Shown here: piece after piece, positions 1 to 64,000 of the stretch
Layout of the letters: each line of letters starts with the position of its first letter
Numbering within the stretch: position 1 is the first letter of the stretch
Source: Paulownia fortunei
Taxonomy: Eukaryota; Streptophyta; Magnoliopsida; Lamiales; Paulowniaceae
Length of the DNA stretch: 64,000 bases
Direction of reading: 5' to 3'
Assembly (NCBI GenBank): GCA_019321725.1
Contig: CM033108.1
Location: forward strand, 14,960,060-15,024,059
Translations under genes and position numbers: made by a program
Notes under the pieces: model-generated
Told to the model about the DNA's origin: nothing
What the model saw: only the letters and a program-made list of their open reading frames with translations
Database searches by the model: none

Positions 1-119
1 ACCTAAACTCGAGATCGGTCGGGTCAGGTCGAGGTAAAAAATACTTGAATCTTTGGGTATTTTTAGTATTTTAATGATATTTCAAGGGCACTAATATAAT
101 TTTAGTACTTGGTACATCA
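1..119 (-). repeat. Partial 3' LTR of Gypsy element 1
   Basis: The last 119 bases match the ends of the LTRs at 9748-10205 and 56207-56665, including the stretch ending in ggtacatca. The rest of the LTR lies left of the window. Bases 120-137 just inside read, on the minus strand, as a purine-rich tract (gctaggagga type), a plausible PPT. Confidence 0.8.
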
Positions 120-220
120 TTACTCCTCTAGCTTTTTGTGCATTCAATGCAGGAAAAGTTAATTCACACTGTTCATTTCGAATCGGTGTTTCATCCTAGC
201 AATCCGTTCGAGTTACCTTC

Positions 221-240
221 CCTATATATATATATATAAG
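221..240 (+). promoter_or_regulatory. TATA box of the antisense ORF, element 1
   Basis: A run of alternating TA ends in tataag and is followed by a pyrimidine-rich stretch and a ~200-bp leader before the first ATG of the plus-strand ORF. Element 2 has a shorter version at the same place (56768-56780). The position fits a promoter driving the extra ORF against the direction of the retrotransposon. Transcription itself is inferred. Confidence 0.45.
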
Positions 241-437
241 TCCCCTCTTTCTTACCGTTCACTTTCACCATCTCTCACAGGGTAAAGCGAACTTGCGAGC
301 TCAAGGCGACCTCAGAACGCAGAGATTTTTCAACTTGTCAGAAATTAAATCTTCGATGTAGCATCATTAGTTTTGAGTTCTTTCTGTTTTCCTTTCTTTC
401 GTTTTTCATTCAATCATTCCCTTTCTTCATTGTAATA

Positions 438-1214
438 ATGTCAAACTTTGTTCTTTTGAGCGAACTCTAAGTGAGTCTAATTCGAGCTCTAACGAGTCAA
501 GCTTAAACTCAAGTTCAAGTTCTGGGGACGTTACTGGTCCTCAAGAGGTCCAAGTTGACCCTCTTCATGGAGAGGCGACCTCTAGACCTTCGTACCAAAA
601 CTCTGAAGTTATTTTCAAAGGAACACAACTGACGAGGAATTGGACCACATGAATACCAGGAGGACCCAGACTTAGAATCTACTACTTCTTGGGCTTTGAT
701 TAGGTCCACAATTCAGGAAACAAAAGTTGCAAACTTTATACATAAGGACTGTAGAATAATAATCCCTGGGAATAGAGATAGGATCGACAAGCCACCTCCT
801 AGGTGCTTAGCTTTTCACATTGTCAGCTTAGAGGCTAGTCTTAGGTTCCCTTTATCCCATTTGATAGAGGATATTCTTACAAGTTTAGATGTATGCCCAG
901 CTCAGCTCCTTCCGAACTCTTGTCGTCACATAATAGGCTTTATTATTTTAATGCCTTATTTCCACCGTGAGCCCTCATTTACACGTTTCTAGCATTTGAA
1001 TTCCATCAATTCTTCTCCTAAAACTAGAGAGAAAGGATTTTTTTACCTGACTCCAAAGCCCAATCGCAAAATATTGCACCACTTACCTTCTTCCTTGGGT
1101 CCCTGGAAGGATAAATTTATTTATCTGAAATCCCCTAGGAATAGGTCATGGAGAGTTCCTCATCAATGGAGAGTTTCTCAACCTCAACCTCAAAATTTAG
1201 GTCCCGTCTCCTAA
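438..1214 (+). pseudogene. Antisense extra ORF, N-terminal part (Transposase_28-like), broken
   Basis: This ORF runs opposite to gag-pol, between the 3' LTR and pol. The segment containing CLAFHIVSLEASLRFPLSHL, followed by a DVCPAQLLPNS..HIIGFIIL block, resembles the plant family annotated as Transposase_28 / putative gypsy-type transposon protein; a later LLHHLPSSLGPWKDKF-type block (here ILHHLPSSLGPWKDKF) is also typical. Function in the family is unknown. Compared with element 2 this copy has a one-base loss near the start giving an early stop, further indels near 620-650 and a ~15-bp deletion near 735. A stop codon at 990-992 is shared with element 2, so it predates their split. Confidence 0.7.
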
Positions 1215-1423
1215 GATGATGACTTCATACCTAATCAACTTATTAGAACTTGGTATGAAGCTCATGATCTTCTTATTGAAGAGGTCCATGCTTTAGCTGA
1301 CCTTAGCCCTACTCCTATCCAAGCAACTCGAACCTTCAGTAATTCTCTTCTCACTTCTCCTCTTCCCGAAGTCGAACTGAATGAGGTATTAACCTGTTTT
1401 TATTTACACTAATTTAGAAATGG

Positions 1424-2845
1424 CGATTCGTGCATCTATCATTGCAAAGGTCATAAGGGAACAAAAGGATGCTTTATTGACTAGAGCTCATCCTACTATC
1501 ACTCATTCACCAGCATCAACTCTTGGAGGATTTCTACAAGTCAAGTCGATCCGAGCTCCCTTGGCGCTACACTTCCTTTAGTTCCTCTGATCCAAGTGCC
1601 TGCCATAGAAATAGCGACTATAAAGCCTTCCGACATTGTTCTTGATTTTTCTAAGCACTCAAAGGATAAGAAGAATGATTACTCTACCAAATATAAGGGG
1701 TCGGGAAGTAGTGCTCAAAATAAGGACAAAGATAAAGAGCCCATGGACTAGGGCAGAGGCTATAAGCACTCCAAGAAGAGCAAGAGCTCGAGAGATTGAG
1801 ACTCCCACAGCAGTCGATCCAGCAAGCGAGCTTGTAATGAAAAAGACTAAGTTTGCCTAAGGTAAACTAAATGTTGTTATGGCTGGACAAGGGTAAGGAA
1901 CTACTTGCAAAGATACGCGAGGATGCACAGCCTTCGTCCCTGACACGACCTTGTGATCTTAGTGCACCTCAAGTCGTGCCGCCCTAGGACATCACTGTTG
2001 ACAGCTCTGTTTTCAAATCAAGTGCTGGGAAGGATTCTTTCAAGCTCTACAAGCATACTCTTCTCCCTATTGATCAATTTAGGCTTGTCAATCTGCCCTT
2101 GACTTAGCTAGAAGCAGCAGCTGCTCACCACTCTATGGTGGTACTAAAATTTTTTCTTTATTTATCATAAGGGCATTAGGTTTAACTTCTCCTCCTCTTT
2201 TTCTTTCTTATCTCTAACTTTTGTTGCCCCCCTCCCCTTTCTTTTTTTAAATAGAATAATGCCATCATCCATCAATTGACCTTATAAGCAGCTCACTAAA
2301 GGTATGAGTGGCTCTCATGAGATGATGAGATCAAAGAGGCCTTGGGGAAGCTTAATACTATTGAAAAGAAAAAACTCAAATCCGAAGATAGAGTTTGCTC
2401 CGAACTATGTGGGTAGATTTCTGAGTTGAAGTGTGCTTAGATAATGCTCAGCTAAAAAATGAAGAGTTGCATAAGATTATTGACGAAACTAATTCTCGAG
2501 CTAAAGATGTGGAATCAAATCTTCTTCGTAAGTGTCAAGATTCTTTTGATTATGGGTCATATGGCAAGTCATCAAGAATGCATAGTCTTTGATGAATATC
2601 AATTGACAATGCAAAAAACACGAATGGATAGTGTTCAAGCTTTCATGAATTTGGACTCATTTACCATTGCAGTAGCTCAAAAGGCTGTTGTCTATGAGTT
2701 TGTAGGGTTTATGAAGTGCCAAGCCCAAGCTCCCAAGTTAGAGGCCTTTGTTGAAGGATTTAACCCAGCTCGCCTTGACCCCTTCAAGAATGAGAACCTT
2801 GAAGAGCCTGTATTTGAGAATGAAGAAGAAGATGAAGTTGATTAG
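1424..2845 (+). pseudogene. Antisense extra ORF, middle and C-terminal parts, element 1
   Basis: The sequence continues with a MAIRASIIAK-type start at 1420-1424, a proline/serine-rich stretch, a Lys/Ser/Arg-rich low-complexity stretch near 1650-1830 and an acidic C-terminal region (2459-2845) with AFMNLDSFTIAVAQKAVVYE and a final Glu/Asp run ending ENEEEDEVD. That order (globular N-terminus, charged middle, acidic tail) fits the same family. A GT...AG stretch at about 2134-2254, pyrimidine-rich before the AG, could be an intron; this is weak. Frame changes and stops break the reading. The C-terminal 128 codons are identical to 59020-59406. Confidence 0.55.
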
Positions 2846-3554
2846 TTTGCCTATCTTATTAGTGTACCCAGATGTACTAGCGAGGTAGGAGGAACTTCAG
2901 GTCAAGGCGAGGACACTGCCATAAAGTTCAATTCTAATAATAATGGGAATGCTGCAGTTGCTGGGGCAAGCTAGGATAGGAGCTTATGAACTCTATTTTT
3001 TAGTTTTTGACATCAAGATTTATGTTAGATAGGGCATTCTTTTTGTACATTACCTTGTATATGTTGGGACTTAGAACACTTGTTGTGTAGATTTGAGTGC
3101 TTAATGCCTTTAAAGGAGTGCACTTTTATACATCTTTTGTAAGTCACTAAACGACTGTTTTTAGATGATAATGATTCATCTTTCTCTCATTTTTGAAGAC
3201 TAGGACTTGCAGTATTTTTTGCTTTTAAACTAAATAGGAATTGTTTTGGTTTCGTGAAAAACTTTTGCTCTTATTGATCTCAAAGTTGCATATATTTGGT
3301 AATATATAGCGTTTTTTCAATCTCAAGCCACTCAACTGATAATAATAATGGTGAACCTCGAACTTAAATAATTCATAAAGCAAATCAACTAACCTCAAAT
3401 AGTTTTTTATCAAATTATTATGATCTCATTGAGATTGTTTATGTGCACTATTGATCTCTCCAAATTAGTTTTCTGGGAATTCTCAGATCTGACTCCAGTT
3501 CGTTTTGAACGTGATTATCTTCCTCAGGTCGTTCTGAGCTTAGTGATCCTTCAC
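2846..3554. other. Spacer between antisense ORF and 69-bp repeat, element 1
   Basis: AT-rich sequence after the ORF stop, probably its 3' UTR. I see no domain or repeat here; the minus-strand reading frame at 3225-3413 is judged accidental. The stretch is identical by eye to 59407-60115. Confidence 0.6.
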
Positions 3555-4255
3555 ATACTACTTCCAGTTCTTTTACCATGATCTCTTTTAGACCATTTTG
3601 GTCTCTTCACTTACAATCTTTATGAGATTGTATTTTTTTCATGGCTACAATTTTTTTAGGTCCTTTTCGGCCTCCTCGCTTACAATCTTTATGAGATCGT
3701 ATTTTTTTCATGGCTACAATTTTTTCAGGTCCTTTTCGGCCTCCTCGCTTACAATCTTTATGAGATCATATTATGTTCCTGGCTATAATTTTTTTCTGAT
3801 CATTTTAGCTTCCTTGATTACAATCTTCGTGAGATCGTATTATCTTCCTAGCCATGATCTTTTTTAAATCATTTTAGCCTCCTCTCTTACAATTTTATGA
3901 GATTATATTATCTTTCTAGCCATGATCTCTTTCAGATCGTTTTGGCTTCCTCGCTTATAATCTTTGTGAGATCATATTATCTTCCTGGCCATGATCTTTT
4001 TTAGATCATTTTAGCCTCATCGCTTATAATCTTCGTAGATCGTATTATCTTCCTACCTACATTCTTTTTCAGATTATTTTGGCCTCCTCGCTTATAAGCT
4101 TCATGAGATCATATTATCTTTATGGCCATGATATTTTTCAGATCGTTTTGGTCTTCTTGCTTATAATTTTTGTAAAATCGTATTGTTTTCATGGCCATGA
4201 TCCTTTTCAGATCGTTTTGGCCTTCTTGCTCACAATCTTTATGAGATCGTATTGA
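3555..4255. repeat. 69-bp tandem repeat, ~10 units, element 1
   Basis: The motif around tgagatcgtatt recurs at 3623, 3692, 3761, 3830, 3898, 3967, ~4035, 4104, ~4173 and 4242, a period of 68-69 bp. Each unit has a catggc...aatttttt part and a ggcctcctcgcttacaatct part. Because 69 is 23 codons, one frame stays open for 89 codons at 3598-3867; I regard that as a by-product. Arrays between integrase and LTR are known in Tat/Retand elements. The same array is at 60116-60816. Confidence 0.9.
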
Positions 4256-4439
4256 ACTAAAGGATTTTTCAGGCTATCTTACCTCTTCATAATATTACTC
4301 ACATCATTTACATGGTCATGTGGACTAAGACAAGAGTAACTAGAACTAGACAGTTCTTTCATTCAATATAGGATCAGTATGTACACAAAATATGATCAAT
4401 ATGAAAGAGAACCACGTATAACATTATCACGCTTATGCA

Positions 4440-5480
4440 TAAAACTTCCTTAGGTTATGAATATTCCAAGGTCGTGGGAGCTCCTTGCCTTACATTTCCT
4501 GCAGCTTATAAGTTCCTCGCTTCAAGATTTGTATCACTTTGAAGGAACCTTTCCAATTCAGGTCCAACTTCCCTACATGCTTCGAAACTTCTACTTTTTT
4601 CAGTACCAGGTCATTGAGTTAGAAATGTCTATTATGCACTTTCTTATTATATGCATTCTACATCCAGCTTTTAGCTGCTTGGATCTGAATAAAAGCTCGA
4701 TCTCTCTTGTCATCTATAAGCTCTAAATCAAGTCCATATACCATGCAATTTACTTTGGGATCATACTGCAAAATTCTATGTGAGGCCTTCCCGATCTCCA
4801 CTGGGATCACTACTTCTGAGCTGCACACTAAATCGAAAAGGGTTTATCCTGTTTCAGTTCTTGGGGTCATGCGATATGCCCACAAGATGCTTGACAATTC
4901 TTCTACCCAATAAGACTACCCCTTCTAGGCGCGTTTTTAGATATTATAGTATAATCCTATTCATGACCTCTGTCTGTCCATTTGCTTGCAGTTCCCCACG
5001 ACAGTGAAGTTCTATTGAATTTTCATTTCTATTAAACTGGTATACAATTTTTTCCATAAAAAGCTCATGACCTCATTTTCGGTTATTTTAGCTACTGTCT
5101 CAGCCTCTATCCACTTTGAGAAATATTCCACTAAGCATGATGATGAATTTTTTCTAAGTTCTAGCTGGAGGGAAAGGCCCTAGAATATCCATCCCCATTG
5201 GTTAAAAGACCATGAGATCGATTGGGGTTACAGGTTGGTGAGTTAAGTTTGCATGGAATTGACACTTCTCATACCTCTTAGCAAACTTTAGAGCATCCTT
5301 AGCTAGAGTTAGCCAAAAATAACCTTGGCGTAAATTTTTTTGGGCCAATAATCAACCTTCTGAGTGATTTCCATAGCTCTCTTCATAGATTTCTCTCATC
5401 ACATAGAGTGCTCGAAGTGGTCCTCCAAAATGATCTCTTATATACTTTGTCATCTATCATTTGGACCAAGATGCCCTTAC
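4440..5480 (-). pseudogene. Gypsy integrase, element 1, broken
   Basis: On the minus strand the C-terminal part shows an LWAYRMTPRTETGKTLFDLV block followed by VIPVEIGKASH and an LPRPWNIHNLRKFYA-type end, as in Tat-lineage integrases. The core retains an EYFSKWIEAE-like motif and a QANGQTEVMNR-like motif, but they lie too close together: the part that carries the second catalytic Asp is missing, so a core deletion is likely. The N-terminal zinc finger is not clearly readable. Many stops are present. A one-base difference near 5048 separates this frame from the copy at 61505-61693. Confidence 0.75.
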
Positions 5481-5496
5481 CAACATACGTTTAGCT

Positions 5497-6100
5497 TTAA
5501 TAGGATTCGTTGGTAGATCTCCCGACCTCAAGTACTCTTTCAATCCATCCATCCTCTTTGCTGGAGTAGTTATTTGAAGTATTAGGCCCTCCTTGAGATA
5601 TAGTTCTACTAGACCCTTTTAAGCTCCGATCCCAGATTGCTTGGCCACTAAAATGATCACTTTTTCTTGAATTAATGCCTAATATTGTGCTTGTAAGCCT
5701 TGCCAGAGCATTTGCTTTCTCATTCTTTGTGCATGGGATTTGTTGCAGTTGTAAATATTTGAAGTACCGCATTAAATGTTTTACCTTTCCCAAGTACTCC
5801 ATCATAGATTTAGAATCAGTGTAAGTAATAAGATATCTCACAATACATTTCTATGCCATTTTCAGTCCTGCAATTAGGGCTTCATTTTTTGCCTTATTGT
5901 TGGTGATATCAAACTCGAACTTCAAAGTGACTTCGACCTCGAAGGAGTCAGGGCCTTGCAACAAAATTCCTACACCACCTTCTTTCGAGGTGGCTGACCC
6001 ATCTACATGAAGTAACCACGTCTTCTTTTCTTGAAGAGCTAGTTCTATCACTATGACCTCACTGTAGTTCTGCTCTAATATTTGATGTCAAACTCCCCAA
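5497..6100 (-). pseudogene. Gypsy RNase H, element 1
   Basis: The frame at 5851-6051 begins the domain with WLLHVDGSATSKEGGVGILL and continues to KNEALIAGL; the frame at 5497-5841 continues with TDSKSMMEYLGK. These give the Asp, Glu and Asp of the RNase H site in order. A stop between the two frames (near 5848) interrupts an otherwise readable domain. It degrades the RNA strand during reverse transcription in live elements. Identical frames recur at 62060-62614. Confidence 0.85.
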
Positions 6101-6439
6101 GCTCAACTGACCATTTCATTAATCTACCTGAGACCTCTGGTCATCCTAAAATCTATTTCAAAGGCTGATTGTTCAATACTATGATCTCATATGACTAAAA
6201 GTACAGCCTCAATTTTCTTATTGTAACTACCAAAGCCAAAGCTAGCTTCTCTACCTCTAGATACATTTCCTTAGCTCCTTGTAATAGTTTGATAACATAA
6301 TAAACCGATCTATGAACTCCCTTATCCTTTCTTACTAGTACCGAACTGATAGCATGAACCGATACTGCTAAATATAATAAAAGAGGTTCTTATTTTTTAG
6401 TTTTAATAACAAAGGCAGAGACAACAAATATTATTTATG

Positions 6440-7260
6440 GTCTTGGAAAGCTTGCTCACATTCATCTATCCATTAGAAGTTTGTAATATTTCTCAAGATT
6501 GCGAAAAATGAAAGGTTCCTATCTGCTAATCTGGATATGAATATGTTCAAAGATGTTACCTTCCCCATGAGCTGTTGGACCTCTTTTACCGACCTGGGGG
6601 AGTTTATTTTTAGGATAGCCCTGATCTTTTCTAGATTCGCCTCAATACCTCTTTCTTTGACCATGAACCCTAAGAACTAGACCCCTCAAACTCCGAACAT
6701 GCACTTGGTTGGGTTTAACTTCATGCCATAAGCTCTCATAATTGAAAAAGCTTGTTCAAGATGTTCAAAATGATCTTTCTCCCTTGTACTTTTAACTAAA
6801 ATATCGTGAACATACACTTCCATTGTCTTACCAATCTGATCCTTGAACATGAGGTTCACCAACCTTTAGTAAGTTGCACCAGCATTCTTTAACCCAAATA
6901 GCATCACCCTCTTTTCAGTTATAATAGCTATTTTAGCTCGATCCTCTTATGCCATGAAAATTTGGTAATAGCCTTGATAGACATCTATCATGCTTAGCAA
7001 TGCACATCCTGCTATAGAGTCCACTAAGAGGTCGATTCGAGATAGTGGATAGGGATCTTTGGGACATGATTTATTCAGATCGATGAAATCATTACACATT
7101 CTCCACTTCCTAGCTGTCTTCCGCACAACCACCACATTTGAGAGCCAATCTGTGAACTAGATCTCCATTACATATCCCGTATCTAAGAGCTTATTTACTT
7201 CTTCCTCAACGATCTAATTCCTTTTCGTTCCAAAGCTTCACTTATTTTGTTTTATTGGCT
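6440..7260 (-). pseudogene. Gypsy reverse transcriptase, element 1, catalytic motif altered
   Basis: Minus-strand frames at 6947-7135 and 6473-6664 carry the RT fingers/palm (WRMCNDFIDLNKSCPKDPYP, then SMIDVYQGYYQI) and the connection region (IKINSPRSVKEVQQLMGKV type). The catalytic box near 6812 reads YVHDIL where YVDDIL or similar is expected, so one metal-binding Asp is replaced by His. In-frame stops interrupt the domain near 6944, 6870 and 6690. Element 2 carries the same change. Confidence 0.85.
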
Positions 7261-7699
7261 TGATGGAGAGATTTATATTCAATCGGTGTACTATGACTTT
7301 TGGGTTTATCCCTTAGAAATCTAAAGGTTCCCAGGCAAATATGTCCACATTCTCCCTCAAGAATTGAATAAGCATGAGCTCGAGCCTCAGGTTCATGTGG
7401 GACCCGATCCGTGTGAACTTATCTGGGTTATTTGGCTCTAATTACACCATTTTGTAATGCTCAGAAGGTTCAATTTTGAACTCCTCTGATCTTGCCTTCT
7501 TGTTCGATGCCTCTCTTGAGGTCATTCTGATCTTGGTCTGAATAGCTTGTTTTGTTGTTTGCTTCTCCACCACCTTATGTTCTCTCTTTTTCAAAGAGAG
7601 ATTATAGCACTCCGAAGTACTTTTCTGATCACACTTGACCTCGCCTACACCAGTTCTTGTTGGGAGCTTCAGCTTAAGGTGATAGGTCGACTCTATTGC

Positions 7700-8110
7700 T
7701 TGGAGTTAGTTCAGTCCTGGCCTTCCTAGGTTCACATCGTAAGCAAATGATGCATCGACCACCAAGTACTTTACCATAACTGTCTTTCTATAAGGCTCTT
7801 TCCCTAGTGAAGTTGGGAAGTCGACTGTGCCCAGTGGGATGACTTAACTTCCCCCAAAGCCTATAAGCAGAGTGTTAAAAGGGTAGATTGTTGTAACATC
7901 CAACTCTATTTTTCTCAATACATACAAAAATATTGCATATACTAAATTTCCATTATCAACTAGTACCTTTTACACCACAAAATTGGTGATGTCCATTATA
8001 ATCACCATGGGATCATTCTAACCTACTTCTATCCTCGCTAGGTCACGATCATGAAAAATAATGGAGATTGAACTTTGTATGTTCAGCACTTCATGACCTC
8101 TCATTTTCAT
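7700..8110 (-). pseudogene. Gypsy aspartic protease, element 1
   Basis: Minus-strand translation in one frame gives a KVLVDNGN motif (about 7955-7980), equivalent to the D-[ST]-G box of retropepsins in this lineage, where DNG is common, and later a VVDASFAYDVNLGRPGLN-like end comparable to the family's YNAILGRPxL. The domain is interrupted by at least two stops. It would process the polyprotein. Confidence 0.65.
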
Positions 8111-8299
8111 GCTAGTTCTTAAGGACCTGAAATGCTTTTTTCTAGCATTGTGAGAATCTTCTCCACTTGGGCTACCTACTATCATCTGGATGACCCCTCT
8201 CCTGGGTAAATTATCCCTAAGAAGGTCCTGTCTGGCATGGGAGCGCTCTCTGGGGCCACACTGTTCTCTTCGACCCCGCGACCTCTTAGCCTACTTCGG

Positions 8300-9240
8300 G
8301 ATCATCGAGTAGGAGGTGACCTACAAAGTTGGCCTTTTTCTTCTCTAAGTTATGATCCATCTCTCATAACAAAATTTTGCAAGTACCCTTGTTGAACGTC
8401 TTTTGATCTCATTATTTAGTTGAACACAATCCTCCGTATCATAACCATGGTCCTTGTGGAAGTGACAATATGTTCTAGTGTCCCTCATTCCTGAAGTTGT
8501 CTTCATCTTTTTTGGCTACTATAACATATTAGAGTTCTCTATCAACATCAATGTATGCACTATATGTGTGTTTATGAACTGTAGTGATTGTAACTTGCCA
8601 GTCGAGGATAATTCTAATCTCGACCTTGATCTTAATCTTTCTCAAATCTAAATCGAGGTCTCTTTTTAGGATCCTTTATCTTTTTTTCTCTTGGGTTTAT
8701 CTGAGTTGACTCTTGATCCTTTAGGGCATTAATCTCTTCTTCATGTATGTAACATTGGGTTATTTCCATCAAGTGTTCCTTATCAAGCGGTGGGTCTCAA
8801 GCTAGGGCCGAAGTGAGAGGTCCTTTCCTCAGCCCATGGATTAAGATATTGGTCATCATGTCAATCCTCATATCTTACACCTCCAAGGCCTCATTATTAA
8901 ATCTATTCATGAAGCCTTGAAGGGGCTCATCTTCTTTCTATCTGATGGTAAAAAAGTGTGTCGCAGACCTCCTAACTTGTTTTTGGCTTGTGAACTGATA
9001 TAGAAATTTTTATGTCAGTTGTTCATATGATACTACGGTCCCTATGGGTAGTCTCATGAACCATTCTTGATCTCATCCTGTCAAAGTAATGATAAAAATT
9101 CAAGCATTCATGGCCTCGATGGCCAAAGGCAGTTAACTGTTCCTATGGATCCCTATTTTCATCATATATGGGGAGATCTGGCAGCTTGAAATTAGGTGCG
9201 ACAACTTCTACTAAGATATCCAGGGAGAAAGGGGATCCTC
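8300..9240 (-). pseudogene. Gypsy gag with zinc knuckle, element 1
   Basis: Minus-strand translation shows a capsid-type block (FLYQFTSQKQVRRSATHFF, then GFMNRFNNEALEV) matching the Retrotrans_gag pattern, followed near 8395-8465 by CHFHKDHGYDTEDCVQL, the knuckle form seen in Tat-lineage elements. Several stops interrupt it. The knuckle's Cys and His residues are still visible. Confidence 0.7.
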
Positions 9241-9730
9241 TCTTTTGTAAAGCTGATGTTACTACCCCCTCATCTTCAGGTCCTCTAGTTTGCTTGTAGC
9301 TTGCTCAATTTATTCACTAAGCTCATTTATATCCATTCTTGATTGCATTTCTTCTCTGTATGCTCTGTTCTTTAGCTTCTCTGGAACTCTCGTATGAGGC
9401 CTCATTGCTTGGCTTGCTATATCCTCAGCCTCATCCATGTCCAGTCGGATCTTTCGAGCCTTTTTATCTAATGCTTTTTTTTCCTAGAGAGTTTCTTGGG
9501 AATGAGAAGTCATCGGGCGTTTACCTTTCCTCTTCCTCTCATCCCAGATTTGCCTACTGATGTCTGTTACTAATTTTTCAAAATCACTAGCTTTCATGTG
9601 GATCACAGGTTCTTCCTCTTCAGGTTGGTTGTCACGAAATTGAAGGGAATGAGAGGGTAATGGTGCATGTTATGGTGGCTCTATTATCTTCTTAAGTATC
9701 TCTGCTATACTTGGTTCTGCCTCAAGTTTC

Positions 9731-9747
9731 CCACAGATGGAGCTAAC
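9731..9747 (-). other. Primer binding site, element 1
   Basis: On the minus strand the LTR end is followed by ttagctccatctgtgggaa, close to the ttggcgccatctgtgggaa form found next to many plant Gypsy 5' LTRs. The same form is intact beside the element at 12356-17179. It fixes the 5' end of element 1 at the right-hand side. Confidence 0.65.
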
Positions 9748-10205
9748 TAACTTTGGGAGAAAAATCAGTGTACTTGAGTCGGGTCGAGGTGATCTAAGCT
9801 CGTGTACTTGAGTTTGGAATGACCTGAAAGGCTAACACACATTAGGCTCGCTCGCTGGGGTAGCCCCTAGTTAAAACCCTCTGATACTCAAGTTAGTTAG
9901 GTCTTGAGGTCAAAAGGAACTAGTAAACAAAGTGAGTAAATAATGTAAAAATTATCTTATGAGACCTGTGTACTAGGTATTTATACTAATTGATCCTCAT
10001 AGGCCATACAGGTTAGGGTCTAGATATTATGATTTGGTCGACTGACATGTCCCATCAGTCTACTTCATCAACGGTGGGGACCTCGGGTTGATCCAAACTT
10101 GAGATCGGGTCGAGTCGAGGTAAAAAATACACGTATCTTTAGATATTTTTGACATTTTAGTGATATCTCAAGGGCACTAATGTAATTTTAGTATTTGGTA
10201 CATCA
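9748..10205 (-). repeat. 5' LTR of Gypsy element 1
   Basis: 458 bp, against 459 bp for the LTR of element 2 at 56207-56665. It starts (plus strand) with a decayed taacttt where element 2 has tgattt, and ends in acatca. Divergence between the two is roughly 10-15 percent by eye, with many C/T and G/A changes as expected from decay of methylated DNA. Confidence 0.8.
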
Positions 10206-10210
10206 CTATG
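10206..10210. repeat. Candidate target site duplication half (ctatg), right of element 1
   Basis: The five bases after the LTR end acatca are ctatg. The same five bases lie directly left of the LTR of element 2 at 56202-56206. See findings for what this may mean. Confidence 0.5.
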
Positions 10211-10416
10211 CAAATTATAGTGTAATCTTTGGAGACTCACTAGTAAGATAAACACATCAATTGTTGTTGTCCAATAAAAATATGAATGGGATGAAAAATT
10301 ATGTTGGTTGATTGATGAAATTGTTTCTCTTACAGCTTGCCTTGCATGAGTTGATTAATTATACCTAATTCTAGTGCTCCATGCCTTCAAAAATAGATAC
10401 TTAGATTTGAGTTGGA

Positions 10417-10680
10417 TGTTATGACAATTGACATTGTGAAAGATATTAGCTTAGTTGTATAACTAACGTTTAGGCTTATGTTAAGATATTAGCTAAAGTT
10501 TAGGCTTAATTGTATAAGCACAATTTTAGGCCAATTATATAGGTTAACTTTGTACTTGATTTTATTTTCCTATTTTGTGTATCTCTTAGACTATAAATAT
10601 TAGGTTGTACAGATTCTAAAGGAATATACATACTCTCACAAATTCTCACTGTCGTATCTTTTTTTTAATCAAAGTTATCA
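10417..10680 (+). repeat. 5' LTR of a Copia element (element D)
   Basis: About 264 bp beginning tgttatgacaattg and ending before a PBS. A TATA-like ctataaatat lies at 10591-10600, about 90 bp before the end. The short LTR and the gag that follows fit a Tork/Retrofit-like Copia element. The 211 bp to its left show nothing I recognise. Confidence 0.65.
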
Positions 10681-10694
10681 TGGTATCAAATGCC
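10681..10694 (+). other. Primer binding site, Copia element D
   Basis: tggtatcaaatgcc, a decayed form of tggtatcagagc, the initiator-Met tRNA site usual in plant Copia elements. Confidence 0.7.
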
Positions 10695-10872
10695 ATAAAC
10701 AAATTATTATGCCCTTTTTTTTCCTTCTGATTCTTTATTTCTTGCACAACATACTTAAATGTTTTTTAGGTTGTCTCTATTCCAATTGTTTATCTTCACA
10801 CATCTCAAACTTGTCCCAAATTCATTTAATTTTATCTACTGTTCATCTTAATTCAAAAATACCTTCACAATA

Positions 10873-11794
10873 ATGTCCACCACTGACACTCGATCTACTA
10901 TATCCCTTTTGATATTCTTTTAAATAGCACAAATTATGTCACTTAGTCCCAAACTATGTCCAGTTTTCTTAAGGGTATAAAATTATGGAGAATTGTTACT
11001 GGGTATATTAAAGCTCCTACATAGGGTAAAGAATAAACACTTTAAAGAATATGGGGAATGCTTTGAAGAATAAGATTGCAAAAACCATCCAATCATTACT
11101 TGGTTGTGGATATCAATTCAAGTAATTTATGAAGAATTCAGGTATTATGAAACAACAACAGAAATTTGGGACACGTTAAAAAAGTGGTATGTAACAAGTG
11201 ACCTGACTTTTAGATATCATCTTCGAGTTGTTCTTCATCGTATAACCCAAGAGCCGGGTTAATCTATCCAAGATTTCTATGCTCAGATATATTCTATTTG
11301 GGATTAAATTGCTATATGAGAACTTATTTGGGACACCACAGAGGATGCACAATAATTTCAGAAATACAAGAATAAGGACCAATTGATTAAATTTTTGATG
11401 GCTTTATGCGATGAATTTGAGCATACACGGGCTCTTTATTACACATGGCTCCACTACTCACTCTTGATTAAGTTATTGCTCAATTAGTTTCAGTAGAAAC
11501 TCATCTTGGATCCATTCGATCTCAACGTGGTGATTCAATTATGGTAGTTTTTGATGCTCATTCCAGTCTTGTAGTTGTTGCAGTTGCATCCTCATCTAAT
11601 GTTGAATCTAACAGTTCTATTGAATGTTGTTATTCTAGAAAACCTGGACATCATATTTTAGAGTATCAAAAGTTGGCTTGAAAATAGTCTTTTAGTTTTA
11701 CCACTACTTAAAATAGATCTTCAAAGCATTGAAATTCTCCATGACTTATTGCTTCTATTACTACTACTACTACTAATTATGATGCTCCTGTTTT
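10873..11794 (+). pseudogene. Copia gag, element D, broken
   Basis: The first ATG after the PBS that heads Copia-like coding sequence is at 10873 (MSTTDTRS). Pieces in several frames read as a UBN2/Copia gag: a TTTEIWDTLKKWYVTSDLTF-like block, a SIQDFYAQIYSIWD-like block, then KNKDQLIKFLMALCDEFEHT and a LGSIRSQRGDS-like block. The zinc knuckle near 11620-11680 keeps C, GHH and E but has lost two of the metal-binding Cys (CYSRKPGHHILEY). Stops interrupt it. The element is cut at 11794 by the LTR of another Copia element, and its pol is not in the window. Confidence 0.75.
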
Positions 11795-12355
11795 TATTAG
11801 AGCAATGTCCGACAAGTCAATTGATCTAGCTATCCTTGTACTATTGTGAATTAATCTTATTCATATTAATATCATTAAATAGTAATCTTCATCTTAAATT
11901 GATCATAAGAATTAAATGAAGTTCTTATATCACATATATGATGGCGATCATGGAATATGTCTCTAAGATTGTGATCTTAAAATATTCCAAGTCAAGAATC
12001 AATGTGATATAACATTATTGATCCCGCTGAGACTTGTGCATATGATATAGGCTCAAAAGGATGATATCTCATTCCATAAGGATTGGCATGGTGACATTAG
12101 TGTATGTATACAGGTACTTGTTTAGGAACAAGTACATTGAACAACCCCGCTTGAAAATTTCTAATTAAAAATATTCTATTGTTGAATGGGATGCAAGAAT
12201 TAGTCCTTGGACTTGAGGCACCATGGTAACCTTATGCATGATATGTTGCACTTTGATGTATTTTCAGATTTCATGACAATCACAAAAGGTTTATGTTGGG
12301 TGTACTAACTTTGTGTATGGAGGTATGAGTGACCAATAAAAGATCCATCATCTAT
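11795..12355 (+). repeat. Copia LTR A, first part
   Basis: Starts at tattagagcaatgtccgac, matching the start of LTR B (reverse strand, ~45522), with the expected TG mutated. The text up to 12355 (atggcgatcatggaatatgt and following) aligns with LTR B and LTR C (52050 onward). It stops where the element at 12356 begins; the remainder is at 17185-18767. Together about 2.1 kb, the same size as LTR C. Confidence 0.75.
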
Positions 12356-12719
12356 TGATGTGGTCCAACTTTGGACCAATTTGAATCTTCGAGAATAGAC
12401 ACCTTGTGGTTCTTCCTCATTAGGGAATAATTGCAATAAGGTTCCTACTTGCAACACAATGATAAGAGTTAAGGGTCCCCAGGGTTGTCTCAATGATAAC
12501 CCTCCAATGCTCAAGTAGTAATAGAGCGAGAAATAATCAATAAAAGACTAGAAGCTATAAATATCCAATCTAAATGACGTACCTCATCAAATAGCATGGA
12601 GAGGATATTTATAGGTGTTTATCATGAAATCTGGGCCCTATCTTAGGCCTATTGGGCCAATTTGCACTCTATTAGGTTAGAATTTAATATTTTTGGGTTT
12701 AGTCAAATTATGCCCATCA
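12356..12719 (-). repeat. 3' LTR of the non-autonomous element
   Basis: 364 bp, tgatgtggtcc to tgcccatca. Just inside, the minus strand reads gaagtttggaggctat, a plausible PPT. Confidence 0.8.
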
Positions 12720-13779
12720 TATAGCCTCCAAACTTCTAGGTGGGCTAATGTGAGCACAGTTCGATTGGAAGTTAGTAATTTTGGGCAGGACTAATGACTT
12801 TTTATTTTTTAGATGAAATAGGCCTTCTTCTAATAGAGATGGGTCGAGCCTACTACGGCCTCCAGTGCTCGGGTTGGGCAATGCCTTTCTAATTTTTTAC
12901 TTTTTTAGGCAAGGACAACTTTATCTTAATCTCAAGTTTTCATTTTTTATCATACTTTGAGCGAAGTTGTGCCTTGCTTGGGTTTCTGTTAGGCGAGGGT
13001 AGCCCAGGCTTCCAATGTTATTATGTGGTATTGTTGGTGCAGAAGTTCCAGATAGTGGAGCTTCAGCCCCCCAAGTCTATGTTACTGAGAAAGCTTGATG
13101 TGTCTTGAACAAGATTTAGGCTTTTTGATAGATTTAGCCTTTGTTTATTAGGAACTTTAAGGTTTTCCAATTTTTTGCTTCAGATTTTCTACATTCGAGT
13201 TCCATGATAGCTGCATCCCCTTTATTCAGTTGTTTGCTACATCAGGGTACCACCCTTTATTAAATGTGTTTAAGTAATGAGTTAGATCAGTTAGATAAAT
13301 AGCATACTGTTCATAAGATGTTTCTTGATTCTAGTGCCAACTATATATCTTTCTGGCCTTTTAGAGAAATATCTTAATTCTATGGTGTGTTTTCCAATGA
13401 CAACCTTGATGAGAGAGTGTGTGATACCCAAGGCTAACTAGAGAATTTTATTGACAACTTTGAAGATATAATGATATTCGAGGCCAACTATACCTTTCTT
13501 GGCCTTAATGGAGTAACTTTAACTTTCAAATTTTGACTTTTGTCAATAATCCTATATATATCTTGGTTTTCATCAATAATCTACATAGCCCCCCACTCTC
13601 AAGTAAGCTTTAGAATGAAAGTTAGTTGTGAATTAGTTGCTTGGTGGAATTTAGGAGATTTATTCTGAAAGGTATTCAACTTGTTAGTCTCATCATTTGA
13701 AGAAAAAATTATTCTTCTATCAATATCCCATTTTTTCATTTTATTTTCAATATATTCTTTTTTTTATACAACTATAAAT

Positions 13780-14080
13780 GCTAGACTCGGCAAATGAGGA
13801 ACCTGCTTGGGTGAGGCCAAATCAAAAGCTGGGCGAGGCCATTCGGATAAGGCCAGATTAAAAGATGGGTGAGGCTAGTCAGGCGAGGCCTTCCCGAAAA
13901 GGACAACTCGAAAGCAGTACAAGGCTATCCAAGCTAGGCTAGCTAGGCAAGGCCATCTGGGTGAGGCTATCCAGGCAAGGACATCTAGGTAAGGCCATTT
14001 GAGTGAGGCCATCTAAGCGAGGCCTTCCGAGTGAGGCCATCCAGGGGGTAAGGGCCATCTAGGTAAGGCTAGCTCAAAAG
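13780..14080. repeat. Degenerate minisatellite, ggcgaggccat-type units
   Basis: Variants of aaggccatctaggtgaggcc recur every ~18-21 bases, more GC-rich than the surroundings. Examples run from gcgaggccattcggataagg to aagggccatctaggtaaggc. Non-coding as far as I can see. Confidence 0.75.
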
Positions 14081-15984
14081 TTGGGGAGAAAGTTTTGTCT
14101 CCCTCTTACCTCTTTGACTTCGTCTGTTGAAAAGTCTTGATTTTCTAACTTCCACCATTAAATTCATTAATTTTCAGTTGGAATGATAAATTCCACAAAA
14201 TGGGTTTGATTTTGGTCAATAACCTCAAGGAAGGAGTTTGAAATCTCCGGGGCCAACTATAGCTTTTTTGGCCTTAGGGGAGGCACATTAACTTCTGGGG
14301 CTATGCTACTTCACATGTTAATTATTGAACCTCAATCGAAGCTTATGGCTTTAGGGGGCTCTTACTTTTCTCTTATTTAAAAATTTTCTAACTTTTTATG
14401 CAATCCAACAATCGATACTTTATAGTGAAATTAATTACTAGGAATAGAAAATATATATTCATTCCCCTCATAAGGAAATTGATGTAAAAGAAATTGCATA
14501 AATAATTTTACCTCTTTGGTTTTATGAGAGATATTTTTGCACCCTTATTATATCAACTAACTTTTTTCAAATCAGCAACGTTTGCTGAAGTAGTTTGCTC
14601 ATCATTGTCTTTTTTGTCGACTCTCTTTCATCCTTCTCAAGGTGTTAGTGTAGCATTTATGAGTCATCCTAAGGTCACTCATAGCATCTTTTATCCTATC
14701 GAGAGTGGAGAACTTGATATTTGTGTAGTTGCCTTGATCAGAGCTTGGAGTTGGTTGGGTTGTAAAGTTAGTTAATGCCTTTGATCAAGGTATGGAACGT
14801 TGATTCTTTGTGATATGATACAGAATTGGCTGACATCATTGGTCAAGTCTTTTGATTAGGATATGGTGTTAGTTTAATCCCCTATTTATCTTTCTCTCGG
14901 GTTTATACTAGTTGTCATTTACCTTTACTTATATTGTGATCTTCACTTCACATATTCTTGAAGTTGGAGCCTCTTTTTTCTTGAATGACTAAAATGATAT
15001 CATTTTTGCGAAAGATTGTGTGCGAGTAGCTTGGCCTCTAACTTTCTTTTTATTATGAAGCCTTCTTATCTCTTCTTAATCCTCAATTTGGTAGATGTTT
15101 AGATTTCTACTAGAAAACATGGCTAACAATGCCTTCTTTACTTCTCCCAGGATAATTGTTGTCGGGGATATGCTGAATTTTACTTCATATTAGTGCACTC
15201 TAAATAGAGGCTCTTGCTTTCACATCAGATTGTTCTCTAAGGGGAGGTGTTTATCACTCCAGGGAAGATGCTTGTTGTTGGACTTCATGAGTGTGTTCCA
15301 AGTGGAGGCATTTATCTCCAAACTTGAGGAGTGCACTCTGGGTGGAGGCGTTTGTCACTGAACTTGAAGAAGAAGCCCTTGGGGAAGATGACTGTCATTG
15401 TATTAGAAAGGATGTTCTTAGGGGTATGCTTTCTCACCAAGTGAACACTTGGGTAGTTTTTGTTGTTGCTTCTACCTTTACTCAGATCTTCCTCCCTAGG
15501 GAGGGACTTTTCCTATATTAGACTTGCTTTATTAGAAATCAGGTAGGCCCCCGGTGCTCGCTCCAAGTTAATGTTGGCTGCATATTATGGGACATCATTT
15601 CTCTGCTTTGATGATAACCACCGTAAGGGACATGTTTTCCACTAAATGGCTATCGATGTTGAATAGTGTTGTAGGTTATGCTGTATGGAATTTCTCCACT
15701 TCTTCAGCTTCCACCGCACGTTATTATTAGGACATAGATATTCGTCTATGGGAAAGGGACTTAACTGCCAACTTGCACTCAATTATCAGCTTTCTTCTTT
15801 ATAGTTCTCTCTGTTTGGGCTCTTCTCTCCCAATCTTGGTTCTCTCGGATGCTGGGGAAGAACCCTAGCATTGTTAGAATAGTATCTACTAAAATTATTA
15901 GGGTGGAAGCTTTTGACTCTTGAGACCTTGTGGATGGATGCTTGTAAAGTTGTCGGGGCATGAACTCTTAAAGCTATAAGGATA

Positions 15985-16255
15985 AACACTCTTTAACTTC
16001 AAAAGTTATTGGGTGAGCTTCTAAAGCCCGAGGGTATGAGCTCCTTAGGCCACGAGGGCATAAGAGTACGATGGCATGAATGCATAATGGTATGAGGATG
16101 TGAGGGCGCATGGGCGTAAGTATACAAGGGCACATAGGCGTAAAGATGCGAGGGCACAATAGCATGAGGATGCGAGGGTAAGGGGACACGAGGACATGAG
16201 AGCGCTAGATCATGAGGGCACGAGGATACAAAGGCACAAGGTTGTAAGCTCATGG
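15985..16255. repeat. Degenerate short-period repeat, gagggcacgagg-type units
   Basis: Purine-rich units of roughly 9-15 bases (gagggcac, gaggatgcgag, gaggacatgag) repeat with much variation. Two overlapping minus-strand frames (15974-16253) are open only because of the periodic composition, giving Pro/His/Cys/Leu-rich repeats. Confidence 0.65.
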
Positions 16256-16804
16256 TGCAACGAGGGTGGATGCTCTTAGAAGTCGCTGGACGCTAGCTCC
16301 TAACTTCATGAAGCTTTTCTCGGCATAATAGATTGTCGCTCTTGCTATCACTCTTGTTAAGGTATCTTCTATCTATGCTAAGGGATTCTCTTAGGTGCTT
16401 TGTAATACTGTCACTTAGCTAGCACTGCTGATCCATTAAGTTGTTGCTAGGCTTTTCCTCATGAGGGGAGTTTACGGTAAGTTATTTGGATATTCTTCAT
16501 TCTTGCTAACTTCTTATATGTGTATGTGTTCCTGTGGGGAGACACTTTGCTGGAAAAAATTCTTAAGTTATGAGGCTTCTCTTACTAAGCTCCTTGCTCG
16601 AGGGATGCATGATTCTACTAGAGTGAAAACTTTTGAGATTGTTGGTACGAAAGCTTCTGAAAGCTCCTAATAATACTTAGGTAGAAGCTCGTGTGATAGT
16701 TGGTCTACTCCACTTCCATTAACTACTACTTCTTAAGGGATGCCTTTGACGTTAGCTTCTTTGGCTTTAGATCTTGTTAACATTCTCAATGTCAAGATAG
16801 GGAG

Positions 16805-16825
16805 TTCCCACAGATGGCGCCAAAA
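16805..16825 (-). other. Primer binding site of the non-autonomous element
   Basis: The minus strand reads ttttggcgccatctgtggga directly after the LTR end, an intact plant Gypsy-type PBS. It shows that replication depended on Gypsy-type machinery and sets the orientation. Confidence 0.8.
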
Positions 16826-17179
16826 TGATGTGGATCCTTAGAGATCTTTGAATCTTTGAGAATAGATTCCTCGTGGTTCTCCCTCATTAGGGAATAATCA
16901 CAATAGGGGTTCATGGCTGCAATATAAATAAATAGTTAAGGTTCCCTAAGAAATAGAACGAGAAATAATATAGTGGGAAATAATTAATAAAAGACTGGAA
17001 GATGTAAAAGTCCAACGTAAATGACGTACCTTATCAAATGGTTGGAGAGGGTATTTATATATATTTATGATGAGATTTGGGTCCTATGGGCGCTTGCTTA
17101 TCATGGGCCCAGTGGACCTATTTGTACTCCATTAGGCTAAAATTTAATATTTATGGACACAGTCAAATTATGCCCATCA
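16826..17179 (-). repeat. 5' LTR of the non-autonomous element
   Basis: 354 bp, tgatgtggatcc to tgcccatca, aligned along its whole length with 12356-12719. Confidence 0.8.
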
Positions 17180-17184
17180 CATAT

Positions 17185-18767
17185 CTAGATAAATAGGTGA
17201 ATCTCCCATGTGTTCCATTATACTTGACTCTAAAATTTTTGGCCAAGGTTGGATGGAAATTAAAAATGGGATTTTTTAATTGTTCATCATCGAATCAAGC
17301 TACTAGGAATAGAAACATAGTTATTGAGCTATTGAGATTTTGACTAATAATCTATGCCCTAAGCTCAATCGGGAAATTAGATGACGAAAGGATTGTACTT
17401 GCATGGTATTCATAATTGGAAAAAGTTCGAACTTTCACCTAAGACTAGAAGTCATGACTCACTGTTAGATATTTTCCATGACTTGTAGGTTCTTGGAATT
17501 AAAAGATTAATTATAAGAGGATTAATTAATTAGATTAATTAATCAGAACAATTAAATTGTTCAACTAAGTCATAAAGATTGATGAGCCAACGACTAACTT
17601 AGAGTGAACTAAGGGTTCACACACTAAGTTGGAAAGAGTACACTTCTAACTAGATTATATCCAGGAGTTGAATCAAATTAATTAATAGAGATTAAATAAT
17701 TTAGGGTTCAAAATTGATTTAAGTAGGATATTAATTAATTAAATAGGGTATAAATTAATTTAAGAAGTTAAATTAATTTATTAGATTAAATAATATGATT
17801 ATTTAATTGAACCTAATATAGTTAGGAGTCTTACATATGATCATGTTAATTAATTTATATGATCAATTAATTAATTTGGGTATATTAAATACTGAGATTG
17901 TTTAATATGTTCTCATATGATTAGAAAGCCCAAATTGAACTAATTAATTAAGTTGGGCTTATTTAATTAATGGGAATTAATTAACTGGACTTAACTAAAT
18001 TAATTGAAGTCCAAGCCCAAGCTAATGGGCTCGTAGGAGGCCTATTAAGAAGTTTAATAACAAATTAAACTCATCTTAAAGTTTGATGGAAAGAAGAAAT
18101 CAGATAAAGAAATTAGCAAGAAGAAACCCAGTAGGATTAGGATTAGAGGAGTCTAATATAAGGACTCCTCCTAAAGTGGTCGATTCTTGTAGAAAACAAG
18201 AGAGAGAAATCGGCAAGCTCTCTTGAAGAGAAAAGTTGTCATCTTCTTCCTTCTTCTTAGTTTCTTTCTTTCATCAAAAGGTTCCTCCTTTTGGTCATGG
18301 TTCAATTCTTCTATTCACTAGTTGAATTAAGAATTGAACTCCACATATTTTAGAGTAGAATAAGGCCTTTTGAATCTACTAGCATGGATTCAATTAGTGT
18401 AGAAATTTCCAACATGTGGATACGCTCAGAGAAGTAATACTTAGGACTCTAAGCAAACCGCTTCCAATATGAGGGGTTCTGAATCAAGCTTCGCGAATGC
18501 AGTTCGTGGATGGATTCAAGATTCACGAAGGAGTTTGCGGAAAGAAAATGATTTGAATCATTTCTTGCATCTTCATCAGTCGGAGTACCAATCAAGGTAA
18601 ATGTTTCTAAAACCTTCTTGGTATAAGTATCAGAAAAATACACAACTGAGTAATCGTGAAAGGGTTACAGGATTAGTTTATCACATGTGATGTACTGTAT
18701 ATTTTTTATTTTTGAAAAATTTAAAATTTGGCTATGTATACGTTCCTTGGGATCGAGGGAACCTAAT
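17185..18767 (+). repeat. Copia LTR A, second part
   Basis: Resumes at ctagataaataggtgaatctc, which continues the alignment with LTR B after the insertion. It is rich in ttaatta runs (17500-18000), has a 5' boundary set by the insertion and ends just before a PBS at 18770. The part from 18360 to 18767 has no counterpart in LTR B, which is cut by the satellite. Confidence 0.75.
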
Positions 18768-18769
18768 AG

Positions 18770-18784
18770 TGGTATCAGAGCTAG
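18770..18784 (+). other. Primer binding site after Copia LTR A
   Basis: tggtatcagagctag, the canonical initiator-Met tRNA site of plant Copia elements. It shows that LTR A is a 5' LTR on the plus strand. Confidence 0.9.
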
Positions 18785-19927
18785 GTTACTTTTGATTATG
18801 TTTATTTAATATATGTGATAAATCAAATATTTATATGTGCGATTGATTTTGAATCAATATAATCTTTGTTTGGGATTAATTTTATTAATCATTTTAATTG
18901 TTAAAATATTTTAAGAAATGAGATGAATTAAGAAATTAGATTTCTTGATTCAAGATTTTCAATATATGTGAAATCTTGAATTTTTTGAAACGTGACATGA
19001 AATAAAAAATAAAAAAAATAATTTCTTGATCAAAATAATTTCTTGATAAGATCAAGAAATCAAGAATTCTTAAAGATTTTGTGAAAACCTTGAATTATTG
19101 GACAACATAAAAAAATCGGGGTTGTGGACCACTCGACGTGTGATGTGGGTTATCGGTTGACCGGCACTAGGTAGCCAATTAGGCAGTAGGCTGACTGAAC
19201 TCCAAGCACTGGAGCGCTAGCATATGGCTCTATGGCGCCTGTTAAACACCTGACATGCGGGTGCCCAACCACTCGACGGGTGGGCTGCCCAAGGCACCCG
19301 ATAGGTCCTAGACGTGCGGGCACCAAGGCACATGATGGGTGCCTCAGGTAGCCCATCGTGTGCATAGCCTACCACCTGATAGGTAGTCTCTTCCCATCTT
19401 GTTGCGTAATTATTACGTGAAATTTTTTATTTTTTATTTTAAAATTAAATATTAATTTTAATTAAATAAAAATTACTTTTTGTGAAAAATTATTTTTTTA
19501 AATCCCAGATTTGAAAAAAATAGCACATTACGTAATCGATAAATTTACATGCTTTATATGATTATTTGTTAAGCATGTTGTTAGATGATCATGAAGCATA
19601 AGCCAATGTGATTGGTTTAATTTTATGCACTTAATGGTTATTTTTGGGTTTTGATTAAAATAAGGCCTACGAGTCTCGCCTTTTTGTAGTTTTTGTTCTT
19701 GTTGTTCTTGTATCTTCCTTCTATGTATCTCCCCTTTGAATTGTTTCAAAATTTTATGTAGTTTTAGCAAATATAATGAGAGTAGAATTAGGTGATGAGG
19801 TGTACCGTTTTGCAATTTGGTGGACATTACAAGAAAATAGAATGAAGACAGAGGAGAAGTGAGGAATCAAGGCCTATAAATGGATAGGTCTATTTTACAT
19901 TTTAATTATCACTATAGATTGACCTTT
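18785..19927 (+). other. Leader/internal remnant of Copia element A
   Basis: AT-rich sequence, then a GC-rich island (19100-19400), then AT-rich sequence again with no recognisable gag. The element is cut at about 19928 where Athila-type sequence begins. No open frame here looks real. Confidence 0.55.
19100..19400. repeat. GC-rich degenerate repeat island
   Basis: Phrases such as ccactcgacgggtggg, gcacccgataggt, gcacatgatgggtgcc and cacctgataggtag recur with variation, in a window whose surroundings are strongly AT-rich. It lies in the leader of Copia element A. No protein or RNA structure is recognised. Confidence 0.6.
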
Positions 19928-22774
19928 AGTTGATATCATGACTTGTGTGTTCAATGTGTGTTTTTCTAGTATTTTATTTTTTAAAAAAATCAAGCGTATT
20001 TTTTTATGGGTCCATTGAAAGCATGAAAAATGGTGGCTGAGTAAAGGGTAATTGTAACACTCTTAAGATGCATTCCTATTTTTTGCATAACATGGTAAGT
20101 TTGTGAAGTTTTTAACAAATGTTTGTGAATTACCAATTATTTTTATTTTTTTTAAGTCGTTGAGGTACTTCCAACTTCAATTATTAAAATTAAGCTTGAA
20201 TAATATGGTTTTATTGATGATGGGTATTGTTTTGGACTTTGATGTTGTTATTTGGTTAATATATTTTGCGATAATTATACTCAAATTTTGTTTTGCACAT
20301 ATAGTTATATTATTCAGTGTGAAGACAATCATGTCAAAATAGATAGTTCTTATGCCCTTGCTCTAATCATCACTTGGATCTTCAACATGTAGGGGTTGAG
20401 CATTAGAACTTTTACTTTTGGTCTGTCGAGGCGAACGACTGATAGTGCACCACTAAAACAATGATTAAGGCATTAGGCTTTCTAGCACCATTGCCAAATC
20501 AGCTTGTTCCCTATATGATGTTTCAAGAAAACATCCCTCTATTAACAACTTTGAAACTTTCAATAAATAATTTTTTTTTGTAACCATATTTTTTTACCTA
20601 GCCTAAATACACTATTATCCAACCCTTGTTCCAAAAATGATTGGAGTTTAAGAGACATTCAATTGACAGCGTGAACTTACAAAAGAAATTCAGGTTGGAA
20701 TAAAAGATAAGTGTGGGAGAGTTTCTTTTAAAAAGAAAAAAAAAGAAAAACAATAAAAAAATAGAAAAAAAATTGCAAAGTGCTATGCGTTGCAACTAAA
20801 AATGAGATATTGCAAGATGCATAAGAAGGGTCCAATTCAATAACAATAGATCCCAGTGTTGAAATTTGTGGAGTTTGAGAATTTTTCATCAATAAACTCT
20901 ATGTCTCTAATTCCATGAAATTTTTAGAACCTTTGTTGCATCTCATCATTTTATTTTTTAGCTACATTAATACCCTTTGGACCCATTACAACCTTTATTG
21001 AACACCTTTTGATTTCGTGTGGTGCCTTCAGTATAGTAGAGATTTGCACCAAAAGAAGATCCTATGATGTTTAACTTTTCTGTTAGAGATTGAGTAATGA
21101 TTTTTGTAAGGTTTTATGAGAATTTACTTATTTGAAGCATGCATAGTTTCTTCACTATTAATATTAACTATCCACAAACACACTTGAGTATGCTTATTGT
21201 AGAAATATAGACTTTTGAATGACTAAGAGTTAAACTCAATACTTGTTTGATTTTATTTTCACATTAGTTTGTTGCTTCATGAGAATAAAAGTTGGAAAAT
21301 AGTTATTTTAGGTGTTTGTGGGTATCACAGTTGGAAACCTTCATGAGACTATAATTCGTCCTATATGCGCCACCTAGGGGTTTAAAGGCTTGTTGCACAT
21401 GCTAAATACAATTGTGATTTCCTACGAAAGTGGATTAGTTTATATTTATTTTAGGCTTGTTCGTTGACAAACAAAGGTTGAGTGTGAGGGAATTTGATAA
21501 GTGCATATTTTGACATATTTTTGTATCAAATCCTTTATACTTTTTTTATTTAATTCTTGTTAATATTATTGTTTTATTAATGTTTTGTGTTAGGGAATAA
21601 ATGGAAGTATGTTTCCAAACTTGTGCAATGTTTGTTATTTGAGTATAAATTCATGATCAAAAGCCCTATGGACCTAAACCGTATTTCATTTGAAATCCAA
21701 GAGATAGAGGTACAACTTTTCTGTTGGAAGCTCGGCCCAATGTAGTCTTGATTATAACAGAAAATTTATCCAAGTAGTTGTACAAAATGGATCACCAAAA
21801 TTCGGATCAGAGTTCAACTCAGTATTGACTAATTTTACCAATTGGGTTATATCTCTTGAACCTATATTTATTTTGGGCTAAAATTCAGATATGTTATACG
21901 TAAGAGGTAAATAAACAAGTTTGTTGAAGACAAGATGGTGTAAAAAGATAGGTTGCAAGTTGTTGCTGCTGTTAAAGTATAGCTCTTGGACATGACTCGG
22001 TAATTTGACCATATCTCCTTCTTCTAACAGCCAAATTTGACAAAAGATATATGAAAATATATCAGCACCAAAAGATCTACAATTTGGATTCTTTACACAT
22101 CTTCAAAATTTGGTTGTATCTAACCAAACAATGCAATTAAATTCAATGGGTGAGAACTTGGTATAACAACTTACCAACTCTTGGCAACTAGCATACCACT
22201 TGATTAACCCCTCCATTATTTGTTTGACCTCTATCTTACTCCAAGTACTATAAATAGGTCATGTATTAAGCTTGTAAGAGAGGGGGAGTAGAGGGTTTCT
22301 TTAGACTAAGTTATCTAGCTTGTATGTTTTCTAGTATTGTATGTTTTCTAGTAGTAATAGAAATGCATTCTCTAGTTTTTGTTATATTTTTAGTCTTTGC
22401 TACTTTTATTATGTCTTTCTAAAATTTTTTTTGTTGAGGAAAAATGATGAATCTCTTGATAGAGGAAGATGAATAGTTATAAGTGTAGAAAATATTTAAG
22501 TATATTGTATTATTATTTTTATTTTTGATCTAAACTCTACTTGTTTTGTGGTAATTCTTGATTTATGTATCTCCAATGACACAAAAAATACTTGGGTTCA
22601 TTTAGCTTATTGTATAGTTTTACCCCACCGACTGCTAATATGAAACCTTGATTTGTTGTTGATGAAGGTGTGCAAAAATGTCTGATCCCATAAATAAGTA
22701 TTAGCGTTAAGAGATAATTTACAATAGTAAGACAATATCATGATTACCTTATTGCATGAGTTAATTGATAATAC
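19928..22774 (+). mobile_element. Athila-type element fragment, 3' end, plus strand (F)
   Basis: Consists of 3' internal sequence (19928-21494) and an LTR starting tgataagtgcatattttgac at 21495, preceded by a purine-rich gttgagtgtgagggaatt PPT. The LTR runs ~1.28 kb before meeting an opposing copy, against ~1.6 kb for the full LTR at 48117-49712. The coding part is absent. It forms the left arm and most of the loop of the palindrome. Confidence 0.8.
21495..22774 (+). repeat. Athila-type LTR, plus strand, truncated at its 3' end
   Basis: Aligns with 48117-49390 along its length. A likely TATA is actataaatagg near 22248-22259. Confidence 0.8.
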
Positions 22775-23179
22775 CTCTTCTGTGTAACATATCCAAATTT
22801 CAACCCAAAATAAATTTAGGTTCAAGAGATATAACCCAATTGGTAAAATAAGTCAATACTGAGTTGAACTCTGATCCGAATTTTGGTGATCTATTTTGTA
22901 CGACTACTTGGATGAATTTTTTACTATAATCAAGACTGAATAGGTCTGAGTTTCAAAGTTGTACCTCTATCTCTTGGTTTTCAAATAAAATAAGATTTAG
23001 GTCCATAGGGCTTTTGATCATAAAGTTATACTCAAATTACAAACACTGCACAAGTTTGGAAATATGCTTCCATTTATTCCCTAACATAAAACATTAATAA
23101 AACAAGAATATTAACAAAAATAATGCAAGAAAAGTATAAAAGATTTGATACAAAAATATGTCAAAATATACACTTATCA
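22775..23179 (-). repeat. Athila-type 3' LTR, minus strand, truncated
   Basis: On the minus strand it starts tgataagtgtatattttgac after a gttaagtgtgggaaaatt PPT and runs only ~405 bp before meeting the opposing LTR at 22774. Confidence 0.75.
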
Positions 23180-24880
23180 AATTTTCCCACACTTAACCCT
23201 TGCTTGTTCACGAACAAGCCTTAAACAAATATAAACTAATCCACTTTCGTAGGAAATCACGATTGCATTTAGCATATTCAACAAGCCTTTAAACCACTAG
23301 GTGGTGTATAGAGGACGAGTTATAGTCTCGTGAAGGTTTCCAGCAGTGATACCCACAAACACCAATAATAACTGTCTTCCAACTTTTATTCTCATGAAGC
23401 AACAAAGTAATATGAAAATAAAATCAAACAAGTGTTGAGTTTAACTCTTAATCATTCAAAAATTAATAAATTTCTACAATAAGCATACTCAAGTGTGTGT
23501 GGATAGTTAATGTTAATAGTGACGAAACTATGCATGCTTCAAATAAGTAATTTCTCATAAAACCTTACAAAAATCATCATCCAATCTCTAACAGAAAAGT
23601 TAAACATCATAGACTCTTCTTTTGGTGCAAATCTCTACTGCATTGAAGGCACCACATGAAATCAAAAGGTCTTCAATAAAGGTTATAATAGGTCTAAAGG
23701 GTAGTGATGTAACTAAGAAATAAAATGATAAGATGCAACAAAGGTTCTAAAAATTTTATGGAATTAGAGGCACATAATTTATCGATGAATAATTCTCAAA
23801 CTCCACAAATTTCAACACTGAGGTCTATTGTTATTGAATTGGAGCCTTCTTATTCATCTTGCAACATCTCATTTTTAGTTGCAACGCATAGCACTATGTA
23901 ATTTTTTTTCTATTTTTTTAAAAGAAACTCCCCCAAACTTATCTTCTACTCCAACCTGAATTTCTTTTATAAGTTCATGCAATCAATTGAATGTCTCTTA
24001 AACTCCAATCATTTTTAGAATAAGGGTTGGATAATAGTGTATTTAGGCTAGGTAAAAAAATATGATTACAAAAAAAAATATTTATTTATTGAAAGGCTCA
24101 AAGTGGTTTATTAGAGAGATGTTTTCTTGAAACATCATATGGATAACAAGCTAATTTGGCAATGGTGCTAGAAAGCCTAATGTCTTAATGATTTTTCCAG
24201 TGGTGCACTATTAGTCGTTCGCCTCGATAGACCAAAAGTAAAAGTTTTAATGCTCAACCCCAACATGTTGAAGATCCAAGTGATGATTAGAGTAAGGGCA
24301 TAAGAACTATCTATTTTGACATGATTGTCTTCATACTCAATAACATAACTATTTGTATAAAACAAAATTTGAGTATAATTATTGCAAAATATATTAACCA
24401 AATAACAACATCAAAATCCAAAACAACACCCATTATCAATCAAACCATATTATTCATGCTTAATTTTAATCATTGAAGTTGGAAGAACCTCTACAACTCA
24501 AAAAATTAAAAATAATTGGTAATCCACAAATATTTGTTAAAAACTTTACAAATTTGCCATGTTATGCAAAAAATAGGGATGCGTCTCAAGAGTGTTATAA
24601 TTACCCTTTATTCAGCCACCATTTTTCATGCTTTCAACAAACTCATCAAAAAAACATGCTTGATTTTTTTTAAAAATAAAATACTAAAAAAACACACAAG
24701 TCATGATATCAACTATCCGTTCCCTAACCTAATCGAGATATTATCCTCAATGTCAAAAATATATAGGAAAGTAGAGTTTGAAAGATATCACCTGAAGTGT
24801 GGCTAATAAGTCTGAAACAAAAAAAAACATATACTATTAGATAAAACTATTAACAATAAGTATCACAAATTGAGAGTCAA
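23180..24880 (-). other. Athila post-pol non-coding region
   Basis: The part to 24716 is shared with the plus-strand copy at 19928-21494. The frames at 24177-24401 and 20103-20342 are mirror images in the palindrome and are not supported as genes. A tttttttttgtttcag tract on the minus strand near 24815-24830 looks like a 3' splice site. Confidence 0.5.
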
Positions 24881-24899
24881 ATTCAATTTACATTTTTGA

Positions 24900-25268
24900 C
24901 CATTGTTCCTGTTGGACCAATCCACATTGGCCAAAGCTGGATTAGTTTCTGGCACATATGCTAGAAGTTGATCAATCAGCTGGTCAGGTGTTGGAGTAGA
25001 AATGAGGATTCTTCAAACAAACGGTGAAATAAAACTTTTTTTTCATAGCATGATCTACAAAAGATAGCAAACTATCATAAAAATCATTAACATTCAGAAT
25101 ACCTATAAGTTTTTGGTGAATGTTGAGTTGTGCCCAAGAGACAACTTGGAATAATTGCTCCAGTATACCAAAACTGCTAGGTAGAATGATGAATGCATCT
25201 GCATTATTTAATATGTTAGGCATTCTATCCTGAATATGTGATACTTTTAGCTCATCTCCAATGGTCAT
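24900..25268 (-). pseudogene. LOG-like (cytokinin riboside monophosphate phosphoribohydrolase) fragment
   Basis: Minus-strand frame 24984-25268 reads as the C-terminal half of a LOG / lysine-decarboxylase-like protein: ADAFIILPSSFGILEQLFQV, WAQLNIHQKLIGILNVNDFY, then DSLLSFVDHA. After a frameshift near 25000 another frame gives STPTPDQLIDQLLAYVPE, the usual C-terminal helix. In the family this enzyme releases active cytokinin bases. The PGGxGTxxE active-site box is here PSSFGILEQ, so both Gly and the Glu are lost, and the N-terminal half is absent. It lies between integrase and 3' LTR of the Athila element, on the same strand. Non-functional by sequence. Confidence 0.8.
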
Positions 25269-25279
25269 ACATGTGAATG

Positions 25280-25960
25280 TATATGTAGTTGTGATTGTGG
25301 CTCACATCTTCCTCTGGTTTTATGTCCAGTAACAGCTTAAACGTCCTCTATGGGTCGATGATATGTTTCTCATCCAGTTTTCTTATAAATTGGCAAATAG
25401 GGTTTTTTAATGTCAGATTCCCAATACTATAAAACTCATATTCATTTAGAAAACGATCTCATAAATCAAGAATTTCATGTTGTACCAATCCACTAGAATG
25501 CATCTCAAGAGTCAATATAATGTGATCTAAAGACTCTTTACTCAGTCCATCCATAATGAATTTAAGTTTATCTTCTTAATTTTTAGAGACCATTCCTAAA
25601 GAATGATACTTTTTGTTGCAAGTCCATCTAGCACAGTTGTGACAAACTTTCATTTTTTTCACCCTTTGTTTTTTTGAATATATACTTTTACCAAAACCAG
25701 ACATGTATTTAAGAAGCAAATCTGGAAACTAATGTGAAAACTCACCTGCTCTTACCTTTGCTTCAATTATCCATCGTATGTCCTCTGGGATGCCCTTGTA
25801 CATAAGCATCCTCAATCTTTCAATCCTGATTTTATAAATTTTCAAAATTACATTTTTCGGAAGAAAAGGAAATCGCTTCTTGAGAGTTAGAAAAATATCA
25901 CCCATTTTGAAAATAACAAGAAAAGAGAATGAGAAAAGTAAAGAAAATTTGTACAAAGAT
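25280..25960 (-). pseudogene. Unrecognised degraded ORF between Athila integrase and LOG fragment
   Basis: I do not recognise this protein. On the minus strand the frame 25729-25956 has a hydrophobic start and a basic helix-like part (IRIERLRMLMYKGIPEDIRW). A second frame near 25610-25690 gives MKVCHNCARWTCNKKYHSLG, with a C-x2-C-x4-C pattern that could bind a metal, and a third continues with KLKFIMDGLSKESLDHIILT. The order suggests one older protein of 200 residues or more broken by stops and frameshifts. It may be the extra 3' ORF of the element or host sequence captured with the LOG piece. Confidence 0.45.
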
Positions 25961-26149
25961 TTCAGTTGTTTGGGAAACTAACAAGTCCTACTTTTATAGC
26001 TATGGAGTACTGTTATCCACCACATAACCGGGAAAAGAAAAGAAAAAAAAATAAAAGAGAGAAAAAAAAACTTTCAAAACAAATAATGTAAGAGAAAATG
26101 AGTATATATAACACCAATCATAACAAGGGTTAGAAAGAAAAAGAATTTC

Positions 26150-27260
26150 CTCTTGTGAAAATTGATTTTCTAGAAATGGTTTAACTCTTTGTCCATTTAC
26201 TTTGAATATGTTATCATTTTTATGATTCTCAATGTTAATTTCCCTATAAGGATATTTTTTTTTACAACAAAAGAACCACTCCACCTTGATCTTAATTTTC
26301 CAAGAAATAAATACAATTGAGAATTATAAAGCAAAACCTTTTGACAAACCTCAAATATTTTTCTTGAAATTTTATTCTCATGAAAATCTTTGATTCTTGC
26401 TTTATAAATTTTAGAATTTTCATATGCATATTTCTCAGTCTTGAAGTTCATTGATTTGCAATTTGTACAATTTTGAAGCTTCATCAAGGTTGAAGTTAAA
26501 TATTTTGATTGCCCAATAAGCTTTATGTTCAAGTTCAACAGGTAATGACAAGGTTTTCCATAAACTATCCTATAAGGAGACATGCCTAATGATGTTTTGA
26601 AAGCAGTTCTATATGCCCAAAGTGTTTCGGTAAGTCTAAGAGGCCAATCTTTATGATTTGGTTAACTGTTTTCTTCAAAATTTATTTTATCTCCGTATTT
26701 GCAAGTTCAACTTGTCCATTTGTCTAAGGGTGATAAGGGGTTGCAACTTTATGTATGATTCCATATTTCCTCATTAAAGTTCCAAAATCTTTGTTCCAAA
26801 AATATTTTCCCCCACCCCATCACTGATTATAGATCTAGGAATTCCAAATCGACTTAAAATATTTTCTTTTAAAAAATTTATCACTATTTTATGATCATTG
26901 CTTCGACTAGAAATTGCCTCGATCTATTTTGAAACATAATCTATGGCAACCAATATGTAAAGAAAACCTAATGATAATGGAAATGGCCCTATAAAATCAA
27001 CACCCCAACAGTTAAAGATTTCAATCACTAGGATAGGGTGTAGGGGCATCATATTTCTCTTTGAAAGAGACCCTAACTTTTGACAATTTTCATAATTTTT
27101 GCAGAAAGTGTAAGTGTCTTTGAAAAGAGTTGGCCAATAAAATCCATATTGCAAGATTTTTGCAGTAGTTTTCTTTATAGAAAAATGACCACCACATGTT
27201 TCTGAATGACAAAATTTGACAATATTACCTATCTCATTGTCAGGCACACATCTTTGAAAG
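26150..27260 (-). pseudogene. Athila-type integrase
   Basis: The frame 26924-27247 holds the N-terminal zinc finger (H..H then CKNYENCQKLG) and the start of the core (VDFIGPFPLSLGFLYILVAI, with the first catalytic Asp). The core continues through broken frames; the frame 26197-26583 holds the C-terminal part starting MSPYRIVYGKPCHYLLNLN and a GKLRSRWSGSF block, then a final VNGQRVKPF near 26170. Stops and frameshifts separate the parts. Confidence 0.85.
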
Positions 27261-27349
27261 ATTTGATCTGGACAATATTTGAATAGGTGTGGATCATCCC
27301 AATAAAAGTTTTTAACTTCAGTTAAAAACTTCTTTTTGTCTTGAGAGTT

Positions 27350-27930
27350 CTAAAGTGATGGCATCTTTCCTGTCACAAGAAAATTAACAATATTAGTAAA
27401 CCAAGGTAAAATAGAAACATTAAATAGTTGTTCATCAGGGAAAGTGTCATTAATAGATGTGGTTTGAAATGAATCATTACAAACAAGTCTCGACAAATGA
27501 TCAGCCACTATATTTTCTATTCTCTTTTTATCTTGAATAGTAACATTAAATTCCTGAAGTAAGAGAATCCACATAATCAGTCTTGGTTTAGCATCTTTTT
27601 TTGATAAAAAGATATTTTAAAGCTGCATGATCACTGAAAACAACAACTGATGAGCCAACAAGATAAGATCGAAATTTGTCCAATGTAAAAACTACAGCAA
27701 GTAATTATTTTTCAATTGTTGTATAATTCAATTGATCACCATTTAAAGTTTCACTTGCATAGTAAATAACATATGGTTTCTTATCTTTTCTTTGTCCCAA
27801 GATAGCTCCAACAACATAATCACGAGCATCACACATTATTTCAAAAGGTAAAGTCCAATTTAGAGGTTGCATAATTGGAGCAGATGTAAACATGCTTTTA
27901 AGCTTAACAAAAGCATTTTCACAGCTTTTA
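27350..27930 (-). pseudogene. Athila-type RNase H
   Basis: Starts inside the long frame 27705-28367 with FEIMCDARDYVVGAILGQ (first catalytic Asp) and a YYASETLNGDQLNYTTIEK block holding the Glu. A stop at ~27703 breaks it; the frame 27350-27574 gives the end [16 protein letters not shown] and ADHLSRL, usual for this lineage. Confidence 0.85.
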
Positions 27931-29006
27931 GTCCATTCAAAAATATTGTCTTTTGTTAGAAAATTACACAAAGGTTTAGATATTATACTAAAATCTTTTA
28001 TAAATCTTCTATAAAAACCAGTATGTCCTAAATATGATCTAACCTCCTTCACAATCTTTGGTGTTAGCAAATTGGTAATTAACTCAATTTTAGATTTGTC
28101 AACCTCAATACCTTCTGATGAAATAATGTGTCCAAGAACAATACCAGTTGTTACTATGAAATGACATTTCTCCCAATTGAGCACAAGATTCTTTTCTTCA
28201 CACCTGATCAAAACTTTTTCTAAATTAGATAAGCAATCATCAAATGAATTACCAAAAATAGAAAAATCATCCAGGAAGACTTCAAGAAAACGTTCAACCA
28301 TGTCACTAAAAATACTAAGCATGCTTCGTTGGAATGTAGTTGGTGCATTACATAATCCAAAAGGCATCCTTCGATATGCAAAAGTACCAAAAGGATATGT
28401 AAAAGTTATTTTTTCTTAATCTTCAAGTACAATTACAATTTGATTATATTCAAAATATCCATCTAAAAAGTAATAAAATTCGTGTCCTGTAACTCTTTCT
28501 AAAATTTGATCCATGAAAGGTAATGGAAAATGATCTTTTCTAGTAACTGAGTTGAGTTTCCTATAGTCAATGCACATTCGCCAACCAGTAACAGTCCTAG
28601 TTGGAATTAATTCATCATTCTCATTCTTAACTATAGTAATTCTAGATTTCTTAGGTACAACTTGAGTAGGACTTATCCATTTACTATCAGAAATAGGATA
28701 AATGATTCTATTATCTAAGAGTTTAATGACTTCATTTCTCACTACTTCTTTCATATTAGGATTTAGCCTTCGTTGCATTTCTCTAGAAGGTTTAGCATTT
28801 TCCTCTAGATAGATGTTATGTGTGTAAATGAAAAGATTAATACTTTTAATATCAGCAATGGTCCATCCTAAAGCATTCTTATACATTTTAAGAGTTTCAA
28901 TCAACTTACCTTCTTGAGATGCATCGAGTTTGGAAGAAATTATTACTGAAAAAGTCTCATTCTCACTCAAGAAAGAGTATTTCAAATTAACTGGTAAATG
29001 TTTCAA
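27931..29006 (-). pseudogene. Athila-type reverse transcriptase, mostly readable
   Basis: The frame 28416-29006 covers the fingers and palm start (WRMCIDYRKLNSVTRKDHFP, then FMDQILERV). The frame 27705-28367 covers MPFGLCNAPTTFQR, the catalytic FLDDFSIFG box with both Asp kept, and the connection GFYRRFIKDFS. One stop (about 28416-28418) plus a few codons separates the two frames. This is the best preserved RT of the window. Confidence 0.9.
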
Positions 29007-29047
29007 ATCAACTACGAGAACTTTAATACTTGATGGAATAGATTTTA

Positions 29048-29640
29048 CTATTGATGATAAAAGTTTTTCGAACCTTGGCTTCCAAATTTTTTTTTCTTGT
29101 ACCTGTAAAAATTTAGAGATAGTATTAGTGTATGCCTTTTTACAAATATTTCACTTTCGAAACAAGTCTCCAAAGAATCTAAAGAGTTAGTAGTAGTAAA
29201 GTATTCATGAACAAGTTCCTCAATTGAATCCACTTCATGTACTTCAACATTTTCTGCAGGTTGCATACAAACATTAAACACATTTAGTTCCAAAGTTATA
29301 TTTCCAAATGATAACTTCAAAATATCATTTCTACAATTGATCAAAGCATTTGAAGTTGCAAGAAAAGCACGAACCAAAATGATAGGAATTTGTGTATGTG
29401 TTTGTGCAAAAAGCTCTGTGTCCAAAAAAATGAAATCAACTGGAAAGTAAAACTTAACAATTTGTACCAACACATCTTCTACTATTCCCTTTGGAACTTT
29501 AATTGAATGGTCAGCTAGTTGGAGTACAGCAGAAGTTGTTTTAAATTCTCCCAAACCTAACTATTCATAAATTGAAAAAGGTAGAAGATTTACACTAGCA
29601 CCAAGATCAAGCAAAGCACGCTTTATTATAGTGTTTCCTA
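29048..29640 (-). pseudogene. Athila-type protease region
   Basis: The frame 29048-29554 contains LADHSIKVPKGIVEDVLVQI, equal to the conserved ADRSIK.PRGVVEDVLV block downstream of the protease active site, then FYFPVDFIFLDTE. Upstream near 29590-29610 the minus strand reads a LLDLGASVNLLPF-like box, with the D-x-G of the protease. A stop near 29557 lies between them. Confidence 0.75.
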
Positions 29641-30068
29641 TGTTACATGAAATGGTTGGACAACATGGATCTTTGTACTTAAGTGGAGTGAATTGTTGAA
29701 TGATTGAACTAACACTTTCAATTAAAAATGCCTTCTTTTGTACATGATATTTTCTTTTGATTGTTCACAGATCTTTTAAAAATTTGACGTAAGGTGGAAT
29801 TTGCTTGATTGCATCCAATAATAGAATATTAATCTTGACTTGTTTAAAAATTTCAAAAATTTCAGCATTTGAGTTCAATTTCTGAGTTGTTTGCAATCTT
29901 TGAGGAAAGAGTGCTGGAGGTAAATATTTATCTTTTTCATTATTTTCACACTTACCTTCTTCAAACTTACCTTCGACGTTAAGACTATTTCCATTTTTTA
30001 TTTCTAGAGGTAGATTAAAAACTTTCTCCTTAGGATGAATAGTCTTGTTAATAACTTTTCCATTCCGA
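29641..30068 (-). pseudogene. Athila-type gag, C-terminal part
   Basis: The frame 29765-30133 carries the end of gag: YLPPALFPQRLQTTQKLN, then FKQVKINILLLDAIKQIPPY and VKFLKDL, all standard for Athila gag-protease linkers. At about 30068 the reading passes without a stop into Copia pol sequence (MSPKTPEERERMARI side). The first 20-odd codons of this open frame are therefore Copia, not Athila: the frame is a chimera made by rearrangement. Confidence 0.8.
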
Positions 30069-30850
30069 ATACGAGCCATCCTCTCTCTCTTCAGGTGTCT
30101 TGGGAGACATAGCCTTAAAGAGTAAAATCTCATGACTCATAGGCAGGAATCCTTGCTTGTATTCCTCCATACTAAAACGTTTTAGCACTTTGTCTATGCA
30201 CATGGACTGGGATAGTCCAATCATCTTTCTTGATCTATCTCTATAGATCTTTATCCCTAGAATAAAAGATGCATCCCCAAGTCCTTCATGGAAAATTAAT
30301 TAAACATCCAAGTCTTCATTGACTGCAACATTCCTATATCATTCCCAATGAATAAGATGTCATCAACGTAGAGTACAACAAATGTAACTACACTCCCACT
30401 AACCTTCTTGTAGATACATGATTCATCCAGGTTCTTATGAAAATCAAAGGTTTTGATTGTTTCATCAAATCGGATGTTCCAACTCCTCGAAACTTGTTTG
30501 AGTCCATAAATAGACCTTTGGAGCTTGCAAACTTTTTGTTTGCTCCCACTGGATATAAAGACTTCTAGCTGTTTCATATATATCTATTCCTTAATGTTTC
30601 CAATAAGGAAAGCAATCTTCACATCCATTTATCATATCTCATAGTTATAATATGCAGATATAGCTAACAGTATCCGAATGGATTTAAGCATCGCTACTAA
30701 TGAAGAAGTTTTTTCATAATCAATTCCTTGCTTTTAAGTATAACCTTTTACAATTAAACCTAATTTATAGGTTGCTACCTCTCCATCTATTTCAACCTTA
30801 TGCTTGTAGACCTAATTGCAGCCAATGGGGACAATTATCTGTGGTAGGTT
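30068..30850 (-). pseudogene. Copia reverse transcriptase, element E
   Basis: Minus-strand pieces give MDVKIAFLIGN-like palm sequence, then the frame 30296-30577 with KVCKLQRSIYGLKQVSRSWN and the intact catalytic box LYVDDILFIGND, then LSQSMCIDKVLKRFSMEEYK and PMSHEILL. Stops occur near 30576 and 30299. The reading breaks off at MARI, where the Copia family continues with an ASAIGS motif. Confidence 0.85.
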
Positions 30851-30852
30851 CA

Positions 30853-31058
30853 TTAATGTTCATCAGATTGCATAGCTTCTTGCCATTTCTCCGAATTGAT
30901 GTTAGACGTCACCTCTCCATAGTTTCTTGGATCATTATCCAAGGGGAGTCCTTCTTCTTTGTTCTCTAACAAGAAGTTATACCTCTTAGGTACACTTGAG
31001 ACCCTTTCAGATCTTCGAAAAGGTTGTGCTTGAGAGGGCCCTATAATATAAATTTCAT
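30853..31058 (-). pseudogene. Copia integrase-RT linker, element E
   Basis: The frame 30853-31095 includes QPFRRSERVSSVPKRYNFLL and DPRNYGEVTSNINSEKWQEA, the usual stretch just upstream of RT. Its first part belongs to the inserted LTR at 31059. Confidence 0.75.
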
Positions 31059-31627
31059 TGTCTGCAAAAATTACAAACAAAAAAAAATAGTACAAATAAA
31101 ATTTTATTGAATTTAATAAAAATATATAGATACAAGCTCCATTGATCCTCCGATTCTTCTTTGCAAGAAATGTTGACTTTGTGAATTTGGTAACTTTTTG
31201 ATGGAATCGAACCTATGATCTCCTCCAAAGGTGACTTGATTTTCAATAATGTTAATTTGAGGGTTTAACAACTTAATCTCAAATTAAACGCCATGATTTG
31301 CTGAGCTTTGTGAAGAATGTCTTGCTTTTCACCTTGAACACCGTAGATCTCCTTGTATTTGATGGACTTGAGTTGAGAGATCTTTCTCCAACGCCTTTTT
31401 TGATTAGATCTCTTCTTCTTCTTCACTTGTGTTTAACTTCTTGGATATGACCTTTATTTATACTTGTAGAATGAGGGCTCTTGCCTTTTAATTTTATCAA
31501 TAAAATATTTTATTTAATTTTTGAAATCTAATGATAATTCCAAAAATAAATAAAAGTATAAAATTGATAAGTTAAAATTTATTACACATGTCAATACATA
31601 ATTGACTAGAAATTTTCCATGTCTACA
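31059..31627 (-). repeat. LTR of the inserted element
   Basis: Starts tgtagaca and ends gcagaca on the minus strand, with a purine tract directly upstream. No second copy is seen in the window, so the boundaries rest on termini and PPT only. Confidence 0.6.
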
Positions 31628-31699
31628 AATGCCCCCTCGAGACTTGTTCATGTGCATCCAGTGGGTGTGAAAAGTGAATAAGTCTCGAAATCTTTTGAA

Positions 31700-32075
31700 T
31701 TGATTTGAACTTGTAGATAGTTTATCCTCATATCAAGGAATTCTTGACTTGATTTGACTTTATAGATAGTTTATAGTTGTATCGAGGAGTCTTTATTTGA
31801 ATTTAAATTTGTAGATAGTTTATACTCATATTAAGGAGTCTCAATTTGAATTTAAAATTTCTTAGATAGTTTATACTCATATCAAGGAGTCTTCATTTGA
31901 ATTTGACTTCTAGATATTTTATACTCATGTCAATGAGTGTTTCATTTGATTTGACTTGTAGACCTTTTATACTCATATCAAGGAGTACTTCATTTGAATT
32001 TAAATTTGTAGATAATTTATAATCGTATCAAGGAGTCTTTATTTGAATTTGACTTATAGACCTTTTATACTCTTT
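31700..32075. repeat. 49-bp tandem repeat, ~7.5 units
   Basis: The tag tagata/tagacc...tttat recurs at 31713, 31763, 31812, 31863, 31911, 31959, 32009 and 32057 (spacing 48-51 bp). Each unit also has tactcatatcaaggagtctt and catttgaatttga. It lies directly upstream of the PPT of the inserted element. Confidence 0.9.
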
Positions 32076-32083
32076 ATACTTAA

Positions 32084-32440
32084 GCTAATTTGTTTCTCTA
32101 CTTCGATTCTGAATTCTTTAAACTTTTTAAATACTTCAGACTTGTACCTTAAAGGTATATATAACCATACATAGATAAGTCATCGATAAAGGTTAAGAAG
32201 TAGTTATAGTTCCCGATGGAACTAACATCTAATGGCCTACATACATCTGTATAGATCAAATCCAATAGATGTTTAGCTAGCTCTACTTGTCCAACAAATG
32301 GAGATGTGATCATCTTTTCTTTGAGGCATGATTCACATGTTGGCAGTTCTTGCTCATGCTTTAGATTAAGCAATTGTGCCTACTTGTTAATCATTTTCTC
32401 ATAAATATACCTTAATCTTGCATGCCATAAACTCATGAAA
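32084..32440 (-). pseudogene. Copia GAG-pre-integrase and integrase start, element E
   Basis: The frame 32149-32373 gives CESCLKEKMITSPFVGQ, then the integrase core start DLIYTDVCRPLDVSS (first catalytic Asp) and YFLTFIDDLSMYGYIYL. The text ends near 32084 with a KFKEFRIEVEKQ-like motif, after which the inserted element begins. The second catalytic Asp and the Glu are not in the window. Confidence 0.8.
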
Positions 32441-32589
32441 CTATGATTATCTATTTTTTTTTATTTTATTGAATTGAGAAAATGGGGTTATGGGGAGTAA
32501 CAGTATATGAACAATTCGTTAAAGAGTTCGAATAGATAAAATCAGAACAATTAAAAATGGAGCAATTTCTATTCTCAATGATAAATCTA

Positions 32590-32900
32590 AATTCTTCTCT
32601 ATCCAAAACTAGAATAGAGACAACGTTCTTAATAATATCTGGAACAAAAGACAATTGATTAAAACTATTACAGAACTATTCTCAAAAGTTAGATTAACAT
32701 TGTCTATAGCTAATGCAGCAAGATTAACATTGTCTATAGCTAATGCAGCAACTCTTGCTGTATTCAACATCTCTCCTTCATCCAGCTTCCTACTTCTTGT
32801 CATCATCTGCAAATCATTGTAGATATGTGAGGCACAATCGGTATCTAATACCCAAGAAGTATTGCTAACAAATAGGTTAACTTCAACAAAATATATATAT
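32590..32900 (-). pseudogene. Copia protease region, element E
   Basis: Near 32810-32870 the minus strand reads a WVLDTDCASHIYNDLQ-like block, where the D-[ST]-G active site has become D-T-D. Downstream, a 31-bp segment (agattaacattgtctatagctaatgcagca) is present twice in tandem at about 32690-32750, duplicating 10-11 codons. Confidence 0.65.
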
Positions 32901-32907
32901 GAACTCT

Positions 32908-33162
32908 TTAAGCTTGCAAGATACTCTTTGAAATTCTTCTTCTAGTACCCTGGTTTGCACAGTAATGACACTTTTCATTGGCTTGAGAAGAAACCTTATT
33001 GACACCGCCTTTAGCCTTCAGCTTGTTGGGCTTAGAGAAAACCTTTTCCTTTTCTCTTTCCTTTCTGTGGCATTTTAACCTTTGATCCGGAAGAGGATCT
33101 AACAAGCAAGATTGGCTTATGCTTTTTCATGGTGGACTCGGCCATATTTAACATGTTCACAT
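32908..33162 (-). pseudogene. Copia gag C-terminus with zinc knuckle, element E
   Basis: The minus strand shows a Lys-rich stretch (QKGKRKGKGF-type) and CHYCANQGT, the start of the CxxCxxxGHxxxxC knuckle, whose last part is frameshifted. It is followed to the right by AESTMKKHKPILLV and then the assembly gap. Confidence 0.75.
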
Positions 33163-33262
33163 NNNNNNNNNNNNNNNNNNNNNNNNNNNNNNNNNNNNNN
33201 NNNNNNNNNNNNNNNNNNNNNNNNNNNNNNNNNNNNNNNNNNNNNNNNNNNNNNNNNNNNNN
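33163..33262. other. Assembly gap, 100 N
   Basis: Exactly 100 undetermined bases, usually a placeholder of unknown size. It lies between Copia element E and the first satellite monomer, so the array may be longer than shown. Reading frames that cross it are meaningless. Confidence 0.99.
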
Positions 33263-35033
33263 TTCCACTTTTAAAATTAAATTAGACGCCTTAGTTGTTC
33301 TGAATAAAAACCATTTTTTACTATCTGAGGAGTTAAAATATGATCAGTGTTAAAATATTGCGTGCATATTATTTATTTTTTGATTTTTATCGTATTTTTA
33401 TTTATTTAGAACTTTGAAGTATTTTTTATTTTTGAGTTATTCTCCCAGTATAATTTAGTATGTACTTTTAAATCATGTTTAATAAAATAATAAAAATTAT
33501 ATCAATAATTAAATTGTTTAAATCTATTAATTTGCCTTTAAAATTAAAATAACAAAAGGATAGAGAGAATTGCATTTTTATTAGATTTTAGAATATTTGT
33601 ATATTATTTAGTTATTCTAAATAAAAACTATTTTATATTATCAAAGGAAGTAAAACATATATACTTTCAAAATATTTGTGGCATATTATTTATTTCTTTT
33701 TGTAATTGATTTCATTTTTCTAGGTTTTAAAATTTTTAAATATTTATATTTGGAGTATTGTGCTATTAAAATTTAGTATATACTTTTAAAGTGAATATTG
33801 TAGAATAAACAAAACCTTTAATTACACTTTCAAACACTGACATTATTTATTCGAAATAGAAACTGTTTAATACTATCATTTAAAATAAGTTTACTTTTGA
33901 AACGTCGAACACAAATTGTTTATTTATTTTAAATTTTTTAAATATTTCTAATTTTGAGTTATTGTGCTTGTAAGATTTAGTATGTGCTTTTAAACTAAAT
34001 TCAAAAAATTATAGAAAAACCTTTCAAAGCTGCACTTCTAAAATTAAAACATTTTAAAATACTTTTAGTTTTTAATAGATTTAATTAGTAATTTTCTTAA
34101 TTTATTCATTTTGTGTTGCTACAATTCCATCTATACTATTAAATTAAATGTCAAAAAATAGGGAAAAATGTTTAATTTTGTTATTAAGATTAAAATATAT
34201 ACTTTAGTTATTCTAAATAAAAAGTATTTAATAATATCTAAGGAATTGAATTATATTTTATTTATTTTTGTTTTAAATTTTTATTACAATTTATTAGATT
34301 TCAATTTTTTTAGATATTTATATTTCTAATTATTGTGCTAGTAAAATTCAGTATATACTATTACATTAAATTTTATAAGAAAATTAAAATACTATCTAAG
34401 GAATTAAAATGTATTTTCGTTTAAAGTATTTATTACATATTATTTGTTTTAAAATTTTAAATTTTATTACAATTTATTAGATTTTAAATTTTTTAAATCT
34501 TTATATTTCTTAGTTATTGTGCTAATAAAATTCAGTACATACTGTTACGTTAAATTTAGTAAAATAAAGAAAAATATTCAAATTAATAAATCTGTTAAAT
34601 TTATTAATTTGCCTCAAACTATAATAGTAAATATGAAGACAAAGTATTCCTGTCACTAATCCTCTCAAATTATTTGTATTGATATTAAAAAGTTACCTTA
34701 GTGCGCTAAAAATCTTTAGTAATTATACTTTCGAATTTAAAATATTTATTTATCGTAGATGAATATTGTACAGTTAATTATATATTTCAACCAAATACTG
34801 TTGAAGGGTATCAAAATATATTTCCTTTCAAAAATTCCTTACATAATGTAGAATTAAAATATATTTATTTTTAGAATATTTAATACACATTATTTATTTT
34901 TGTATTGAGTTTAAATAACAATTTTTTTTTTAGATTTGTACCTTCTCAAAAATTTATTTTTTTGAGTTCTTGTGCTACTAATATTTCGTAAATACCTTTA
35001 AATTAAATGTCATAAAATAAACAAAACCGTTAA

Positions 35034-36804
35034 TTCCACTTTTAAAATTAAATTAGACGCCTTAGTTGTTCTGAATAAAAACCATTTTTTACTATCTGAG
35101 GAGTTAAAATATGATCAGTGTTAAAATATTGCGTGCATATTATTTATTTTTTGATTTTTATCGTATTTTTATTTATTTAGAACTTTGAAGTATTTTTTAT
35201 TTTTGAGTTATTCTCCCAGTATAATTTAGTATGTACTTTTAAATCATGTTTAATAAAATAATAAAAATTATATCAATAATTAAATTATTTAAATCTATTA
35301 ATTTGCCTTTAAAATTAAAATAACAAAAGGATAGAGAGAATTGCATTTTTATTAGATTTTAGAATATTTGTATATTATTTAGTTATTCTAAATAAAAACT
35401 ATTTTATATTATCAAAGGAAGTAAAACATATATACTTTCAAAATATTTGTGGCATATTATTTATTTCTTTTTGTAATTGATTTCATTTTTCTAGGTTTTA
35501 AAATTTTTAAATATTTATATTTGGAGTATTGTGCTATTAAAATTTAGTATATACTTTTAAAGTGAATATTGTAGAATAAACAAAACCTTTAATTACACTT
35601 TCAAACACTGACATTATTTATTCGAAATAGAAACTGTTTAATACTATCATTTAAAATAAGTTTACTTTTGAAACGTCGAACACAAATTGTTTATTTATTT
35701 TAAATTTTTTAAATATTTCTAATTTTGAGTTATTGTGCTTGTAAGATTTAGTATGTGCTTTTAAACTAAATTCAAAAAATTATAGAAAAACCTTTCAAAG
35801 CTGCACTTCTAAAATTAAAACATTTTAAAATACTTTTAGTTTTTAATAGATTTAATTAGTAATTTTCTTAATTTATTCATTTTGTGTTGCTACAATTCCA
35901 TCTATACTATTAAATTAAATGTCAAAAAATAGGGAAAAATGTTTAATTTTGTTATTAAGATTAAAATATATACTTTAGTTATTCTAAATAAAAAGTATTT
36001 AATAATATCTAAGGAATTGAATTATATTTTATTTATTTTTGTTTTAAATTTTTATTACAATTTATTAGATTTCAATTTTTTTAGATATTTATATTTCTAA
36101 TTATTGTGCTAGTAAAATTCAGTATATACTATTACATTAAATTTTATAAGAAAATTAAAATACTATCTAAGGAATTAAAATGTATTTTCGTTTAAAGTAT
36201 TTATTACATATTATTTGTTTTAAAATTTTAAATTTTATTACAATTTATTAGATTTTAAATTTTTTAAATCTTTATATTTCTTAGTTATTGTGCTAATAAA
36301 ATTCAGTACATACTGTTACGTTAAATTTAGTAAAATAAAGAAAAATATTCAAATTAATAAATCTGTTAAATTTATTAATTTGCCTCAAACTATAATAGTA
36401 AATATGAAGACAAAGTATTCCTGTCACTAATCCTCTCAAATTATTTGTATTGATATTAAAAAGTTACCTTAGTGCGCTAAAAATCTTTAGTAATTATACT
36501 TTCGAATTTAAAATATTTATTTATCGTAGATGAATATTGTACAGTTAATTATATATTTCAACCAAATACTGTTGAAGGGTATCAAAATATATTTCCTTTC
36601 AAAAATTCCTTACATAATGTAGAATTAAAATATATTTATTTTTAGAATATTTAATACACATTATTTATTTTTGTATTGAGTTTAAATAACAATTTTTTTT
36701 TTAGATTTGTACCTTCTCAAAAATTTATTTTTTTGAGTTCTTGTGCTACTAATATTTCGTAAATACCTTTAAATTAAATGTCATAAAATAAACAAAACCG
36801 TTAA
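35034..36804. repeat. One satellite monomer with eight internal sub-repeats
   Basis: The loose motif attgtgct..taaaattyagtatatactttta recurs in variants near 35213, 35531, 35735, 35884, 36106, 36290, 36472 and 36743, spacings 149-318 bp. A second motif (ttattctaaataaaaactatttaatactatc..aggaa) and a third (catattatttattt) accompany it in several of them. So the 1771-bp unit is a fixed set of old, diverged ~220-bp units. Confidence 0.75.
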
Positions 36805-39800
36805 TTCCACTTTTAAAATTAAATTAGACGCCTTAGTTGTTCTGAATAAAAACCATTTTTTACTATCTGAGGAGTTAAAATATGATCAGTGTTAAAATAT
36901 TGCGTGCATATTATTTATTTTTTGATTTTTATCGTATTTTTATTTATTTAGAACTTTGAAGTATTTTTTATTTTTGAGTTATTCTCCCAGTATAATTTAG
37001 TATGTACTTTTAAATCATGTTTAATAAAATAATAAAAATTATATCAATAATTAAATTATTTAAATCTATTAATTTGCCTTTAAAATTAAAATAACAAAAG
37101 GATAGAGAGAATTGCATTTTTATTAGATTTTAGAATATTTGTATATTATTTAGTTATTCTAAATAAAAACTATTTTATATTATCAAAGGAAGTAAAACAT
37201 ATATACTTTCAAAATATTTGTGGCATATTATTTATTTCTTTTTGTAATTGATTTCATTTTTCTAGGTTTTAAAATTTTTAAATATTTATATTTGGAGTAT
37301 TGTGCTATTAAAATTTAGTATATACTTTTAAAGTGAATATTGTAGAATAAACAAAACCTTTAATTACACTTTCAAACACTGACATTATTTATTCGAAATA
37401 GAAACTGTTTAATACTATCATTTAAAATAAGTTTACTTTTGAAACGTCGAACACAAATTGTTTATTTATTTTAAATTTTTTAAATATTTCTAATTTTGAG
37501 TTATTGTGCTTGTAAGATTTAGTATGTGCTTTTAAACTAAATTCAAAAAATTATAGAAAAACCTTTCAAAGCTGCACTTCTAAAATTAAAACATTTTAAA
37601 ATACTTTTAGTTTTTAATAGATTTAATTAGTAATTTTCTTAATTTATTCATTTTGTGTTGCTACAATTCCATCTATACTATTAAATTAAATGTCAAAAAA
37701 TAGGGAAAAATGTTTAATTTTGTTATTAAGATTAAAATATATACTTTAGTTATTCTAAATAAAAAGTATTTAATAATATCTAAGGAATTGAATTATATTT
37801 TATTTATTTTTGTTTTAAATTTTTATTACAATTTATTAGATTTCAATTTTTTTAGATATTTATATTTCTAATTATTGTGCTAGTAAAATTCAGTATATAC
37901 TATTACATTAAATTTTATAAGAAAATTAAAATACTATCTAAGGAATTAAAATGTATTTTCGTTTAAAGTATTTATTACATATTATTTGTTTTAAAATTTT
38001 AAATTTTATTACAATTTATTAGATTTTAAATTTTTTAAATCTTTATATTTCTTAGTTATTGTGCTAATAAAATTCAGTACATACTGTTACGTTAAATTTA
38101 GTAAAATAAAGAAAAATATTCAAATTAATAAATCTGTTAAATTTATTAATTTGCCTCAAACTATAATAGTAAATATGAAGACAAAGTATTCCTGTCACTA
38201 ATCCTCTCAAATTATTTGTATTGATATTAAAAAGTTACCTTAGTGCGCTAAAAATCTTTAGTAATTATACTTTCGAATTTAAAATATTTATTTATCGTAG
38301 ATGAATATTGTACAGTTAATTATATATTTCAACCAAATACTGTTGAAGGGTATCAAAATATATTTCCTTTCAAAAAATTCCTTACATAATGTAGAATTAA
38401 AATATATTTATTTTTAGAATATTTAATACACATTATTTATTTTTGTATTGAGTTTAAATAACAATTTTTTTTTTAGATTTGTACCTTCTCAAAAATTTAT
38501 TTTTTTGAGTTCTTGTGCTACTAATATTTCGTAAATACCTTTAAATTAAATGTCATAAAATAAACAAAACCGTTAATTCCACTTTTAAAATTAAATTAGA
38601 CGCCTTAGTTGTTCTGAATAAAAACCATTTTTTACTATCTGAGGAGTTAAAATATGATCAGTGTTAAAATATTGCGTGCATATTATTTATTTTTTGATTT
38701 TTATCGTATTTTTATTTATTTAGAACTTTGAAGTATTTTTTATTTTTGAGTTATTCTCCCAGTATAATTTAGTATGTACTTTTAAATCATGTTTAATAAA
38801 ATAATAAAAATTATATCAATAATTAAATTATTTAAATCTATTAATTTGCCTTTAAAATTAAAATAACAAAAGGATAGAGAGAATTGCATTTTTATTAGAT
38901 TTTAGAATATTTGTATATTATTTAGTTATTCTAAATAAAAACTATTTTATATTATCAAAGGAAGTAAAACATATATACTTTCAAAATATTTGTGGCATAT
39001 TATTTATTTCTTTTTGTAATTGATTTCATTTTTCTAGGTTTTAAAATTTTTAAATATTTATATTTGGAGTATTGTGCTATTAAAATTTAGTATATACTTT
39101 TAAAGTGAATATTGTAGAATAAACAAAGCCTTTAATTACACTTTCAAACACTGACATTATTTATTCGAAATAGAAACTGTTTAATACTATCATTTAAAAT
39201 AAGTTTACTTTTGAAACGTCGAACACAAATTGTTTATTTATTTTAAATTTTTTAAATATTTCTAATTTTGAGTTATTGTGCTTGTAAGATTTAGTATGTG
39301 CTTTTAAACTAAATTCAAAAAATTATAGAAAAACCTTTCAAAGCTGCACTTCTAAAATTAAAACATTTTAAAATACTTTTAGTTTTTAATAGATTTAATT
39401 AGTAATTTTCTTAATTTATTCATTTTGTGTTGCTACAATTCCATCTATACTATTAAATTAAATGTCAAAAAATAGGGAAAAATGTTTAATTTTGTTATTA
39501 AGATTAAAATATATACTTTAGTTATTCTAAATAAAAAGTATTTAATAATATCTAAGGAATTGAATTATATTTTATTTATTTTTGTTTTAAATTTTTATTA
39601 CAATTTATTAGATTTCAATTTTTTTAGATATTTATATTTCTAATTATTGTGCTAGTAAAATTCAGTATATACTATTACATTAAATTTTATAAGAAAATTA
39701 AAATACTATCTAAGGAATTAAAATGTATTTTCGTTTAAAGTATTTATTACATATTATTTGTTTTAAAATTTTAAATTTTATTACAATTTATTAGATTTTA

Positions 39801-42116
39801 AATTTTTTAAATCTTTATATTTCTTAGTTATTGTGCTAATAAAATTCAGTACATACTGTTACGTTAAATTTAGTAAAATAAAGAAAAATATTCAAATTAA
39901 TAAATCTGTTAAATTTATTAATTTGCCTCAAACTATAATAGTAAATATGAAGACAAAGTATTCCTGTCACTAATCCTCTCAAATTATTTGTATTGATATT
40001 AAAAAGTTACCTTAGTGCGCTAAAAATCTTTAGTAATTATACTTTCGAATTTAAAATATTTATTTATCATAGATGAATATTGTACAGTTAATTATATATT
40101 TCAACCAAATACTGTTGAAGGGTATCAAAATATATTTCCTTTCAGAAAATTCCTTACATAATGTAGAATTAAAATATATTTATTTTTAGAATATTTAATA
40201 CACATTATTTATTTTTGTATTGAGTTTAAATAACATTTTTTTTTTAGATTTGTACCTTCTCAAAAATTTATTTTTTTGAGTTCTTGTGCTACTAATATTT
40301 CGTAAATACCTTTAAATTAAATGTCATAAAATAAACAAAACCGTTAATTCCACTTTTAAAATTAAATTAGACGCCTTAGTTGTTCTGAATAAAAACCATT
40401 TTTTACTATCTGAGGAGTTAAAATATGATCAGTGTTAAAATATTGCGTGCATATTATTTATTTTTTGATTTTTATCGTATTTTTATTTATTTAGAACTTT
40501 GAAGTATTTTTTATTTTTGAGTTATTCTCCCAGTATAATTTAGTATGTACTTTTAAATCATGTTTAATAAAATAATAAAAATTATATCAATAATTAAATT
40601 ATTTAAATCTATTAATTTGCCTTTAAAATTAAAATAACAAAAGGATAGAGAGAATTGCATTTTTATTAGATTTTAGAATATTTGTATATTATTTAGTTAT
40701 TCTAAATAAAAACTATTTTATATTATCAAAGGAAGTAAAACATATATACTTTCAAAATATTTGTGGCATATTATTTATTTCTTTTTGTAATTGATTTCAT
40801 TTTTCTAGGTTTTAAAATTTTTAAATATTTATATTTGGAGTATTGTGCTATTAAAATTTAGTATATACTTTTAAAGTGAATATTGTAGAATAAACAAAAC
40901 CTTTAATTACACTTTCAAACACTGACATTATTTATTCGAAATAGAAACTGTTTAATACTATCATTTAAAATAAGTTTACTTTTGAAACGTCGAACACAAA
41001 TTGTTTATTTATTTTAAATTTTTTAAATATTTCTAATTTTGAGTTATTGTGCTTGTAAGATTTAGTATGTGCTTTTAAACTAAATTCAAAAAATTATAGA
41101 AAAACCTTTCAAAGCTGCACTTCTAAAATTAAAACATTTTAAAATACTTTTAGTTTTTAATAGATTTAATTAGTAATTTTCTTAATTTATTCATTTTGTG
41201 TTGCTACAATTCCATCTATACTATTAAATTAAATGTCAAAAAATAGGGAAAAATGTTTAATTTTGTTATTAAGATTAAAATATATACTTTAGTTATTCTA
41301 AATAAAAAGTATTTAATAATATCTAAGGAATTGAATTATATTTTATTTATTTTTGTTTTAAATTTTTATTACAATTTATTAGATTTCAATTTTTTAGATA
41401 TTTATATTTCTAATTATTGTGCTAGTAAAATTCAGTATATACTATTACATTAAATTTTATAAGAAAATTAAAATACTATCTAAGGAATTAAAATGTATTT
41501 TCGTTTAAAGTATTTATTACATATTATTTGTTTTAAAATTTTAAATTTTATTACAATTTATTAGATTTTAAATTTTTTAAATCTTTATATTTCTTAGTTA
41601 TTGTGCTAATAAAATTCAGTACATACTGTTACGTTAAATTTAGTAAAATAAAGAAAAATATTCAAATTAATAAATCTGTTAAATTTATTAATTTGCCTCA
41701 AACTATAATAGTAAATATGAAGACAAAGTATTCCTGTCACTAATCCTCTCAAATTATTTGTATTGATATTAAAAAGTTACCTTAGTGCGCTAAAAATCTT
41801 TAGTAATTATACTTTCGAATTTAAAATATTTATTTATCATAGATGAATATTGTACAGTTAATTATATATTTCAACCAAATACTGTTGAAGGGTATCAAAA
41901 TATATTTCCTTTCAGAAAATTCCTTACATAATGTAGAATTAAAATATATTTATTTTTAGAATATTTAATACACATTATTTATTTTTGTATTGAGTTTAAA
42001 TAACAATTTTTTTTTAGATTTGTACCTTCTCAAAAATTTATTTTTTGAGTTCTTGTGCTACTAATATTTCGTAAATACCTTTAAATTAAATGTCATAAAA
42101 TAAACAAAACCGTTAA

Positions 42117-43690
42117 TTCCACTTTTAAAATTAAATTAGACGCCTTAGTTGTTCTGAATAAAAACCATTTTTTACTATCTGAGGAGTTAAAATATGATCA
42201 GTGTTAAAATATTGCGTACATATTATTTATTTTTTATTTTTATCGTATTTTTATTTATTTAGAACTTTGAAGTATTTTTTATTTTTGAGTTATTCTCCCA
42301 GTATAATTTAGTATGTACTTTTAAATCATGTTTAATAAAATAATAAAAAATTATATCAATAATTAAATTATTTAAATCTATTAATTTGCCTTTAAAATTA
42401 AAATAACAAAAGGATAAAGAGAGTTGCATTTTTATTAGATTTTAGAATTTTAGAATATTTGTATATTATTTAGTTATTCTAAATAAAAACTATTTAATAT
42501 TATCAAAGGAAGTAAAACATATATACTTTCAAAATATTTATGGCATATTATTTATTTCTTTTTTTTAATTAATTTTATTTTTTTAGGTTTCAAAAATTTT
42601 AAATATTTATATTTGGAGTATTGTGCTATTAAAATTTAGTATATAATTTTAAATTGAATATCGTAGAATAAACAAAACCTTTAATTCACTTTCAAACACT
42701 AACGTTATTTATTCAAAATAGAAACTATTTAATACTATCATTTAAAATAAGTTTACTTTTGAAACGTCGAACGTAAATTGTTTATTTATTTTAAATTTTT
42801 TAAATATTTCTAATTTTGAGTTATTGTGCTTGTAAGATTTAGTATGTACTTTTAAACTAAACTCAATAAATTATAGAAAAACGTTTAAAAGTTCACTTTT
42901 AAAATTAAAACATTTTAAAATATTTTTAGTTTTTAATAGGTTTAATTTGTAATTTTCTTAATTTATTCATTTTGTGTTGCTACAATTCCATCTATACTAT
43001 TAAATTAAATGTCAAAAAATAGGGAAAAATGTTTAATTTTGTTATTAAGATTAAAATATATACTTTAGTTATTCTAAATAAAAACTATTTAATACTATCT
43101 AAGGAATTGAATTATATTTTATTTATTTTTGTTTTAATTTTTTTTTACAATTTATTAGATTTTAATTTTTTTAGATATTTATATTTCTAATTATTGTGCT
43201 AGTAAAATTGAGTATATACTATTACATTAAATTTTATAAGAAAATTAAAATACTATCTAAGGAATTAAAATGTATTTTCGTTTAAAGTATTTATTAATAT
43301 TATTTATTTTAAAAATTTAAATTTTATTACAATTTATTAGATTTTAAATTTTTTAAATATTTATATTTCTTAGTTATTGTGCTAGTAAAATTCAGTATAT
43401 ACTATTACATTAAATTTAGTAAAATAAAGAAAAATATTTAAATTAAAAAATTTGTTAAATTTATTAATTTGCCTCAAACTATAATAGTAAATATGAAGAC
43501 AAAGTATTCCTTTTACTAATTCTCTTAAATTATAAGTTATGTTTCAACTTTGTATTGATATTAAAAATTTACCTTAGAGCGCTAAAAATCTTTAGTAATT
43601 ATACTTTCGAATTTAAAATATTTATTTATTATAGATTAATATTGTAAAGTTAATTGTATATTTCAATCAAATACTATCGAAGGGTATGAC
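42117..43690. repeat. Diverged edge monomer of the satellite array
   Basis: Aligns along its length with monomers 1-5 but has many substitutions and small indels, for example a duplicated ttttagaat near 42443-42460 and an insertion of about 17 bases near 43532-43550. It ends at about 43690 in a Copia LTR. Confidence 0.9.
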
Positions 43691-45522
43691 AATATTCTAC
43701 TCTAGAGTATGTGGAGTTCAATTCTTAATTTAACTAGTGAATAGAAGAATTGAACCATGATCAAAAAGTGAAATCTTTTGACGAAAGAAAAGAACTAAGA
43801 AAAAGGGAGAATGAGGCGTTTTTCTTCTTCAAAAGAGCTGGCTAATTTCTCTTTTGTTTTCTACAAGAATCGGTCACTTTGGGGGGAGTCCTTATATTGT
43901 ACTACTCCAATCCTAGTCCTACTATGTTTCTACTTGTTCCTTTCTTTAGTTGATTAATTTTTCTACCAAATTTTAAGACAAGTTTAATGTTTATAATTAA
44001 ACTTTCTAATGGGCCTCCTATGAGTCCATTAGTTGGACTTTGGACTTTAATTAATTTATTTAAGTCCAGTTAATTAATCTTTATCTATTAAATAAGTTCA
44101 ACTTAATTAATTGACCCAATCAATTAATTAATTGGTTGTACTTGGACTTTCTAATCATATTAGAATCTATTAAATAATTCTATTATTTAATATGCTCAAT
44201 TTAATTAATTGATCATATCAATTAATTAACTTGATAATATGTAGGGCTCTCCTAATCATATTAGGTCCAATTAAATAACCATATTATCTAATCGGTAAAT
44301 TAATTAAATTCCTTAAATTAATCTATACCCTAATTAATTAATTGATCATATCAATTACTTAACTAGCTCCACATGGACTCCTTGATCTTATTAGGTCTAA
44401 TTAAATTATTTAATTAGATAAATTGATTTAACTTCTTAATGATTCTTGAGTCCCAAATTAATTAATCTTTATTAATTAATTTGATCCAACCCTTGAATGT
44501 ATTCTAGTTAGAAGTATACTCTTTCCAACTTAGTGTGTGACCCCTCAGGTTCACTTTAAGCTAGCTGTGTCTCATAACTCTTGTGACTTAGTTAAATAAT
44601 TTAATTATTTCAATTAATTAATCTAATCAATTAATCTTTTTAGAATTAACTCATTAATCAGAAGTCATGGGAAGTACCTAACAGTGCATCATAACTCATA
44701 GTTTTAGGTGAATGTACGAACCTATTCCAATTACGAATATCATGCAAGTACGGTACTTCCATCATCTAATCACTTGATTGAACTTAGGGAGCATAGATTA
44801 TGAGTCGAAACCCCCAATAGCTTAATCATTATATTTCCATTCCTAGTCACTGATGATGAACAATTAGAAAACCCCATGTCTATGTTCCTTCCAACCTTGG
44901 CCAAGAATTTAGAGTCAAGTACAGTGGAACACATAAGAGATTCACCTATCCATATAGATAGGTGATGAATCCTTTATTGATTACTCATTAACCTCCATAC
45001 ATAAAGATGTTATACCCAACATAAACCCTTTGTGATTATCATGCAATCAGAAAATATATCAAGGTGTAACATATCATGCATAAGGTTACCATAGTACCTC
45101 AAGTTCGAGGACTACTTCTTGTACTATTGTAATGAGGAAATTCTCATTCCATAATAACATTTCCAATTAGAAATTTTCATGTGTGGTTGTTCAAAGTACT
45201 TGTTCCCAAATAAGCACCTACATACATACACTAATGTCACCACACCAATGCCCATGGAATGAGGCATCCTCCTTTCGAGCTTGCATTATATGCGCAAGTC
45301 TTAACGGAATCCATAATGTCCCATCTCATTGATCCTTGACTTGAAATGTTTTAAGACCACAGCCTTAGAGGCATATTCCATAATTATCGTTATATACATG
45401 ACCACGTCCCATAGCTATGTGTGATCTAAGAACTTCATCTAATTCTTAAGATGAATTTAAGATGAAGATTCATAAGTATATAAGGACGACCAGATCAGTT
45501 GGCTCACCGGACACTACTATAA
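43691..45522 (-). repeat. Copia LTR B, truncated by the satellite
   Basis: On the minus strand it begins ttatagtagtgtccggtgagc and aligns with LTR A and LTR C, for example the agaattgaactccacatact block near 43705. The last ~430 bp that LTR A has before its PBS are missing; satellite sequence starts there instead. Rich in ttaatta runs. Confidence 0.8.
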
Positions 45523-47560
45523 TAATCTCCTACTTGTCCTAGAGATAATTTTCCTCGTATTAAGGCCCATCTTCCCCAAGATGTCCTTTAAATACTTATC
45601 TCAGGATTAAATCAGTGAGTCTGCTATGTTTTCTACTAAGAAAAATCTTTCCACACTGATGTTGCCTCTACCAGTATTTTTAGAATCATGGCATCATTAA
45701 TTTATTTCTGCTTGTATCTTTTGGTAAGATCTTGGCTTATTTGCTTGTTCAATAGCCCCCCCATACTCTGATACATCAATAATAGTTGGACCTACATCCA
45801 ACGCTTGGATAAAGTTTCCATCCAAATAGTTCTTTTTCGTAGCATCGCATGCTCTGATGTATTAGCCACGGTAGTGGAATCCATGGTTGTTACAAGCTTG
45901 GAACTCTTTTTAGCTAACCGTCCTACCATTTAGGATGAAAGCAATCTAGACATAGACTTCAAGTCATTTATTTGAGACAAAAAACTAGATGAAGCATCTT
46001 AGTTTCAGTTCTCCATAACTGTACTCCAAGAAGAGATCCTTAGTACTTTGTAAGTATTAATGATCATCTTTACGGCTTCTAATGTTTTTCTCATCAAATT
46101 GACTGATATTTGTTCGTGACATTTAGAGAATTTTTTATTTCACATGTTGTACATAGATTTATATATTTTATACTTTCTATTAAGGATGTATAAAGTGTGT
46201 GAGTTATTATTTCTCTTTTTTTCAAAAGTCCTTGGGATGTAGACTTCGAAAGAGAAATCCCATGACTTAAAAAGAAATAATCTCTCATATGATTCTTTTA
46301 TGCTAAACCCTTTTAGCATCTAATTTATGTATTTGGATTTAGGATAGTCTAAGCATCCTTTCAGATCTATCTCCATAGATCTCAATTCCCAATCCCTAGG
46401 ATGCTTCTCCTAAATCTCTCTTAGAGAACTTTGTAAATGACAAGTCTCAATTGACTGCAATATTGCTACATCACTCCTATGAGTAGAATGTCATCTCCAT
46501 TAAATATATCAATTATTACCATGCTCCTACTAATTGTCTTGTACATGCTTGGTCATTCGCATTCCTAAGAAAACCAAAAACTCGCAAACCTTTTGCTTGC
46601 TTCTATTTAATATGATGACCTCAGGTCGCTTATCTTATATCCTATTCTCAATACCATTATTGAGAAAGGCGGTCTTCACATTCCTTGGCCATATCTAGTA
46701 GTCATAATACGTAGATATAGCCAGTACTATTGGAATGGATATTAAGGTCACCTCAACAGTCAACACCTTAATTTTAAGCATAACTTTTTTCTATCAATCA
46801 TGCCTTTATAGGTCACCACCTCCTGTGTTTAATTTTATACGTCCTTTTGGATCAAATCCAAATGAGTGTTCTACTTTATTTGTCCCCCAAATGGTGATTT
46901 GATGATCTTTTTCTTGAGATAAAATTACAAGTAGGCACCTTATGTAAGTCTAAGAGATCAAGCAAATGCACCATTTTATGAACTCTTTCTTTAGATGTAT
47001 GACCTAATCTAACTTACTACAAGTATGCACTATTTTTATAATCTAATTCTAATATTACTTTATTGATTATGTAGCATGAAATTTTGGGATTGTATAGTTC
47101 ATTTGTCAATGTAGCAAATACAAATAATTAATACTATCTTAAATCCATCAAAAGTTAAGTGGATCATTTATATAGCTAATAAAGCAACTCTTGCTTTACT
47201 ATCAAGCTTAAGGATTGTCCTTTGTCTTAGTCTCCATTTTCTTGTCATCCTCTGCAATCTCTTGTAGAGGTAGGATTATTCTGGTATCCAATACCCAAGA
47301 AAAATTTATCAACCTTAATGATTGATATCAACAAAGTGTAAACTTAAATTAGAACCCCTTCTATTCAATACTTGCACTTCGCTTTCTCTTTCTATACCCT
47401 AAATATTTGCAATGGTGAGAAACATCTATCCTTTTAGATAGATTGAGCTAGGAAGTTTATTTATTTGTCTAGATTATCCTAAGTGGAATTTCTAGTGACG
47501 ACTATTATCCTATGTGAGGCAGAAAAGTTAGCATTCATTCTATTAATATCCATTTATGGT
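45523..47560 (-). pseudogene. Copia element B pol remnant, minus strand
   Basis: Next to the LTR is a PPT (about 45524-45540, minus aggacaagtaggagatta). Further right, minus-strand similarity to element E is seen for the RNase H end (45540-45620), RT (46300-46830, with a KQKVCEF-like piece near 46590 and the YVDD box decayed to NGDD near 46490), then directly the GAG-pre-integrase region (46880-47000) and protease (47270-47320). The integrase core is missing, so there is an internal deletion. Stops are everywhere. Confidence 0.7.
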
Positions 47561-48116
47561 TTGATCTTTAATTGTAAATGTCTCTCACTATTTTATTCAA
47601 ATCCCATCACTATCTAGATGGAAATTTAGGAAATCCAATTTCTTAGTGGGCTTGAGACACCCAATTTTATGAGCCTATATAACAAAACTAAAAGATAGCT
47701 AACAACATTAGCAATTGCATCCCCACGCAACCCTCAAACTATTTTGCCTCACCTTCTCATGTAGCTCAATTTTATGAGTCCATATGGTACTAAGTATCAA
47801 GCATTATCCATCAAACATCTATATAGATGGAGCATCTAAACGCCCAACAACTCATGGGCAATGATAAAGATGAGTTCACCCTATGAGTATCTCAATGATT
47901 AGTAGTGGTCATAACTTGCCAATACTTAGCACTTCCGATGACTCGTGGCCAACAGACTAAATATAGTAGCGTATCAACATACCACTACTTGTGATAGAAG
48001 ACATAGATGATTGGGTCCCACCCAATATTACCCATTTATGCTTGATATTGAACAAATTAAAATTTCAACTTGAAATATTTTTAAGTGAGAATCATACTAC
48101 ATTTATTATGCAAAGT
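47561..48116. other. Unassigned stretch between Copia B and Athila LTR
   Basis: No frame or repeat is recognised. It may be the gag/leader of Copia element B, but I see no sequence support for that. Confidence 0.4.
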
Positions 48117-49712
48117 TGATAAGTACATATTTTGACATATTTTTGTATCAAATCCTTTATACTTTTATTACTTTATTCTTGTTAATATTATTATTTTATT
48201 AATGTTTTGTGTAGGGAATAAATGAAAGCATGTTTTCAAACTTGTGCAGTGTTTGTAATTTGATCATAACTTCATGATCAAAAGTCCTATGGACCTAAAG
48301 ATTATTTCATTTGAAAGCGAAAAGATAGAGGTACAACTTTTCTATTGGAAACTTAGCCTAATTCAGTCTTGATTATAGCAGAAAATTCATCCAAGTAGTT
48401 GCACAAAATGGATCACCAAAATTCGGATCAGAGTTCAACCCAGTATTGACTTATTTTACCAATTGGGTTATATCTCTTGGGCCTAAATTTATTTTTAGCT
48501 GAAATTCAGATATGTTATACACAAGAGGTAAATAAACAAGTTTGCTAAGACAAGATAGTGTGAAAATGTGTCAAAATGGTAAAAAGATCGGCTGCAAGTT
48601 ACTGCTACTGTTAAAGGATGGCTCTTGGATATGACTCGATAATTTAACCATATCTCCTTCATCCGTCCTTCAAATTTGACAAAAGATATATGAAAATATA
48701 TCAATGCCAAAAGATCTATAATTTTGATTCTTTATATATATTCAAAATCTAGTTGTATCTGACCGAACAATGCAATTCAATTTAGTGGGTGAGAACTTGG
48801 TGTAACAACTTACCAACTCTTGGCAACTAGCATACCAGTTGATTAACCCCTCCATTATTTGTTTGGCCTCTAGCTTACTCTAAGTACTATAAATAGATCA
48901 TGTATTAAGCTTGTAAGAGAAGGGGGTAGAGGGTTTCTTTAGGCTAAGTTATCTAGTTTGTATGTTTTCTAGTATTGTAAGTTTTCTAGTAGTAATAGAA
49001 ATGTATTATCTATTTTCTCTTATATTTTTAGTCTTTGCTACTTTTATTATGTCTTTTAAATTTCGCAGAGAAAAAAAGATGAATCTCTTGATGGAGGAAG
49101 ATGAATGGTTATAAGGGTAGAAAATATTGTTGTATTATTATTTTTATTTTTAATCTAAACCTTACTTGTTTTGTAGTGATTCTTGATTTATGTATCTCCA
49201 ATGGTACAACAAATACTTGGGTTCATTTAGCTTATTGTACAGTTTTACCCCACCGACTGCTAATGTGAAATCTTGATTTGTTGTTGATGAAGGTGTGCAT
49301 AAATGCTTGATTCCATAAATAAGTGTTGGCATTAAAAGATAATTTGCAATATTAAGATAATATCATGATTACCTTATTGCATGAGTTATTTGATAATATC
49401 TTTTCATTGGAACCTTCATTATATATGGATTTCAATTATGGAAATTAATAGAGGTAAAAAGAATAAATAACCATTTCTCTATCCAAAACTTAAGAGTGGA
49501 TCCCTAATCCTCAATACTTTTATTACTTCGGTTTTTCTTTAGTTACAACATATATTAATTGTTCATATATTTTGATTCACATAAATTCCATCTTTTTAGA
49601 AATATAAACTTGAATTTTTCAAACAACTTCCATATGGATCGACCTCATACTCACAAGATATTTATTATTTAATACAACCTGCACTTGGGTTTGCAATCTT
49701 AAAGTTGTAGTA
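48117..49712 (+). repeat. Athila-type 5' LTR, full length
   Basis: About 1.6 kb, from tgataagtacatattttgac to just before the PBS. The first 1.27 kb align with 21495-22774, and the first ~0.4 kb with the inverted copy at 22775-23179. A TATA-like actataaatag lies at about 48887-48897. Confidence 0.85.
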
Positions 49713-49718
49713 AGTTTT

Positions 49719-49736
49719 TGGCCCCATTGCCGGAGA
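49719..49736 (+). other. Primer binding site, Athila-type
   Basis: tggccccattgccggaga, two changes from tggcgccgttgccgggga, the Asp-tRNA-type site typical of Athila elements. Confidence 0.85.
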
Positions 49737-49912
49737 AGGCAAGGTAAGTATTCAGGTTTGTTAATATTTTTCCTTTGTAAATATAGTTTATTTATTTTCT
49801 TTATGGATGTATGGTTATATGATGTCGTAGTCATAATTCTCGATATTTAGTTCGAAATAATTCTGAAACTTTATTTGAAAATTTATTTGAATCATCTCCA
49901 CACACTTTCACC

Positions 49913-51193
49913 ATGGCTGGAAATGAAAGTATCAATGATGAAAATGAGAATCAACATGTGCGGACCATGCGTTATTACTTGCAACCTCCTCGAAATTCTT
50001 TTCCTTCTTGTTTCATTTTTCCTCTGAATACAAATAACTTTCGATTCAAGTCAAGTATAATCCCTTTACTTTCTAATTTCCATGATTTAGACTCTGAAAG
50101 CCCTTACATGCATTTAAAAAAATTTAATGAAGTATGTGCCACTTTTGATGATCAAACTTGTATAAATGAGATTGTTAAGCTCAAATTATTTTCTTTTCTT
50201 TAAAAGACAAAGCAAAAAATTGGCTTAATTTTTTAAAACCTAGGTCAATTGGCACTTGGCAAGAAATGCAAGCTAAATTTTTGAAAAAAATTCTTTTCAA
50301 CTCATAAAACTAATGCTTTGAAAAGATAAATTCAAAATTTTTCTCAAAATTCGAATGAAGCTTCTTTCAATGTTGGGAAATATTTAAAGATTTGTTAAAT
50401 TTATGCCCACATCATGGTTTTGAAAAATGACGCTTAATTAGTTTCTTTTATGAAGGATTAACTCTGAAACAAAACAATTAATTGAAATAATATGTAATGG
50501 TGAGTTTCTTGATAAAGAGCATGATGAAGCCCTAGAATATCTAGATCATTTGACAGAAAACTCTCAATCATGGCATAGTGTTAATTCTTCTGAAGGTTCT
50601 ATTAGATCTAATCTTGCTAATAGTAATAAAGGAAAAAATTACCTTAGCTAAGAAGATGATCTAAATGCTACGCTTGCTAGTTTAACAAGAAAAGTTGAAG
50701 CTATGGAACTTAAAAAAGTAAAGGAAATCAAATCTGTGCAAGAGAAATAAGTTTGTAGTAATTGTGAACTTTTAGGGCACTCCAACAATGAATGTCCAAA
50801 CATTCCAGTACAAGCAAAGTTTATGAACAAATTCAAAAAACCTTTCCATTTTTCATATTTTAAAACTTACAATCCACAATGGAGAAATCATCCTAATTTC
50901 AGTTGGCGAGATGATAACCATGCCCAACTATTGCATTCACAAAAACCACCAAACTTTCATTCTTATCCAACTCTACATACAAAATCCCTTGAGGAGACTT
51001 TGCAAGCATTTATGCATGAACAAACAAACATCAATGATCAGACTTCACAAGCTATCAATGAGATCAGAATCACATTTTCAATACTGATAGCTTCTTTACG
51101 TACTCATGAAAAAGACAAATTTTCTACTCAATCTCAACCTAATCCTTCCACTCAGTGTCATGTTTCTTCTTCAAGTGAAAGTGCAGTCAAGGA
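49913..51193 (+). pseudogene. Athila-type gag, N-terminal part
   Basis: The ATG at 49913 starts MAGNESINDENENQHVRTMR, followed by LQPPRNSFPSCFIFP and SPYMHLKKFNEVCATF, the usual Athila gag start. After a frameshift near 50203 further parts are readable (SIGTWQEMQAKFLKK-like, then EHDEALEYLDHLTENSQSWH) and a knuckle CSNCELLGHSNNECP near 50757-50800. The frame 50823-51305 continues with FMHEQTNINDQTSQAINEIR. At about 51193 it changes without a stop into Copia RNase H sequence, the mirror of the junction at 30068. Confidence 0.85.
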
Positions 51194-51870
51194 GGCTTCC
51201 GCAATAGGGAGCATAATATATGCAATGTTGTGTACAAGGCCTGATATAGTACAAGCTCTAAGCGTCACGAGCAGATATCAGTCCAATCTAGGGGAAGAAT
51301 ACTAGAAAGCCATTAAGATGATCCTCAAGTACTTAAGAAGGACTGAGGATATCTTTATGATATACGGCAATGGAGAACTAAAATTGGAGGTATATACAAA
51401 CTCTAGTTTTTAGTTCGATGTAGACGACTCAAAGTCCATGTCTAAATATATATTTACACTGAATGGTAGTGTGGTCAGTTGGAAGAGTTTCAAGAAAGAG
51501 ACGACTGTAGACTCTACCACTAAAACTAAATATATTACTGCATCAGATGCAATAGAATAAGTTGTTTGGATAAGAAACTTCATTTAAGGGTTGGGTGTAG
51601 TTCCATCCATTGTTGATCCAGTTATGATTTACTGTGATAACAATGAAGCCATTGCACAAGTAAAGGATCCAAGATCTTATCAAAGATCCAAGCACATAAT
51701 GAGATAATATCACTTGATCAGAGAGATCATTAGTAGAGACAACATCATTATGAATCAAGTTACCTCAGCAGAAAATGTAGCAGACCCGCTTACTAAGCCC
51801 TTATTAGAGAAGGTATTCGACGGACATCTCAAGAAAATGGGCCTTAAATACATGGGTAATTAGAGCTAGG
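51194..51870 (+). pseudogene. Copia RNase H, element C
   Basis: Starts with ASAIGSIIYAMLCTRPDIVQ and ALSVTSRYQSN, then in the same or shifted frames a YTNSSF-like start of RNase H, SWKSFKKETTVDSTTKTKYI and a DNNEAIAQVKDPRSYQRSKH block, ending with ENVADPLTKPLLEKVFDGHL. Several single stops (near 51303, 51410, 51558, 51704) break it. It would remove RNA during reverse transcription. Confidence 0.85.
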
Positions 51871-51883
51871 GCAAGTGGGAGAT
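51871..51883 (+). other. Polypurine tract, Copia element C
   Basis: gcaagtgggagat directly before the LTR, the standard Copia form. Confidence 0.85.
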
Positions 51884-53973
51884 TGTTAGAGTAGGATGCC
51901 TAACTCCCCAATTAGATTGAGTGTAATATACTTTTTTTTTTTGTAAAGACAATCTTATTGGAAATCATATTAATAAAATATATTTTCTTTATTTTATATC
52001 ATGTATATTTTATTTCTGTATATTAGATAAAATTCTTAGATCAAATTTAGCTACAGGACATGGTCGTGGATATGATGGTGATCATGGAACGTGCCTCTAA
52101 GGCTTTGGTCTTCGAGTTAAGAGTTTTTTAAGATGGGACATCAAATAGCTTAGTAAAACTCGCACATATGATGTATGCTTGTGAGATGAGGATGCCACAT
52201 TTAATTGACGTTAGCAAAGAGATGCAAGTACAAGTATATGGGTGCTTGTTAGGAAACAAGTACATCGAATATAGCTTGCAAGAAATTCTTAGCTAGAAGC
52301 TTTGCCTATCGAAATAAGAATTTTTATATTGCGATAATACACGACTAGTCCTCGAACTTGAGGCATGATGATAGCCTTGTGTGCATTCTGCAGTACTTTG
52401 ATATATCTTCTGATTACTTGACAATTACAAAAGGGATATGTTAGGTGTTGCACTGGTGTACATGGAGGTTTATCAATAGTCAACATAGAATTCGATATTT
52501 ATCTTTTTAAACAAGAGAATCTCCTGTATTTTTATAGTTTGTGATTCAAAAACCTTGGCCAAGGCAGGATGAATCGTGATTTATCAGGAATCATTGGAAT
52601 TTGAAATGAGATCACAGTTATTAAGTCATTTAGGGTTTTGACTTATAATCCATGTCCTAAATTCAATCGGGAGATTAGCTTTCGAAAGGATCGTACGTGT
52701 ATGGTACTCACAACTGAAATAGGTTTACTCACTATTTCACTTAAGACTAGTTTGTAATGATTACTTGTTTGGTCTTTTCATGGATATCGAGGTTTTTGAA
52801 ATTAAGGAGTTAATTCTAATGGATTAATTAATTAGAATAATTATTATTCATAAGTTGCAAATATTATAAGCCCACTACTTGTTTAGTAGTGAATTTAAGA
52901 GGGTCACACATCTTTATGGAAAGTAACATTTTTAATTTTGGGATTTATCCAATAGTTGAAAATTAATTAATTAATATTGATTAATTAATTAATTAAGAAT
53001 TTTATTTAATTTAATGTTTAAATTGAATTATTCAATTAAGTAATTATATTATTTAATTAGACCTAATTTGATTAGAAAGCTTAATTGGAGTAAATTATAA
53101 TTAATCAATTGGATTGATTAGTTTGAGATTAAATCAAATGGATTGATTTGTGGATTTTTAAGTCTAAACCCAAAAATTAATTTGGATCACTTTTGAAATC
53201 CACTAGAATATGAACAAAATAAATTAAATAAATATGATTTATTTAATTAATATATTTATAAATAAATAAATAAAGTGATCGATTTTTAAAGGATAAAAAT
53301 TGGCCACTAGAATTTATTTTATAAATAAATATATTTTTGGTATATATTTGATATATATCCATCCATATATTATTTGAAGAGTTCAAATTAATATCAAGAA
53401 TGTATATAGACAATTTTGATGACTAATATAGTCCCAAATAAGTCCACATATGTTAGAGAGAGAAAAGATGAAAGTTATTGGAAGATTTAGAATTTTTCCA
53501 AAATCAAACTTTGATTTAATTCAAAATTGATAAATTTTTCAAGAGTTGGAGGAGGAACAAATTTTCAACCCCTATTTATACGGAGGACCGAAAATTAGCA
53601 TATTAATTAGCAAAAATATTATTTTGTTCAGTCTTCTATTTTTCTATCCAAGAAAAGAAAAGAAAAGGTGTTTTCTTGAAATCTTAATTTTCTTGCTCTT
53701 TAAAAAAAAACTAGTTTCTTGATATTCTCTTTATATATAACGTTCAAGAACTTAAACAATTAATCTTTATTATTTTTTAAAGTTTATTCTTGATCTATCA
53801 ATTAGGTCAAAAAAGCAAAATTTACTCTAAATCCTGATTAGTAAATGATTAAAAAGATAGCGAATCATTATAATTGGTGTTTTTTTTCATATTGTGAATC
53901 TGATAGAGGCACTTAAATCTCTGCGAGTTCTGAGAGTTTTGATAAGGAAATAATTGTTATATGTCCTACAACA
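51884..53973 (+). repeat. Copia LTR C, full length, ~2.09 kb
   Basis: From tgttagagtagg to cctacaaca. Shares blocks with LTR A and LTR B (for example gatcatggaacgtgcctctaa near 52080 and the ggccaaggcaggatg region near 52558). An AT-rich middle contains many ttaatta runs, and a poly-T tract occurs near 51929. Confidence 0.8.
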
Positions 53974-56201
53974 GCCGGGGTACACAAAATGTATAATCCA
54001 AATTAATATATTTATTTTATATATACTCACTTAAATAAGCGTAATTATTAAAATTACTTTCGAATTAAGAGGATAAATTTATTTGATAAATTTATATTTA
54101 ATAAAATTTTAATTTTTCATTGAACATGTGCGTGATTATAGATGAAAACATTGTGTCTTGGTACAAACTACGAAGAAATTCCTTCACACAACTGTGGATA
54201 ATGGATAGCACTCCACCTTTTATCACTAAAACGCCGATTAAATGATAGATTAGCTACTCCCACCAATTAATCTTAGGATTATGAGAGCTATGGTTTTGAG
54301 AGAAAAAGATCCCCAATTTCATTTTATTTTTTTACTTATTAGCTTTGAAATTCAAAGCATCATATTGAAAATGAAATATATATGACGGCATATTTGTCCT
54401 CAGAGCAAAAAGACCAGGCAAAAAGTGGAAAGGAGGAGGAGAGCTTTGAAAGCTTCTTTTTCAAAATTATATATAGTGAGACTTTTTGAACTTGTTTTTT
54501 TATTATGGCTGCCATTTAGTGATGACATTGATAATCTGCATAGATCCGTCCTGTATTTGCAATTACCTGTTTCACATAGGTCCATCCTGAATTCCCAATT
54601 ACCTATTTCACAGGGGGGTAAATTGCATTTAATTTTAGAAACAAACTTGTATAAAAAATCAATGTAATATTAGCAATTAGCAGCTGAAAAAGGTTTGATT
54701 TGCTTTTTTCTCCCCTTGTATGATTTTTTTTTCCAAATAATTATGAGTATTTTAACCTTTACTTTCAAATCAAAATGTATGAAAAATTTCAATACATGGA
54801 ATTCTAGAATTAGTGTAAGTTTTAAACAAATGAATTAATAATTAAGAATATATGATACAACTGTCTTTCAATTCAAATGATTAGGCTAATAATATTGGGC
54901 TGAATTGATTCATTGATAAATGGATTGAATCAAATTGGGTTACGCGGGGCAAATTGACATGCTAAGTCTAGATATGGATAGGGCATCAATTAAAAAAGTC
55001 TTAAGAGATATACAATTATGAAAGCACAGATTTATTATCTTAGTATGGTAAGGAAAAGAAGAATATATTATACAATGTAACTGCGTGTCTCTTTGCAATA
55101 TAAATAATTCTTCCTTCCATAGAGCGAGCAACACTTTAATTACTCTAAATCATTCTAAACTATTTTGATACTTTGATATTTTACATGAGATTTATAGTGA
55201 TTTAACACTCTATAGATAAAAAATTAAAGGGGAAAAGCTTGAATTCACAAAAAAAAAAAAGAAAAAAAGAAAAAATATAAAATTATTTAATATTTATTTT
55301 TATACACATCAAATTGACACCGTCTATCAAAAAATTAAATTGTGTCTTAAGAAAATGACAAGGAAGTGAAGTGTGTTGATGTCGAAGCCATTTTATAATG
55401 GCTATGTAAAATATATTATATCCAAATATAAAGTATAATTCATCGTTGGGTTAGCTCGGGCACGACAACATGTGTCTTGGGCATATTGAGTACTTTTAGT
55501 AATGGTGTTGCGAATATTAAGCTCGAACATGCTCTTAATATTTTTCTTTATTTTTTAGGCTGGTAAAGTTTTTTAGTATTGAAGATACTACATCCAATAG
55601 TATATATTTGGTGTGTATCTCATTATATAATTATATATTAATAAATATTTATATATGTGTAAATATCTGATGATATTGATACTTAATTTATACCATTGAA
55701 TATAATATTTACTAAATCAGTATTTTTTTAAAAAGTATGCATTAAAGATCCACATGTTCAATGGAAAAGGCGGTACTTTCTTGAGCTTGCATGCCCATAC
55801 ATGCACGCTTATTTGCCCTGACTTATCATGAGAATTATATGGATAACTTTCTGTTGGTTTTGACTTTTTGAAATTTGAGACCAGCAAAATTGTTCAAAGT
55901 CTATTGGGATTCATTTAACTAAACATCAAAAGAAACAATAAAGAATTTTTGAGTTTGAGGACTGCAACTTGGATGAGCTAACAACTTGGATGAGCTATAT
56001 TTAGATTTTGCCCTTGGCCAGGTTTCTTGCTTGATTTATTTGTTATTTTTATTTTTGATTTGAGTCTTGCCAGGTTTCTTGCTTGATTTTACTTCTTCTT
56101 ATTATTTTTAAACTTTTCATGGACAAAGTCCTCGAGTTCCTATTAGAGTACGTAGTCATGTCTTAACACCAACTCTTGTTTTAATATCTAAATAAGTAAT
56201 T
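53974..56201. other. Unassigned AT-rich DNA, possibly host intergenic
   Basis: About 2.2 kb without recognisable coding sequence. Small details: an A-rich tract at 55246-55276, a short hairpin agccattttataatggct near 55388, and two local direct duplications (aacttggatgagct near 55968 and 55982; gccaggtttcttgcttgattt near 56019 and 56069). Short frames at 54400-54667 and 54940-55134 have no support. Confidence 0.5.
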
Positions 56202-56206
56202 CTATG
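56202..56206. repeat. Candidate target site duplication half (ctatg), left of element 2
   Basis: The five bases before the LTR start tgatttagag. They equal the five bases right of element 1 (10206-10210). Confidence 0.5.
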
Positions 56207-56665
56207 TGATTTAGAGAGAAAATCAGTGTATCTAAGTTCGGGTTGAGGTGATCTGAGTTTGGGTACTTGAGTTCGGGTTGAGGTGAAAGGGTAACACACG
56301 TTAGGCTCACTGGTGTGATCCTAAAACCCTCCAATGCTTAAGTTAGTCAGGTCTTGAGGTCGAAAGGAACTGGTAAGCGAAGTGAGTAAATAATGTTAAA
56401 ATTACCTTATGGGACCTATGCATCGGGTATTTATACGACTTTATCCTCGTAGACCATACAGGCTAGGGTCCAGATGTCATGATCTGGTTGACCGACACGT
56501 CCCATCGATCTGTTTCATCAATGGTGGGGAGCTTGGGTCGACCTGAACTCGAGACCAGGTCGGGTCGGGTCGGGTCGAGGTAAAAAATACTTGAATCTTT
56601 GGGTATTTTAAGTATTTTAATGATATTTCAAGGGCACTAATATAATTTTAGTACTTGGTACATTA
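56207..56665 (-). repeat. 3' LTR of Gypsy element 2
   Basis: 459 bp, tgatttagagag to ggtacatta. A TATA-like gtatttatacg is seen near 56428. It contains a small cgggt tandem (cgggtcgggtcgggtcg near 56562) that is shorter in element 1. The adjacent minus-strand tract aaaagctaggggagtaa is the likely PPT. Confidence 0.8.
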
Positions 56666-56767
56666 TTACTCCCCTAGCTTTTTGTGCATTCAATGCAGGA
56701 AAAGTTAATTCAAACTGTTCATTTCGAACCGGTGTTTCATCCTACCAATTCGTTCGGGTTACCTTCC

Positions 56768-56780
56768 CTATATATATAAG
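56768..56780 (+). promoter_or_regulatory. TATA box of the antisense ORF, element 2
   Basis: ctatatatataag, about 200 bp before the ATG at 56978, the counterpart of 221-240 with a shorter TA run. Confidence 0.45.
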
Positions 56781-56977
56781 TCCCCTCTTTCTTACCATTC
56801 ACTTTCACCATCTCTCCCAGGGTAAAGCGAACTTGCAAGCTCAAGGCGACCTCAGAACGCAGAGATTTTTCAACTTGTCAGAAATCAAATCTTCGAGGTA
56901 GCATCATTAGTTTTGAGTTCTTTCTCTTTTTCTTTCTTTTCATTTTTCATTCAATCATTCCCTTTCTTCATTGTAAA

Positions 56978-57739
56978 ATGTCAAACCTTGTTTCTTTTGA
57001 GCGAACTCTAAGTGAGTCTAATTCGAGCTCTAACGAGTCAAACTCAAACTCAAGTTCAAGTTCTGGGGACATTACTGGTCCTCAAGAGGTCCAAGTCGAC
57101 CTTCTTCATGGAGAGGCGACCTCTAGACCTTCATACCAAAACTCTGAAGTTGTTTTCAAAAGGAACACAACTGACGAGGAATTGGACCAACATGAATACC
57201 ATGAGGACCCAGACATAGAATTTACTACTTCTTGGGCTTTGATTAGGTCCACAATTCAAGAAACAAAAGTTGTAAACATTAGGCGTAGATTTTTTATATA
57301 TGAGGACTATAGAATAATAATCCCTGGGAATAGAGATAGGATCGACAAGCCACCTCCTAAGTGCTTAGCTTTTCACATTGTCAGCTTAGAGGCTAGTCTT
57401 AGGTTCCCTTTGTCCCATTTGATAGAGGATATTCTTACAGGTTTAGATGTATGCCCAGCTCAGCTCCTTCCGAAATCTTTTCGTCACATAATAGGCTTTA
57501 TTATTTTAATACCTTATTTCCGCCATGAGCCCTCATTTAAACGTTTCTAGCATTTGAATTCCATTAATTCTTCCCCTAAAACTAGAGAGAAAGGATTTTT
57601 TTACCTAACTCCAAAGCCCAATCGCAAAATATTGCACCACTTACCTTCCACCTTAGGTCCCTGGAAGGATAAATTTATTTATCTAAAATCTCCTAGGAAT
57701 AGGTCATGGAGAGTTCCTCATCAATGGAGAGTTTCTTAA
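56978..57739 (+). pseudogene. Antisense extra ORF, N-terminal part (Transposase_28-like), element 2
   Basis: The best copy in the window: the ATG at 56978 opens 190 codons. Residues 1-35 are Ser/Asn-rich; a globular part follows, with IRSTIQETKVVNIRRRFFIY and then the CLAFHIVSLEASLRFPLSHL block and a DVCPAQLLPKS..HIIGFIIL block. A TAG at 57548-57550 stops it, after which the same frame continues to 57739 with FYLTPKPNRKILHHLPSTLG and PWKDKFIYLKSP. The start is supported by position after the TATA and leader. Function of the family is not known. Confidence 0.75.
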
Positions 57740-57977
57740 CCTCGACCTCAAAATTTAGGTCCTGTCTCCTAAGACGATGACTTCATACATAATCAACTTA
57801 TTAGAACTTGGTATGAAGCTCATGATCTTCTTATTGAAGAGGTCCATGTTTTAGCTGACCTTAGCCCTGCTTCTATCTAAACAACTTGAACCTTCAGTAA
57901 TTCTCTTCTCACTTCTCCTCTTCCCGAAGTCGAACTGAATGAGGTATTAACCTATTTTTATTTTCACTATTTTAGAA

Positions 57978-58420
57978 ATGGCGATTCATGCATCTATCAT
58001 TGCAAAGGCCATAAGGGAACAAAAGGATGCTTTATTGACTAGAGCTCGTCCTACTATCCCTCATTCACCAACATCAACTCTTGGAGGGATTTCTACAAGT
58101 CAGGTCGATCCGAGATCCCTTGGCGCTACACTTCCTTTAGTTCCTCTGATCCAAGAGCCTCCCACAGAAATAGCGACTATAAAGCCTTCTGACATGGTTC
58201 TTGATTTTTTCTAAGCACTCAAAGGATAAGAAGAATGATTACTCCACCAAAGATAAGGGGTCGGGAAGTAGTGCTCGAAATAAGGACAAAGATAAAGAGC
58301 CTATGGACTAGGGCAGAGGCTATAAGCACTCCAAGAAGAGTAAGAGATCGAGAGATTGAGACTCTCGCAGCAGTCGATCCAGCAAGCGAGCTTGTAATGA
58401 AAAGAGACTAAGTTTGCCTA
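57978..58420 (+). pseudogene. Antisense extra ORF, middle part, element 2
   Basis: The frame 57978-58214 starts MAIHASIIAKAIREQKDALL, has a Pro/Ser/Thr-rich stretch and ends at VLDFF; after a frame change the text continues Lys/Ser/Arg-rich (KHSKDKKNDYSTKDK). A T-run expansion (gatttttt against gattttt in element 1) accounts for the frame difference near 58205. Confidence 0.6.
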
Positions 58421-59406
58421 AGGTAAACTAAATGTTGTTATGGCTGGACAAGGGTAAGGAACTACTTGCAAAGATACGCGAGGATGCACAGCCTTCGTCC
58501 CTGACACGACCTTGTGATCTTAGTGCACCTCAAGTCGTGCCGCCCTAGGACATCACTGTTGACAGCTCTGTTTTCAAATCAAGTGCTGGGAAGGATTCTT
58601 TCAAGCTCTACAAGCATACTCTTCTCCCTATTGATCAATTTAGGCTTGTCAATCTGCCCTTGACTTAGCTAGAAGCAGCAGCTGCTCACCACTCTATGGT
58701 GGTACTAAAATTTTTTCTTTATTTATCATAAGGGCATTAGGTTTAACTTCTCCTCCTCTTTTTCTTTCTTATCTCTAACTTTTGTTGCCCCCCTCCCCTT
58801 TCTTTTTTTAAATAGAATAATGCCATCATCCATCAATTGACCTTATAAGCAGCTCACTAAAGGTATGAGTGGCTCTCATGAGATGATGAGATCAAAGAGG
58901 CCTTGGGGAAGCTTAATACTATTGAAAAGAAAAAACTCAAATCCGAAGATAGAGTTTGCTCCGAACTATGTGGGTAGATTTCTGAGTTGAAGTGTGCTTA
59001 GATAATGCTCAGCTAAAAAATGAAGAGTTGCATAAGATTATTGACGAAACTAATTCTCGAGCTAAAGATGTGGAATCAAATCTTCTTCGTAAGTGTCAAG
59101 ATTCTTTTGATTATGGGTCATATGGCAAGTCATCAAGAATGCATAGTCTTTGATGAATATCAATTGACAATGCAAAAAACACGAATGGATAGTGTTCAAG
59201 CTTTCATGAATTTGGACTCATTTACCATTGCAGTAGCTCAAAAGGCTGTTGTCTATGAGTTTGTAGGGTTTATGAAGTGCCAAGCCCAAGCTCCCAAGTT
59301 AGAGGCCTTTGTTGAAGGATTTAACCCAGCTCGCCTTGACCCCTTCAAGAATGAGAACCTTGAAGAGCCTGTATTTGAGAATGAAGAAGAAGATGAAGTT
59401 GATTAG
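58421..59406 (+). pseudogene. Antisense extra ORF, C-terminal part, element 2
   Basis: Identical by eye to 1860-2845, including the frame 59020-59406 with its acidic tail and the possible intron at about 58695-58815. Confidence 0.6.
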
Positions 59407-60115
59407 TTTGCCTATCTTATTAGTGTACCCAGATGTACTAGCGAGGTAGGAGGAACTTCAGGTCAAGGCGAGGACACTGCCATAAAGTTCAATTCTAATA
59501 ATAATGGGAATGCTGCAGTTGCTGGGGCAAGCTAGGATAGGAGCTTATGAACTCTATTTTTTAGTTTTTGACATCAAGATTTATGTTAGATAGGGCATTC
59601 TTTTTGTACATTACCTTGTATATGTTGGGACTTAGAACACTTGTTGTGTAGATTTGAGTGCTTAATGCCTTTAAAGGAGTGCACTTTTATACATCTTTTG
59701 TAAGTCACTAAACGACTGTTTTTAGATGATAATGATTCATCTTTCTCTCATTTTTGAAGACTAGGACTTGCAGTATTTTTTGCTTTTAAACTAAATAGGA
59801 ATTGTTTTGGTTTCGTGAAAAACTTTTGCTCTTATTGATCTCAAAGTTGCATATATTTGGTAATATATAGCGTTTTTTCAATCTCAAGCCACTCAACTGA
59901 TAATAATAATGGTGAACCTCGAACTTAAATAATTCATAAAGCAAATCAACTAACCTCAAATAGTTTTTTATCAAATTATTATGATCTCATTGAGATTGTT
60001 TATGTGCACTATTGATCTCTCCAAATTAGTTTTCTGGGAATTCTCAGATCTGACTCCAGTTCGTTTTGAACGTGATTATCTTCCTCAGGTCGTTCTGAGC
60101 TTAGTGATCCTTCAC
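59407..60115. other. Spacer before the 69-bp repeat, element 2
   Basis: Identical by eye to 2846-3554; nothing recognised. Confidence 0.6.
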
Positions 60116-60816
60116 ATACTACTTCCAGTTCTTTTACCATGATCTCTTTTAGACCATTTTGGTCTCTTCACTTACAATCTTTATGAGATTGTATTTTTTT
60201 CATGGCTACAATTTTTTTAGGTCCTTTTCGGCCTCCTCGCTTACAATCTTTATGAGATCGTATTTTTTTCATGGCTACAATTTTTTCAGGTCCTTTTCGG
60301 CCTCCTCGCTTACAATCTTTATGAGATCATATTATGTTCCTGGCTATAATTTTTTTCTGATCATTTTAGCTTCCTTGATTACAATCTTCGTGAGATCGTA
60401 TTATCTTCCTAGCCATGATCTTTTTTAAATCATTTTAGCCTCCTCTCTTACAATTTTATGAGATTATATTATCTTTCTAGCCATGATCTCTTTCAGATCG
60501 TTTTGGCTTCCTCGCTTATAATCTTTGTGAGATCATATTATCTTCCTGGCCATGATCTTTTTTAGATCATTTTAGCCTCATCGCTTATAATCTTCGTAGA
60601 TCGTATTATCTTCCTACCTACATTCTTTTTCAGATTATTTTGGCCTCCTCGCTTATAAGCTTCATGAGATCATATTATCTTTATGGCCATGATATTTTTC
60701 AGATCGTTTTGGTCTTCTTGCTTATAATTTTTGTAAAATCGTATTGTTTTCATGGCCATGATCCTTTTCAGATCGTTTTGGCCTTCTTGCTCACAATCTT
60801 TATGAGATCGTATTGA
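60116..60816. repeat. 69-bp tandem repeat, ~10 units, element 2
   Basis: The same array as 3555-4255, with the same unit-to-unit variants in the same order, which shows that the array itself was copied rather than expanded separately. Confidence 0.9.
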
Positions 60817-61000
60817 ACTAAAGGATTTTTCAGGCTATCTTACCTCTTCATAATATTACTCACATCATTTACATGGTCATGTGGACTAAGACAAGAGTAA
60901 CTAGAACTAGACAGTTCTTTCATTCAATATAGGATCAGTATGTACACAAAATATGATCAATATGAAAGAGAACCACGTATAACATTATCACGCTTATGCA

Positions 61001-62043
61001 TAAAACTTCCTTAGGTTATGAATATTCCAAGGTCGTGGGAGCTCCTTGCCTTACATTTCCTGCAGCTTATAAGTTCCTCGCTTCAAGATTTGTATCACTT
61101 TGAAGGAACCTTTCCAATTCAGGTCCAACTTCCCTACATGCTTCGAAACTTCTACTTTTTTCAGTACCAGGTCATTGAGTTAGAAATGTCTATTATGCAC
61201 TTTCTTATTATATGCATTCTACATCCAGCTTTTAGCTGCTTGGATCTGAATAAAAGCTCGATCTCTCTTGTCATCTATAAGCTCTAAATCAAGTCCATAT
61301 ACCATGCAATTTACTTTGGGATCATACTGCAAAATTCTATGTGAGGCCTTCCCGATCTCCACTGGGATCACTACTTCTGAGCTGCACACTAAATCGAAAA
61401 GGGTTTATCCTGTTTCAGTTCTTGGGGTCATGCGATATGCCCACAAGATGCTTGACAATTCTTCTACCCAATAAGACTACCCCTTCTAGGCGCGTTTTTA
61501 GATATTATAGTATAATCCTATTCATGACCTCTGTCTGTCCATTTGCTTGCAGTTCCCCACGACAGTGAAGTTCTATTGAATTTTCATTTCTATTAAACTG
61601 GTATACAATATTTTTCCATAAAAAGCTCATGACCTCATTTTCGGTTATTTTAGCTACTGTCTCAGCCTCTATCCACTTTGAGAAATATTCCACTAAGCAT
61701 GATGATGAATTTTTTCTAAGTTCTAGCTGGAGGGAAAGGCCCTAGAATATCCATCCCCATTGGTTAAAAGACCATGAGATCGATTGGGGTTACAGGTTGG
61801 TGAGTTAAGTTTGCATGGAATTGACACTTCTCATACCTCTTAGCAAACTTTAGAGCATCCTTAGCTAGAGTTAGCCAAAAATAACCTTGGCGTAAATTTT
61901 TTTGGGCCAATAATCAACCTTCTGAGTGATTTCCATAGCTCTCTTCATAGATTTCTCTCATCACATAGAGTGCTCGAAGTGGTCCTCCAAAATGATCTCT
62001 TATATACTTTGTCATCTATCATTTGGGACCAAGATGCCCTTAC
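61001..62043 (-). pseudogene. Gypsy integrase, element 2
   Basis: Same content as 4440-5480. The frame 61505-61693 is open here (EYFSKWIEAETVAKITENEV, then QANGQTEVMNR) because of one extra base near 61610. The core deletion between the two motifs is present here as well. Confidence 0.75.
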
Positions 62044-62059
62044 CAACATACGTTTAGCT

Positions 62060-62663
62060 TTAATAGGATTCGTTGGTAGATCTCCCGACCTCAAGTACTC
62101 TTTCAATCCATCCATCCTCTTTGCTGGAGTAGTTATTTGAAGTATTAGGCCCTCCTTGAGATATAGTTCTACTAGACCCTTTTAAGCTCCGATCCCAGAT
62201 TGCTTGGCCACTAAAATGATCACTTTTTCTTGAATTAATGCCTAATATTGTGCTTGTAAGCCTTGCCAGAGCATTTGCTTTCTCATTCTTTGTGCATGGG
62301 ATTTGTTGCAGTTGTAAATATTTGAAGTACCGCATTAAATGTTTTACCTTTCCCAAGTACTCCATCATAGATTTAGAATCAGTGTAAGTAATAAGATATC
62401 TCACAATACATTTCTATGCCATTTTCAGTCCTGCAATTAGGGCTTCATTTTTTGCCTTATTGTTGGTGATATCAAACTCGAACTTCAAAGTGACTTCGAC
62501 CTCGAAGGAGTCAGGGCCTTGCAACAAAATTCCTACACCACCTTCTTTCGAGGTGGCTGACCCATCTACATGAAGTAACCACGTCTTCTTTTCTTGAAGA
62601 GCTAGTTCTATCACTATGACCTCACTGTAGTTCTGCTCTAATATTTGATGTCAAACTCCCCAA
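62060..62663 (-). pseudogene. Gypsy RNase H, element 2
   Basis: Frames 62060-62404 and 62414-62614 match those of element 1 residue for residue, with the Asp-Glu-Asp residues present and the same stop between them. Confidence 0.85.
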
Positions 62664-63002
62664 GCTCAACTGACCATTTCATTAATCTACCTGAGACCTC
62701 TGGTCATCCTAAAATCTATTTCAAAGGCTGATTGTTCAATACTATGATCTCATATGACTAAAAGTACAGCCTCAATTTTCTTATTGTAACTACCAAAGCC
62801 AAAGCTAGCTTCTCTACCTCTAGATACATTTCCTTAGCTCCTTGTAATAGTTTGATAACATAATAAACCGATCTATGAACTCCCTTATCCTTTCTTACTA
62901 GTACCGAACTGATAGCATGAACCGATACTGCTAAATATAATAAAAGAGGTTCTTATTTTTTAGTTTTAATAACAAAGGCAGAGACAACAAATATTATTTA
63001 TG

Positions 63003-63823
63003 GTCTTGGAAAGCTTGCTCACATTCATCTATCCATTAGAAGTTTGTAATATTTCTCAAGATTGCGAAAAATGAAAGGTTCCTATCTGCTAATCTGGATA
63101 TGAATATGTTCAAAGATGTTACCTTCCCCATGAGCTGTTGGACCTCTTTTACCGACCTGGGGGAGTTTATTTTTAGGATAGCCCTGATCTTTTCTAGATT
63201 CGCCTCAATACCTCTTTCTTTGACCATGAACCCTAAGAACTAGACCCCTCAAACTCCGAACATGCACTTGGTTGGGTTTAACTTCATGCCATAAGCTCTC
63301 ATAATTGAAAAAGCTTGTTCAAGATGTTCAAAATGATCTTTCTCCCTTGTACTTTTAACTAAAATATCGTGAACATACACTTCCATTGTCTTACCAATCT
63401 GATCCTTGAACATGAGGTTCACCAACCTTTAGTAAGTTGCACCAGCATTCTTTAACCCAAATAGCATCACCCTCTTTTCAGTTATAATAGCTATTTTAGC
63501 TCGATCCTCTTATGCCATGAAAATTTGGTAATAGCCTTGATAGACATCTATCATGCTTAGCAATGCACATCCTGCTATAGAGTCCACTAAGAGGTCGATT
63601 CGAGATAGTGGATAGGGATCTTTGGGACATGATTTATTCAGATCGATGAAATCATTACACATTCTCCACTTCCTAGCTGTCTTCCGCACAACCACCACAT
63701 TTGAGAGCCAATCTGTGAACTAGATCTCCATTACATATCCCGTATCTAAGAGCTTATTTACTTCTTCCTCAACGATCTAATTCCTTTTCGTTCCAAAGCT
63801 TCACTTATTTTGTTTTATTGGCT
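63003..63823 (-). pseudogene. Gypsy reverse transcriptase, element 2
   Basis: Frames 63036-63227 and 63510-63698 equal those of element 1. The catalytic box near 63375 again reads YVHD, and the same stops are present. Confidence 0.85.
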
Positions 63824-64000
63824 TGATGGAGAGATTTATATTCAATCGGTGTACTATGACTTTTGGGTTTATCCCTTAGAAATCTAAAGGTTCCCAGGCA
63901 AATATGTCCACATTCTCCCTCAAGAATTGAATAACCATGAGCTCGAGCCTCAGGTTCATGTGGGACCCGATCCGTGTGAACTTATCTGGGTTATTTGGCT

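Follow-up and report, generated by a model that had tools for sequence, protein, structure and literature searches.

The 64,000-nucleotide stretch of Paulownia fortunei DNA analyzed here (the window; positions below 1 or above 64000 lie beyond it) holds two LTR retrotransposons whose halves lie apart and in opposite orientations, raising the question of whether an inversion cut both elements and, if so, which piece of DNA was turned around. The original prediction was a ~21-kb inversion; the inversion itself is well supported, cutting both elements, but its extent was wrong, with the inverted segment best placed at 51195-86630 (35.4 kb). The reading we favor, to which we give a probability of about 0.85, is that inversion of this segment cut an Athila-type and a Copia element, and that the junction at 30068 is a haplotig copy of the one at 86630.

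Two elements broken at reciprocal junctions

The Athila-type element has its 5' LTR at 48113..49413 and the 5' part of its gag at 49823..51194, both on the plus strand, while its 3' part, comprising the rest of gag, a protease-like region, the reverse transcriptase (RT) and a 3' LTR truncated at 22772, lies on the minus strand at 22772..30068. A Pfam RVT_1 match on 28002-28415 (E 1e-15) identifies an RT of the Ty3/gypsy kind. The gag and protease labels are putative ones based on motifs independently of Pfam, which returned no match for the two pieces of the gag 5' part tried (of 10 element pieces scanned in all, 8 gave none), and the lineage name Athila is a putative label taken from the earlier reader. 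The Copia element is represented on the minus strand by a 5' part (30069..33162) that runs into the end of a 57-kb contig and carries a Ty1/copia RT (Pfam RVT_2 on 30299-30583, E 8.2e-21), and on the plus strand by the end of the RT with the RNase H region (51195..51887) and the 3' LTR (51888..54118), which lacks its final few bases; the copy on the 57-kb contig retains them.

Chimeric junctions had been claimed at ~30068 on the minus strand and ~51193 on the plus strand, and both are present in N-free sequence. At the left junction, 30068/30069 on the 57-kb contig, Copia RT occupies the sequence from 30069 up and Athila-type gag that from 30068 down, with 1 bp ambiguous; at the right junction, gag extends up to 51194 and the Copia 3' part begins at 51195, with 3 bp (51195-51197) compatible with both elements. 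Each chimeric junction occurs at two genomic places only, all on C4, among the best 40 of 3734 candidates (left) and the best 40 of 3988 (right). The remaining 38 of the 40 scored matches per junction align to just one of its sides, with identities of 89-91% and 91-93%, and none of these best 40 in either search is an uninverted copy of the locus.

Comparison of LTR pairs, considered as proof that the halves derive from one element, was rejected, as it discriminates for neither element. The Athila-type LTRs (22772-23184 matching 48112-48530) are 89.5% identical, and a third copy is no farther away, at 90.0-90.2%. For Copia, the 3' LTR and putative 5' LTR share 84.3-84.5% identity. Across the initial 1013 bases of the 3' LTR, 38 other copies are 85-86% identical to it, and the best 40 of 8215 candidates matching it do not include the putative 5' LTR. 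The candidate target-site duplication of Copia, taken as 5 bp long, agrees at only 4 of 5 bases, for which the chance expectation is about 2.5%. Another Copia at 44-47 kb was rejected as partner at only about 66-68% identity.

The halves are contiguous in relatives

The contiguity claimed for both elements was confirmed in related copies. The two gag halves lie side by side in all 10 fetched loci of the same genome, separated by 20 bp in nine and 19 bp in one, although L042/L043 and L045/L046 resemble near-duplicates and the independent copies may number 8 rather than 10. In their longest matches to these same relatives, the halves show 90.6-93.2% and 91.2-93.9% identity. Both Copia halves were matched by 15 of 16 fetched relatives, with one exception, and the longest matches of the halves have identities of 78.7-85.0% and 85.1-88.2%. 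Base-level reading covered the 11 of these 15 in which the aligned sequence comes up to, or almost up to, the breakpoint from either side; the gap is 7 bp in ten and 6 bp in one. The halves are also exactly 7 bp apart in ten loci common to both junction searches, three of which (L006, L034 and L035) belong to the 11 base-level relatives as well. P. fortunei proteins run unbroken across each breakpoint, one per element (P0005 and P0013). An Athila-type copy near 151-161 kb was set aside as a spanning control, since its internal match ends at the equivalent of 29913, beside an LTR, and the needed part is absent.

The junction halves are therefore complementary in the manner of a chromosomal inversion, and their adjacency in relatives makes it very likely that an inversion took place, with small losses at its ends and microhomology of 1-3 bp, judged from sequence comparison. 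Halves that overlapped or belonged to different subfamilies had been named as grounds for doubt, and the family alignments did not refute the inversion.

A contained contig beside its probable allele

Which segment was inverted is a question of contig structure. The 57-kb contig spans -23977..33162 (1..33162 within the window) and is flanked by 100-N gaps at -24077..-23978 and 33163..33262, so that both of its ends lie at scaffold gaps; the second gap separates it from the next contig, which begins at 33263. The whole of it, a 9-kb LTR insertion excepted, is contained in that next contig, with -23977..-9115 matching 41626..56495 and -48..33162 matching 56491..89726. In bins of mostly 1.5 kb, 25 of 33 show zero substitutions, one shows a single substitution and seven differ by 1.2-4.8% in two patches, alongside a few short indels. 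The next contig has an empty site in place of the 9-kb insertion, whose LTRs differ by 2.4%.

This containment is observed; the status of the 57-kb contig as an allele, and not a genuine tandem copy, is what we infer from it. Given the patchy 1-5% differences and the single LTR insertion, the best reading of this contig is that of a retained haplotig of the same locus, most likely placed in the satellite gap beside its own allele, and the 9-kb insertion is likely heterozygous. For the first P. fortunei draft, a size of 511.6 Mb, 2.03% heterozygosity and an N50 of 852.4 kb are reported (PMC10647314); the present genome is 509.1 Mb.

The satellite array at 33263..43695 has a period of about 1771 bp. 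The satellite end of the 57-kb contig is 99.7% identical to 41626-43695, compared with at most 95.4% for other full-length array alignments. The contigs flanking the 57-kb contig share a perfect 101-bp end overlap, which we rejected as proof that they adjoin, since 10-17% of comparable satellite windows are equally perfect and a chance match is likely; these 101 end bases are moreover identical in all five array stretches compared. Our search for literature on satellites or centromeres in Paulownia returned one paper, which concerns another family.

It is unlikely that some 48 kb carrying the inversion were truly duplicated in tandem, with the 57-kb contig as a second genomic copy instead of an allele. 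The copies are neighbors in the same orientation, and their long substitution-free stretches are what a recent duplication would leave, but both ends of the copy fall at scaffold gaps, the next contig contains it, no sequence covers the join between the two copies, and zero-difference bins alternating with 1-5% patches and a 9-kb insertion with LTRs 2.4% apart are unlike the product of one recent event. A distinctly unlikely form of this idea has the satellite-edge block duplicated together with the inverted segment and partly homogenized by gene conversion, which would leave zero-difference stretches between divergent patches. Under tandem duplication the inversion would predate the duplication and the segment would still be the piece from right to left junction, so that only the haplotig part of our reading is in dispute.

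The second copies of the junctions bear on whether the assembly itself is at fault. A second left junction lies beyond the window at 86630/86631 on the next contig, where 401 of 401 bases equal the copy at 30068/30069, and a second right junction sits at about -14415 in the 57-kb contig, also beyond the window, with 301 of 301 bases equal to the copy at 51194/51195. Both junctions fall in stretches without substitution between the contigs, so the two copies are perhaps not independent observations, and identical copies possibly built from the same reads would fit chimeric joins that suggest an inversion which the plant does not have. We nevertheless consider such an artefact very unlikely, as it needs two independent chimeras cutting two elements at matching places and leaving no more than some 20 and 7 bp unexplained, and the breakpoints have no long repeat in common to mislead an assembler.

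Probable extent of the inverted segment

Within each contig the right junction comes first and the left junction second, which places the satellite array and the gap outside the inverted segment, where the original prediction had put them inside. On the next contig both junctions lie on one gap-free sequence and bound 51195-86630 (C4:15011254-15046689; 51195..64000 within the window), which is free of N; on the 57-kb contig, which carries the extra 9-kb insertion, they are 44.5 kb apart, also without N. Both elements have their 5' ends outside 51195-86630 and their 3' ends inside.

It is highly improbable that the inversion comprised 30068-51193, with the satellite and the gap inside it, as originally claimed. 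Reversing this piece rejoins both pairs of halves on paper, because the junctions repeat, but it spans an unsequenced scaffold join (100 N) between a contig and the near-duplicate of part of the next, and pairs junctions that belong to two different copies on different contigs. The next contig by itself carries both junctions without N, and past the equivalent of 33162 it continues the Copia 5' part to a 5' LTR at about 91731-93976, not to satellite. Finally, that the halves come from different insertions cut by chance at matching points is barely credible: the LTR comparisons favor no same-element pair over other family members, but complementarity within 20 and 7 bp holds for two elements at once, and both halves of each are similarly identical to the same relatives.

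Proposed history and comparison with known systems

At the outset, an Athila-type element (plus strand) and a Copia element (minus strand) would have been inserted at a distance of about 35 kb from each other. Double-strand breaks in the Athila-type gag and close to where the Copia RT ends would then have freed the piece between them, 51195-86630, to be rejoined in reverse. The reciprocal junctions and the sizes lost are observed, whereas the break-and-rejoin step is one that we infer; the seams would have cost about 20 bp in gag and 7 bp in Copia, and their 3 and 1 bp of microhomology are in keeping with ordinary non-homologous or microhomology-mediated end joining. Recombination between inverted repeats was rejected as the cause, as the 2-kb neighborhoods of the breakpoints (1 kb on each side) have no extended homology, with a best match of 12 bp. 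In the assembly, the version of the locus from the other haplotype, the 57-kb contig, was most likely retained and put into the gap in the satellite array. The event is an ordinary, old, end-joining inversion within repeat DNA. Among the titles listed in our literature searches, one for retrotransposons at inversion breakpoints and one for inversions together with Athila, none names this locus.

The locus matters mainly as a caution and for method. When two repeats are found in reciprocal halves, a single assembly can be enough to argue strongly for inversion, but with a haplotig retained in a satellite gap, as here, both the segment and its length would be misjudged and the inversion would be tied to the satellite in error. 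The chromosome-scale scaffold also probably contains about 57 kb of false duplication. Haplotigs, or haplotypic duplication, kept in scaffolded assemblies are described for purge_dups (PMC7203741). The present case resembles them in its contained contig, N bounds, patchy allelic divergence and likely heterozygous insertion, and differs in being identified by containment and gaps only, read depth being the usual second criterion. The elements agree with Ty1/copia and Ty3/gypsy retrotransposons in their RVT_2 and RVT_1 domains and their LTRs, but both copies here have decayed, and the inversion has divided each of them. Small inversions in plants whose breakpoints fall within transposable elements and were sealed by end joining are a known kind. 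The one described here is like them in that its breakpoints are reciprocal and show small deletions, microhomology of 1-3 bp and no extended homology within 1 kb on either side; nothing essential differs, except that both breakpoints happen to cut LTR elements and so provide a direct read-out of the event.

Reciprocal junctions between a Copia and an Athila-type element

On the minus strand, the reading-frame content switches from Copia RT to an Athila-type gag at 30069/30068, and on the plus strand the Athila-type gag gives way to Copia at 51194/51195. Neither junction is in contact with N, which occurs within the window only at 33163-33262, bearing out the original prediction of chimeric junctions outside N at ~30068 and ~51193. 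A Pfam scan of 10 element pieces matched one from the Copia to RVT_2 and one from the Athila-type element to RVT_1, with no match for the other 8 pieces scanned; the gag and protease of the latter element are presumed from motifs, and we assume the lineage name Athila from that same prediction, a reading of the sequence alone. A 49-bp tandem repeat (7.1 copies) lies at 31703-32052, within the 5' half of the broken Copia.

We compared both elements with their relatives in the same genome. For gag, 12 loci were fetched, 2 of which were the locus itself, with the other 10 taken from the 38 non-self loci among the best 40 of 2143 matches. The gag halves were adjacent in all 10, separated by 20 bp in nine and 19 bp in one, and the longest matches had identities of 90.6-93.2% (5' half) and 91.2-93.9% (3' half). 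Given that the loci L042/L043 and L045/L046 resemble near-duplicate pairs, the independent gag copies may number 8 rather than 10. The members of each pair share a scaffold (C20, 31 kb apart, and C14, 77 kb apart, respectively), have equal or almost equal identities to the broken Athila-type element, and are possibly further local duplications or haplotigs.

Both Copia halves were matched in 15 of 16 fetched loci; the exception, L030, lacks the left half, and one of the 15, L026, keeps it only partly. In the 11 of these 15 read at base level, the halves are 7 bp apart (10 loci) or 6 bp apart (one locus), and the ten loci common to the match lists of both junctions, which share L006, L034, and L035 with those 11, have exactly 7 bp between matches. 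Placement, where both parents agree, is ambiguous by 3 bp at the right junction and 1 bp at the left. Among the best 120 of 233 protein matches, the closest to the right-junction ORF is P0001, from Paulownia fortunei, and two more proteins of that species, P0005 and P0013, are unbroken across the two breakpoints; Paulownia is accordingly the probable source of the sequence. Each junction thus holds one half of each element, as had been proposed, and such complementary halves are the mark of two breaks rejoined in reverse with small losses.

Extent of the probable inversion

The window lies at C4:14960060-15024059 in a genome totaling 509.1 Mb in 1247 contigs, and 150 kb of sequence around it was compared. 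The left junction is on a 57-kb contig (-23977..33162; positions below 1 or above 64000 are outside the window) with a 100-N gap at each end. This entire contig, except for a 9-kb insertion, is matched in the next one: -23977..-9115 aligns with 41626..56495 (98.8%) and -48..33162 with 56491..89726 (99.2%). Because of this overlap, a second left junction lies on the next contig at 86630/86631, identical across 401 bases searched, and a second right junction on the 57-kb contig near -14415, identical across 301 bases; among the best 40 matches scored per junction, each is found only in these two places. Both junctions sit in stretches without substitution between the contigs, so the two copies of each may rest on the same reads. 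A direct repeat at the window ends (1-7437 and 56541-64000, 98.3% identical) belongs to the same overlap.

On the next contig, the Athila-type 5' LTR and gag start lie left of 51195, the Copia 5' half and 5' LTR (about 91731-93976) lie right of 86630, and the 3' parts of both elements are within 51195-86630. Flipping this segment, which spans 35,436 bp on the next contig and 44.5 kb, including the extra insertion, on the 57-kb contig, both without N, would restore both elements; 30068-51193 includes the 100 N. The original prediction that an inversion split both elements is probably sound. Its extent of 30068-51193 does not hold, since the junctions are on different, overlapping contigs, and the satellite array and gap that it placed inside the inverted segment are both outside 51195-86630. 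The repeat unit of the array (33263-43695) is about 1771 bp long, G+C content is only 17-19% over most of the array, and the ~1771-bp satellite is found left of the 57-kb contig too. At 19927-24715, two Athila-type 3' ends face one another as an inverted repeat (88.5%), the minus-strand 3' LTR being shortened at its junction with the facing LTR (about 22772-22788).

Origin of the 57-kb contig

Between the two contigs, substitutions are absent from 25 of 33 bins (most of them 1.5 kb long), and 1 bin has a single one. The remaining 7 carry 1.2-4.8% substitutions and form two patches, one from about -13.5 to 2.9 kb and one from about 18 to 21 kb, the second of which (17952-20951, 3.1-3.4%) has stretches without substitution on both sides. 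Substitutions total 117 in 14,839 and 187 in 33,180 bases of the two aligned blocks, with 18 and 26 short indels. Within the first patch, left of the window, a 9-kb LTR element (-9115..-48; C4:14950944-14960011) with 2.8-kb LTRs and a 5-bp duplication occupies a site that is empty in the next contig, and is likely a heterozygous insertion. Its LTRs are 2.38% apart, compared with 3.8-4.8% in adjoining bins, which fits an element that inserted after two alleles had diverged.

At its satellite end, the 57-kb contig matches 41626-43695 with 99.7% identity, and no other full-length array alignment exceeds 95.4%; the ends of the flanking contigs share a perfect 101-bp overlap, which is within chance for this satellite. 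Published figures for the first P. fortunei draft are a heterozygosity of 2.03% and a size of 511.6 Mb (PMC10647314), and haplotigs kept in assemblies of heterozygous genomes are described as a known problem (PMC7203741). The likeliest reading of the 57-kb contig is that it is a haplotig. That it is instead a true tandem copy seems improbable, and 30068-51193 would even then not be restored as the inverted segment.

Age and mechanism

The Athila-type 5' LTR and truncated 3' LTR are 89.5% identical, no closer than either is to a third Athila-type copy (90.2 and 90.0%). Identity between the 5' and 3' LTRs of the Copia is 84.3-84.5%, and a nearby third copy gives 82.1-82.6%. Among the best 40 of 8215 matches to the first 1013 bases of the Copia 3' LTR, 38 are other copies at 85-86% and the putative 5' LTR is absent. 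LTR identity does not, for either element, favor its own pair over other family copies. Four of 5 bases match between the two copies of the Copia target-site duplication, a level of agreement with a chance expectation of about 2.5%. Copia LTR divergence is about 15.5%; with a plant substitution rate of 1.3e-8 per site per year, this element would be several million years old if the LTRs are one pair. The inversion cuts both elements, from which we infer that it postdates the insertion of each.

No long inverted homology was found between the breakpoint neighborhoods, where the best shared match within 2 kb is 12 bp, which makes recombination between repeats an unlikely cause. The simplest account would be two breaks followed by end joining in reversed order, and the probable inversion is of an ordinary kind.
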